A stretch of DNA of 52,559 nt from Candidatus Poribacteria bacterium (GTDB lineage: Bacteria > Poribacteria > DTPJ01 > WJIO01). The position numbers and the translations under genes were made by a program. Positions 1 through 52,559 of the stretch are shown here, piece after piece. A model generated the notes under the pieces. That model was not told where the DNA came from, did not search any database, and worked only from the letters and a program-made list of their open reading frames with translations. The stretch spans positions 1-52,559 of the forward strand of contig WJIO01000219.1 in NCBI GenBank assembly GCA_014730235.1. The letters run 5' to 3'. Within the stretch, counting starts at the first letter, position 1; every line of letters starts with the position of its first letter.

Positions 1-83
1 AGTTTTTGTTGATAATAGATATGGAGAGATTTTAGCGTATAATTATGTAAGAAAGGGTTGAAAAAAGGTGGCATGAAATGATA

Positions 84-128
84 TACCTCTCTTGTGTATA
101 TTCATATTTTCTAACTCCAAGAGAGGTA
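84..128 (+). promoter_or_regulatory. Inverted repeat tacctctcttg...caagagaggta in the leader of the transposase gene; right arm includes the likely Shine-Dalgarno (gagagg)
   Basis: Perfect 11-nt arms at 84-94 and 118-128, just upstream of ATG 133. Confidence 0.55.
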
Positions 129-132
129 TTAA

Positions 133-1251
133 ATGAAAAAGAATCATATAGATCCGAAAAGAATTGTAACTGCAATGGAAGATAATTTCAAGTCTGTTTT
201 GACAAAACCCAGTTTGAAGAACATGATACTGTTGGTAATAGCCATATCATTGGCTGACAAGCTTAAGATCAACGAAATAAGCCGTAAGTTACCCACTGAT
301 GTAAGTCACCAGAAAGTCAAACAGACCAGGTTACGTCGGATTCTGAAGCGAACGTATCCCCTTTTTGATATTATGTTTTCCTGGACCAGTTTCGTTGTGA
401 AGAAGGTATATGGTGGAAGCAATGGTGCCATAATGATACTCATAGACGGTGTGTCTCTAAAGTATGATTACAAAGCCTTTGTGGCAGGAATACCTTACAG
501 AAAAAGAAGTATCCCGCTCATGTTTAAGGTATATACAGACCAACAGATAAGAGATATGGTATATCTCAGTGAGAACTGGATAATATGGAAGTTTATGGAT
601 CAAATATATGATTCTATCCAGCATATATTTCCTGGCAGGAGGGTGATATTTGTATTCGACCGGGGCTTTGCTGATGAGAAGCTCATAAGATATCTGAAGT
701 ATATGGGTGCAAACCACATTATGCGAGTTCCTAAGAACGTAGGCATAGAAGCCTTTGAGTATAGAGGAAAGTTATCTTCCTTTGGTCAGCTGGGATATTT
801 CAGGAATATCAAATATCACCTGGGTAAGAAACTGGAAATGAATCTGTTTTGTGGCCACAACCCAAATGATGAAGATGATCCAGTATTCATCATCTCGGAT
901 CTGGATGATGCTCTGGGGGAACTCTACAAGAAGCGTATGGACATAGAAGAGGGATTCAGAGACATCAAGACATTATTTGGCTTCAGACAATTGGTTCTGA
1001 AGAAACCCACTCAATCCAGAATTGAGATACTATTCCTTCTGGCCATCATTAGCATGGGATTACTTTTTCTGCTCTTTGAAAAGTCAGGATACAGGTGGTC
1101 TAAGTTCTACAATACATCATCCACTAAGGAGTTCTCCCTTATACACGTAATCAAGGAAAAAATCAAGGCTGCATGGGTCAATCTCCGGGTGAATCCCTGG
1201 TTCTCTTTGAATTACGTTCGTTTCTACAATATCAATGATGCCTATTCATAA
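133..1251 (+). CDS. IS4-type DDE transposase
   Basis: 372-aa ORF; motifs 'IDGVSL', 'VFDRGFADEKLIRYLKYMGANHIMRVPKN', 'KKRMDIEEGFRDIKTLFG' (DDE with YREK-like region). Confidence 0.85.
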   Translation: MKKNHIDPKRIVTAMEDNFKSVLTKPSLKNMILLVIAISLADKLKINEISRKLPTDVSHQKVKQTRLRRILKRTYPLFDIMFSWTSFVVKKVYGGSNGAIMILIDGVSLKYDYKAFVAGIPYRKRSIPLMFKVYTDQQIRDMVYLSENWIIWKFMDQIYDSIQHIFPGRRVIFVFDRGFADEKLIRYLKYMGANHIMRVPKNVGIEAFEYRGKLSSFGQLGYFRNIKYHLGKKLEMNLFCGHNPNDEDDPVFIISDLDDALGELYKKRMDIEEGFRDIKTLFGFRQLVLKKPTQSRIEILFLLAIISMGLLFLLFEKSGYRWSKFYNTSSTKEFSLIHVIKEKIKAAWVNLRVNPWFSLNYVRFYNINDAYS

Positions 1252-1395
1252 CTTTGTTTCTCTCAAATGTAGGGCTTAGAGCTATATGATGTATGATATT
1301 ACACAAAACTGATGGTGGATCGGAGAAAGTTTTTTTGTTGCTTTTCTTATTTTATCGTGCTATACTCAAACATATTTTTGTTAAGCAGCTAACTT

Positions 1396-1599
1396 AATTA
1401 GTATTCGCTGATTTTCTATTATTGCCTATAGAATTTGTCATTCCTACGAAGTCATGAAACCAGAAAATACGTTATTTTGGAAAACTGTATTCCTGCTTTA
1501 AGCTTTTTGAAAAAGCTTGAGCAAAAAGGAATAAGATTTCCGCAGGAATGACGGGGTTTAATTTTAAATATATTCACAGAAAAGCGATGAATACTAATT
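1396..1599. repeat. MITE-like element with imperfect ~22-bp terminal inverted repeats (aattagtattc...gaatactaatt) and a gtcattcct...aggaatgac core
   Basis: Left end 1396-1417 and right end 1578-1599 are inverted copies with a few mismatches; no ORF inside. Confidence 0.6.
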
Positions 1600-1632
1600 A
1601 GAACTAAATTGGATTATTGAAATATCTTCAGT

Positions 1633-2259
1633 ATGGGTAGAAAAATATCAACCAGCGGAATATACAGGTTAGCATTATATAATCGTTATATATCAGATTT
1701 AGGCAAAGATGACAGTGATTATGTTTCATCCCAGGAGTTGGCCCGGGCCACAGGTCATACTGCTGCACAAGTGCGCAAAGACCTTACATATTACGGTAGT
1801 TTAGGAGAACCGGGTAAGGGATATGAAATAGGGAAACTGAAGACCTTACTTACAGGAATCTTCAATAAAGATAGAATAAGGAATATTATTATTGTTGGGG
1901 TAGGTAATCTTGGTATGGCATTAATGGCCTATGAAGGATTTAAATCTCAACAATTCAATATCATCGCAGCTTTTGATATTGATGTAATGAAAATAGGTAA
2001 ATCTATTGAAGGTGTTAAGATTCATGATATCGCCAATATGGAAACTACTCTAACTGATTTAAATGCGGAAATGGCTATTGTGTCTGTACCTGCATCATCA
2101 GCCCAGGAGGTTATTGATAAACTCGTCTCTGCAGGTATAAAATGTATATTAAACTTCGCTCCAGGCCATTTAAATGTTCCAGAATATGTTAATATACATA
2201 ATGTTGATTTATCCATAGAACTGGATAGATTATATTACCTGCTAAAGAATGTTGAATAA
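1633..2259 (+). CDS. rex: Redox-sensing transcriptional repressor Rex
   Basis: N-terminal wHTH 'SQELARATGHTAAQVRKDLTYYGSLGEPGKGYEI' and Rossmann 'NIIIVGVGNLGMALMAYEGF...AAFDID'. Confidence 0.95.
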   Translation: MGRKISTSGIYRLALYNRYISDLGKDDSDYVSSQELARATGHTAAQVRKDLTYYGSLGEPGKGYEIGKLKTLLTGIFNKDRIRNIIIVGVGNLGMALMAYEGFKSQQFNIIAAFDIDVMKIGKSIEGVKIHDIANMETTLTDLNAEMAIVSVPASSAQEVIDKLVSAGIKCILNFAPGHLNVPEYVNIHNVDLSIELDRLYYLLKNVE

Positions 2260-2284
2260 TTACAGAGGGAAAGGAGTAAAGGTA

Positions 2285-2806
2285 ATGAAAAAAGTAACTA
2301 TAACTATTGCTATAATTGCTGTTTTAACCACCAGTTTCCTGCTTTTTTTTAACCGCAATGGAGCATTTGCTAAAGAATCAGACGCCACTTATGTTCCGGG
2401 AAAAAAGTGCAGAGTTTGCCATATCAAGATATATAAAGCTCAGGACAAAACACCCCACGCCAACAGCTATGAAAATCTGGTTGATGCCGGTGAAGAGACA
2501 AATGAGGCATGTCTTCCATGCCATGTTACCGGATATGGTCAACCGGGTGGTTTTGAAGATGCCAAATCCAGCAAAGGCCTCGCAGGAACTACATGCCAGG
2601 CCTGTCATGGTCCCGGAAGTAAACACGTAGAAAAGGGACTCAGTAAAGAACAGCGAAAAGAAACCATCCAGAAAACACCTAAAGACGCCTGCACTAAATG
2701 TCATAAAACCCATGAACCTCATCCAGATATTGGAGTCAAATCACTACCATCCCTTAAAAAGGAAATGGAAAGATTACAGGAAAGAATAAATGAGCTGGAA
2801 GGATAA
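2285..2806 (+). CDS. Secreted tetraheme cytochrome c (c554-like)
   Basis: Signal peptide MKKVTITIAIIAVLTTSFLLFF; four CxxCH motifs (CRVCH, CLPCH, CQACH, CTKCH). ATG at 2285 follows an aaaggag RBS; the ORF track start 2249 is probably too early. Confidence 0.85.
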   Translation: MKKVTITIAIIAVLTTSFLLFFNRNGAFAKESDATYVPGKKCRVCHIKIYKAQDKTPHANSYENLVDAGEETNEACLPCHVTGYGQPGGFEDAKSSKGLAGTTCQACHGPGSKHVEKGLSKEQRKETIQKTPKDACTKCHKTHEPHPDIGVKSLPSLKKEMERLQERINELEG

Positions 2807-3045
2807 GAAATATAATTCTGATTTCTGGGTATTAAGGTCTTTGTGATTAAAAATTATAGGTTGGATTTATAATGAAGATTGATTAATAAATCGGGTAATA
2901 AATACTAAAATTTAAACCTCACTAAAAAATACCCCTTGATCCACCTTTGGGAAAGGGGGATATGAAATTCTTCTCTCCGCTCAGAATGACAAGCTAAGAG
3001 AATTTTCAAATTATTAATAAACTAAAACCGGAGAGGAATTACCCT

Positions 3046-4029
3046 ATGGCTGACCTTACTACTAATTACATGGGATTTCATTTAAAAAATCCAATTATAG
3101 TATCTGCTTGTAGTCTAACCAATTCTGCCAAAAGGATTAAGCGATGTGCTGATGCAGGCGCAGGAGCCGTAGTTATCAGTTCACTTTTTGAAGAGCAGAT
3201 ACGGAGTGACGCTTTTAATGAAGAGGTGAGTATAAGAATTTCCGGACATCCGGAAGCTATGAATTATATTGAAAACATGAGTATGCTTCTTGGGCCAAGT
3301 AAATATATAAACCTGATTAAGGAAGCAAAAAGTTCAGTTTCAATTCCGGTCATTGCCAGCCTTAACTGTGTATCCCATGAATGGTGGATGGATTACGCCC
3401 TACAAATTGAAGAAGCTGGTGCAGATGCCCTTGAATTGAATATTGCAATAATGCCAAATGACCTTAAATGCAGTGATGAAAGTATCGCCAGAATATATTT
3501 TACTATTCTGAAAGAGGTAAAAGACCGTATCAGAATACCTATTGCAGTAAAGCTTGCTCCTTATTTCACCTGTATATCCCGAATGGCTAATGAGCTTAGC
3601 AATCGCGGTGCTGATGCCCTGGTTCTCTTCAATCGCTATTTCCAATTTGATATTAATATTGACAAGCTTAAACTTACTTCAGGATACAGGTTTAGCTCAG
3701 AAAGGGAGATTTATCTCTCACTTAGATGGGTGGCGCTGCTTTATGGACGCATCGAGTCTGATCTGGTCGGGGCGACAGGTATTCACAATGGTGAAGGAGC
3801 TATAAAGCATTTACTAGCAGGGGCTTCTGCTATTCAGATCTGTTCCACTCTATATCTCAACGGTATGAAGCAAATAGAACAAATACTGGGATTCGTGGAT
3901 AAATGGATGGATAATGCAGGTTTTAATTCTATTGACCAGATAAAAGGTAAGATGAGTCAAAAAGAAAGCAAGACCCCGAAGCTATATGAAAGACTTCAAC
4001 ATATTAAATCCCTATCGGGTAACCCCTAG
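3046..4029 (+). CDS. Dihydroorotate dehydrogenase-like protein
   Basis: DHOD-type TIM barrel: 'MADLTTNYMGFHLKNPIIVSACSLT...GADALELNIA...PIAVKLAPYF...GADALVLFNRYFQFDI...GATGIHNGEGAIKHLLAGASAIQICSTLYLNG'. Confidence 0.85.
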   Translation: MADLTTNYMGFHLKNPIIVSACSLTNSAKRIKRCADAGAGAVVISSLFEEQIRSDAFNEEVSIRISGHPEAMNYIENMSMLLGPSKYINLIKEAKSSVSIPVIASLNCVSHEWWMDYALQIEEAGADALELNIAIMPNDLKCSDESIARIYFTILKEVKDRIRIPIAVKLAPYFTCISRMANELSNRGADALVLFNRYFQFDINIDKLKLTSGYRFSSEREIYLSLRWVALLYGRIESDLVGATGIHNGEGAIKHLLAGASAIQICSTLYLNGMKQIEQILGFVDKWMDNAGFNSIDQIKGKMSQKESKTPKLYERLQHIKSLSGNP

Positions 4030-4085
4030 GTTTTCTCCAAAAAAATTTTGCTATTTTTGAAATAGTATGACGAATTTCATTATAA

Positions 4086-4208
4086 GTAATTGTTAAAAAA
4101 TGGATATAATTTAGTTGTCATTCCTGCTTTTGCAGGAATGACAAATTTTGTAATTTACCATCATTATAAAGGTATTTTCTAAACACATTTTTCATTTTTA
4201 ACGATTAC
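4086..4208. repeat. MITE-like repeat family 1; TIR gtaat(c/t)gttaaaaaatg, core tgtcattcctgcttttgcaggaatgaca
   Basis: Near-identical inverted copy of 37263-37386. Confidence 0.85.
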
Positions 4209-4249
4209 TATAAAAAAGCTTAAAATCAATTAACGGAGTAATAGTAATC

Positions 4250-5602
4250 ATGAAAACATTTCGTGGAGGAGTTCATCCTGATTGTAAAAAGGAATCCGCT
4301 GACATTAAGATTGAAAAGGCTGATCTACCTCCTAAATTAATCATTCCACTTCAACAGCATATAGGTGCGCCTGCCCAACCGCTGGTTGAAGTTGGAGATG
4401 AAGTAAAAAAGGGACAGAAAATAGCTGAAGCAGGTGGTTTTGTTTCTGCAAATATACATGCCAGTACCAGCGGCAAAGTAATTGATATTTCAGAATATCT
4501 ATACCCTAATACCATGGGAAGGAAAGCCCTTTCAGCGATAATCGAATCCGACGGTAAGGACGAGCAGGACGAACAGATAAAGCCTTATGAAGCTAAACTG
4601 TTTGATTCAGATGACCTTGTGGATCATATTGAAGGTCAGGAAATACTTGATCTGATCAGGGAAGCGGGTGTTGTAGGTATGGGTGGAGCTACCTTTCCAA
4701 CCGATGTAAAGCTCAATATTCCTCCGGGAAAAGAAATTGACAGCATAATTCTCAACGGCGTGGAATGTGAACCATATGTGACCCCAGACCACAGGCTTAT
4801 GGTAGAAAAACCTGAGAAAGTCGTTGATGGCCTGAGATTTATGATGAAAGCCATCAATGTAAACAGGGGTTTTATCGGCATTGAGATGAATAAGCCCGAT
4901 GCTATTGAATCAATACGGAAAGCAACGGGCAAATATTCAAATATTAAGGTTTTTCCGTTGAAAGTTAAGTATCCACAGGGCTGGGAAAATATACTTATCA
5001 AAGTAATACTTGATCGTGAAGTCCCTCCGGGCAGCCTTCCTCTGGATGTGGGTGTTGTTGTAGCAAATGTAGGAACATCCGCAGCCGTATCAGATGCCGT
5101 AAGACATGGATATCCACTTATAGAAAGGGTTGTTAGCGTAACCGGTTCCGGTATTGCTGAACCCAGAAACCTTTTGGTGAAAATAGGTACACCATTTTTG
5201 CACATTATAGAGCAATGCGGCGGTTTTAAGGGTACAGTAAAGAAGGTTATTGCCGGTGGACCCATGATGGGATTTACCATGTTTGATGTGAATATTCCAG
5301 TAATAAAGGGCACAACTAATATATTAGCTCTTACAGACCAGGAAGTGAAAGAACATGAACCCAAGCCATGTATCAGATGTGGTCGCTGTGTGAATGTATG
5401 TCCGGTTAGGCTTGTGCCGCGTATGATCGCATTGCTGGCAAAGCAGGATGAATTTGAGAAAGCGGAGGAATATAACCCCCTGGATTGCAAGGAATGTGGT
5501 TGTTGTGCATATATCTGTCCTGCAAAGATACCATTGGTGCAGTTAATACAACATGCAAAGGCGGATATTATGGCAAGACAAAGGGCTGCAAAGGCAAAGT
5601 AG
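4250..5602 (+). CDS. rnfC: Electron transport complex subunit RnfC
   Basis: 'TFRGGVHPDCKKE...', 'VVGMGGATFPTDVKL', two 4Fe-4S motifs CIRCGRCVNVCP and CKECGCCAYICP. Confidence 0.95.
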   Translation: MKTFRGGVHPDCKKESADIKIEKADLPPKLIIPLQQHIGAPAQPLVEVGDEVKKGQKIAEAGGFVSANIHASTSGKVIDISEYLYPNTMGRKALSAIIESDGKDEQDEQIKPYEAKLFDSDDLVDHIEGQEILDLIREAGVVGMGGATFPTDVKLNIPPGKEIDSIILNGVECEPYVTPDHRLMVEKPEKVVDGLRFMMKAINVNRGFIGIEMNKPDAIESIRKATGKYSNIKVFPLKVKYPQGWENILIKVILDREVPPGSLPLDVGVVVANVGTSAAVSDAVRHGYPLIERVVSVTGSGIAEPRNLLVKIGTPFLHIIEQCGGFKGTVKKVIAGGPMMGFTMFDVNIPVIKGTTNILALTDQEVKEHEPKPCIRCGRCVNVCPVRLVPRMIALLAKQDEFEKAEEYNPLDCKECGCCAYICPAKIPLVQLIQHAKADIMARQRAAKAK

Positions 5603-5618
5603 AATCGGAGGATGATTC

Positions 5619-7211
5619 ATGGAAGAAAGTCGGTTGATTGTATCAGTTTCTCCCCACATAAGACATAAAGATTCAATTCCCAGGATAATGTGGACAGTGG
5701 CTTTAACCCTGGTACCGGCAGTTCTTGCGGGTATATACTTCTTTGGCCCTCGTGTCCTTCTGCTTTTATTGATTGGCATTGCTTCAGCAGTAGCAACAGA
5801 AGCTGTTTTACAAAAATTTATGAAAAAAGATATCACCGTTTCTGATGGAAGTGCGGTGGTAACTGGTATGCTTTTGGTTATGGTTCTTCCGCCAGGAGTG
5901 CCTTTATGGTTACCTGTAGTGGGTTCGTTTTGCTCTATAGCTTTAGCCAAAGCTGTCTTTGGCGGCTTAGGTTATAACATTTTTAATCCAGCTTTGATAG
6001 GAAGGGCCATACTTGTGGCTTCATTCCCTAGATTTATGACGACATGGTTAATGCCACGAGGTATTGATTCAACTACTGCAGCCACACCTTTAACAATAAT
6101 TAAAACCGGGAATCTGCAAGGCTTGCCATCAATCGGGAACATGTTTATTGGTAAAATAGGCGGCTGTATAGGTGAAACATCGGCCCTGGCTTTGCTTATA
6201 GGTGCTGTATTTTTGTTGATAAGAGGTTATATTATATGGCATATACCTATAAGCTTTGTTGGTACAGTAGCAGTCATAACAGGATTATCTCAGATCGGAG
6301 AATGGAATTTTGCCATGATTCCATACCATATTTTTGGCGGAGGACTGATACTTGGGGCTTTTTACATGGCGACGGACATGGTAACAACCCCTGTAACGAA
6401 AAAGGGGGGTGTAATTTTTGGTATTGGGGCAGGAATAATAACCTGTGTAATCCGATACTGGGGAGGTTATCCAGAAGGTGTGTGTTATAGCATACTTATA
6501 ATGAACGCCTTTACTCCTTTGATAGATAAATACGTCAGACCAAGAAGATTTGGGGTTGTCAGGGATAACGTATTCAATCTTAAAACTGTGCTTATTATAG
6601 TAGCTTTAACTATTACATGTATAATCTCCGCCTTTGCTCTGACCATGGTAAATAACGCCACAAAAGAACGCATCGCCGAACAGAAGCTTTTTGCTCAACT
6701 TCGGTCAGTATCAGAAGCAGTTTTCAGAGATGTAGATTTTGATAACGATCCTATCAAGGATTCTATCACTATTCCTGATTTAGTGGATGAGGACAATAAT
6801 CCCAAGCTTATCAGCATAGGTAAGCGCGGTGATGAAGTCATTGCTGTTGCATTTAAGCATACGGGTGAAGGTTATGGTGGTCTTATATCTATAATGATTG
6901 GTCTGGATATGGATGGAAAAATAACCGGTATAAAGATCCTTGAACACAGTGAATCCCCGGGAATAGGTTCTAAGATAGAAAATCCTGAATTTTCAAATCA
7001 ATTTAAAGGTAAACATCTGGGAGAAGCCCCTGATGATGAACTGGAAGTCATGGAAGAAGGAGAAGCGGAAGAAAGCTGGCAGATTGAAGGTATAACAGGA
7101 GCAACTATATCCAGTTATGCTGTAACGGAAATATTAAATGAAGCCTTTATGATATTTGATGAATACAAAGACCAAATACTGGAAAAGGCAGCATCGGAAG
7201 GAGGAGAATAA
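5619..7211 (+). CDS. RnfD-RnfG fusion protein
   Basis: Residues 1 to ~310 are RnfD-like membrane domain ('VSVSPHIRHKDSIPRIMWTVALTLVPAVLAGIYFFG...YMATDMVTTPVTKKG'); the rest is RnfG-like (TM helix then FMN-binding domain with 'EGITGATISSYAVTEIL'). Confidence 0.9.
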   Translation: MEESRLIVSVSPHIRHKDSIPRIMWTVALTLVPAVLAGIYFFGPRVLLLLLIGIASAVATEAVLQKFMKKDITVSDGSAVVTGMLLVMVLPPGVPLWLPVVGSFCSIALAKAVFGGLGYNIFNPALIGRAILVASFPRFMTTWLMPRGIDSTTAATPLTIIKTGNLQGLPSIGNMFIGKIGGCIGETSALALLIGAVFLLIRGYIIWHIPISFVGTVAVITGLSQIGEWNFAMIPYHIFGGGLILGAFYMATDMVTTPVTKKGGVIFGIGAGIITCVIRYWGGYPEGVCYSILIMNAFTPLIDKYVRPRRFGVVRDNVFNLKTVLIIVALTITCIISAFALTMVNNATKERIAEQKLFAQLRSVSEAVFRDVDFDNDPIKDSITIPDLVDEDNNPKLISIGKRGDEVIAVAFKHTGEGYGGLISIMIGLDMDGKITGIKILEHSESPGIGSKIENPEFSNQFKGKHLGEAPDDELEVMEEGEAEESWQIEGITGATISSYAVTEILNEAFMIFDEYKDQILEKAASEGGE

Positions 7212-7807
7212 TGAGACTGTGGCATGAATTTAACAAAGGCATTATAAAGCAAAACCCGGTATTAAGGCTGGTGCTGGGAATGTGTCCAACGCTGGCAGTC
7301 ACAACAAGTGCTATCAACGGTTTTGCTATGGGCTGTTCGGTTATATTTGTCTTGTTATGTTCAAATATAATTATTTCCCTCTTTCGCAGAGTCATTCCGA
7401 TAAAGGTGAGAATTCCTGTATTTATTGTCATTATAGCAACCTTCGTTACTACTGTTGATCTGGTTATGGCCGGATACTTTCCAGAAATCCACAAGGTATT
7501 AGGTATATTTGTCCCGCTTATAGTTGTAAACTGTATAGTATTGGGAAGGGCTGAGGCCTTTGCATCCAGGCGCTCTATTATAAGCTCAATTGCCGACGCC
7601 CTTGGTATGGGGATCGGTTTTACCCTTACCTTGGTAATTCTTGGAAGCGTAAGGGAAATTTTTGGAAGCGGTACTATATTTGGTGCTGATATTTTAATGA
7701 GGTTTAGTTATCATAAATTTGGTATAATGCTTTTACCACCAGGGGCTTTTATCGCTCTTGGGTTACTTATGGGGTTAATGAATAAACTGACAAAGGAGAC
7801 CAGCTAA
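7211..7807 (+). CDS. rnfE: Electron transport complex subunit RnfE
   Basis: 198-aa membrane protein: 'LWHEFNKGIIKQNPVLRLVLGMCPTLAVTTSAINGFAMG'. Confidence 0.93.
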   Translation: MRLWHEFNKGIIKQNPVLRLVLGMCPTLAVTTSAINGFAMGCSVIFVLLCSNIIISLFRRVIPIKVRIPVFIVIIATFVTTVDLVMAGYFPEIHKVLGIFVPLIVVNCIVLGRAEAFASRRSIISSIADALGMGIGFTLTLVILGSVREIFGSGTIFGADILMRFSYHKFGIMLLPPGAFIALGLLMGLMNKLTKETS

Positions 7808-8385
7808 TGGAATTATTTCTCATATTCATCGGAGCTGTTTTAGTTAATAACTTCGTACTTACAAGGTTTTTGGGAATATGTCCGTTTTTGGGTCAATCTC
7901 AGAATATGAAATTAGCTTTTGGTATGGGAATGTCGGTTATATTCGTAATGACCCTTACATCAATAACCACAAATCTCATACATACTTATATACTTGTACC
8001 TCTTGAACTGAAATATCTGGTAACCGTTTCTTTTATTTTGGTAATTGCTTCGCTGGTGCAGTTGGTGGATATAGTGTTACAAAAGTTAATGCCTATGTTA
8101 CATCAATCTATGGGTATATATCTTGTTCTAATAACAACAAACTGTGCTATACTCGGACTTGCTTTGCTGAATGTTGTAAAGGAATATAATTTCGCAAAAA
8201 GCTTGGTATTTGGATTTAGCGCAGGAGTGGGTTTTACCCTGGCCCTGATTATAATTGCTGGAATAAGGGAACGCCTGGAACTTGCCGATATTCCTAAACC
8301 TTTACGGGGATTTCCTATAACCCTTATTATAGCAGGATTGCTATCAATAGCTTTTATGGGATTTACCGGTCTGGTGAAAATGTAA
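7807..8385 (+). CDS. rnfA: Electron transport complex subunit RnfA
   Basis: 192-aa membrane protein: 'MELFLIFIGAVLVNNFVLTRFLGICPFLGQSQNMKLAFGMG'. Confidence 0.95.
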   Translation: MELFLIFIGAVLVNNFVLTRFLGICPFLGQSQNMKLAFGMGMSVIFVMTLTSITTNLIHTYILVPLELKYLVTVSFILVIASLVQLVDIVLQKLMPMLHQSMGIYLVLITTNCAILGLALLNVVKEYNFAKSLVFGFSAGVGFTLALIIIAGIRERLELADIPKPLRGFPITLIIAGLLSIAFMGFTGLVKM

Positions 8386-8393
8386 AAATAAAT

Positions 8394-8496
8394 AGTTCTT
8401 CCGGGTTTAGTATGGTAAAGACAAGAAACTTTTTATGCTATCATTCCTGATTTCGCAGGAATGACAACTAAATTATATCCATTTTTTAACGATTAT
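8394..8496. repeat. Chimeric MITE-like repeat: left half from family 2, right half from family 1, joined at the common palindromic core
   Basis: agttcttccgggtttagtatggtaaagacaagaaactttttatgcta (family 2 arm) + tcattcctgatttcgcaggaatgac + aactaaattatatccattttttaacgatta (family 1 arm). Confidence 0.75.
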
Positions 8497-8675
8497 AGAT
8501 ATGGTATATTTTGCTTGCAAATTTTAATATATTGAGGTATAAGAATATAAACAGTTAATCCAAGGGGGTGATAAGTTATAGCTCAGAGCGAATAAATATA
8601 ATTGAAACTTAAACTTTATTGTAACTAACAAAACGCTTAAAAACTAATCTAAAAAACAATTACGGAGGGAACAGA

Positions 8676-9440
8676 ATGAAAATTAAAACTACTTTTGTAA
8701 CCTCACTTTTTATTATTGCGTTGTGTTCCTGGGCTTTTGCCGCAATGCCCACAGACCTGGTATTGTATTATTCTTTTGACAGCGGAACTGTCTCAGATGA
8801 AGAAGTTACAGACCAGACTCAATACGGCAATAACGGAATCCTGGTGGGTGATCCAGTTACAGATGCAGGATATCGAGGGGATGCCCTGGATTTCACTACA
8901 GATGCTGTAGAAATTGTTTCATCCGAAAGTCTTGCTGAGACTATGGGTTCAATTACGATGGAGGCATGGATTTACCCGCGAACCATTGGAACTGCGGAAA
9001 TTATAAGCAAATGGGATAATGCCATGAATGGTATTATCCATTTTGAGCTTAGAGATGGTGGAAATATGCGCTTCTGTATGCGAAATGAAGCTGATGGTAA
9101 GGTTGCAGATTTTACCACTGCCAGCGGGGGGATCGAAGCTGAAACATGGACTCATGTTGCTGAAGTATTTGATGGAGAAAACGCCACAGTATACTTCAAT
9201 GGAGAAGAAGTAGGAAATGCTGCTGGTGTAGGGGAAATGAGACAAAATGATGATTGTAAATTCTGGATAGGTTCCATGTATGCCACTGATCGATGGTTCA
9301 ATGGTCTAATTGATGAAGTGTGTATATGGAAAAAAGCCCTGACACCTGAAGAAATTCAGCAGTCAATTGACGGTACCCTTATAAGCGCAGCCGTTTCAAA
9401 AGAGGGTAAACTAGCCGTAACATGGGGGGAGTTAAAATAA
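8676..9440 (+). CDS. Secreted LamG/concanavalin-A-like domain protein with C-terminal GKLAVTWGELK
   Basis: Signal peptide MKIKTTFVTSLFIIALCSWAFA; LamG-type 'LVLYYSFDSGTVSDE...SITMEAWIYPR...WTHVAEVFDGENATVYFNGEEVG...WFNGLIDEVCIWKKALTPEEIQ'. Confidence 0.85.
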   Translation: MKIKTTFVTSLFIIALCSWAFAAMPTDLVLYYSFDSGTVSDEEVTDQTQYGNNGILVGDPVTDAGYRGDALDFTTDAVEIVSSESLAETMGSITMEAWIYPRTIGTAEIISKWDNAMNGIIHFELRDGGNMRFCMRNEADGKVADFTTASGGIEAETWTHVAEVFDGENATVYFNGEEVGNAAGVGEMRQNDDCKFWIGSMYATDRWFNGLIDEVCIWKKALTPEEIQQSIDGTLISAAVSKEGKLAVTWGELK

Positions 9441-9475
9441 GTAAGATAACGTAAAAGATTTTGAATTAATTATTT

Positions 9476-9516
9476 AATCCCAATACCCTGGAGCCAGGGT
9501 ATTGGGATTATTTTTT
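9476..9516 (+). terminator. Rho-independent terminator
   Basis: aatcccaataccctgg/ag/ccagggtattgggatt followed by a T run. Confidence 0.9.
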
Positions 9517-9580
9517 GAAGCAACTAACTAAAGAGTATATCATTTTCCATACTTGATTCCACAATAATTCTTGGAAGGTG

Positions 9581-9745
9581 GAAGAAGTATATCTGTATGA
9601 GTATGGCAACAGGCGGGAAGCATGTGAACGTATATCCCATTTCATAGGTGACGTATACAACCAGAAACGTCTTCATTCATCCCTGGGATATATGTCCCCT
9701 GATGAGTTTGAGAAGCAGATGTTAGAATCAACAACACTGGCTTAA
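9581..9745 (+). pseudogene. C-terminal remnant of an IS3-family (OrfB) transposase
   Basis: In-frame EEVYLYEYGNRREACERISHFIGDVYNQKRLHSSLGYMSPDEFEKQMLESTTLA*; 'YNQKRLHSSLGYMSPDEFE' is the IS3 OrfB C-terminal signature; no upstream ORF. Confidence 0.85.
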
Positions 9746-9746
9746 T

Positions 9747-10715
9747 TCAGTTTCCGTTATTGGGGGTGCAGTCCGTTTCTATAGATTTATCGTCTGAATC
9801 ATCCTCACTGAAAAACACAACCTGAAATTTCTCTCCAAGTTCAGCCCCCAAAAGCAGCGTATTCATAGCCAGATACAACCATGACATAAAAACAATAACG
9901 CTTGTCAGAGGGCCGTATACGTTGCTATACATATCGAATTTGACTATAATAAAGCTAAAAACAGATTTCAATATCTGGATAAGCACTGCGGAGAAAGCTG
10001 CTCCAATGAGGGCTGATTTTAACGAGACTCGAGTCCTTGGTATGAGAACATAGATCAGGAATATCATGATAACCCATATGCTAATAGGGGCTATAAGGCT
10101 GACAACAAACCATAGCAATTGAAATTGGCTTAACTCTACACCGAAAATTGACACATTCCAGTCGCTGGCAGCCGCTACCAGAGAATCCAACAGAAAAGAA
10201 GCCCAGAACAATATGCCAGAGACCGCGAAGACGATAAATGCTATAACCTTACCCCAGACAAAACTCCCAATACGGCCCCAGAAGGCCCCGCCAAACTTAC
10301 CCAGAGTAAAACGTCTTTTCGTATCCTCTATGTTCCAGACTTTATTAAGGACGCCCTGAAGTGTATTAAAAACCTTCATCCCAGACCATAATAAACCCAG
10401 AACGCTCAATCCGTTAAACAATGCTCGCGGAGGTTCAGAGATAACTGAATTTATCCGATCCAGCACCTTTGACGCCGATTGCGGAAAGTTGTCAGATAGA
10501 AGCTTACGCACAAATTCCTGGGCAGCTTCAGATGAGCCAAGAATATATCCAAGGGTGGAAATGGCCAGAAGCGTCAGAGGTATCAAGGAGAGCATAGCAA
10601 AGAAAGATATACCTGCGGCTCTGATAGGGCATTCATCCTTATCAAAATCCTTCAGAGTATTTATAAATACATTCTTTAGTTTATGGGAAAGCTTCCCTTC
10701 CATAGGCTGATACAC
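9747..10715 (-). CDS. YihY/virulence factor BrkB family membrane protein
   Basis: 'FDKDECPIRAAGISFFAMLSLIPLTLLAISTLGYILG...VYGPLTSVIVFMSWLYLAMNTLLLGAELGEKF'. Confidence 0.9.
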   Translation of the reverse strand: MYQPMEGKLSHKLKNVFINTLKDFDKDECPIRAAGISFFAMLSLIPLTLLAISTLGYILGSSEAAQEFVRKLLSDNFPQSASKVLDRINSVISEPPRALFNGLSVLGLLWSGMKVFNTLQGVLNKVWNIEDTKRRFTLGKFGGAFWGRIGSFVWGKVIAFIVFAVSGILFWASFLLDSLVAAASDWNVSIFGVELSQFQLLWFVVSLIAPISIWVIMIFLIYVLIPRTRVSLKSALIGAAFSAVLIQILKSVFSFIIVKFDMYSNVYGPLTSVIVFMSWLYLAMNTLLLGAELGEKFQVVFFSEDDSDDKSIETDCTPNNGN

Positions 10716-10879
10716 CCCTGATTGTAACTCTTAACCGATAGCAAAATTTAATGGGAATGTCACTTACTTTTAGATGATAACTAAGCATAAGTAAAGCGTT
10801 TTATGGAGTTGTATATAGGAGCATATTCCACGTCCTGCTCATCTTTGGTATAGATAGGGAACTGGAAATAGTTATTTAA

Positions 10880-11500
10880 CTATAACTTCAATTTTGCCCA
10901 CGTTGTATGAAGCTTATCAAAGTAGTCAACTGCCTGGGTTGGATTGCCATAAAAGAAAGTGCAACCAATATCCACCTTATTTGGCGTAGCATCAAAATTA
11001 GTGGGATATTGTCCTGTTGGCCCCCAGGGTACACCGTTAATAGATGCAACATCAGTTATGTCTTCGCCCGGAGTTACCATGTAAACAGTAGCCCAGTTAT
11101 CTCCACCGGCAAACTCTTCACACATGATACGATATGTCTTTCCAGCTTCCAGTTTCAGAGGGTTTTCCAGCATTTCATAGACATAAATGCCGTTTTCTAC
11201 TTCAAAAGTGGGAGAATCGGGACCGACTACCGCCTCTGCAATTACCTCCTGGGTTTCTGTGCTCCAGACTGTAACTGTGTGTTCCTGCTCAAAAGTTGTG
11301 GTTACAGGTCTACCCAGAGCCAAGGCGAAGGTTTCATCATTCATGGTAACTTCAATCCCTGTAAGGCCACTGTAATTGTTTCTGGATGGGTTAGCCACAG
11401 TCTGAAAGAAGTTTTCCATATCTTCTTCTGCGCCGTAGATAAAGCCAGTAGATATGCTAATTATAAAGATGCAAATAGTTAGAATTAATAAATATCTCAT
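10880..11500 (-). CDS. Secreted hypothetical protein with C-terminal DKLHTTWAKLKL
   Basis: Signal peptide MRYLLILTICIFIISISTGFIYG; beta-rich body (DUF4082-like feel, not certain). Confidence 0.65.
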   Translation of the reverse strand: MRYLLILTICIFIISISTGFIYGAEEDMENFFQTVANPSRNNYSGLTGIEVTMNDETFALALGRPVTTTFEQEHTVTVWSTETQEVIAEAVVGPDSPTFEVENGIYVYEMLENPLKLEAGKTYRIMCEEFAGGDNWATVYMVTPGEDITDVASINGVPWGPTGQYPTNFDATPNKVDIGCTFFYGNPTQAVDYFDKLHTTWAKLKL

Positions 11501-11540
11501 GTTTTTAATCCTTTAATTCAATGTATAATTAAGATTTTTG

Positions 11541-11662
11541 TCTCTTCCGGGTTCAGTGTGGTTATAATTGAAAAATCTCTCAACTTGTCATTCCTGCTTT
11601 CGCAGGAATGACGGCATAAAGAAGTTTCTTATCTTTAACACACTAACCCCGAAAGAACCAGA
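11541..11662. repeat. MITE-like repeat family 2
   Basis: ctcttccgggttcagtgtggttataattgaaa...gtcattcctgctttcgcaggaatgac...tttcttatctttaacacactaaccccgaaagaacc. Confidence 0.8.
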
Positions 11663-11977
11663 TCTTTCGACCTTTGTTGCCTATTTCATAAAATCAAGAT
11701 AATGCATTTTACAAAACTTCCTATTTTAAGTCAACATAAAAACCATAAATCCAAGCATAAATTTTACATCCTTGTGGTATTGCGAAGAACGGAGTAACAA
11801 ATAAAGTTTTTAGTCTGTATCAGAATTTTTGGCTCATCCAGTTTGGGTGTGGAAGTATAAAAAATATTGTCCAATTAAGAAAAAGTTTTCACGGACATAA
11901 ATTTTATGCTTGGACCATAAATTATTAATTCCGGCAAAATGTTATTATGAATTAACTATATCAATTAAAAATTAATC

Positions 11978-12042
11978 TTGACTTAATCATTTACCTTTGG
12001 TATAATCGCAGGCATAGGAAATAAGTTTCCTATTTCCTATGC
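11978..12042 (+). promoter_or_regulatory. Sigma70-like promoter (TTGACT-N17-TATAAT) with an overlapping inverted repeat containing GGAAATAAGTTTCC, a candidate NrpR operator
   Basis: -35 11978-11983, 17-nt spacer, -10 12001-12006; GGAA-N6-TTCC at 12017-12030 inside perfect IR gcataggaaata (12012-12023) / tatttcctatgc (12031-12042). Confidence 0.75.
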
Positions 12043-12101
12043 TTTAATATTTAAACTAGTCAATATTTATTACGCTGGCCGATTTGCCTTAGGAGGAACT
12101 G

Positions 12102-13673
12102 ATGAGTCTAGGTAAAGTTAATGCAACCGCTGTAACAGGCACAAGAAATCGAATCGGCGATGTGGCCCCATATTCGGGTATATGTGCATCGTGTTTGGAT
12201 GGATGTCCGGGATTTTGCGAAGTTGCAAAATCAGGTTTAAGAGGTCGTGAAATTCTGTATCCCCAGCCTTTTGGTAAGGTAACAGCCGGAGCGCAGAAGG
12301 ATTACCCGGTTGATTACTCACACTTAAATATAATGGGAACTTGCGTTGGTGCTATCGGTACAGATGCAGATCCGGACAAAGCGATTTTCAGCGCTGTCAA
12401 CGTTGAAAGCAAGATCGGTTATAAAAATAAACTGAAGCTGAAAGCTCCTATATTTACCGGGGCCTTAGGTTCGACTGAAATAGCCAGGGTAAACTGGGAA
12501 CATCTGGCAGCCGGTGCAGCCATATCAGGAATTCTACTGGTTGTTGGCGAAAACGTTACGGGTATGGATCCTGAATCTAAGATCGTTGATGGTCAGGCTG
12601 TTGAATCTCCTGAACTGAAACGCCGTATAGATATTTACAAAAAATGGGCAGATGAGGACTACGGCGCAATTCTTGTCCAGCATAACGTAGAAGACGGAAG
12701 ACTTGGCGCTCCTAAGCTGGCTATTGATCTGGGGGCTGATGGTATCGAAATCAAATGGGGACAGGGCGCAAAGGACATTGGTGGAGAAGTTAAGCTTCCC
12801 TCACTGGAAAGAGCAAAACAGCTTAAGTCCAGAGGATACATAGTATTCCCGGATCCTGACGATCCTGTTGTCGAAGCAGCCTTTAAAGCCGGTGATTTCA
12901 GCGAATTTGAACGCCATTCCAGACTGGGTATGGTAGAAGAAGATGAATTCTGTAAAGAAGTACAAGAATTGAGAAAATCCGGTGCTAAATATGTCACTCT
13001 GAAAACAGGTGCGTATAGGGCTGTTGACCTGGCAAGAGCGCTGAAATATGCTTCTGAAGCCAAGATTGACCTTTTGACTATTGACGGTGCTGGCGGTGGA
13101 ACAGGTATGAGTCCCTGGAGAATGATGAATGAATGGGGTATTCCCACCATATATATCCAGGCCCTTACATATCAGTATATCAAACGCCTGGAAGCTAAAG
13201 GTGCTTTTGTTCCGAATATCGGCATCGCTGGTGGATTCTCCCTGGAAGACCACGTATTCAAAGCCATCGCTATGGGTGCTCCATACGTTAAAGGTGTATG
13301 TATGGGTAGAGCAACAATGATCCCGGCTATGGTAGGTAAAAACGTGGGTCTCTGGATGGAAGAGGGCAAACTGCCCAAGATTATTTCCGAATATGGAGAC
13401 TCTGTAGAACAGATATTCGAAGCCGCTGCGGAACTCAAAGACAAATACGGCAGTAACTTTGATGACCTGCCTCTGGGTGCTGTGGCCATGTATGGATACT
13501 GCGACAGAGTTGCCACTGGTCTTCAACAGTTAATGGCCGGTGCAAGGAAATTCTCTCTGGAACATATAACAAGAAATGATCTGGTATCTTTGACCAAAGA
13601 AGCCGCTGAAATTACAGGAATACCTTATGTAATGGACTGCGATAAGGAAGAAGTGGATAAGATTCTTGGTTAA
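12102..13673 (+). CDS. FMN-binding glutamate-synthase-family protein (GltB central/FMN domain, archaeal type) with N-terminal Cys cluster
   Basis: 'GAPKLAIDLGADGIEIKWGQGAKDIGGEVKLP...LLTIDGAGGGTGMSPWRMMNEWGIPTIY...IGIAGGFSLEDHVFKAIAMGAPYVKGVCMGRA'; N-terminal CASCLDGCPGFC; aggagga RBS. Confidence 0.88.
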   Translation: MSLGKVNATAVTGTRNRIGDVAPYSGICASCLDGCPGFCEVAKSGLRGREILYPQPFGKVTAGAQKDYPVDYSHLNIMGTCVGAIGTDADPDKAIFSAVNVESKIGYKNKLKLKAPIFTGALGSTEIARVNWEHLAAGAAISGILLVVGENVTGMDPESKIVDGQAVESPELKRRIDIYKKWADEDYGAILVQHNVEDGRLGAPKLAIDLGADGIEIKWGQGAKDIGGEVKLPSLERAKQLKSRGYIVFPDPDDPVVEAAFKAGDFSEFERHSRLGMVEEDEFCKEVQELRKSGAKYVTLKTGAYRAVDLARALKYASEAKIDLLTIDGAGGGTGMSPWRMMNEWGIPTIYIQALTYQYIKRLEAKGAFVPNIGIAGGFSLEDHVFKAIAMGAPYVKGVCMGRATMIPAMVGKNVGLWMEEGKLPKIISEYGDSVEQIFEAAAELKDKYGSNFDDLPLGAVAMYGYCDRVATGLQQLMAGARKFSLEHITRNDLVSLTKEAAEITGIPYVMDCDKEEVDKILG

Positions 13674-13693
13674 TCTATCTGATTTTTTCGATA

Positions 13694-13727
13694 TTGACGG
13701 AGAATATAAATTTATATTCTCCGTCAA
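13694..13727 (+). terminator. Perfect 34-bp palindrome, probable terminator after the glutamate-synthase-like gene
   Basis: ttgacggagaatataaa / tttatattctccgtcaa. Confidence 0.7.
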
Positions 13728-13828
13728 TAATGCGACTTTTTCAGTTAGCAAACTTTTTGATAGAGCGAAGGGTCTATTACCTAAATGAAAAACTCGTATC
13801 AATAATTTTGATTTACAGGGGGAAAGAC

Positions 13829-14815
13829 TTGGATAAAGATGTGGAAAGAAAGCTTATTGCTATACTGAATATTCTCAATGAATCCCAGGAACCTCTGGGC
13901 GCGCGGGTTATATCCAGGATGCTGGAGGAGGACGGAATACATTTAACTGAACGGGCTGTTCGATTTCACTTACAACTTATGGATGAAAAAGGCTTAACTC
14001 ATACAGTGGGAAAAAAAGGAAGAGCTGGAAGAGTCATCACCGATAAAGGCAGAGAAGAACTGGCCAATGCCCTGGTTTCTGATAAAGTCGGCATGGTAGC
14101 AAGCCGTATTGATGAGCTTTCATATCGCACCACATTTGATCTGGAAAGTCAAAAAGGTGATGTCATATTAAATATCTCCCTGATCCACAAGGATGAATTT
14201 GAAAAGGCAATAAATATTGTAAAGGAAGTTTCTGAAGCTAACCTTTGTGTTAGCAAATCCATTTTAATCGCAGAAGAGGGCGAAGATATTGATAATATGA
14301 TAGTGCCGGAAGATTTCATCGCTCTGGGAACAGTCTGCGCCGTTACTATAAACGGTGAACTCCTTCGCAATCGTATACCCGTTAAATCCACATTTGGCGG
14401 CATACTACAGATGGCAAAACACAAACCTCTCAGATTTACCGAGATAATCGAATACAGCGGCTCATCTCTGGATCCTGCTGAAATTTTTATAAAGAGCAGG
14501 ATGGCCAGCGTGCTGGAAGCAGCCCGAACCGGGGCAGGAAAAGTATTAGCTGGTTTTCGGGAAGTGCCTGCTGCCTGTTTACCCGGTGCTATGAAAATAT
14601 TAGAAAAACTCGCTGATATTGGTTTTTCCGGAACAGTGGTGATTGGAGAGCCAAATCAACCCACCCTTCAAATACCTGTAAGCAGCGGCTATGCCGGTCT
14701 TGTTATACTGGCAGGATTAAATCCCGTGGCTGCTGTAGAAGAAGCGGGTATAAAGACTCAGAATATGTCTATGTCCATGATGATGGATTTTCAGAAATTG
14801 AAGCCTTTGTTCTAA
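13829..14815 (+). CDS. NrpR-family transcriptional regulator (RNase R-type winged helix plus NrpR/DUF128 effector domain)
   Basis: 'DVERKLIAILNILNESQEPLGARVISRMLEEDGIHLTERAVRFHLQLMDEKGL' wHTH; 'ALGTVCAVTINGELLRNRIPVKSTFGGILQMAKHKPLRFTEIIEYSGSSLDPAEIFI...VILAGLNPVAAVEEAGI' DUF128. Start reassigned to TTG 13829 after agggggaaag; ORF track start 13694 lies in the terminator palindrome. Confidence 0.85.
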   Translation: MDKDVERKLIAILNILNESQEPLGARVISRMLEEDGIHLTERAVRFHLQLMDEKGLTHTVGKKGRAGRVITDKGREELANALVSDKVGMVASRIDELSYRTTFDLESQKGDVILNISLIHKDEFEKAINIVKEVSEANLCVSKSILIAEEGEDIDNMIVPEDFIALGTVCAVTINGELLRNRIPVKSTFGGILQMAKHKPLRFTEIIEYSGSSLDPAEIFIKSRMASVLEAARTGAGKVLAGFREVPAACLPGAMKILEKLADIGFSGTVVIGEPNQPTLQIPVSSGYAGLVILAGLNPVAAVEEAGIKTQNMSMSMMMDFQKLKPLF

Positions 14816-14828
14816 AAGAGGTATAATA

Positions 14829-16130
14829 ATGAATAATTCAAAATGCTCAACGGGAATTGAATTTCTGGATAATCTTATAGGCGGAATTCAAATCGGTGAT
14901 AACCTGGTTTGGGAGACAGACGCCGGGGCATATGTGGATTTATTTGTGGATAAGTTCACATCCTATTCCCTTAATTCCGGCGGAAGACTTATATATGTCA
15001 GCTTCAACAAATCACCTGTGACCATAGCAAAGCGGCTGTCCCATTTACCCAGTCAAAAAAACATAACAATTCTTGATTGCTTTACCTCTGGTAAAGGTGA
15101 AAAAGATTCAGCATTTACTAGATTTTATGAAACTGATCATGATTCCGACACGCCAGAGGTTATATGGATTGAAAATCCCGGTAACGTAGGTAACTTTACC
15201 GGCATACTTAACAAATTAGAAGAGGAGAAGGGTGAAGGTACGGCCTATATATTTGACAGTATTACCGGCATGCAGTCCCTCTGGGGTGATGAAGCAAAAA
15301 CTTACAAGTTTTTTACCTACGCGTGTCCAAGACTTTATGAACTGAATACCATAGCCTACTGGATTTTAGAGCGCGGTGCCCATACTCCCAGTTTTAAAGC
15401 TAATCTGGAACATATAACCCAGATCGCCATGGAAGTATCCCAATCCGGGGGACAGTTGTTTCTGAAGATTAACAAGTCCGAGAAGCGTTATTCGCCCAAT
15501 ATGTTTAAACCACATAAATTTGAGGTTTGGGATGATGAAATAATATTCCGAGAAGCCGCAGAAAAAGAGGTGCTTGATCTTGGTGGTAAGGTAAAATCCC
15601 TTCGCACCAAAAGGGGGTTAACCCAGAGCGAGCTTGGTCAGAAAATGGGCGTAACTGCCAGCTATATTTCCCAGTTGGAAAGAAACCTTGTCAGTCCTTC
15701 CATTGATTCTCTTCTTCAGCTTATAAGCGAACTACATATTGATCCCTCCTATTTCTTTTCTTCAGTTCAATCCAGCACCCAGAAGACTGTATACAATAAA
15801 GGCATGTACCAGGAAATAAACTTATCCGGTATTAAAGAAAGTGAAGCAGAATTTCTGCTTTTAACAGGATCACCTAAAAATCGTCGTCTTCAATCCGTAA
15901 TGGTAACTATCCAACCGGGCACAGAAATCCCCCAGCATATCTTCGACCATAAAGGTGATGAGTATATATATGTAATAAAAGGTGAACTGGAATTTACCAA
16001 CGAAAACGGTGTTTACATACTCCGGGAAGGTGATTCAGCATATCTGGATTCCCTGGTTCCCACAGAATGGCGAAACATGGGTGAAGTACCAGCCCAGGCC
16101 CTGTGGGTGTTAAGCCCACCTGTATTATAA
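14829..16130 (+). CDS. Fusion: KaiC/RecA-like domain lacking a Walker A P-loop + XRE HTH + cupin
   Basis: 'TGIEFLDNLIGGIQIGDNLVWETDAGAYVDLF...LIYVSFNKSP...TAYIFDSITGM' ; 'VKSLRTKRGLTQSELGQKMGVTASYISQLERNLVSPSIDSLLQL' ; 'TEIPQHIFDHKGDEYIYVIKGELEF...LREGDSAYLDSLVPTEWRNMG'. Confidence 0.85.
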   Translation: MNNSKCSTGIEFLDNLIGGIQIGDNLVWETDAGAYVDLFVDKFTSYSLNSGGRLIYVSFNKSPVTIAKRLSHLPSQKNITILDCFTSGKGEKDSAFTRFYETDHDSDTPEVIWIENPGNVGNFTGILNKLEEEKGEGTAYIFDSITGMQSLWGDEAKTYKFFTYACPRLYELNTIAYWILERGAHTPSFKANLEHITQIAMEVSQSGGQLFLKINKSEKRYSPNMFKPHKFEVWDDEIIFREAAEKEVLDLGGKVKSLRTKRGLTQSELGQKMGVTASYISQLERNLVSPSIDSLLQLISELHIDPSYFFSSVQSSTQKTVYNKGMYQEINLSGIKESEAEFLLLTGSPKNRRLQSVMVTIQPGTEIPQHIFDHKGDEYIYVIKGELEFTNENGVYILREGDSAYLDSLVPTEWRNMGEVPAQALWVLSPPVL

Positions 16131-16131
16131 A

Positions 16132-17211
16132 TTAACCTTTTATAGGTCCAAAATCATTGATGGCTTTTACAATCTGGGGATAGCTTTTCTTCCATACTCC
16201 AGGCGGCATGTTTTCTGAAATCTGAATCTGTAAACGTCCCGTATGTCCTCCCTGTTCCAGCATTTCCATTGTGGTATTATAAATAACCTCCGGTTCTGCA
16301 AGATGTATAGATGACGGATAGTTGAGGCATAGACGCATTTCGGGCCATTCCCGCACCGCGTCGGCTACACTGGTGTCATTATCCGGTGCTGGTGAAAAGG
16401 AATCCAGAAGGCGCACAGGTGATTCTGCAATGGCTTTCCACAGGGGTTTTAAGTCGCCATCCATATGCACTGCGATTATAATATCTGTACCTTCCAGCAT
16501 TTCTGCCATTTCCTGATAAGAAGTGACGCAGTATTTACGGAAGTAGTTTTCCCCGATCATGGGCGCGGTTATGTTGTCACCAAAGTTGACGTAAGGTACT
16601 GGCAGTTCATCCACTGCTTTTCGCACAGCCCGAAAAATTCCCCTCTGAACCTCAAATAAAGCGTCAAAAACTTCCTCCATAAGTTCCGGGCAGTCCACCA
16701 TGTGAAGGGCCAGGTCTTCCAGGCTAACCCACTGAATCCATAACTGCTGATATGGTGTTCTTCCTATGGATGTATGGGGCAGGCCATCATCCCCCATTCT
16801 CTTGTATACAGCTTCCCATTGATCCGTATGCTTGTGAACTGTTATATCCCTCAGATAGCTGAGAAGGATTTTATAATCTTCAGGTTCAGTTATATAATGC
16901 TTATAACTGGCTGATGATATAGCTGCCCCCAGTCTTTCATCTGTAAGACTTCCTTCAGGTGTGTGGAGAGTTACGCGAGTTCCCTTTCGTCCATCAACTA
17001 CAATCTCTTCACTCTCAAAGCGGCAGTTGGGGTGTTTAAAACGGTGAAGTCCGACCCAGGCCAGCAGACCCATATTTTCCCGACCTATAACAGACCAGAC
17101 ATCCTCATTAGATGCTCCTGAAATGCCTGAGTATTCTACAAAAGGTACCCGGTCATGCTCCTGACCGCGTACCAGGGCCAGCATACGCTCTCGCATAGTC
17201 ATTTTTGTCAT
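16132..17211 (-). CDS. Uroporphyrinogen decarboxylase (URO-D)-family protein
   Basis: 'MTMRERMLALVRGQEHDRVPFVEY...', 'MDGDLKPLWKAIAESPVRLLDSFSPAPDNDTSVADAVREWPEMRLCLNYPSSI'. Confidence 0.75.
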   Translation of the reverse strand: MTKMTMRERMLALVRGQEHDRVPFVEYSGISGASNEDVWSVIGRENMGLLAWVGLHRFKHPNCRFESEEIVVDGRKGTRVTLHTPEGSLTDERLGAAISSASYKHYITEPEDYKILLSYLRDITVHKHTDQWEAVYKRMGDDGLPHTSIGRTPYQQLWIQWVSLEDLALHMVDCPELMEEVFDALFEVQRGIFRAVRKAVDELPVPYVNFGDNITAPMIGENYFRKYCVTSYQEMAEMLEGTDIIIAVHMDGDLKPLWKAIAESPVRLLDSFSPAPDNDTSVADAVREWPEMRLCLNYPSSIHLAEPEVIYNTTMEMLEQGGHTGRLQIQISENMPPGVWKKSYPQIVKAINDFGPIKG

Positions 17212-17240
17212 ATTAATTCCTTGTTATTTTTGTATAATTA

Positions 17241-17360
17241 GGTTCTTCCGAATTTAGTGTGGTTATAGTTGAAAATTTCCTCAGCTTATCATTCCTGCGA
17301 AAGCAGGAATGACAGCATAAAGAAGTTTCTTATCTTTACCAAACTGAACCGGAAGAGCCT
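17241..17360. repeat. MITE-like repeat family 2
   Basis: ggttcttccgaatttagtgtggttatagttg...tcattcctgcgaaagcaggaatgac...tttcttatctttaccaaactgaaccggaagagcc. Confidence 0.85.
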
Positions 17361-17587
17361 ATAATTATTCATGAGATTTTCTAAGTAAATTTATCTGAGA
17401 GTAATCATACCATAATAACCCAATGCTGGTCAATAAAGATACTTTCGCGTTTAATAAACATTTTTCAGGAACAGGGATTTACCTGCATTTCCTGAAAAAT
17501 TTTCCCTTGTTAAATGTCCATTGTTCAGATAAAATACCATTCAAATTGTTTTTCTTCGAATAATCTTAATACTTCTATTAATGCAAT

Positions 17588-18406
17588 ATGGAGGCACAGG
17601 AAACCATGAAGTTTATTATGTTCACAAAACATTTGCAAGGTTTAGAAATACCCGAAATAATGGATGCTTTGAAATCAGTAGGAGTAGAAGGTGCTGATCT
17701 TTGCACAAGACCCGGTTATCCGGTAAATCCCGACAACGTGGATAAAGAACTCCCTAAAGTAGCCAAATTATTTGAAAAAGAAGGGCTTTGCATTCCATTG
17801 GTAACAACACCCGGTGATTTTCTTAGCGCAGATGTGGATTATGCCGAGAGAATGTATGCCGGATGCGGCGAAGCAGGGGTAGAAAATATAAAACTGGGTT
17901 ACTGGCACTGGAAAGCCGATGGCCCCAGCTACTGGGAATCTGTGGATATGATCCGAAAAGACCTGGAAGGCCTGACGAAATTATCTGAAAAATATGGACC
18001 TAAAACCTGTATACACAACCACTCAGGTCATGATATGGGGTTAAACTCATGCGGCGTTATGCACCTGGTAAAAGGATTTGATCCCAGGCATGTAGGTGTT
18101 TTCGCCGATACGGGTCATCTTTCTATATGCGGCGAACCTATTGACATGGCCCTGGATATTGTTCAGGATTATCTTTCAGTGATGGCTTTTAAAGACCTCA
18201 TGAGATACCCGGGCGATAGAGGCGGTTCTGTTGTGCGTATGGGCAAAGGCTTTGTGGATTGGGAAACAACACTCAAATCCCTTAAGAAGTTTAATTTTGA
18301 TGGCCCTGTAAGTTTCCACAGCGAATATAGAGAAACGATTGAGACTGTCATTGATCTGGCAAGGGTGGATGTCAGGTTTATAAATGGTTTGCTTGAAAAG
18401 ATATAA
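17588..18406 (+). CDS. Sugar phosphate isomerase/epimerase (xylose isomerase-like TIM barrel)
   Basis: 'GLEIPEIMDALKSVGVEGADLCTRPGYPV...CIHNHSGHDMG...VGVFADTGHLSICGE...FDGPVSFHSEYR'; start possibly 17606. Confidence 0.85.
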   Translation: MEAQETMKFIMFTKHLQGLEIPEIMDALKSVGVEGADLCTRPGYPVNPDNVDKELPKVAKLFEKEGLCIPLVTTPGDFLSADVDYAERMYAGCGEAGVENIKLGYWHWKADGPSYWESVDMIRKDLEGLTKLSEKYGPKTCIHNHSGHDMGLNSCGVMHLVKGFDPRHVGVFADTGHLSICGEPIDMALDIVQDYLSVMAFKDLMRYPGDRGGSVVRMGKGFVDWETTLKSLKKFNFDGPVSFHSEYRETIETVIDLARVDVRFINGLLEKI

Positions 18407-18441
18407 TCTCATAAGCAATTAATATACAAAAGGAGGGAAGC

Positions 18442-19863
18442 ATGTTTATTTTGTTTGTTATCCTTACGCTGTTTTTCTGCTTTATGATTTTTCCCCTCAG
18501 CGCTTATACTGAAAGGGATGACGTAAAGGAAATTGGCAGTCGTCTTGAGCTTTTCGTTGATGACTGGCTTATACAGGATATGGATAGGGCCGAACTTCGT
18601 CTGCATCACCCGACACCAAAAGAAATATCCATGACATTTGATAAGCCCTGGGAAGGTAATACATGCGGTTATGTTACGGTCTTTCATGATGGGGATAAAT
18701 TCTGCATGTATTATCGCGGTTCCAACTACGATTGGGATAATAAAAATGTTAATCATCAGTTGACCTGTTATGCTGAAAGTGAGGATGGTAAAAACTGGGT
18801 CAGACCTGAATTGAACCTGATAGAGTTTAACGGTTCAAAGAAGAATAATATAGTATGGGACGGTGTAGGGCATCATAATTTTACCCCATTTAAGGATGCC
18901 AACCCTAACTGTGCTCCTGATGCCCGATATAAGGCACTGGGTAGCCATGAAGGCGGATTAATGGCATTTAAATCACCCGATGGGCTTAATTGGTCGTTAA
19001 TCCAGCCTGAACCGGTTATTACGGAAGGGGCTTTTGACTCTCAGAACCTGGCTTTCTGGGATTCTGTCCGGGGTCATTATGTGGAATTCCACAGAGGTTT
19101 CAGGGACGGTGTAAGGGATATAATGACCTGCACGTCTGAAGATTTTATAAACTGGACTGAACCTCAGTGGATCGATCAGGGTGATGCCCCACATCAGCAC
19201 CTATATACCAATGCCACTACAGCCTATTACCGGGCCCCGCATATTTACATGTCATTTCCCGGCAGGTTCATGCCATCCCGGAAGAAGATAGAAGATCATC
19301 CATACCCGGGCGTCTCTGACGGCGTATTCATGACCAGCCGGGATGGTCTGCACTGGCACAGGTGGCCCGAAGCCTTTGTCCGACCGGGACTACAGCCTGA
19401 ACGATGGTGGCAGAGAAATAACTATACAGCCTGGGGGATACTTACCACAAAGGCGGATATTCCCAGCATGCCCGATGAATTGTCCATATACCTGAACGAG
19501 CATTATTACATTGATGGCAACCGCCTGCGCCGTTTCAGCTTAAGAATTGACGGCTTTGCCTCTGTCTATGCACCCTTTGCCGGTGGTGAAATGATAACAG
19601 AACCTCTTACTTTTGAAGGTAAGGAATTGGTTATAAATTATTCCACATCAGCCGCAGGCAGCGTAAAGGTTGAGATTCTGGACGAAAATGGAGCACCAAT
19701 TCCCGGATTCACTATGGATAAATGTCCTGAGATATTCGGGGATGAGATCGAAAAAGTGGTGGAATGGGAAAATGACCCGGACTTAAGTTCTCTGGCTGGT
19801 AAAGTTATTCATTTAAAATTTGCATTGAAGGACGCAGATATATATTCACTGCGTTTTAAGTAA
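18442..19863 (+). CDS. Secreted glycosyl hydrolase-like five-bladed beta-propeller protein (GH43/sucrase-type)
   Basis: 'LFVDDWLIQDMDRAELRLHHPTP...FHDGDKFCMYYRG...SEDGKNWVRPELNL...GVFMTSRDGLHWHRW'. Confidence 0.75.
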   Translation: MFILFVILTLFFCFMIFPLSAYTERDDVKEIGSRLELFVDDWLIQDMDRAELRLHHPTPKEISMTFDKPWEGNTCGYVTVFHDGDKFCMYYRGSNYDWDNKNVNHQLTCYAESEDGKNWVRPELNLIEFNGSKKNNIVWDGVGHHNFTPFKDANPNCAPDARYKALGSHEGGLMAFKSPDGLNWSLIQPEPVITEGAFDSQNLAFWDSVRGHYVEFHRGFRDGVRDIMTCTSEDFINWTEPQWIDQGDAPHQHLYTNATTAYYRAPHIYMSFPGRFMPSRKKIEDHPYPGVSDGVFMTSRDGLHWHRWPEAFVRPGLQPERWWQRNNYTAWGILTTKADIPSMPDELSIYLNEHYYIDGNRLRRFSLRIDGFASVYAPFAGGEMITEPLTFEGKELVINYSTSAAGSVKVEILDENGAPIPGFTMDKCPEIFGDEIEKVVEWENDPDLSSLAGKVIHLKFALKDADIYSLRFK

Positions 19864-19866
19864 AAC

Positions 19867-20036
19867 ATCTCTTCAGGTTTTGGTGTAGTAATAATAAAAA
19901 AATTCGGCTTTTCCGGGTTCAGTGTGGTTATCCCTCAGCTTGTCATTCCTGCTTTTGCAGGAATGACAAGCTGAGTAAGTTTTTCTTATTTATTTTTTGG
20001 ATTTTCTCCATTACTATAATTAACTCTGAAGAGACA
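19867..20036. repeat. Composite MITE-like repeat: two nested left ends (about 19867 and 19904) and one right end
   Basis: tctcttcaggttttggtgtagtaata... then ggcttttccgggttcagtgtggttat...gtcattcctgcttttgcaggaatgac...attactataattaactctgaagaga. Confidence 0.6.
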
Positions 20037-20055
20037 ACAAGATCAGGAGTTCCCG

Positions 20056-21444
20056 ATGAAAATCACTTTTTATGCCAAAGGTGTGTTATCCCTGGTAACA
20101 TTGGCTTTTGGCATCAGCAGTTCAGAGACACAGAACCAGTTCCCCAAAGCCAATGGATACAGAGGTATATGGTATTCCTGTAATTCCCTAAAAGGTAGAT
20201 TTCCTTACAAATACAGCGGCGGATTGGCTACTTACTGCGCCAAACATCTGCCTTTATCATATTACGCTGAGGAAGTAAACAAAACATTCTTTGTCTACGG
20301 AGGTACAAAGGGCCTGGATGACGAAAAACCATTGCTGGAAATGGTCTCGTATTACGATCATGACAGGCATCTTGTTCCCAGACCCACTGTCCTTTGTGAA
20401 AAAAACACCTCCGACGCACACCATAATCCCACCATAATGCTGGATGATAAGGGTTATGTATGGGTGTTTATCAGCAGTCACGGAGGTAAAACAGGCCTTG
20501 TATATAAGAGCAAAGAGCCATATTCAATAGACGATTTCCACCTTATGGAAGAAAGAGAATTTACTTATCCCCAGCCTTGGTTTATCAATGAAAAAGGGTT
20601 TATCCACCTGTTTACCAAATACATAAAAGGCCGTCAGTTGCACTGGCGCACCAGTTCGGATGGAACAAACTGGAGTCCGGATCAGAAAATGGCAGCCTTT
20701 GGCGGTCATTATCAGATCAGTTGGAAGTATAAAGACAAAATTGGAACAACCTTTAACTATCATCCGAAGGGCGTGGATACCAGGACAAACCTGTATTATA
20801 TGGAAACAGATGATTTTGGCAGGACTTGGAAAAACATACATGGACAGGTTCTGGAACTACCCCTAGAAAACGTTCAGAATCCTGCGCTGGTTCATAATTA
20901 CGAAGCCGACGGACTGCTGGTTTATCTCAACGACATTAACTTTGACAGTCAGGGAAACCCGGTGATACAGTATGTGGTAAGTCGCGGCTGGCATCCAGGG
21001 CCCGAAAATATGCCCCGCACATGGAAAACAACCCGATGGACTGGCTCTGAATGGGAAATTCTGGATGTAACAACCTCGGATAATAATTATGATACCGGAA
21101 GTCTACATATAGAAACCGATGAATACTGGCGCATCATAGGACCCACGGAAACCGGCCCCCAGGAGTTTTATCCCGGCGGCGAAATTGCTATATGGATAAC
21201 GAAGGATAAAGGGCATTCATGGGAAAAACAGGTTCAGGTTACTAAAGATAGCCCTATGAACCATACCTATGTTCGCCGTCCTGTCAACGCCCATCCTGAT
21301 TTTTACGCATATTGGGCCAATGGTAATCCAGAAAAACCTTCTGATTGCAGTATTCATTTTGGGAATAAAACCGGCAATAAGGTTTTTGTTCTGCCGCGTA
21401 AAATGGATGATGATTTTCAGGAGCCAATCCCGCTGTTTAAATAA
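20056..21444 (+). CDS. BNR-repeat containing secreted protein
   Basis: 'NGYRGIWYSCNSLKGRFPYKYSGGLATYCAKHLPLSYYAEEVNKTFFVYGG...HHNPTIMLDDKGYVWVFISSHG' and Asp-box-like repeats. Confidence 0.8.
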   Translation: MKITFYAKGVLSLVTLAFGISSSETQNQFPKANGYRGIWYSCNSLKGRFPYKYSGGLATYCAKHLPLSYYAEEVNKTFFVYGGTKGLDDEKPLLEMVSYYDHDRHLVPRPTVLCEKNTSDAHHNPTIMLDDKGYVWVFISSHGGKTGLVYKSKEPYSIDDFHLMEEREFTYPQPWFINEKGFIHLFTKYIKGRQLHWRTSSDGTNWSPDQKMAAFGGHYQISWKYKDKIGTTFNYHPKGVDTRTNLYYMETDDFGRTWKNIHGQVLELPLENVQNPALVHNYEADGLLVYLNDINFDSQGNPVIQYVVSRGWHPGPENMPRTWKTTRWTGSEWEILDVTTSDNNYDTGSLHIETDEYWRIIGPTETGPQEFYPGGEIAIWITKDKGHSWEKQVQVTKDSPMNHTYVRRPVNAHPDFYAYWANGNPEKPSDCSIHFGNKTGNKVFVLPRKMDDDFQEPIPLFK

Positions 21445-21448
21445 ATAT

Positions 21449-21568
21449 GGTTCTTCCGGGTTTAGTATGGTTATAATTGAAAATTCTCTCAGCTTGTCAT
21501 TCCTGCAAAAGCAGGAATGACAGCATAAAGAAGCTTCTTATCTTTACCAAACTAAACCCGGAAAAACC
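21449..21568. repeat. MITE-like repeat family 2 (best-preserved copy)
   Basis: ggttcttccgggtttagtatggttataattg...tgtcattcctgcaaaagcaggaatgaca...cttatctttaccaaactaaacccggaaaaacc. Confidence 0.9.
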
Positions 21569-21574
21569 ATAAAT

Positions 21575-21610
21575 ATTTGTATTGCCACAGTTTACTGTGG
21601 CAATACAAAT
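21575..21610. terminator. Palindromic, probably bidirectional terminator between convergent genes
   Basis: atttgtattgccacagt / tt / actgtggcaatacaaat between the stops at 21444 (+) and 21613 (-). Confidence 0.8.
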
Positions 21611-21612
21611 AC

Positions 21613-22986
21613 TCATATTTTAATTGACTGCCATTTTCCCCTGCGGAATCTTAAGAATGCAGTTATACCGTATATAATTATATATATGGTTGCACCAATC
21701 CAGGCCCCCACAACCCCACCTTTTAAGACAACACCAAGGAGCAAAGCCAGGGGTATAAATAGAAACCATGCGTAAAGTATACCCACAAACATAATAAAAC
21801 GTGTGTCACCTGCACCCCTTAAAGCGCCGTTGGAGCATATTCCAAAGGCATCAGAAATCTGAAAAATGCCAGCAAGGATCAATATCTTTGCGCCGAGTTT
21901 TATTACCTCCGGATCTTTTATTATGATAGCTACAAGGTGTCTACCCAGGGTTATAAAACATACGGCTGTAAAACAGGCATACATGAGACCTAGTTTAATG
22001 GCTGCGTAACCGCTTTTCCTTGCATATTCAGGTAGCTTTGCTCCAATAAACTGACCCACAAGGGTTGTTGTTGCTATGGATATACCGACAAGTGGCATAA
22101 AGGATGTAGACATTAAAGACATGGCAGCGTTGGACGCGGCAAATTGAATTTCTCCCATTCGGGCTATTACCAGACCAAAAAGAGTGAAACTGCCGCTGTC
22201 CAGAAAAAACTGGACTCCCATAGGTAGACCAACACGTATCAAACGCCGGAAAAGCGATAAATTAAACCTGTAAAACTTTTTTGTCAGGTAAACTGTATTA
22301 TATTTTCTGGAGAAAACAAATATCAGGTAGATAACTGCACTAAGAACACTTGAAAGCAAAGTTGCCAGGGCAGCACCAGTAACCTCTAGCCTTGGAAATA
22401 TCCAGATACCAAAGATTAAAAGCAAATTCGCTAATATATTGAAAGCATTGCAAAATATAGCAATAAACATGGGGGTTTTGGTATTACCGATCCCCCGGAA
22501 AAAGCCAGCCATTGAAAAGCTGATAAAAGCAGGTAGACCTGCATAAAGACGGAAACGGGCATATATATTTCCATAACTTGTAAATTCATCGGATGAAGAA
22601 ACCCATCTCAATATTATACTGCTGAAGGGCATCGTAATAATCAAAAATACATAAGAAATTAAAGATAGATAGATATAATGCCATACTGTCTCGCCTATAT
22701 GTCTGTATCTTTTGGCCCCATAGTCCTGGGATATGAAGGTATTGGCACTGCTTATTAAACCGTTATAAAATGCAAAGAGAGTCCAGACAATGCTTCCACC
22801 CACACCCACAGCAGCAAACTGGGTTGTGCCTAACCTACCAACCATCATGTTATCCGCCAGCCACATGGCTGTCTGGGATATCATGGTGATTATGACAGGA
22901 TATGCAAGCGCCAATAGCTGTTTATAACCTCCAGGGGGATAACGGTGGAGTATATCGGTTGCTTTTTCCTCTGGTAAATTTTCCAT
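21613..22986 (-). CDS. MATE-family efflux transporter
   Basis: 12-TM protein: 'QLLALAYPVIITMISQTAMWLADNMMVGRLGTTQFAAVGVGGSIVWTLFAF...MAGFFRGIGNTKTPM...NGALRGAGDTRF'. Confidence 0.92.
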   Translation of the reverse strand: MENLPEEKATDILHRYPPGGYKQLLALAYPVIITMISQTAMWLADNMMVGRLGTTQFAAVGVGGSIVWTLFAFYNGLISSANTFISQDYGAKRYRHIGETVWHYIYLSLISYVFLIITMPFSSIILRWVSSSDEFTSYGNIYARFRLYAGLPAFISFSMAGFFRGIGNTKTPMFIAIFCNAFNILANLLLIFGIWIFPRLEVTGAALATLLSSVLSAVIYLIFVFSRKYNTVYLTKKFYRFNLSLFRRLIRVGLPMGVQFFLDSGSFTLFGLVIARMGEIQFAASNAAMSLMSTSFMPLVGISIATTTLVGQFIGAKLPEYARKSGYAAIKLGLMYACFTAVCFITLGRHLVAIIIKDPEVIKLGAKILILAGIFQISDAFGICSNGALRGAGDTRFIMFVGILYAWFLFIPLALLLGVVLKGGVVGAWIGATIYIIIYGITAFLRFRRGKWQSIKI

Positions 22987-23233
22987 GTTTTATAAATGCT
23001 TCCTTGATTAATAACATGTATCTTTATTTGTGAAAACGAAAGAAAATAATATCAGAATAATAAGATTGTTTCAAGCATATTCGCAACAAAAAAAGTATAT
23101 ACATTTATACTTTTTGCAGGCATGTAGAATTCATTTTTTCGTGGTTTTTACTTGATTCCATATCATTTCTTTTTTATACTTAGCTGAGCGGATTTGAAAT
23201 TTTGCATTATACAGTCAAATATAAAGGAGTTCC

Positions 23234-24607
23234 GTGATGTCAGTCAAAGTTACTGTAATTGGCGCAGGTAGCGTCGTTTTTTCCCTGGGGATCGTGAAAG
23301 ACCTATGCCTGACGGAAGGGCTTAAAGGCAGTAAAGTCTGCTTTATGGATATTAACGAAGAAAGACTGGACGTCGTATACCGACTTGGTGTAAGGTATGC
23401 CGAAGACCTGGGAGCGGATTTAACTTTTGAAAAAACTCTGGATCGGGAAGAATCATTACAGGACGCGGATTTTGTTATAAATACAGCCACAATTACCCAT
23501 AACGAATATTTCATGAAGCGTCGGCGGGAATTAACGGCTAAGCATGGCTATTTCTATGGGCGCACAGGAATGCCGGAATACCATAATTTACAGTTAATGC
23601 TGGATGTAGTGAAGGATATGGAACGAATTTGCCCTGATGCCTGGGTGCTTCAAGCCGGAAATCCGGTTTTTAGCGGCACAACCCTTATGACCCGCGAAAC
23701 AGGTATAAAGGTTTGTGGCTTGTGTCACGGTCATTATGGTTACAGGGGCATCGCCAGCACCCTTGGGCTTGATCCCGGCAAGATTACATGGCAGGCCCCG
23801 GGGCTTAACCATAACATCTGGCTTACCCATTTTTATCATGATGGTGAAGACGCTTATCCCATACTTGATGAATGGGTTAAAAATGAAAGCCAGCAGTATT
23901 GGAAAGAGACAGAGGAAAAAGGCGGAATACCTACCCAGATGTCACCTTCTGCCATAAACCAATACAAAATGTATGGTCTTATGCCTGTAGGTGATACACC
24001 CAGAAGAGGCGGTTGGTGGTATCATACGGACCTGGACACAAGGATAAAGTGGTACGGAGGACCCGGCGGCGGTGGGGATACTCCCGAGGGTCGGGACAGG
24101 ATACTCAAGGGCAAAGAAAAGAAATATCAGCAGATGAAAGAAGCCGCCTATGATGAAAAAATCCGACCGGTGGACATGTTCGGTGACAAAAAAACCAGCG
24201 AACAGCATATACCTATCATTGACGGTCTTGTAAACGACAACGAGGGAAAGTTCCAGGTTAATATTCCCAACAACGGCGCTTTACCCGGAATACCCAACGA
24301 CGTTGCTGTGGAAGTACCGGCTGTTGTGAATATCAAGGGCATTCAACCCATTCGTGTAGAACCTTTACCCCGCAAGATATTATTAGAGTGCATTTACCCC
24401 GACTGGCTGAGAATGGAAAGAACCCTGGAAGCCTTGTTGACCGGTGATAAATCCATGTTACTTTATGGTATCCTGGACAGTCACCAGACCAAATCCTATG
24501 AGCAGGCAGAGGAAATGCTGGAAGCTCTTATGAATATGGAACCCAACGAACCAATGGCATATATAGAAGATATTAATGAACACTATAGCTGGCCCAAGAA
24601 CTGGTAA
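23234..24607 (+). CDS. Glycoside hydrolase family 4 protein (alpha-glucosidase/galacturonidase-type)
   Basis: 'VTVIGAGSVVFSLGIVKDLCLTEGLKGSKVCFMDINEERL...WVLQAGNPVFSGTTLMTRETGIKVCGLCHGHYGYRGIASTLGLDP'. Confidence 0.9.
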   Translation: MMSVKVTVIGAGSVVFSLGIVKDLCLTEGLKGSKVCFMDINEERLDVVYRLGVRYAEDLGADLTFEKTLDREESLQDADFVINTATITHNEYFMKRRRELTAKHGYFYGRTGMPEYHNLQLMLDVVKDMERICPDAWVLQAGNPVFSGTTLMTRETGIKVCGLCHGHYGYRGIASTLGLDPGKITWQAPGLNHNIWLTHFYHDGEDAYPILDEWVKNESQQYWKETEEKGGIPTQMSPSAINQYKMYGLMPVGDTPRRGGWWYHTDLDTRIKWYGGPGGGGDTPEGRDRILKGKEKKYQQMKEAAYDEKIRPVDMFGDKKTSEQHIPIIDGLVNDNEGKFQVNIPNNGALPGIPNDVAVEVPAVVNIKGIQPIRVEPLPRKILLECIYPDWLRMERTLEALLTGDKSMLLYGILDSHQTKSYEQAEEMLEALMNMEPNEPMAYIEDINEHYSWPKNW

Positions 24608-24613
24608 TAAAAA

Positions 24614-24720
24614 GACTTTTCGGGATTCAGTATGGTAATTCTAATCATGTCATTCCTGCTTTTGCAGGAATACCTGCACATAGAAGTTTACTATTACTAT
24701 CACACTGAACCCGGAAGAAA
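24614..24720. repeat. MITE-like repeat family 2 (diverged/shortened)
   Basis: gacttttcgggattcagtatggtaat...tgtcattcctgcttttgcaggaat...gtttactattactatcacactgaacccggaag. Confidence 0.7.
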
Positions 24721-24742
24721 AATAAAAATAAAGGAGTAAATA

Positions 24743-25540
24743 ATGAAACCAAATAAACTTCGTCAGTTACTAAATGAGGGAAAACCAACATTCGGAACTC
24801 ATGTAATAACCCCATGGCCGGGTATGATAGAATTAATCGGCAATTCCGGAGCATTTGATTATATCGAATATGTAGGTGAATATTCATCTTTCAGTCTGGA
24901 ACTGCTGGATAACATAGGTAGGGCAATTGAACTATTTCCTGAAATGTCATCCATGATGAAAGTGGAAGAGCAAACAAGGGGTTTTATAGCCCAACGGGCT
25001 ATAGATTCAGGAATTCAGAATGTTCTGTTTACCGATTGCCGTTCGGCTGAAGATGTGAAAGAGTGTATAAGACTGGTTAGATCCGAAACACCCGAAGCCG
25101 GAGGAGTTCATGGCTGCGGTATGCGCCGGAGTGTAGGCTATGTTTTGAGTGGGGGATCTAAAGAATGGACAGAATCACTGGATAATGTAGTCATAGCAAT
25201 CATGATCGAGAAAAAGGGCGCAATGGAAAATCTCGAAGAGATACTCTCGGTGGAAGGGGTTGATATGGTTCAATTTGGCCCCAGCGATTACTCTGTAAGT
25301 GTCGGTATGCCTGGCCAGGGAGGACACGAGAAGATTCAGAACGATCACCGCAGGATGATTGAAACGGCTTTGAAAATGGGAGTCCATCCCAGGGCAGAGA
25401 TCGGCAGTTTTGAACAGGCCCAGCGATATCTGGATATGGGGGTTCGCCACTTCTGTATAGGATGGGACATTGCTACCATATTCTCCTGGTGTAAAAAGCA
25501 AAAGGAAGGTATAGACAAGATTATGGAATCCATTATTTAA
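24743..25540 (+). CDS. HpcH/HpaI aldolase family protein
   Basis: 'LNEGKPTFGTHVITPWPGMIELIGNSGAFDYIEYVGEYSSF...VVIAIMIEKKGAMENLEEILSVEGVDMVQFGPSDYSVSVGMPGQ'. Confidence 0.88.
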   Translation: MKPNKLRQLLNEGKPTFGTHVITPWPGMIELIGNSGAFDYIEYVGEYSSFSLELLDNIGRAIELFPEMSSMMKVEEQTRGFIAQRAIDSGIQNVLFTDCRSAEDVKECIRLVRSETPEAGGVHGCGMRRSVGYVLSGGSKEWTESLDNVVIAIMIEKKGAMENLEEILSVEGVDMVQFGPSDYSVSVGMPGQGGHEKIQNDHRRMIETALKMGVHPRAEIGSFEQAQRYLDMGVRHFCIGWDIATIFSWCKKQKEGIDKIMESII

Positions 25541-25721
25541 GATAATGAGGATATGCTACAAGGGAAACGGGATAAGCGTCTTGGCTAAACCCGGGAAGAT
25601 GCCAGGAGCAAAAAGACTGATAACTCCCGAAATGGCTATTCACCCAAGACGGTACGCTCTAACCAGGATGAACTGGAAAGAGCAAATCTGTAAGTCAAAA
25701 CCAAAGCATGTGAATATGTGG

Positions 25722-25750
25722 AGCACTGGTCATCTCTATTGACTGGTGCT
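25722..25750. terminator. Hairpin agcactggtca / tctctat / tgactggtgct, candidate terminator between convergent genes
   Basis: 11-nt arms with two wobble positions, between the aldolase and yifB stops. Confidence 0.45.
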
Positions 25751-25757
25751 TATCTAA

Positions 25758-27293
25758 TTAATTCAGCCAAAGGTTTCTATCCAAACTACGATATTGTATG
25801 GCTTCAGAGATATGCTCTGCTTGAATAATATCACTTTCGGCAAGGTCAGCTATTGTGCGGGATACTTTTAGTATACGATCATAGGCTCTGGCACTTAATC
25901 CCAGATGCTTGATAGCGGTTTCCAGAAGCTGATCTGCACCATCTGCTATCCTGCAGTATTTCCTGATTTGTCTTGAACGCATGCTGGCATTGCAGTGGAT
26001 TCCAGACCCGATTAATCGCTCCTGCTGAATCTGTCTTGCTGCATTAATCCGCTGTCTAATTTCGTGAGAGTTTTCGCCAGTTGGTTCTCCAGCAAGTTTC
26101 TCATAGGGTACAGCGGCCACTTCAATATGGATATCGATCCTGTCTAAGAGTGGCCCCGATATTTTGGACATATATTTTTGTATCTGACCCGGTGTGCAAC
26201 GGCATTCGTGGTAATTATCGCCTTTAAAACCACACAAACATGGATTCATCGCCGCCGCAAGCATAAAATTTGCAGGATAAGTTAATGTGGCTGATGCCCT
26301 GGAAATAGTTACTTTACCTGATTCCAGGGGTTGCCGCATAACCTCTAAGGCAGATTTTTTGAATTCAGGGAATTCATCAAGAAATAATACTCCATTGTGG
26401 GACAGGCTGACTTCGCCCGGTTTAGGGATTCTTCCTCCACCTATTAAGCCTGCATCTGATATGGTATGGTGGGGTGATCTGAATGGTCGGGTGGCGATCA
26501 AAGCGGAATCCTCTGGCAATTTTCCTGCAACACTGTAAATCTTGGTGGTTTCCAGAGCTTCTTCCAGACTCATCCTGGGTAAAATAGTGGGAAGACGCAT
26601 GGCCAGCATAGTTTTGCCTGATCCAGGAGGACCTATCATGATGATATTGTGTCCACCTGCTGCCGCTACCTCCAGCGAACGTTTTACATGCTCCTGTCCT
26701 TTCACATCGGAGAAATCTATCTTATATTCTGAATAGACGCTAAAAGCTTCGTTTATATCGAAATCATATGGTTTTGCATCAGCTCCATCATTCAGAAGAT
26801 TTACAGTTTCGCGAAGATTACTCACCGGATAGACTTCCAATCCGCTGGATACAGCAGATTCCTTGGCATTATCCAGAGGAACGATAAGCTTTTTGATATT
26901 GTTATCCCTTACTCCCAGAGCAATGGGCAGTGCGCCTTTGATAGGACGTACACTGCCGTCCATACCTAACTCACCTAGTATAGCAAATTCATTCAATGGA
27001 GCAATATCCACCTGTCCAGTAGCCGCCAGAACAGCAATAGCCAAAGGTAAGTCAAAGGCAGAACCTTCTTTACGAATATCCGCCGGGGCGAGATTTGCAG
27101 TTATACGTTTGACAGGGAAATTGAAAGCCGAATTCTTGATAGCCGCCGTAACTCTGTCCCGAGCTTCTTTGATAGCAACATCTGGCAAACCAACAGTGTT
27201 AAAAACAGGCAGACCTTCAGATATATCCAGTTCGACTTTGACTATATAAGCATCTATTCCCAAAACAGCAGCGCTTTGAACCTTTGCCAGCAT
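25758..27293 (-). CDS. YifB/ComM-family Mg-chelatase-like AAA ATPase
   Basis: '[48 protein letters not shown]...[24 protein letters not shown]...FLDEFPEF'. Confidence 0.95.
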
Positions 27294-27364
27294 TTTCTCC
27301 CCTTTCAGCTGTATTATATGGACAGATAAATTCCCTGTCAGTTATATTTTATTAAAATCCATCT

Positions 27365-29329
27365 TTATAATTCTTCAAATTTATCCAGAGCTTCCTCATC
27401 TGATATAGATTCCAGTTGGTTCAGAATTCGTTCAATGTCTTCCTTATCACCTTGTTCTGCTTTTTGACCGGAAATGGCTACAGACATCTCAGCAATTGTA
27501 GGTGACTGAAAAATCTGATTCTGGGGTATTTCTACATTAAAAGCATCATGCAAACGAGATATTATCTGAGTAGCCAGCAGAGAATGACCGCCCAATTCCA
27601 GGAAATTGTCATTGATACCCACCTGATCCAGATTCAGAATCTCCTCCCATATCTCTGTCAATTTTTCCTCTACAGGAGTTTTGGGAGGTACGTAGGGATT
27701 GTCCAGTTCCGGTCTGGCCGTGTCGGGTTCCGGCAGGGCCTGTCGGTCTACCTTATTGTTGGTATTCAGGGGCATAATTTTCATCTTCACAAAGGTCGAT
27801 GGTATCATGTAGTCCGGCAGTTTTTCAGCCAGTTCTTTTCTCAGAAGACTGACCGTAGGACTATATCCAACCTCAGGGATATAATAGGCAACAAGTCTCT
27901 GTTCCCCGGATTTATACGGCGCGGTTTTAACTACGGCCTCTCTTATGCTTTCCATTTGCATCATGGTATTTTCTACCTCGGCGGATTCGATCCTGTATCC
28001 TCTGATCTTTATCTGAAAGTCTTTCCGACCCAGGTGAGTTAATAGGGTATCAGGTTCCATTACTCCCAGGTCGCCGGTATGATAAATTCTTTTATCACTT
28101 CCATCAGGATCGGGCAGAAATTTTTTCTTTGTAAGTTCCGGTTTTCCCCAGTAGCCTGGTGATATGTATTTACTTTTTATTACGATTTCGCCAGCTTCAC
28201 CAAATTTTACACTTTTACCTTTATCATCTAAAAGCATTACCTCACAGCCATCAACTTCGTATCCCACAGGAACTATGCTGGTATTGATCTCTGTGTATTT
28301 GTGAATAAAATATTGTCGTATGATTTTGGCTTCAGCGGCTCCCAGACCATTGACTAAAATACAATCATCAGGAAAATGCTTTTTGAATAAGTCCACATCA
28401 GTTTTATACATGCGATCGCCGCCTACTTTAAGCAAGCGCATTTTCGGAAATTTATGGTTAACGGTAAGAACGCCTGCAAAATGACGTAACAAAGCAGGAA
28501 CAGATCCGTAAGCTGTAATCTCTTCATCTATAAGCCATTGGGCCATGTTATGCAGAGTTTCTTTTTTTATATCAAACACATGTAGAGATGCGCCGCTGAG
28601 TAAAGCGGTAAAAATATCGGCTACGGATGCGCTGAAGCTGGAGGATGATAATAACGTCAGACGGTCATCCTTATGTATGTGGAAATTATTAATAAATATC
28701 ATGGCGAAGTGCATGACGTCCATGTGATTTTCTATTACGCCTTTGGGCTGACCGGTGGAGCCGGAAGTATACATTATATAGGCATAGTCCTCCGGAAATA
28801 TGGATATATTCGGATTGTGGGAGGGAAGCTCAGGGCTTAATTTGTTGATGTTTATAATCTGTGAGTCCTCGATCCCTAATTTCCTGATCAACGGCAGATT
28901 GTGATCGTTGGTTACTATCAGTTCAGGAGATGTATCTTTCAGAATATATTCAACACGTTTATGGGGTAAATCCGGGTCCAGAGGAACGTAAAATTTCCGG
29001 GCTTTTAGTATACCGAATATAGCCGGTATCAGGGGAACATCATGCTGGATCATCAAGCCAACAGGCTCAGAATTTTCCCCGCACCGTTCAAGTATAACAT
29101 GGGCGAGGTTGTTTGCGGCTGTGTTTAGTTCAGCATAAGTAAGAAAACCATATTTTGAGTTGACCGACAGTTTATCCTTGTATTCTTCAACTTGTCTCTC
29201 AAAGCGATCTATTATGGATTTACCCAGTTCTTCCCGCTCAAACCTTATAAAATCATTGGTTGGATGTATATTCTTGCCTTTGACTGCAGGTGATTTAGCC
29301 AAAATCATACCTCCGTATTTATTCTTCAT
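27365..29329 (-). CDS. NRPS A-PCP didomain protein
   Basis: Adenylation motifs 'YAYIMYTSGSTGQPKGVIENH', 'YHTGDLGVMEPDTLLTHLGRKDFQIKIRGYRIE', 'NNKVDRQALP'; carrier 'DNFLELGGHSLLATQII'; no C or TE domain. Confidence 0.9.
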   Translation of the reverse strand: MKNKYGGMILAKSPAVKGKNIHPTNDFIRFEREELGKSIIDRFERQVEEYKDKLSVNSKYGFLTYAELNTAANNLAHVILERCGENSEPVGLMIQHDVPLIPAIFGILKARKFYVPLDPDLPHKRVEYILKDTSPELIVTNDHNLPLIRKLGIEDSQIININKLSPELPSHNPNISIFPEDYAYIMYTSGSTGQPKGVIENHMDVMHFAMIFINNFHIHKDDRLTLLSSSSFSASVADIFTALLSGASLHVFDIKKETLHNMAQWLIDEEITAYGSVPALLRHFAGVLTVNHKFPKMRLLKVGGDRMYKTDVDLFKKHFPDDCILVNGLGAAEAKIIRQYFIHKYTEINTSIVPVGYEVDGCEVMLLDDKGKSVKFGEAGEIVIKSKYISPGYWGKPELTKKKFLPDPDGSDKRIYHTGDLGVMEPDTLLTHLGRKDFQIKIRGYRIESAEVENTMMQMESIREAVVKTAPYKSGEQRLVAYYIPEVGYSPTVSLLRKELAEKLPDYMIPSTFVKMKIMPLNTNNKVDRQALPEPDTARPELDNPYVPPKTPVEEKLTEIWEEILNLDQVGINDNFLELGGHSLLATQIISRLHDAFNVEIPQNQIFQSPTIAEMSVAISGQKAEQGDKEDIERILNQLESISDEEALDKFEEL

Positions 29330-32300
29330 CTGAAGGTTCTTCTAATTCATCTAAAAGAGCTTTTAGCTCTGATTCCTCTATATTCCCCAGCATCTTCCGG
29401 GAAATTTCTGAAGCTATCTCGGCTATATTGGGATACTGGAAAAAGTTTTTCAGGGATATATTGATCTGAAACACGCTTCGGATTCGGGATACTACCTTCG
29501 TGACAAGAAGGGAATGACCACCAAGGTAAAAAAAGTTGTCGTGTATTCCTATTTTTTCAATTCCAAGAACATCAGACCATATTTCGGCCAGGGATTCTTC
29601 CACAGGAGTTTGAGGTGGAATGTATTCATCCTGAATATCCCTTGTCCGTTCGGGTACAGGCAGGGCCTTGATATTTACCTTACCATGAGCTGAAAGGGGG
29701 ATTTTATCAAGAGCTACAAAAGCCGAAGGTATCATATGTTCCGGGAGTTTTTGCCTCAGGAAATCTACCAGATCGCTTTCGTCAATTGTATTTCCTTCTT
29801 CAGGTATTATATATGCCACAAGTCTTTTATCACCGAGGGTATCCTCTCTGGCCATTACCAGGGCTTCGGCTATTTCACGATGTAGGGTTAGTATGACTTC
29901 GATCTCACCGGCTTCTATGCGGAATCCCCTGATTTTGATCTGATGATCCACACGACCCAGGAATTCTATATTCCCATCGGGTAGATAGCGGGCCATATCA
30001 CCAGTTTTATATAATCTTCCCGTATCCCTGAATGGATCAGGTATAAAACTATTCTCTGTCTGCTCTGGATTGTTAAGGTAACAGCGTGCAAGATTAAAGC
30101 CACCTATAAATATCTCACCTGTTACACCTATGGGCACCGGCTGCATCTGCTCTGTAAGTATATAAATTTGCGTATTTGGTAAAGGTTTTCCGATAGGAGT
30201 TATGGTATATTCCCTATCCTCTGTTTGATTATTTACATGATAGGTAGTTACTCCAACGGTGGTTTCTGTGGGACCGTAGTGATTGTATATGTTGCACCCC
30301 GGTTTTATGGATTGAAGCTTTTTCACCCACTTCCAACGAGAAGCTTCACCCCCTATCACAAGAGTATCTTTCGGCAGAATTTCCCCTGGTGATGCTGAAG
30401 AGAGCAGCATTTCCAGATGGGATGGTGCTATTTTAAGGTAATCAATAGAATGGTTTTTGAAATACTCACCTAAAGCCCGGGGATCGAGGCTTTGCTCACG
30501 CAGGATGATATGTAATGTACCTCCAAGGATCAAGGGTGGAAAAAGAACAGTTATACAAGCGTCAACCGTCAAAGGCTGAACCATGGCATAACTGCGTTGG
30601 GGTTTAAAATCCAGCTTTTCCATTATCCCAAAGCAGTAATTCATAAGCTGTCTGTGCTCCACTGCCACACCTTTGGGCTTGCCGGTAGTGCCGGAAGTAT
30701 ACAGAACATAGGCCAGATTATGGCTCTTAACTTCAGAATGCGAAGGTGTTGCCTGCTCCAGGGATATCTTTTTCCAGTCTTTATCAATATTAATCCTGCT
30801 TGTCGTATGTCCGGCAAGATCTGGGCTTTGATCTGATTTTGTCAGAATGACTGACATCCGGGAATCCTTTGCCATGTATGAAAGGCGATCCTCAGGATAA
30901 TTGTGTTCCATTGGGACGTATGCTCCGCCGGCTTTCAGTATTCCCATAATACTGGTTATCATATCCAGAGATCGCTCCATGCATATTCCAACGGTTTTTT
31001 CAGGGCCTATGCCAAGTCGTTTGAGATAGTGGGCTAACTGGTTTGATCGGGCGTTCAATTCCCGGTAAGTCAGGCTTTTGTCTTTGCATACAATGGCTGT
31101 GGATTCGGGTGTCTTTTTCGCCTGCTTCTCCAGGAGCTGGTGAATACATTGATCTAGATCATAATCCCTTGATGTTTCGTTCCATTCCCGCATTATAAGA
31201 TGTTTTTCTGCACTGGATAATATGGGTAGGACTGATATGCGCTCATCAGGATTTGTTACTAAACTTTCCAGAAGATTCTGGAAATGTTCCAACATGCGCT
31301 GTATGGTGGATGATTCAAATAAATCTGTGTTGTATGTAAATACGCATGAAAGCCCCTGTTCTTTTTCGGAGATCTCCAGGGTTATGTCAAAGGGTGCAAT
31401 GCCGCTATCAAATTTATATTCCTCTATTATCAGTTCCCGGATTTTTTCAACCTTTTTAGGGGTATTCTCCAGATTAAATAACACCTGGAACAGAGGTTTA
31501 TAACTGAGGCTTCTTTCTGGATTTATCTGTTCAACTATTTTTTCAAAGGGTATGTCCTGGTTAGCATAGGCTTCCAGGGCTTCTTTTTTCACCCGGGCCA
31601 ATAGTTCCCGAAACGTAGGTTCACCGGAAAGGTCAATTCGCAAAATAATCGTGTTGATAAAAGATCCAATAAGTTCTTCGCTTTCAACAGCGCCGCGCCC
31701 GGCTACAGGAACGCCCAGGGTTATGTCTTCCTGTCGGGAATAGCGATACAAAAGCACTTGAAAGGCTGAAAGCATTGTCATAAATAGGGTTACTTCTTCT
31801 CGCTGACCAAGCTTTCTTAGAGATTGCAAAAGCTTTCTGGATATCATAAGCGTCTGGCGAGAGCCTCTGTATGTCAATATACTGGGTCTTGGTCGATCTG
31901 TCGGCAAAGACAGGGGTTCAGGAGGAACAGAAAGTTTTTCCAGCCAGTATGATAACTGCTCATCCAGTGTGCCATCCTCCAGCAGTTTATTCTGCCATAG
32001 GCTGTAATCCGAATATTGTATGGGAAGCTCTTCCAGTGGCGAAGATTTTCCGGAATAAAAGGCCGAATATAAATCAGATAGTTCTTTCAATAGTATATCA
32101 AATGACCACCTGTCAAAGACTATGTGATGGAAAGTAATTAGCAGGATGTGGTCTTCATGGCCTATCTTAATAATTTTCACCCGGATTACCGGTCCTTGGG
32201 CCAGGTTAAAAGGCTTTTTAACTTCATCTGAGGCTATTCTTTGGGCTTCTTTTTCCCTTTCCTTGCCGGATAAATTGCTAATATCCACTACCGGGATTTC

Positions 32301-34349
32301 CAAATTTAACCGGGAATCAATAATCTGCACAGGTTGCCCATCTCTTTCAGGGAATCTGGCCCTTAGAACGCTGTGACGTTTGACAATTTCATTTAAGCTA
32401 CGCCTGAGAATATCTGTATCAAGCTTCCCTTTCAGCCTTAGATATGCAGGACGATGATATGCAGGATTACCCGGTTCAAATCGATCCAGAAACCACAGGC
32501 GCATCTGAATGTTGGAGAGGGGCAGGTTACCAGTTTCGTCCCGGGCATCCAGAATAACCTTATCGATTGGTTTTGTTGATTCTATTCTTACTGCTATATT
32601 GGCTATAGTGGGTCTGTCGAGAAAATCCAGAAAAGATAGCCTGTAACCCATTCTGGCTCTTACCCTGGACATGATCTGGGTGGCCAGCATCGAATCGCCG
32701 CCCAGTTGCAGAAAATTATCGTTTATGCCTATTTCATCTATTCCCAATACTTCAGACCATATATCTGAAAGGGATTTTTCCAGGGATGTGCGGGGTGGCA
32801 CGAATTCCTGCCTTGTTTCCTCCTCTGTCATGGATGTTATACCCAGCTTTTCCGCAAGTCCAATACGCTGGAGTTTGCCTGTAGGGCCCTTGGGAATTTC
32901 GTCAACAATTAATATTTTCTTTGGTACTTTGAAATCTGATATTTGCTTTGCGGTAAATTCTTGCAACTCCCTTTCTTTAACTTCCGCGCCTTCCCGGAGT
33001 ATTACAGCAGCGGCTACCTCCTCGCCTAATTGATGATGCGGGGCTGCAAAGGCTGTGGCCTGAATTACATCGGGATGGCTTAAAAGCACCTCATCCACTG
33101 CCCGCGGGGCTATTTTTTCGCCTCCCCGGTTAATAAGCTCTTTTATACGCCCGGTGATAAATACATAGCCATCAGAGTCCATGTATCCCTGGTCGCCGGT
33201 TCTGAACCATCCCTTTGTAAAGGCTGTTTTATTTGCTTCCGGGTTATTTTCGTATCCGTTTGTTACATTTTCTCCCCGGATTACTATCTCACCTATCTCA
33301 TTTTTATCCAGCAAATTTCCCTCTTCATCCATGATATTCATCTCCGGACCTGCTGGCAAACCAACCGAACCGGGCTTACGAATACCCGGGGGTAAGGGAT
33401 TGGTAGACATCTGGTGTGACGCTTCCGTCATACCGTATGACTCAATCATAGGCGCGTTGAAAATACTCTCAAGTTCTTTCATCACCTGAGGAGGTAAGGA
33501 GGCTGAGGATGAACGAAGGAATCTCAGGGGATTTTTACTGATTATGTCTTTGTTGGATTCAGCCCTGGACAATATAGCCTGATGCATGGTGGGAACGGCT
33601 GAATACCATGTGGGATGGAAATAGCCCATCCATTCAAAGAAGTCGGGCGCGTAAAATCCAGGGGTGCAGACAATGCTCGCACCTGCTGTTATTGTGGATA
33701 ATGTAGCACCCATAAGACCGTGTATATGAAATAGGGGCATGATGTTAAGGCATCGGTCATCTGGTGTAAGTCTTAAAGCTGATTTTATGTTTCCAGCGGA
33801 TGTGCATATATTTATGTGGGTCAAGGGAACGATTTTAGGTCTTGATGTAGTTCCTGAGGTATGAAGAACCAGGGCCACGTCTTCAGGTTGTGCAGAATTG
33901 CTCTTGAGCGGTGAATCAGGGATTTTGCCGTTTTCAAGGGTGAATTTTCCCGCTGTTAAACCGGGTATAAGTTTTACTACAGGCACATTCAGGGATTTTG
34001 CCACTTCTACAACCGGGGAATCGAATCCATACTGAATTACCAGAGCTTTTGCCTGTAAGTCTGAAAGGTAAAATTCGTATTCTTTGGCCCGGTAATTGGG
34101 ATTGAGGGGTGCGCTGGTGGCGGCAGAAGCTATGGTAAGAAAAGTCGAAGCCATTTCGGGCCCATTTGGTAAAACAATGGCAACTCGATCATTTCGGGAT
34201 ATTCCCATAGCGTTAAGACTGTTTATGACATACCGGGCCTGCTGAAATAATTCACCGTATGTCAGCGGATTTTTGTCTATACCCAGAATTGCTTTTGAAT
34301 CAGGAATGTTTTTCCCGTGTTGTTTTAGAATTTGATATACAGATTTCAT
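29319..34349 (-). CDS. NRPS, A(acyl-CoA-ligase type)-PCP-C-A-PCP
   Basis: First A: 'VALVLHTSGTTSRPKIVPLTH...RTGDQGYMDSDGYVFITGRIKELINRGGEKI'; PCP 'LQLGGDSMLATQI'; C 'HHIVFDRWSFDILLKEL'; second A 'YVLYTSGTTGKPKGVAVEH'; PCP 'FFYLGGHSLLVTKV'. Confidence 0.93.
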   Translation of the reverse strand: MKSVYQILKQHGKNIPDSKAILGIDKNPLTYGELFQQARYVINSLNAMGISRNDRVAIVLPNGPEMASTFLTIASAATSAPLNPNYRAKEYEFYLSDLQAKALVIQYGFDSPVVEVAKSLNVPVVKLIPGLTAGKFTLENGKIPDSPLKSNSAQPEDVALVLHTSGTTSRPKIVPLTHINICTSAGNIKSALRLTPDDRCLNIMPLFHIHGLMGATLSTITAGASIVCTPGFYAPDFFEWMGYFHPTWYSAVPTMHQAILSRAESNKDIISKNPLRFLRSSSASLPPQVMKELESIFNAPMIESYGMTEASHQMSTNPLPPGIRKPGSVGLPAGPEMNIMDEEGNLLDKNEIGEIVIRGENVTNGYENNPEANKTAFTKGWFRTGDQGYMDSDGYVFITGRIKELINRGGEKIAPRAVDEVLLSHPDVIQATAFAAPHHQLGEEVAAAVILREGAEVKERELQEFTAKQISDFKVPKKILIVDEIPKGPTGKLQRIGLAEKLGITSMTEEETRQEFVPPRTSLEKSLSDIWSEVLGIDEIGINDNFLQLGGDSMLATQIMSRVRARMGYRLSFLDFLDRPTIANIAVRIESTKPIDKVILDARDETGNLPLSNIQMRLWFLDRFEPGNPAYHRPAYLRLKGKLDTDILRRSLNEIVKRHSVLRARFPERDGQPVQIIDSRLNLEIPVVDISNLSGKEREKEAQRIASDEVKKPFNLAQGPVIRVKIIKIGHEDHILLITFHHIVFDRWSFDILLKELSDLYSAFYSGKSSPLEELPIQYSDYSLWQNKLLEDGTLDEQLSYWLEKLSVPPEPLSLPTDRPRPSILTYRGSRQTLMISRKLLQSLRKLGQREEVTLFMTMLSAFQVLLYRYSRQEDITLGVPVAGRGAVESEELIGSFINTIILRIDLSGEPTFRELLARVKKEALEAYANQDIPFEKIVEQINPERSLSYKPLFQVLFNLENTPKKVEKIRELIIEEYKFDSGIAPFDITLEISEKEQGLSCVFTYNTDLFESSTIQRMLEHFQNLLESLVTNPDERISVLPILSSAEKHLIMREWNETSRDYDLDQCIHQLLEKQAKKTPESTAIVCKDKSLTYRELNARSNQLAHYLKRLGIGPEKTVGICMERSLDMITSIMGILKAGGAYVPMEHNYPEDRLSYMAKDSRMSVILTKSDQSPDLAGHTTSRINIDKDWKKISLEQATPSHSEVKSHNLAYVLYTSGTTGKPKGVAVEHRQLMNYCFGIMEKLDFKPQRSYAMVQPLTVDACITVLFPPLILGGTLHIILREQSLDPRALGEYFKNHSIDYLKIAPSHLEMLLSSASPGEILPKDTLVIGGEASRWKWVKKLQSIKPGCNIYNHYGPTETTVGVTTYHVNNQTEDREYTITPIGKPLPNTQIYILTEQMQPVPIGVTGEIFIGGFNLARCYLNNPEQTENSFIPDPFRDTGRLYKTGDMARYLPDGNIEFLGRVDHQIKIRGFRIEAGEIEVILTLHREIAEALVMAREDTLGDKRLVAYIIPEEGNTIDESDLVDFLRQKLPEHMIPSAFVALDKIPLSAHGKVNIKALPVPERTRDIQDEYIPPQTPVEESLAEIWSDVLGIEKIGIHDNFFYLGGHSLLVTKVVSRIRSVFQINISLKNFFQYPNIAEIASEISRKMLGNIEESELKALLDELEEPSDEE

Positions 34350-34552
34350 GATTTTATTTTCTTCATCCGTTATTTTTTTTATGATTGGTCTAATTTTTTA
34401 ATAAGGTGTTTAGCTATTATAACATCACACAATTGTTGACATCAAGGGAATATTGCATTAGACTATAGGCAAATTTGCAGATAAACTTAAAATATCTGGT
34501 TCTTCAGGGTTAAGTGTGTAAAAATGAAAAACCAAATCTCTAAAAGCGAACG

Positions 34553-35131
34553 GTGATAAATATGGGTGAGATTAAAAAACATCCCCCGGTTAAATTTATA
34601 ACCGGCATGATTTCTGTTGATAAATCCCTCTTTGAATTATTGCAGGAGATATTATCTCATAAGTTTGGAGGTATTGATTTTCAAAGCGAGGTCATAAAAT
34701 TTGATTTTACCGATTACTACTATGAAGAAATGGGTTCAGAGCTTTTAAGAAAGTTTATAAGCTTTGAGCGGCTTATTATGCCCGAAGAGTTAGTAGAAAT
34801 CAAGCATTACACAAATGATATTGAGAAAGGCTATTTGCAGCCGGATTCCGAAAGACGCAGGATAAACCTTGACCCGGGATATGTTTCAGCCGCAAAGCTT
34901 ATCCTGGCCAGCACAAAAGACCATATACACAGGATATATCTGAATAACGGTATATATGCCGAAACAACGTTAAGGAGAGAGAACAAGTCCTTTCGCCCCT
35001 GGCAGTGGACATATCCTGATTACAGATCGGAAAAGTATATAGAAATTTTCAACAAAATAAGACGGATATATATGAAACAGCTAAAGGATCAGGGCATAAG
35101 TGCTCATCCTATATCTATAGTTTCCCAATAG
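34553..35131 (+). CDS. DUF4416-family protein
   Basis: 'VKFITGMISVDKSLFELL...FDFTDYYYEEMGSELLRKFISFERLI...RRRINLDPGYVSAAKLILASTKDHIHRIYLNNGIYAETTL...WTYPDYRS'. Confidence 0.85.
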   Translation: MINMGEIKKHPPVKFITGMISVDKSLFELLQEILSHKFGGIDFQSEVIKFDFTDYYYEEMGSELLRKFISFERLIMPEELVEIKHYTNDIEKGYLQPDSERRRINLDPGYVSAAKLILASTKDHIHRIYLNNGIYAETTLRRENKSFRPWQWTYPDYRSEKYIEIFNKIRRIYMKQLKDQGISAHPISIVSQ

Positions 35132-35151
35132 AAGAATTCTGGAGAACAAGT

Positions 35152-35652
35152 ATGAATTTCAGGTTGATTTTACCCTTTACAATTATAATATTTATGTGCA
35201 TACCCTGTTATGTATACGCCTATGATGATTACCTGCTGGATAAATATGATAGCGAGACCATACATCTGTATTACAGTGTAGCGGGTAATGGTTTTGTAAA
35301 GGATGGCAGAATTATCAATATAAGCCTGCTGGGCACAAATCTCGCTGAAGCCATGATCGGTTCGACATTTGCCCTTGAGGAAATGCAAAAGGCCCGAAAA
35401 TATAAAATAATCAGCATTTCCGCGGGTTCGGTATCAACCATTTTAAGCATAACAGGGGTAATAATGGCAATTTTAGATACTGGTGAAAACCGAACTTTTG
35501 AGATTACATCCATTGTCCTGGGTGCTGTAAGCGGTATCATTTCCGATGGTTTTAACCGGGCAGCCATGTCTGCTACAAACCGGGCAGTATGGCTTTATAA
35601 CCGGGATGTTATGTCAGGACAACTGGAAACCAGTGGCATAGAAAGGAATTAG
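35152..35652 (+). CDS. Hypothetical membrane protein with signal peptide
   Basis: 166-aa ORF, N-terminal signal and two hydrophobic segments, tightly packed between neighbours. Confidence 0.65.
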   Translation: MNFRLILPFTIIIFMCIPCYVYAYDDYLLDKYDSETIHLYYSVAGNGFVKDGRIINISLLGTNLAEAMIGSTFALEEMQKARKYKIISISAGSVSTILSITGVIMAILDTGENRTFEITSIVLGAVSGIISDGFNRAAMSATNRAVWLYNRDVMSGQLETSGIERN

Positions 35653-35654
35653 AC

Positions 35655-37229
35655 ATGCCAAGTTTTTTCGACTGTAATTGTGTAATAGGAAAAAAAAGTG
35701 TGAGACGTTCGGGAATAGCAGGCGAAGAAGAGTTTTACTCCATTGAGGATTTGCTTGCTGAGATGAATTATACAGGGATAGACGAAGCCCTGGTTTACCA
35801 TTCCCTGGCAAAAGAATACTCGCCCATGATTGGTAACGAAAAGCTTATGGATGAAATAAAGGGATATAAACGCCTACATCCATGCTGGGTCGTTATGCCC
35901 AACGGAACAGGAGAGATGCTAGAACCTGAGTTACTGGTGGCAAAAATGATAAAAAACAACGTAAAAGCTGCCAGACTTTTTCCCTCCGATCATCTCTACA
36001 GCCTTTCCGAATGGTGTTCAGGTGAACTACTGAGGGAATTAGAAAAAAACAGCATCGTTACCATAATTGAAATAGACCAGATCAGTTGGGACGGTCTTCA
36101 CGATCTCTGTCAACGCCATCCGACACTGCCTGTAATAATTACCAATTTAAACTATCGGGTAAATCGCTATCTCTACCCGTTGCTGGATAAATTTGATAAT
36201 ATATACGTTGAAACTTCAGGTTATCAGGTGCATAAAGGTATAGAAGACATATGCACGCGTTTTGAATCGGAAGTACTTATCTTCGGTTCCCGTATGCCAC
36301 AGTTCACACCCGGTCCGGCTGTGAATATGATAAATTACTCTATTATCAAAGAATACCAAAAGGACAAAATTGCTGGTAATAACCTGCGTGAATTATTGGG
36401 TATAGAAACTGGAAACAAATATATACCTGAATTAAAAGACGACATAAAGGGCAAAGCTTTTACAGCCAGAAAATTAGATGATGAGGTGATAATTGATGCC
36501 CACTGCCACATGGGCCCCTATTATAACTTCCATATTCCACAAAACGACGCAGCTAGCATAATCCAGGTCATGGATAACATAGGCGTAAAAACCGCCTGCA
36601 CGAGTCCTCATGTGGGTATTACTCCGGATCACAGGATAGGTAACGACATGGCCTTAAAAGCTATGCAGGATTATCCCGGGAGATTTTTTGGATATATCAC
36701 CCTGAACCCCAATTATCCAGATGAAATACCGGAGGAAATTGAGAGATGCTATAAAGCTGGTATGAGGGGATTCAAGATTCATCCTTCCCTTCACAGCTAC
36801 CCGGCTAGTGGCGAAAACCTGCGTCCCATGTGGGAATTTGCCAGCGAAAAGAAGCTGCCTGTATTATCCCACACTTGGGGAGGTGACGGAACATGTTCCC
36901 CAACGATACTCGGAAAACTGGCTGGACAATATCCCGAAGTGCCGGTTATCCTGGGCCATTCCGGCGGCACACCCGGTGGATATGACGAATCAATAGATGC
37001 CGCCAGAAAATATGATAACGTATTCCTGGAGACCTGTTGCTCAAGCGTCATGTATGGAACAATCGAAAGGTTTGTAAGGGAAATCGGCCCGGACAGGATT
37101 CTATTTGGAAGCGATATGCCCTTTGTAAATGCCAACGCACAGATCGGTAAAATCCTGTATGCTAAAATATCCGATGATGATAAAAAGAAAATACTTGGTT
37201 TAAACGCATCCAGAATTTTATTGACTTAA
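35655..37229 (+). CDS. Tandem double amidohydrolase-2-like protein; N-terminal copy apparently lacks metal ligands
   Basis: C-terminal half 'IIDAHCHMG...GMRGFKIHPSLHSYPA...VPVILGHSGGTPGGYDESIDAARKYDNVFLETCCSS...ILFGSDMPFVNA'; N-terminal half begins 'FFDCNCVIG' at the DxHxH position. Confidence 0.8.
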   Translation: MPSFFDCNCVIGKKSVRRSGIAGEEEFYSIEDLLAEMNYTGIDEALVYHSLAKEYSPMIGNEKLMDEIKGYKRLHPCWVVMPNGTGEMLEPELLVAKMIKNNVKAARLFPSDHLYSLSEWCSGELLRELEKNSIVTIIEIDQISWDGLHDLCQRHPTLPVIITNLNYRVNRYLYPLLDKFDNIYVETSGYQVHKGIEDICTRFESEVLIFGSRMPQFTPGPAVNMINYSIIKEYQKDKIAGNNLRELLGIETGNKYIPELKDDIKGKAFTARKLDDEVIIDAHCHMGPYYNFHIPQNDAASIIQVMDNIGVKTACTSPHVGITPDHRIGNDMALKAMQDYPGRFFGYITLNPNYPDEIPEEIERCYKAGMRGFKIHPSLHSYPASGENLRPMWEFASEKKLPVLSHTWGGDGTCSPTILGKLAGQYPEVPVILGHSGGTPGGYDESIDAARKYDNVFLETCCSSVMYGTIERFVREIGPDRILFGSDMPFVNANAQIGKILYAKISDDDKKKILGLNASRILLT

Positions 37230-37262
37230 ATTTAGTATTTTGTTATTCTTGGTTTGTTGGAT

Positions 37263-37386
37263 GTAATCGTTAAAAAATGAAAAATGTGTTTAGAAAATAC
37301 CTTTATAATGATGGTAAATTACAAAATTTGTCATTCCTGCTTTTGCAGGAATGACAACTAAATTGTATCCATTTTTTAACGATTAC
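37263..37386. repeat. MITE-like repeat family 1, inverted relative to the copy at 4086
   Basis: gtaatcgttaaaaaatgaaaaatgtgtttagaaaatacctttataatgatggtaaattac...tccattttttaacgattac. Confidence 0.9.
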
Positions 37387-37424
37387 TGGATATAAAATTT
37401 TTTATCTATTTCAGGAGGTACTAA

Positions 37425-38069
37425 GTGATGAAATCTTTGTTGATTTTTGTTAACATTTTGTTTCTTGCATTTCTAATGATTACTTCATTTGCATACACTG
37501 ATGTTGTGTATGTGGGTGATGATCCGGATACCAAAGGTGATTGGGTAGGTAAATATGGTAACAACGGTGTTATCATTTTTGCTATGGAAGACTTGCAAGA
37601 TATGAAGGATATAACTGTTTTTGATGACGGTGGAAACAACAGGTGGGATTGGGAAAACCCAACTGAAGATGAAAGAGGATTGCTTTATCCTGATGGCTCA
37701 GGCCAACGCACAGGATCATGCGTTTATAATAATCCCGATGGCATTTTTACCATTGAAACAAGCCTGGATAGTTATCAGGTAGCCGCTTATGTGGTGGATT
37801 GGGATTCGGATGTTCGTATTCAGGATATGACTGGTTTTCAAGGTGCTGAAGCACCGGCCGATCCCCATGTCATAGTGGAAAATCCTGTTTTTAATGGTGG
37901 TGTATATCATATCTGGCAGGTTACAGGTGGAGAACCTTTTAAGCTCCAGGTAGTTCATCAGGGCGGGGCTAACTGGGTTATGACCGGAATATTTGTGGAT
38001 GAAATAGACACAGCGGCTGTTGAACCAGGTGATAAACTTGCTACCACATGGAGCAAAATTAAAAAATAA
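37425..38069 (+). CDS. Secreted hypothetical protein, tandem paralogue 1, with C-terminal DKLATTWSKIKK
   Basis: Signal peptide MMKSLLIFVNILFLAFLMITSFA; aligned end to end with the next gene. Confidence 0.8.
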   Translation: MMKSLLIFVNILFLAFLMITSFAYTDVVYVGDDPDTKGDWVGKYGNNGVIIFAMEDLQDMKDITVFDDGGNNRWDWENPTEDERGLLYPDGSGQRTGSCVYNNPDGIFTIETSLDSYQVAAYVVDWDSDVRIQDMTGFQGAEAPADPHVIVENPVFNGGVYHIWQVTGGEPFKLQVVHQGGANWVMTGIFVDEIDTAAVEPGDKLATTWSKIKK

Positions 38070-38084
38070 CAAAAATATATTAAA

Positions 38085-38123
38085 CAAAACAAGTCTGAAA
38101 GGTTACCTTTCAGACTTGTTTTG
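38085..38123 (+). terminator. 18-bp stem inverted repeat between the paralogues, probable terminator
   Basis: caaaacaagtctgaaagg / tta / cctttcagacttgttttg. Confidence 0.8.
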
Positions 38124-38139
38124 CAATTTAAGAGGTTTT

Positions 38140-38763
38140 ATGATGAAATATATATTAACATTTATAATGCTGTTTTCCGTTTTTTCTCTGGCTTTTGGAA
38201 ATGTAGAATTTATAGGTGAAGACAAAGATACCAAGGGTAACTGGCCTGAATTATACGGTAAAAATGGTGCTATTGTTTTCGCTCCTCTGGATATAGAGGA
38301 TCTGAAGGATATTAATGTATTTGATGATGGAGGAAACCAGCGGTGGGATTGGGCCAATCCAACTCAAGATGAAAGAGGATTAATATATCCTGACGATCCG
38401 GATCAAAGAGCTGGATCATGTATGTTTAACAATCCGGTTGGTGTGGTAACTATTGAGACAGACTTAAAGAATTATCAGGTAGCTGTTTATGTAGTGGACT
38501 GGGATTCTTCAGTAAGAGTTCAGGATATGGTTGGTTTCCAGGAAGATCCGCCGGATGATCCGGATGTTACTGTAGAAAACCCGGATTTCCACGAAGGCAT
38601 ATATTATATATGGGAAGTAACCGGCGGAGGGCCTTTCAGCTTACAGATAACTCATAAGGGCGGCGCTAACTGGGTTATATCCGGTTTATTTCTTGATGCC
38701 CTGAATATAGCCGTTGAGACAAAGGGAAAACTGGCGACAACGTGGGCTGGTATCAAACTTTGA
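38140..38763 (+). CDS. Secreted hypothetical protein, tandem paralogue 2, with C-terminal GKLATTWAGIKL
   Basis: Signal peptide MMKYILTFIMLFSVFSLAFG; start reassigned from 38020 because that start lies inside the upstream gene and terminator. Confidence 0.8.
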   Translation: MMKYILTFIMLFSVFSLAFGNVEFIGEDKDTKGNWPELYGKNGAIVFAPLDIEDLKDINVFDDGGNQRWDWANPTQDERGLIYPDDPDQRAGSCMFNNPVGVVTIETDLKNYQVAVYVVDWDSSVRVQDMVGFQEDPPDDPDVTVENPDFHEGIYYIWEVTGGGPFSLQITHKGGANWVISGLFLDALNIAVETKGKLATTWAGIKL

Positions 38764-38927
38764 GATAAACGGCTTTTCCGACTTGAATGTGGAAATGCAA
38801 AAAGACGATAAGCTATGCCTGGACAATTCTCAGATTCTGCAATAACAAGATTGCCGGGCAGGGAAACCCTGATTCACAAACTCAGGAGTAAATCCCTGGA
38901 GGTATTTAGTGGAATAAACTCCTTGCA

Positions 38928-39161
38928 ATGGACAAAGAAATAATGAATAAAATGAAGATGACTTACTTCGACAAAGAGGATGTTTTATACTTAGAAATCT
39001 CTGATGAACCGGAAGCTGGAAGCATTGAATTGGGTCACAATATTACTGCTGAGCTAAATGATAAAGGTGAGTTGATAGGCATTGAGACACTAGAGCAAGT
39101 GACTTTATTCGTGACTCAGTTCTGGAATCAGTACAAGCAAAGATGCTCCAGCTTGATATAG
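38928..39161 (+). CDS. DUF2283-family protein
   Basis: 'MKMTYFDKEDVLYLEISDEPEAGSIELGHNITAELNDKGELIGIETLE'. Confidence 0.75.
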   Translation: MDKEIMNKMKMTYFDKEDVLYLEISDEPEAGSIELGHNITAELNDKGELIGIETLEQVTLFVTQFWNQYKQRCSSLI

Positions 39162-39468
39162 TCAAAAGTTTATAGAGGATAAAATGAGCAGTTTATCGTC
39201 AGTTATATTATCAGTGAAGTTGTCAAATATCAATTATTGCCATTGGTGTACTGAGCTTATTTACAGCAAAATCGTAGAAAATGCGCATGTCAGACAACCA
39301 ATCCAAAAAGTTAAGAAAACCCTGGTTTTATATATGTTTAAGGAGCATCCGAGCTGTGATATTTGTAGGGTATCTATTGCTTACAGTGTATCATTACACT
39401 AATTCACCTGATAACCTTATTTCCATGACTTTTTCAACTAGCACAAATGGTTAAATAGCGGGAGGTTA

Positions 39469-40731
39469 GTGCTTGTGAAAGTGACATGTGTTGCTATAGT
39501 TATTCTTCTCGTCAGTACATCTCCTCTTTTTGGAGTATCGGTCAGTGGAAGTCTTACAACCATGAACTGGCTGCGTCAGGAACCGATAGAGAGAAACGGC
39601 GAGGATTTATATAATTATCTGTATGAATATATACGTGTCAGCATAGGAGACATTGCCGATGACAGCCTCTCCGCGTATATCTACACCCGCGTCAGGAAAG
39701 ATATTGCGAGCGATGGCAAACCTGATTGGCGCACTATATATGGGTATTTAAACTGGACTGGACCTCAAGGCTATTCCATCAAGGTGGGTAGACAATTCCT
39801 ACCAAACGGCTTGGGGTTCTGGCAGATGGATGGTATCAGAGTGAAGTTCAAAAGCTTCAGGGGGATTTCCCATTCTGCATACGCTGGCTCATCAGTTGCT
39901 CCCTGGTCAGTGGGAGAGAATAGGGACGGATTGGCTGGATTGTCAGTAGATCTGCCGGAGATATTGAAGCTGCAAACCGGATTAAGCCTATTTGCCAACT
40001 TCGACAGCAAAAGCTTCGAGCGTGTGGTTATAGGTGGTCACCTGGACAGCTATGATTATAGCCTCTTTGAGCTTCGAAAATTTATCATGTATAGTAAGAT
40101 AAACTATGACATCATCAACAGGGAATTGGTTCAGGGAAGTGCCACAGTCAACCTGAACCTTCTGGAAAAATTCGGTATATACTCGGAATATTATCATGGT
40201 AAGCAGTTATTTCCAGAGGAGTCAATATTCAGTGTATTTGCCACCGACGATATAAACGAGGCCGCTGTCGGTCTGCGGTATAATGTATTTAAATCAATGC
40301 TATTGGCCGGCCGATACAGCAGATATTTCTCTTCGTCCTTTCCCTCCAGCACGTTTGAAATTGGGCTCTATAGAAACCGCTCACGAGTTACAGATTTTAG
40401 CATTACCATGTTGAAAGCGGAAAAGCCAGATACTGATAGTATGGATACTGGGATTCGGGCTAGTCTTGGACGCTCTATAACTAAGAAATTTTCAGCAAAG
40501 ATAAGCGTTTACTACAATGATTACAGGCTCCGAGGGGCTGAGAAACGGGATAACATCCACTCTTTGCAGCTGGATCTTGGCTATCATATCATCGACCAGA
40601 TCTCAGCCCATATAAGGTTGGAAGATAATGTTGATCACAATGGTGACAACAGTTTTAGATTGTTGGCGAGGGTGCGGCTAGGTTTCAAATATGGTCAGCC
40701 ATCTACCGGAGGTGAATATGGCCATAGATAG
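39469..40731 (+). CDS. Outer-membrane beta-barrel (porin-like) protein
   Basis: Signal peptide; alternating amphipathic strands such as 'DSLSAYIYTRVRKD', 'YSIKVGRQFLPNGLGFWQMDGIRVKFKSF', 'LQLDLGYHIIDQISAHIRLEDN'. Confidence 0.7.
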   Translation: MLVKVTCVAIVILLVSTSPLFGVSVSGSLTTMNWLRQEPIERNGEDLYNYLYEYIRVSIGDIADDSLSAYIYTRVRKDIASDGKPDWRTIYGYLNWTGPQGYSIKVGRQFLPNGLGFWQMDGIRVKFKSFRGISHSAYAGSSVAPWSVGENRDGLAGLSVDLPEILKLQTGLSLFANFDSKSFERVVIGGHLDSYDYSLFELRKFIMYSKINYDIINRELVQGSATVNLNLLEKFGIYSEYYHGKQLFPEESIFSVFATDDINEAAVGLRYNVFKSMLLAGRYSRYFSSSFPSSTFEIGLYRNRSRVTDFSITMLKAEKPDTDSMDTGIRASLGRSITKKFSAKISVYYNDYRLRGAEKRDNIHSLQLDLGYHIIDQISAHIRLEDNVDHNGDNSFRLLARVRLGFKYGQPSTGGEYGHR

Positions 40732-41779
40732 CGTTCGCCTCAGACATTGGAGTTATATACTTGCATTGGTGATAGTGTCCCTGACTGCCTGTGCAATATT
40801 TGGCCAGCGTAAGGTATCAGAACGCCGGGTAATATTCTCCCACAAGGTTCACGCTACAGAAGAATTGGACTGCGAAGTATGTCATCAGGAGATTTTCTCC
40901 AGTACTCGCTTTATGGATAATAATCTCCCTGAAGAAGAGATATGCCAGGTCTGCCACGAGGAATCAGAAATCGTGTATAATAAGGCCGCCGCCACTATAC
41001 CGCCTGTGGAATATGGCATGAAATTCTCCCATAAGGTACATCTGGAAGAGGGTCATAAGTGCATAAGGTGTCACGAATCTATACCCAGCAGTTCTATAGC
41101 ATCTGACAGAAACCTGCCTTCCATGAAGATATGTAGTGAGTGTCATGAGATCGAGCCTCTGGAATGCAGCCTTTGCCATTTCAACTTAGGAAGCGGCGAG
41201 TATGTCCCGGCTTCTCACGACAAGGCGATGTGGACAATATGGCACAAAAATCAGGCGGAACGTAACGACGATCTATGCTCAGATTGCCACAGAGGTGATG
41301 TGAAACTCCAACTGGATCAGGATATGATACCTGAACCCGGACACAGTCTGGATCAAAAAATCGAGGAATGCTCCAAATGTCATATGGGTGACATCAGGCC
41401 AAACCGGCATGGCAATAATTATGTTCTTAATCACGGTGTTAATGCAAAGATAAACTCTCAGCGATGCAATGTATGCCATAAACGGGCCGAGTGTATTGAT
41501 TGTCACGAGGCAGTTGATTTCGAGACCAGAATACATCCCGCAGGATGGGTTAACATGGGACATATAGCGCCGGCGCGGAACAACTTGAGTACATGCGTTG
41601 ACTGTCATGATGAGCAGACATGCATGGTATGTCATTTTGAGATTTCGCCGCATCCAGCAGACTGGAAATCCAGATTGTCGTTTGGCTACTCCAGACAGCA
41701 TAGAGATTCGTCAGCATGTATGAAGTGCCACGAAAGAGAGGAACTATGCACGAAATGTCATGGATTAAGACATGATTAA
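40718..41779 (+). CDS. Multiheme c-type cytochrome, 13 CxxCH, probable lipoprotein or signal-anchored
   Basis: CEVCH, CQVCH, CIRCH, CSECH, CSLCH, CSDCH, CSKCH, CNVCH, CIDCH, CVDCH, CMVCH, CMKCH, CTKCH; N-terminus 'ILALVIVSLTAC'; ATG 40718 with ggaggtg RBS. Confidence 0.9.
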   Translation: MAIDSVRLRHWSYILALVIVSLTACAIFGQRKVSERRVIFSHKVHATEELDCEVCHQEIFSSTRFMDNNLPEEEICQVCHEESEIVYNKAAATIPPVEYGMKFSHKVHLEEGHKCIRCHESIPSSSIASDRNLPSMKICSECHEIEPLECSLCHFNLGSGEYVPASHDKAMWTIWHKNQAERNDDLCSDCHRGDVKLQLDQDMIPEPGHSLDQKIEECSKCHMGDIRPNRHGNNYVLNHGVNAKINSQRCNVCHKRAECIDCHEAVDFETRIHPAGWVNMGHIAPARNNLSTCVDCHDEQTCMVCHFEISPHPADWKSRLSFGYSRQHRDSSACMKCHEREELCTKCHGLRHD

Positions 41780-41829
41780 GTTTAGCGTTGTCATGAGGTA
41801 TTTGAATACTATTTTCAAAGGAAAAGATT

Positions 41830-42822
41830 ATGAGAAAATACATTGTATTCTTGAGTGTGCTTACAGTATTTATCTATGTGATGGTATTGACGGGGTGTGA
41901 TGAGGAATCCGTATCGGCGGTTGACACGTGCGGGGCCTGTCACGATGCTTCCACTGAAATTCTTGCATTGCAGATCCAATGGGAGGCCTCTACACATGCG
42001 ACAGGAGATGCTTTTGAGCGAAGCAGTGCTAATTGCGCAGGTTGTCATACAAGCGAGGGATTTAGAGAAATGCTGGCAATGGGCGGTGAGCCTCCGTCAG
42101 AGGCGATTGATGAGGGTATTGACAATCCAACTCCCCCGAATTGTCGCACCTGTCATCAGATTCATAGTAATTATGACGATACAGATTATGCGCTGACCAT
42201 TGAAACTCCCGTCACAATAAGGCTCAGTGGGGAAGTTGTCGACTTTGGCAAGGGAAATATCTGTGCAATGTGCCACCAACCGAGAGTGAGAGAACCTGTT
42301 CTCACAGTTGGCGGTGATGATGTTGAGATCACCTCAAGACGTTGGGGGCCGCATCACAGCACTCAAGCTGCTATTCTGGCCGGCACTGGTGGTTATGAAG
42401 TGCCCGGATCGGTTCCCTATGTAAAGCAATTCGTACACAAAACGCTCATAGATGATTCATGTGTTACCTGCCACATGGCAACTGCTTTTGGCGATAAGAT
42501 CGGCGGACATACCATGAAGATGGCGCATGATTCCGACACGGTCAATGTATCAGGATGCGTGTTCTGCCATGCAGATATTGAGACATTTGATCTGAATGGA
42601 ACCCAAACGGAGATCGCTGGCCTGCTTGATGAATTAAAGGCTCTTCTTATAGCAAATAATCTCATTGATAACTCTGGGCTTGCTGTTCCGGGAATAAGGT
42701 CCTCCGATGAGACGGGCAGTCTCTTTAATTATCTTCTGATATTAGAGGATGGAAGCCTTGGTGTCCACAACCCAAGATATTCACGAGCAATTTTGCAGAA
42801 TTCGATAGAAGCCTTGAGATGA
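41830..42822 (+). CDS. Multiheme cytochrome lipoprotein, 6 CxxCH
   Basis: Lipobox-like 'VMVLTGCDEE'; CGACH, CAGCH, CRTCH, CAMCH, CVTCH, CVFCH. Confidence 0.88.
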   Translation: MRKYIVFLSVLTVFIYVMVLTGCDEESVSAVDTCGACHDASTEILALQIQWEASTHATGDAFERSSANCAGCHTSEGFREMLAMGGEPPSEAIDEGIDNPTPPNCRTCHQIHSNYDDTDYALTIETPVTIRLSGEVVDFGKGNICAMCHQPRVREPVLTVGGDDVEITSRRWGPHHSTQAAILAGTGGYEVPGSVPYVKQFVHKTLIDDSCVTCHMATAFGDKIGGHTMKMAHDSDTVNVSGCVFCHADIETFDLNGTQTEIAGLLDELKALLIANNLIDNSGLAVPGIRSSDETGSLFNYLLILEDGSLGVHNPRYSRAILQNSIEALR

Positions 42823-42840
42823 CCTGTAACCATAATATCA

Positions 42841-43206
42841 TCAGGGCGACTGGATAAATATCTCTAATGTTTTGCCGGATTTCTTATATATAAATATCAC
42901 CAATACAACTTCCCTATATGTCTTTTCAACCCCCCTTCTCTCATTATCAGAAAGCCCTTGTATAACTCTCTGAGCGATTCCTGAGTTTACATCATCATAA
43001 TCTACTATCTGTTCTTTTAATGCCGTCAGAGCTTTATTTGCTGGTATACCTTCTCCTGCCGGTATGGGTATATAGCCCATCTCCTGCTGGAACAGATTGG
43101 GAACAACCCAGTCCCTGAGTTCCAGTTCGCCTATGGGAGAGCTTCGATGACAATCTGGACAGCCAAGTCCACTTAAGTGTAGAATTTCCGGTTGGTCTTT
43201 TGACAA
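42841..43206 (-). CDS. Hypothetical protein, possibly a fragment
   Basis: 121-aa ORF from a TTG start, no recognised domain. Confidence 0.3.
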   Translation of the reverse strand: MSKDQPEILHLSGLGCPDCHRSSPIGELELRDWVVPNLFQQEMGYIPIPAGEGIPANKALTALKEQIVDYDDVNSGIAQRVIQGLSDNERRGVEKTYREVVLVIFIYKKSGKTLEIFIQSP

Positions 43207-43366
43207 AACTCTTTAGTCTTGTTAGGTATAAAACAATATGAACACTGGACTTAACACGATAAACATTTTTTATTTGATTTTTCTGTGGCCCTGACAGAGC
43301 CGAATATAGTGATAAAATAGGTGCGCGGCTGATAGTACCTAAGACACCACTCAAAGGAGTCATATC

Positions 43367-44842
43367 ATGCGCACCTATAATAAGCAATATACTCATCAAC
43401 AATATGTTGAAAATATCTGCTCCAATCTTACCAGATGGCTGAGGAGAAAGTCAAGGAAAATATCACAGGAATTAAAGGAAGCCGCTCTGATACTCACAAA
43501 AATCCATCTGGATTCAGTAGAGCCGTATCTGGAATCCCTCTACTCGCCCAACCCCAGGGGCAGAACGCCATACAACCCCGTATGTATGCTCCGGTCTCTC
43601 CTACTCATGACGCTGCTTAGATATACCAGCATAGAAAAATGGGCAGCGGAACTGGAGAAGAAGCCCAGACTGGCAGTGCTGTGCGGATTTGCGTCCCATT
43701 CCGGGGAACGGGTGAAAACACCGGCAGCATCCACCTTTTATCTATTTATTGACTGGCTGGAGGATGGGGAATACCACAAGCCCTGCGAACACTATACCAG
43801 ACCCAGCCAATTGCGTAAGAAAAAGCATCTGCGGAACATAAAGAACGAGGAACAGCAGCGGAAAGCAGGTAAAAAAGAAGACCTGACCCAATATGATTCC
43901 CTGACAAAGAAGCTGAAGGATGACCTCATAAAGGACGAAGACGAACCCCGTCCCGACGACCTGCTGAAGCGTCTGGAGGACATACTCATAAAATGTGCCA
44001 TCATACCCTCCGCACGACGGGGATTATTAGGCGACACTGATTCTCTCATCATATCCGGCGACGGCTCACCACTGGTAACCGGCGCCAGTCATAACGGCAA
44101 ACCTGCATGCGAGTGCCGGGAAAATGGCATCTATGACTGCGACTGTTCCAGATACTACACTGATGCTAATGCCGACTGGGGATACGACTCCTACCGGGAT
44201 TGCTACTACTTCGGACACACATATTATCAACACATAGCCTCCATCAGCGGACACGACCTGCCCCTGCACGTAAGCATCACCAGGGCTTCAGAATCGGACT
44301 TCACCCAATCCATGAAAGACTTTGACAGGATGCGGAAGACCTTCCGGGAGCATGGTCTGGAATGGCTCATAGACAAAACCGTATATGACTCAGGACATGA
44401 CTCGGTAGGCAACTACCAATACCTGATGGAACAGGGAATAACTCCAGTCATAGCTCTGAACCCCAGAACCGGAGTAAGTCCGGTTCCCACAGGTAGCGCT
44501 AAGGAAGTCAACGAAGAGGGAATACCCATCTGTCCCGGCGGAAGGCTCATGCGCCGGCACAGCTACAACAGGGAAAAGCATCGTATCATTTACACCTGTC
44601 CTGTAAAGCGTCTCACCCGCAGAGACGGGAAGTATATGTATGTGCCCCACCTGGATGAATGTCCATTGGGATGCCTGTGCAGCCCCCATACCACCATGGG
44701 CCCGGTAGTTTACGTCAGAACCAATGACGATCCCAGGTTGTATCCACCTATTGGGCGGGATTCACCCCAGCACAAAAAGCTTATGAAACTGAGAAGTGGA
44801 TTCATAATTTTTCATTCAGTGAGTTTTTTGGCTAAAAGTTGA
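43367..44842 (+). CDS. DDE transposase (IS1182/IS4-like), C-terminus probably truncated
   Basis: 'LDSVEPYLESLYSPNPRGRTPYNPVCMLRSLLLMTLLRYTSIEKWAAELEKKPRLAVLCGF', 'LIISGDGSPLVTGASHNGKPAC', 'WLIDKTVYDSGHDSVGNYQYLMEQGITPVIALNPR'; ends abnormally after 'KLMKLRSG'. Confidence 0.8.
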   Translation: MRTYNKQYTHQQYVENICSNLTRWLRRKSRKISQELKEAALILTKIHLDSVEPYLESLYSPNPRGRTPYNPVCMLRSLLLMTLLRYTSIEKWAAELEKKPRLAVLCGFASHSGERVKTPAASTFYLFIDWLEDGEYHKPCEHYTRPSQLRKKKHLRNIKNEEQQRKAGKKEDLTQYDSLTKKLKDDLIKDEDEPRPDDLLKRLEDILIKCAIIPSARRGLLGDTDSLIISGDGSPLVTGASHNGKPACECRENGIYDCDCSRYYTDANADWGYDSYRDCYYFGHTYYQHIASISGHDLPLHVSITRASESDFTQSMKDFDRMRKTFREHGLEWLIDKTVYDSGHDSVGNYQYLMEQGITPVIALNPRTGVSPVPTGSAKEVNEEGIPICPGGRLMRRHSYNREKHRIIYTCPVKRLTRRDGKYMYVPHLDECPLGCLCSPHTTMGPVVYVRTNDDPRLYPPIGRDSPQHKKLMKLRSGFIIFHSVSFLAKS

Positions 44843-44962
44843 TTCCTTTATCTCCGCTTTCATGATGGACAGAATTTTATGATAATTGGCAACTTAATGG
44901 TTTAATCGCTTAATAAGATATGTTATAATATCCTAAGTATAACATCAACTTAGGAGTACAAA

Positions 44963-45499
44963 ATGTCAAGACTATTACAGGTACGAGAAGTATCAGAAGA
45001 AGAAGCCAAACAACTACGTCAACTATCCACTTCCCGGACAGAATCTGTTCGTTTAGCACAACGTGCTAAGGTAATTCAGTTGATGCTTGATACCCCCAAG
45101 CTACCAGCAGACAAAGCAGGCAAGCTGGCTGGCTACAAGAGCAAGTATGCTGGACGCAAATGGGTGAAGCGTTTCAATGAATATGGCATTCAAGGACTAT
45201 ATGATAAGCAACGTCCAGGCCGTCCACCAGATCATACAGAGGATGTGCGTAGCTCTTTGATAAACCTTGCACTTCAGAAGCCTGATTCTCTTGGTTATCC
45301 CTTTGCTCTGTGGACATTGGAGCGACTTCAGACAGCCTTCAGGGAACGCTGTGGTATGCATGTAGCCACATCCACTATCTGGGAATGGATTGACTCTGAA
45401 GGTCTGAAGTGGAAACGTCAGCAAAGCTGGTTCCATGAAGCAGAGAAACACGATTCCCAATTCGTGGAAAAAAGGGGGTCATCATATATTCATATATAG
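44963..45499 (+). CDS. IS630 transposase OrfA (HTH part)
   Basis: '[34 protein letters not shown]...[23 protein letters not shown]'. Confidence 0.85.
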
Positions 45500-46092
45500 C
45501 ACCACCTCCCAGAACAAAGGTTATATGTATAGATGAGATGGGTCCAGTATCTGCTAAGACATATCCAGGAGAAACCTGGGAACCAGGACCATACAGAGCA
45601 ACGTTTGAGCCAGACTATGGTCGTCGTGGCAAACTGTGGGTCAATGGAGCTTTCGAACCAGCTACAGGAGAAGCTACTATGGTGTTGAGTCCTAGTCGAG
45701 ATAGTGCCAGTCATATACAGCTCCTGGAACAGGTGATACAGCATTTTCCATCTGACCGCTGGTTGATAATTGAGGACAACCTTGTTACTCACACCAGCAG
45801 AGATGTGAAAACTGCCTTGCTGGCATGGCCAGAGATACAGATTCAGTTTATCCCTAAGTATTCATGCTGGCTCAATCTCATAGAGCCATGGTGGAAGCAA
45901 CTGCGATCACTGGCCCTAAAGGGACGACGTTTCGAAAATGTTGATGAAATAATTCAGGCTTTTATTGACGCTTTAGATTACTGGAATGCTCATAAGCATC
46001 CATATTACTGGAAGAAGAAGCCACAAGAGCAGTTCTGTGTCTATGCTGGTGGCTTCGGTTCTTCATGGGAACCTATAACTAATGCTATTTAG
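45469..46092 (+). CDS. IS630 transposase OrfB (DDE part), reached by -1 frameshift
   Basis: -1 frame from 45469 reads [34 protein letters not shown]...[15 protein letters not shown]...[15 protein letters not shown]. Confidence 0.85.
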
Positions 46093-46095
46093 CGA

Positions 46096-47823
46096 TTAAA
46101 CCACTAAACCAAGTTTATATAATATATTCGGCCTTAATATATATTTTATAAAAAGTAATATTGTGAATATTAGCAAAGCCGTTAATAAAATATAAACTGA
46201 TACATGTATATAATGCCAATTCATCCTGCTGCTAAATAAAGCATAGACTTGCCATAGTATCGAGCCTGCATAGAGTATATATATTAGAGATAGTTTCCGC
46301 TTCTGAATACACCTCTTAAGTATCCATATTATGGTATATGATCCAAGAATCGTGCTAGGGATAACGAATAAAAATGCGAATCGAATAGCAGAACGAAAGA
46401 GCATGAGCATAAAAATACACCATAAAGCGAGGAATATCTTGACCCAGATAACGCGAGTAATTACTATAGGATTATCAATATTCCGCCTAAAATAAGCATG
46501 GGTAGTGCCAGATATAAGTCCAAATACTCCAATTCCAATAGAAGCCCAATATATTGTCAAAGTAACTGAATTCTCTGTGAAGCTGGCCATTGATGCGTCG
46601 GAAAAAAGTCTGCTAAAGGCAACACCAAATATTATTATCTCAACAAAACTCATAGTCCAATACTGATGTAGATCTAAATACTTACATATATCTCGAACTA
46701 TTAAAAGCAACCCAACAGCCATTGGGATGAAAAATACACCTGGATATAATGACCAACCAAGGGCTCCAAGTTTCTGCAATTCATCAATCGTCTGAAACAA
46801 AGGGTCTGTCCCAAATGGAGAAATGAATCTCTCAATCAAAGTGTCAATTAAGTCACCGGTTCCGATAACATAGGTTAAAGCGAAAAAAACTGATCCTGAA
46901 AGAAGCGTTAGTATCATTCCAATTGGTAATCGATTGTGAAACGACAAAAGTTTCTTCATGACTTTGACATGCTGAATAACGGATACCAGAACGGAAACAA
47001 ATAAAATTAATAACGGGTAAATGATAGCTACGAAAACGTGTGGTTGGGCAAAATGGCGATATACATCGGGTTTCAGTATTATCGCACCCAAAGATATTGG
47101 CAATACCCAGCAAGCCAGTAAACCCGATTCCCTGAAACTATATGAATAATCGAGTAATAGTCTTATGAATTCAACAGTAACAATGATGAAAATAAAAATT
47201 CCAGCACCTCGCCATGTAAGTACCGTTAATAGCATAAAAAATGTTGACATTGATCTAAAAAACCATCTTTTACCATCGAAATTACTGAGATGTGATAGTA
47301 TATAGAAGAGAAAAGAGACTGTAGAAAGTAATAAAACTATGCTATCTCTATCAGCAGACCCACTCGCTGTTTTCACAACAACAGGAGGAGCAAGAATTGC
47401 TATGTTAACCGATAACAAAGCAGTGTAATTATCAAAAACATGCCATACTAGGATATATATAGTTAAGGCTGTTAAAATAAAGAATGCAACAGGCAATACA
47501 ATAGCTATATACTCAATTTTACAATCAACACCCGATAGATTTATCAGTCTGTATATCGCAGCAATGGTATATGGATAGACAGTTAGCTGATTAGCAGTTC
47601 TTCTTCCTAAAGGAGCATAACGAAATTTGTCTATCTTCGGCATATATCCTGCTTCTGCTATCTGCTTTGCTTGGTGAACATATCGAACTGAATCTGTACC
47701 CTTGAGCGCAGTTATATCATAGGAAGTGCCCTGTAGTCGAATATAAGCAGCAATTAGGAGCATAATAACCAAGAGAGCAAAGGTGGCAAGCTTATGTTGT
47801 TTTTTAGTAATCCCCGTCCTCAT
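46096..47823 (-). CDS. Polytopic STT3/AglB-like oligosaccharyltransferase membrane domain, 3'-truncated by IS630
   Basis: Many TM helices; 'KGTDSVRYVHQAKQIAEAGYMPKIDKFRYAPLGRR' and 'VKTASGSADRDSIVLLLSTVSFLFYI' resemble the STT3 N-terminal loop and D/E motif; stop codon lies within the IS end. Confidence 0.6.
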   Translation of the reverse strand: MRTGITKKQHKLATFALLVIMLLIAAYIRLQGTSYDITALKGTDSVRYVHQAKQIAEAGYMPKIDKFRYAPLGRRTANQLTVYPYTIAAIYRLINLSGVDCKIEYIAIVLPVAFFILTALTIYILVWHVFDNYTALLSVNIAILAPPVVVKTASGSADRDSIVLLLSTVSFLFYILSHLSNFDGKRWFFRSMSTFFMLLTVLTWRGAGIFIFIIVTVEFIRLLLDYSYSFRESGLLACWVLPISLGAIILKPDVYRHFAQPHVFVAIIYPLLILFVSVLVSVIQHVKVMKKLLSFHNRLPIGMILTLLSGSVFFALTYVIGTGDLIDTLIERFISPFGTDPLFQTIDELQKLGALGWSLYPGVFFIPMAVGLLLIVRDICKYLDLHQYWTMSFVEIIIFGVAFSRLFSDASMASFTENSVTLTIYWASIGIGVFGLISGTTHAYFRRNIDNPIVITRVIWVKIFLALWCIFMLMLFRSAIRFAFLFVIPSTILGSYTIIWILKRCIQKRKLSLIYILYAGSILWQVYALFSSRMNWHYIHVSVYILLTALLIFTILLFIKYILRPNILYKLGLVV

Positions 47824-48217
47824 TTTTATACCTTTGTAAAAAATACACATTCTCCAGTTGGCGCGTAATGAAATATTGGGTTAAACTCACTGTAGCTGTG
47901 ACAAACATATGAAATGGATATAGAGAAGTATGCTCTTCTGATAACATTTGTGCCAAGAGGCCTGTTCTGATATCGCAAACTTTGCTTAAAGATGAAAATT
48001 TATTATTCGAAAGCGCGACATATAAGTTTTTAGGCGCTTCAATGTCTGCAAGAAGTGGATCTTTATCATACCAAGATAGAAGACGACCACTAGGTATAAT
48101 ACTTCTTTCAGGAGCAATTGGTAGCCTGTTTTCTAGATATACTGCTATCGAATAGACCAATATAATAAAAACAACTAAAACTGATCCCATGACAGAAAAA
48201 ATCTTCCTATGCTTCAT
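47804..48217 (-). CDS. Hypothetical membrane-anchored protein
   Basis: ATG 48217 with gaggaaat RBS; one TM helix; 3' end overlaps the start of the STT3-like gene. Confidence 0.6.
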   Translation of the reverse strand: MKHRKIFSVMGSVLVVFIILVYSIAVYLENRLPIAPERSIIPSGRLLSWYDKDPLLADIEAPKNLYVALSNNKFSSLSKVCDIRTGLLAQMLSEEHTSLYPFHMFVTATVSLTQYFITRQLENVYFLQRYKNEDGDY

Positions 48218-48378
48218 TATTATTTCCTCAGTCCCTGCATATAATGTCTTTATAATATTCTGAAGAAAATTTATCATAACCATCTCTCGTAAATTAATCA
48301 GATGTTATAATGCTAACTATTAACATAAAAGCAACTAATATTCTGAGTGTAAATTATCTCACGACGTTCTTTTATGCC

Positions 48379-49362
48379 TTATTTATCAATTTTAATCTTA
48401 CCCCACATAGTTTTTACGGCATTTAACAATGGACTAACTCCAAAAACGGGATCTCTCCAATCAAACTCGGCTTCACCTCTATCATTGTTTGTCAGCCTTT
48501 CAAGATCACTTCCATCAGGTTTCATTAACCAAATATGAAAGCCATGGAAAAAATCATCTTCATCATCTATAATGACGAACGCGATTTTTTTGCCATCAGG
48601 TGACCAACAAGCTTGCCAGGATGATTCTTTGATCAGTGTTAAGTTATCTCCGTTTGAATCCATGATGTAAATGCAAGCATCATTCTTATGAGTGGTAAGA
48701 AGTATTTGTTTACTGTCAGGTGACCAGCGCAGCAATTTCACATGTTCTGTTGGAGCTGTTGCAATCATTTCCACATTACCACCATCAGCATCCATTGTAT
48801 AAATATCCTCATCCCTGGCAAAAGCTATTTTCCGTCCATCAGGTGACCAATCTGGATGCCTTCCTTCACAAATCATCGTGATATTTGTGCCATCCCAGTT
48901 CATTGTATAAATATCCTTATCCCTGGCAAAAGCTATTTTCCGTCCATCAGGTGACCATCGTGGCTCCTTGTAAAACTTTACCTTACCATTTGTCAGGTTT
49001 ACCATTCTGCGACTATCTATATTCAGGACAGCTATATCAGAATTAATACTATCAAAATTATTATTCAGACTTCTTAACACAAAAGCCACATTCTGACAAT
49101 CCGGAGAAAGAGAGAGTGTACCCTCAACTGAGAAAGTTTTATCTCCCTCCTGGAACAAACCATCTATGAGTTTAGTAACACCAGTTCCATCTGCATTCAT
49201 AATGTATGGAGATGAGATCATTTTGGGTGAATTCAGATCTTTATCATTGGACCAGAAAGTAACCTTCCCACCTGTCCATGAAACAGCAAAAGCATTATTT
49301 GTAGTTAGAATAAGAAAAATACATAATAGAATAATCCGTCTCATTTTGTAATTCCCCGCCAA
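48379..49362 (-). CDS. Secreted TolB-like beta-propeller (PD40/WD40-like) protein with C-terminal VKTMWGKIKIDK
   Basis: Repeats 'PRWSPDGRKIAFARDKDIYTMNWDGTNI', 'PDWSPDGRKIAFARDEDIYTMDADGGNV', 'LRWSPDSKQILLTTHKNDACIYIMDSNGDNLTLI'. Confidence 0.88.
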   Translation of the reverse strand: MAGNYKMRRIILLCIFLILTTNNAFAVSWTGGKVTFWSNDKDLNSPKMISSPYIMNADGTGVTKLIDGLFQEGDKTFSVEGTLSLSPDCQNVAFVLRSLNNNFDSINSDIAVLNIDSRRMVNLTNGKVKFYKEPRWSPDGRKIAFARDKDIYTMNWDGTNITMICEGRHPDWSPDGRKIAFARDEDIYTMDADGGNVEMIATAPTEHVKLLRWSPDSKQILLTTHKNDACIYIMDSNGDNLTLIKESSWQACWSPDGKKIAFVIIDDEDDFFHGFHIWLMKPDGSDLERLTNNDRGEAEFDWRDPVFGVSPLLNAVKTMWGKIKIDK

Positions 49363-49526
49363 TATTGAAAAATCATTTCAGAATTTTAAACTAAGAATTT
49401 ATATCCGCATAATTAAGTTGAAGTTATATCATTAGCGTTTTATACTTAACCCCATATCCCTATAATATGCATCCTATCGCTTTCCTCTACATTGCGTTTT
49501 GAGTATACATCCTTTTATATATCACA

Positions 49527-50033
49527 TCAATCAGGTATTTCAATGCCGCTTCCTCTTGGCCATCCTGCTGTGACTTCGTCTGTTTGTCCACCCATTCTCC
49601 AATAGGTATGTGTGTATGGGTACTTTGTCTGACCGCCGTTCTCCTGAGTAGTATAGTAATTCTCACGTTCCCAAGGATTATCTATACCTTCACCTCCCCC
49701 AAAAGCACCACCTGGATCATGTTCAAACGACCAGTAAAATTTCTGTTTCCCGTCGGGATCACCATCCGCCCGTTCGACATGTGCCCAATGATATGTACGA
49801 TAAGTGTATGGTGCGCCGCCCACAGATATATTGACGGCGCAGTAGACATTGGAATAAAGTGTGACATTAGGATTATCTATGGTACCATAGTTCGAGTCAC
49901 TATAATCTTCTCCCCATGTTGGAGGTGGATCACCGATACATATGATGTATGTAATCATTATCATCGCTGATATTGTAATGAAAATTAGAAAAGCTTTTCG
50001 CTTCATTTTGTTTATCCTCCTTAACTTTGTCAA
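49527..50033 (-). CDS. Secreted hypothetical protein
   Basis: 168-aa ORF with N-terminal hydrophobic signal 'RKAFLIFITISAMIMITYIICIG'. Confidence 0.6.
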   Translation of the reverse strand: MTKLRRINKMKRKAFLIFITISAMIMITYIICIGDPPPTWGEDYSDSNYGTIDNPNVTLYSNVYCAVNISVGGAPYTYRTYHWAHVERADGDPDGKQKFYWSFEHDPGGAFGGGEGIDNPWERENYYTTQENGGQTKYPYTHTYWRMGGQTDEVTAGWPRGSGIEIPD

Positions 50034-50269
50034 TCCTTAGTAATAAATGCGATAGGATGCCTGAAAATAATTTTCAGAAGTGTAATCTATGTCTCATTGT
50101 GGTTATTAGACTTCCACTTGATATAGAGTTTTCCTGTCTGCCAATCTTCACTGATGCCATCACAACAGCTATTGCTAACTATCTTCATCTGTGTTTTCCC
50201 TGATGTATAGTGTTAAGAGATATATGATATAAGTCCAAGAGGCAGCTAACAAGGTATATTACCGTGAAT

Positions 50270-50946
50270 TCAGCACCTCTCGCTCCCGGAAACGGAGTAA
50301 CCCGGAGGAAATTGTCCGGGATTCTCCGCTGCCTTTGCTAACTCTGAATCTGTTTGAGTCTGTGTATGATCAATTGTATGATATGTATGATAGCGTTCCT
50401 GCATAAAGCTGTTGGCTTTCCTCAGAGCGTGAATAGTACCTGCGTCTATCCACCAGTCATCAGTAACGTCATACTCCATAGTGCTGTTTGTTATATACCA
50501 GTTATTCACGTCGCTTATCTCAAACTCCCCTCTGGGAGATGGCTTCAGTTCCCTTATGACGTCAAAGACCCGGGAGTTATACATGTAGAATCCCGTAACA
50601 GCCAGATTGTTCCTGGGATGCTCAGGCTTCTCTGTAATGCCAATGATCCTGCCTGAGTCCATTTCTGCTACGCCATATCTCTCAGGCTGGTCTACCCTCT
50701 TCAGCAGAACCTGTGCTCCTGCTTTCTGTTTGTGGAACCTTCTTACATAATGTGACAGGCTGCAAAGTCTGGCAAGTAATATCCATCAACTACCACCAGT
50801 AAGTCATCTATCCCAGCCTGGGATAAAGAATGGATAGGGTAATATATCATAGGTTGCTGGTCTATGAGTAACAGACACTTGGGGGTGTTTTCAGTCAGAG
50901 GATACAGACGTTTTCCATGTCCGCCAGCTAATATTACGCCTTTCAT
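50270..50946 (-). pseudogene. Degraded nucleotidyltransferase (RfbA/RmlA-like)
   Basis: N-terminal 'MKGVILAGGHGKRLYPLTENTPKCLLLIDQQPMIYYPIHSLSQAGIDDLLVVVDG' and, in another frame, 'RIIGITEKPEHPRNNLAVTGFYMYNSRVFDVIRELKPSPRGEFEISDVNNWYI'; frameshift and missing middle part. Confidence 0.85.
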
Positions 50947-51225
50947 TTTCCTCTTGTGCTTCTTAATGAAGTCTGACTAATTCCTGGGGGTTCTTTACAT
51001 TCATATCCTGAAAGAAGTCCTCCAGAGCCATGTTGACCACCTCAAATATGCCCACCCCTCTCCTAATCTATAACCTTCCCCAAAGGCCTTGTCCCATTTT
51101 GAAATGGTCTCAATTGTGGGTATATCTGATAGAAAATCCCAACTGAGGGTTAGTAAGGGAATATTCAGATAAACGGCTTTACAACTGAATAATATCTTAC
51201 TCTCTGAAACCCGGAAAAAAGTATA

Positions 51226-52128
51226 TCATTCTTTATTTACAGAAAGCGCACAGCGAAAACCGAGTTCCTTAAATCCGCTAGCCGTTGGAGCACAGAAACG
51301 GCGATAGGTATTCCTGAGATATCTCGGAGCAGAATTATCAAACCATGAACCACGTGTAACACGAACCAGTCCTGAGTCTGGACCCTTTGGGTTTTGCTTT
51401 GGAGATTTTGTGTAGTATTCTCTGTCATACCAATCTGCACACCATTCCCGAACGTTCCCTGCCATATCATATAAACCATAAGCATTTGGCTTAAAGCTGC
51501 CCTTTGGGGCAGTATGAGCATAACCATCATTATAGTTGGGGATACTAACAAATCTGGGATACACCTTCTTGTCTGACTCACCAGCAAAGTTCCCTGATCC
51601 TGCTGGTGGAGGCCAATCATCACCCCATGGGTATATCTTGCCAATCAGGCCGCCACGCGATGCCTTTTCCCATTCTGCCTCCGTTGGTAGCCGTTTACCT
51701 GCCCATTCTGCATAAGCCTTTGCATCTTCCCATGATATACATACCACAGGCTGGTCATCTCCGCTAAACTCTTCATATAGCCACAGCTTGAGTTCATCCT
51801 GATATTTGCCCCTTATAACTCCCATTCCTATTGGCTCTCTGTGACCCGTTTCCTGCACGAAACGGCGATATTGCCCGTTAGTTACCTCATACCTGTCCAT
51901 GTAGAATGCGTCCAGATAAACCGTATGTGCTGGCTTCTCCTTGTCCAAACCGTCATTGGTTCCCATCTGGAACTCTCCTGCAGGGATTAGCACCATTGGT
52001 GCATTATCTTTGCCAATTATCTCCCCAGGCAGATCCTTCTTAGTGTTGCTGTAAATCAATGCAACGACTGCTATGAATATACCGATTATGATCAATACAG
52101 ATAACTTGATTATTGCTTGCTTTTTCAT
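51226..52128 (-). CDS. Formylglycine-generating enzyme (SUMF1/FGE)-family protein
   Basis: 'MVLIPAGEFQMGTNDGLDKEKPAHTVYLDAFYMDRYEVTNGQYRRFVQETGHREP...RLPTEAEWEKASRGG...AYGLYDMAGNVREWCADWYDREYY...RVTRGSWFDNSAPRYLRNTYR'. Confidence 0.92.
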   Translation of the reverse strand: MKKQAIIKLSVLIIIGIFIAVVALIYSNTKKDLPGEIIGKDNAPMVLIPAGEFQMGTNDGLDKEKPAHTVYLDAFYMDRYEVTNGQYRRFVQETGHREPIGMGVIRGKYQDELKLWLYEEFSGDDQPVVCISWEDAKAYAEWAGKRLPTEAEWEKASRGGLIGKIYPWGDDWPPPAGSGNFAGESDKKVYPRFVSIPNYNDGYAHTAPKGSFKPNAYGLYDMAGNVREWCADWYDREYYTKSPKQNPKGPDSGLVRVTRGSWFDNSAPRYLRNTYRRFCAPTASGFKELGFRCALSVNKE

Positions 52129-52165
52129 AGTAGAATTGACCCTTTTCTATGTTAATAACCTGCCT

Positions 52166-52315
52166 CTAATCCGATCCCGCTGGTGCCCAACCACTTTCTC
52201 TTAATCTTCTCATTGCCTCGGTATTTAATTCCTTCTCTTCTTCATTCATTACATTAGATGATGGCGACGGCCTGCCTTTATTCATTTCCCGACGTGCTAT
52301 CTGTATTTCATCCAT
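52166..52315 (-). CDS. Small hypothetical protein (49 aa)
   Basis: MDEIQIARREMNKGRPSPSSNVMNEEEKELNTEAMRRLRESGWAPAGSD*; protein-like composition but no family recognised; not in the ORF track. Confidence 0.35.
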   Translation of the reverse strand: MDEIQIARREMNKGRPSPSSNVMNEEEKELNTEAMRRLRESGWAPAGSD

Positions 52316-52454
52316 AGTAAAATGCCTGAGGTATAGTCTTTGCAAAGAATCATCCTGAATTATCTTGACTTTGTTACATTAGATTTTATGGTTCTAAAAT
52401 TTTAACATATATGATAGGATTCATAATTTTAAGGATTTTAAGGAGAATTCTATC

Positions 52455-52559
52455 ATGCCATTGATTGAACTGCTATCATCAGACATAAAGCAAGCCATAG
52501 AAAGTTTTGAGCAATTTCATAAACGGTTTTCTGATTACTTTGCCACAACCACACGAACA
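52455..52559 (+). CDS. Start of a CDS running off the window
   Basis: ATG after aaggaga; MPLIELLSSDIKQAIESFEQFHKRFSDYFATTTRT... Confidence 0.4.
   Translation, partial: MPLIELLSSDIKQAIESFEQFHKRFSDYFATTTRT

What the first reader, a model, noticed from the sequence alone, without database searches (positions are those of the whole stretch)
39469..42822. Porin plus 13-heme plus 6-heme lipoprotein cytochrome: candidate outer-membrane electron conduit
Three consecutive genes encode a beta-barrel outer-membrane protein, a 13-CxxCH cytochrome (its start overlaps the barrel stop by 14 nt) and a 6-CxxCH lipoprotein. This matches the porin-cytochrome complex logic known from Geobacter (porin + periplasmic + outer multiheme cytochromes) without obvious similarity to those proteins. 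The cluster is flanked by transposase genes, consistent with horizontal mobility.
Basis: partly seen in the sequence, partly recalled or inferred. Interest (0 to 1): 0.65.

Follow-up and report, generated by a model that had tools for sequence, protein, structure and literature searches.

The report
Geobacter-type outer-membrane electron conduit genes
Three neighbouring genes encode a protein wire through the outer membrane that belongs to the family Geobacter uses to pass electrons out of the cell; it is a new, distant member of a known kind, in an uncultured bacterium with few other cytochromes of this sort.

Summary
The three genes are real and at the stated coordinates: a 420-aa beta-barrel-type protein, a 13-CxxCH cytochrome overlapping it by 14 nt, and a 6-CxxCH lipoprotein. 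In fact they are homologous to the Geobacter porin-cytochrome (Pcc) family. A profile made only from Geobacterales OmbB-type barrels finds the window barrel at E=3e-20 (OmpC, LamB, BtuB and FadL do not register). A profile made only from OmaB finds the 13-heme protein at E=2e-11 (42 bits; best of 161 multiheme controls 11 bits). A barrel plus 11-14-heme pair is adjacent in about nine other genomes, and the two trees share 12 of 16 splits (0.2 expected). Published Pcc clusters already include 12-14-heme partners (Anaeromyxobacter, Kuenenia, Ignavibacterium). Best reading: an ordinary but deeply diverged Pcc conduit, with the 6-heme protein as likely outer cytochrome. Not supported: "flanked by transposases, hence mobile". 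Insertion sequences lie only on the 3' side, and the barrel groups with same-phylum barrels (100/98). Unexpected: the genome yields few other multiheme loci, and an Rnf complex with its own tetraheme cytochrome lies about 31 kb away on the contig.

The parts
39469..40731 (+). OmbB-family outer-membrane beta-barrel protein (420 aa; likely start GTG 39475), with signal peptide
   Evidence: OmbB-only profile E=3.2e-20, unrelated barrels not registered; hhalign with Geobacterales OmbB Prob 99.7 for the same-phylum alignment, 97.9 for the single sequence
39787..39834 (+). barrel signature GRQFLPNGLGFWQMDG (residues 107-122)
   Evidence: G107, R108, D121, G122 invariant in ten family members and present in OmbB
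40222..40242 (+). barrel signature SIFSVFA (residues 252-258)
   Evidence: conserved in same-phylum relatives and as SIYSVFA in OmbB
40718..41779 (+). 13-heme cytochrome (353 aa), OmaB-related, with lipoprotein-type signal SLTAC
   Evidence: 13 CxxCH; OmaB-only profile 42 bits against 11 for the best of 161 multiheme controls
40871..41164 (+). N-terminal c7-like part with four hemes (residues 52-149) beyond the OmaB-like part
   Evidence: Pfam Cytochrome_C7; outside the OmaB alignment
41165..41740 (+). OmaB-like part (residues 150-341)
   Evidence: hhalign Prob 99.5, E=8e-23, seven of OmaB's eight hemes in register
41830..42822 (+). 6-heme lipoprotein cytochrome (330 aa), probable outer-face cytochrome
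   Evidence: 6 CxxCH, lipobox VLTGC; Pfam MtrC/MtrF II-IV domain above cut-off; homologous over most of its length to modules of ~925-1004-aa cytochromes beside the barrel in G041, G074, G138

Best explanation
The triad is a member of the Pcc (OmbB-OmaB-OmcB) family of outer-membrane electron conduits. The barrel sits in the outer membrane. The OmaB-like part of the 13-heme protein is inserted into it from the periplasm, while its N-terminal c7-like hemes, probably held near the membrane by a lipid anchor, reach into the periplasm to collect electrons. The 6-heme lipoprotein sits on the outer face and passes electrons to an extracellular acceptor. Shown here: gene order, heme counts, homology of barrel and 13-heme protein to OmbB and OmaB, conservation and co-evolution of the pair, and homology of the 6-heme protein to cytochromes with secretion tails. 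Inferred: assembly, insertion, localisation, electron flow, its direction (outward assumed, as in Geobacter) and the acceptor.
For: OmbB-only and OmaB-only profiles find the window proteins specifically. Full-length profile alignment of the barrel and of residues 150-341 of the 13-heme protein. The family profile matches no solved barrel in the PDB, so the match is not general barrel likeness. Pair adjacent in G041, G074, G093, G131, G138 with both members detected, and in G104, G118, G123, G125 next to a barrel-sized secreted protein. Barrel and cytochrome trees share 12 of 16 splits, shuffles 0.2 on average. Relatives of the 6-heme protein in G041 and G138 carry type IX secretion C-terminal domains, hence extracellular. 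The reconstituted Geobacter complex moves electrons across a lipid bilayer (Liu et al. 2014 as cited in PMC4245776), and its three genes are needed for Fe(III) reduction when the duplicate is absent (PMC4589669).
Against: No structure: the single-sequence model was useless, so strand number and fit are untested. Geobacterales reference clusters were named by architecture, because G. sulfurreducens itself was not fetched. The homology of the 6-heme protein to OmcB proper is not shown: it matches only the Geotalea lipoproteins (1e-7 to 6e-11), not the C. bremense one. D. alkaliphilus and I. album carry pcc genes but do not grow on Fe(III) or Mn(IV) oxides (PMC4245776). No expression or physiology data.
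Confidence: 0.8

Rival explanations
1. Same conduit family, but working inward: it takes electrons from an extracellular donor or a partner cell into the periplasm.
For: Conduits of this architecture are proposed to take up electrons in methanotroph-partner sulfate reducers (OetABI, PMC10553843); direction cannot be read from sequence. The genome shows few other multiheme loci of the dense kind.
Against: Shi et al. 2014 found no pcc cluster in any known Fe(II) oxidiser (PMC4245776); the closest characterised relatives reduce outward.
Confidence: 0.12
2. The barrel is an ordinary solute porin and the cytochromes belong to a separate periplasmic respiratory reductase; the neighbourhood is coincidence.
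For: No Pfam, NCBIfam or PDB match for the barrel on its own.
Against: Conserved adjacency and congruent trees; specific OmbB homology; no catalytic reductase family among the matches to the cytochromes.
Confidence: 0.03
3. A recently acquired mobile cassette carried by the neighbouring insertion sequences.
For: Two insertion sequences lie directly 3'; the genes are patchy in the phylum, 5 of 85 genomes and 5 of 22 genera.
Against: No insertion sequence found on the 5' side; the barrel groups at 100/98 with three barrels of the same phylum on long branches; G+C of 42-46% is near the window mean of 41.5%. Old transfer between lineages is not excluded.
Confidence: 0.05
4. An old conduit that is no longer used: the genes are intact, but most partner cytochromes have been lost.
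For: Few other multiheme loci found in the genome, and a second gene like the 6-heme one is split into two ORFs.
Against: All three genes are open and complete with ribosome-binding sites, and all 13 heme motifs are kept. The pattern search misses widely spaced hemes and the genome is 91.6% complete.
Confidence: 0.05

Closest known systems
OmbB-OmaB-OmcB porin-cytochrome complex of Geobacter (Pcc group I)
   Same: Homologous barrel over its full length; homologous cytochrome core; three adjacent genes; outer lipoprotein cytochrome.
   Different: 13 hemes instead of 8 in the inserted cytochrome (four more at the N-terminus, one more at the C-terminus, one internal heme not in register); a 6-heme 330-aa outer cytochrome instead of a 12-heme one of about 750 aa; no TetR-type orfR/orfS gene beside it.
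Two-gene pcc clusters of Anaeromyxobacter and Kuenenia, and the Ignavibacterium album cluster (IALB_1838, 400 aa, 14 hemes) (PMC4245776)
   Same: Barrel next to a 338-400-aa cytochrome with 12-14 hemes. The A. oryzae pair (12 hemes, 361 aa) was found here with the family profiles.
   Different: The Anaeromyxobacter and Kuenenia clusters lack the outer cytochrome gene; the Ignavibacterium sequences themselves were not compared.
Pcc group V type clusters (barrel, 5-heme periplasmic cytochrome, lipoproteins) in C. bremense and Geomonas
   Same: Barrel and cytochrome detected by the same profiles (barrel about 1e-23).
   Different: Only 5 hemes in 144 aa; a separate branch in the barrel tree.
MtrCAB of Shewanella
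   Same: Same working principle: barrel, inserted multiheme cytochrome, outer cytochrome; the 6-heme protein has a weak MtrC/MtrF-like domain match.
   Different: The window-family barrel profile does not match MtrB in the PDB; MtrB is a 26-strand barrel (PMC12133095); Pcc and Mtr are held to be unrelated (PMC4245776).
OetABI of sulfate reducers that partner methane-oxidising archaea (PMC10553843)
   Same: Same three-part architecture: periplasmic cytochrome, barrel, extracellular lipoprotein cytochrome.
   Different: Not compared by sequence: no OetI sequence was obtained.

Membership tests
Pcc (OmbB-OmaB-OmcB) porin-cytochrome family | OmbB-homologous outer-membrane barrel | tested here: met
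   OmbB-only profile E=3.2e-20 with negative controls; hhalign Prob 97.9-99.7.
Pcc (OmbB-OmaB-OmcB) porin-cytochrome family | adjacent OmaB-homologous multiheme cytochrome with 5-14 hemes | tested here: met
   13 hemes; OmaB-only profile 42 bits against 11 for the best of 161 controls; hhalign Prob 99.5.
Pcc (OmbB-OmaB-OmcB) porin-cytochrome family | outer-membrane multiheme lipoprotein cytochrome in the cluster (present in most, not all, Pcc clusters) | tested here: inconclusive
   6-heme lipoprotein next door; weak match to two OmcB-like proteins of Geotalea, none to the C. bremense OmcB-like protein. Outer location is inferred from relatives with type IX secretion tails.
Pcc (OmbB-OmaB-OmcB) porin-cytochrome family | barrel with 18-22 membrane strands | tested here: inconclusive
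   AlphaFold without alignment failed; a crude strand score gives about 17-22 strands and is poorly calibrated on known porins.
Pcc (OmbB-OmaB-OmcB) porin-cytochrome family | complex moves electrons across a membrane | not testable with these tools
   Needs biochemistry.
Mtr (MtrCAB) | homology to the 26-strand MtrB barrel | tested here: not met
   The family barrel profile finds no solved barrel in the PDB up to E=10; the barrel has 420 aa.
Mtr (MtrCAB) | 10-heme MtrA/DmsE-type periplasmic cytochrome | tested here: not met
   13 hemes; the DmsE family model scores 18.7 bits against a cut-off of 192.2.
OetABI conduit | OetI-type barrel | not tested
   No OetI sequence was obtained; the OmcS-bearing loci fetched here held no barrel found by the profiles.

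The most novel reading that the evidence does not exclude
In this cytochrome-poor organism the conduit is fed by the Rnf complex encoded on the same contig (1.6-8.4 kb: Rex regulator, tetraheme c554-type cytochrome, RnfC, an RnfD/FMN-binding fusion and two Rnf-Nqr membrane subunits), so that ferredoxin oxidation by Rnf is coupled through a tetraheme cytochrome and a Pcc wire to an extracellular acceptor: a bacterial counterpart of Rnf-MmcA in Methanosarcina.
Probability: 0.1. Interest if true: 0.65.

Novelty: new member of a known kind. Interest (0 to 1): 0.33.

Why it matters
It shows that the Geobacter-type conduit reaches, with recognisable sequence, into an uncultured lineage whose genome otherwise shows few multiheme cytochromes. 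It gives two barrel signatures (GRQ...DG and SIFSVFA) by which such conduits can be found, since no Pfam or NCBIfam model covers the barrel. If the Rnf link held, extracellular respiration driven directly from ferredoxin in a bacterium would become testable. Pcc homologs in candidate phyla have been reported before (FeGenie, PMC7005843), so the spread itself is not new.

Tried and rejected
Single-sequence AlphaFold of the barrel: pLDDT 34, unusable, not searched further. An alignment-based model was not submitted, because the tool admits only window sequences and loci from certain tools, and the relatives came from the genome search. Viral contigs hold no relative. The first c13 alignment was too diverse for a collection scan. 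PpcA as bait in unnamed relatives found nothing. The Pfam c7 search of the own genome missed even the window's own 13-heme gene, so its near-empty result is not evidence; CxxCH-pair patterns were used instead, and they see only hemes with gaps of 9-70 nt. Rfam found nothing in the window; promoter and terminator scans gave no clear operon ends. Rejected: generic porin, Mtr membership, recent mobile cassette.

Full report
Observation. Three genes run head to tail on the + strand: a 420-aa protein without family annotation (39469-40731), a cytochrome with 13 CxxCH motifs (start ATG 40718, preceded by GGAGGT, to 41779) and a lipoprotein cytochrome with 6 CxxCH motifs (41830-42822). The 14-nt overlap is right. 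The heme counts are far beyond chance. Both cytochromes have a lipobox. Insertion sequences lie only downstream: a DUF772/DDE transposase and an IS630-like element with 50-nt imperfect inverted repeats. The nearest upstream transposase found is about 38 kb away. 'Flanked' is therefore half right.

Relatives. The barrel and the 13-heme protein were searched separately in 146 genomes, same phylum and outgroups. Both were detected side by side in G041 and G074 (same phylum) and in G093, G131 and G138 (other phyla). In G104, G118, G123 and G125 a 12-13-heme homolog sits next to a barrel-sized secreted protein; a profile of same-phylum barrels finds those of G104, G125 and G118 (6e-12 to 3e-5) but not that of G123. 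G058 and G080 of the same phylum have members too. In the phylum, 5 of 85 genomes (5 of 22 genera) carry the barrel. An alignment of ten barrels shows two signatures, GRQ...DG and SIFSVFA. In the 11 cytochromes most heme motifs are invariant.

Link to a known family. Pfam, NCBIfam and the PDB give no match for the barrel. OmcS was used as bait to fetch named genomes. The window-family profiles then found, in Citrifermentans bremense, Geobacter sp. AOG1, Geomobilimonas luticola and Geotalea SG265, a cluster of a barrel of about 404 aa, an 8-9-heme cytochrome of 231-257 aa and a lipoprotein of about 600-810 aa with 8-12 CxxCH. This is the published architecture of ombB-omaB-omcB (PMC4245776, PMC4589669). 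The names are assigned by architecture, since G. sulfurreducens was not in hand. The reverse test used only these Geobacterales proteins. The OmbB profile finds the window barrel at E=3.2e-20 and none of OmpC, LamB, BtuB or FadL. The OmaB profile finds the window 13-heme protein at 42 bits, against 11 for the best of 161 other multiheme proteins. Profile-profile alignment covers the whole barrel (Prob 99.7) and residues 150-341 of the 13-heme protein (Prob 99.5), with seven OmaB hemes in register. The single barrel sequence gives Prob 97.9. Anaeromyxobacter oryzae has a 12-heme pair of the same family.

Co-evolution and history. Trees of barrels and cytochromes (19 shared rows) share 12 of 16 splits; label shuffles share 0.2 on average, at most 3. 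Some branches are long, and the cytochrome tree is weak around the window protein (82/82), but its barrel is firmly with G080, G041 and G074 (100/98). This argues against a recent mobile cassette, not against old transfer.

Mechanism. The barrel-cytochrome pair is the conserved unit, as Shi et al. found for Pcc. By analogy with Pcc, the OmaB-like core of the 13-heme protein would pass through the barrel. Its extra hemes, four at the N-terminus and one at the C-terminus, would lengthen the wire; this is inference. The 6-heme protein is homologous over nearly its whole length to modules of cytochromes of about 925-1004 aa that sit beside the barrel in G041, G074 and G138; the two tested (G041, G138) carry type IX secretion C-terminal domains. 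This supports an outer position. Direction and partner are open.

Supply of electrons. Pattern searches for close CxxCH pairs in the 5.5-Mb genome (91.6% complete) found four loci outside this contig: a fragment, a split gene like the 6-heme one, an 8-heme partial protein and a protein with one tight pair. The search is blind to widely spaced hemes and to missing parts of the genome. The same contig carries, at 1.6-8.4 kb, Rex, a tetraheme c554-type cytochrome and Rnf genes. In Methanosarcina acetivorans the cytochrome MmcA, associated with Rnf, serves extracellular electron transfer (PMC6703419, PMC11024163). A link to the triad, about 31 kb away, is only a suggestion.

Novelty. Pcc barrels with 12-14-heme partners are published for Anaeromyxobacter, Kuenenia and Ignavibacterium (PMC4245776), and Pcc homologs in several candidate phyla by FeGenie (PMC7005843). 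This is a new, divergent member of a known kind.

Noticed in passing
window 1633-8385 (+): Rex-type redox regulator, a tetraheme c554-type cytochrome (2249-2806, 185 aa), a dihydroorotate-dehydrogenase-like gene and Rnf genes: RnfC, an RnfD/FMN-binding fusion of 530 aa and two Rnf-Nqr membrane subunits. A cytochrome inside a bacterial rnf cluster recalls Rnf-MmcA of Methanosarcina.
   Followed up: partly
L022 (G080:C156) 4118-5719 (-): A barrel of this family whose C-terminal strands are replaced in frame by a cytochrome b-like membrane segment; either a real fusion or an assembly fault in a fragmented genome.
   Followed up: no
L020 910-3924 and L028 2142-4919: Large relatives of the 6-heme protein carry FlgD-Ig and type IX secretion sorting domains, and L020 also cohesin and dockerin domains; the outer cytochrome of these conduits seems to be exported in different ways in different lineages.
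   Followed up: partly
L172 (G000:C171) 848-1720: A second gene like the 6-heme one in the same genome, split into two ORFs with 4 and 2 CxxCH motifs and ending with a similar HNPRY motif; broken gene or sequencing error.
   Followed up: no
L020 7776-14001 and L021 8876-14990: Beside the pair in two same-phylum genomes: a 16-heme lipoprotein, a further multiheme protein, a cytochrome b-like membrane protein and a 15-19-heme protein, as if a whole route from quinol to the outside were clustered there.
   Followed up: no
window 37425-38763 (+): Two neighbouring, similar secreted proteins (214 and 247 aa) with no Pfam match, just upstream of the triad.
   Followed up: no
window 25758-34349 (-): AMP-binding / NRPS-like genes (654 and 1676 aa, the latter with condensation and two adenylation-carrier segments by its sequence) next to a YifB-type ATPase.
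   Followed up: no
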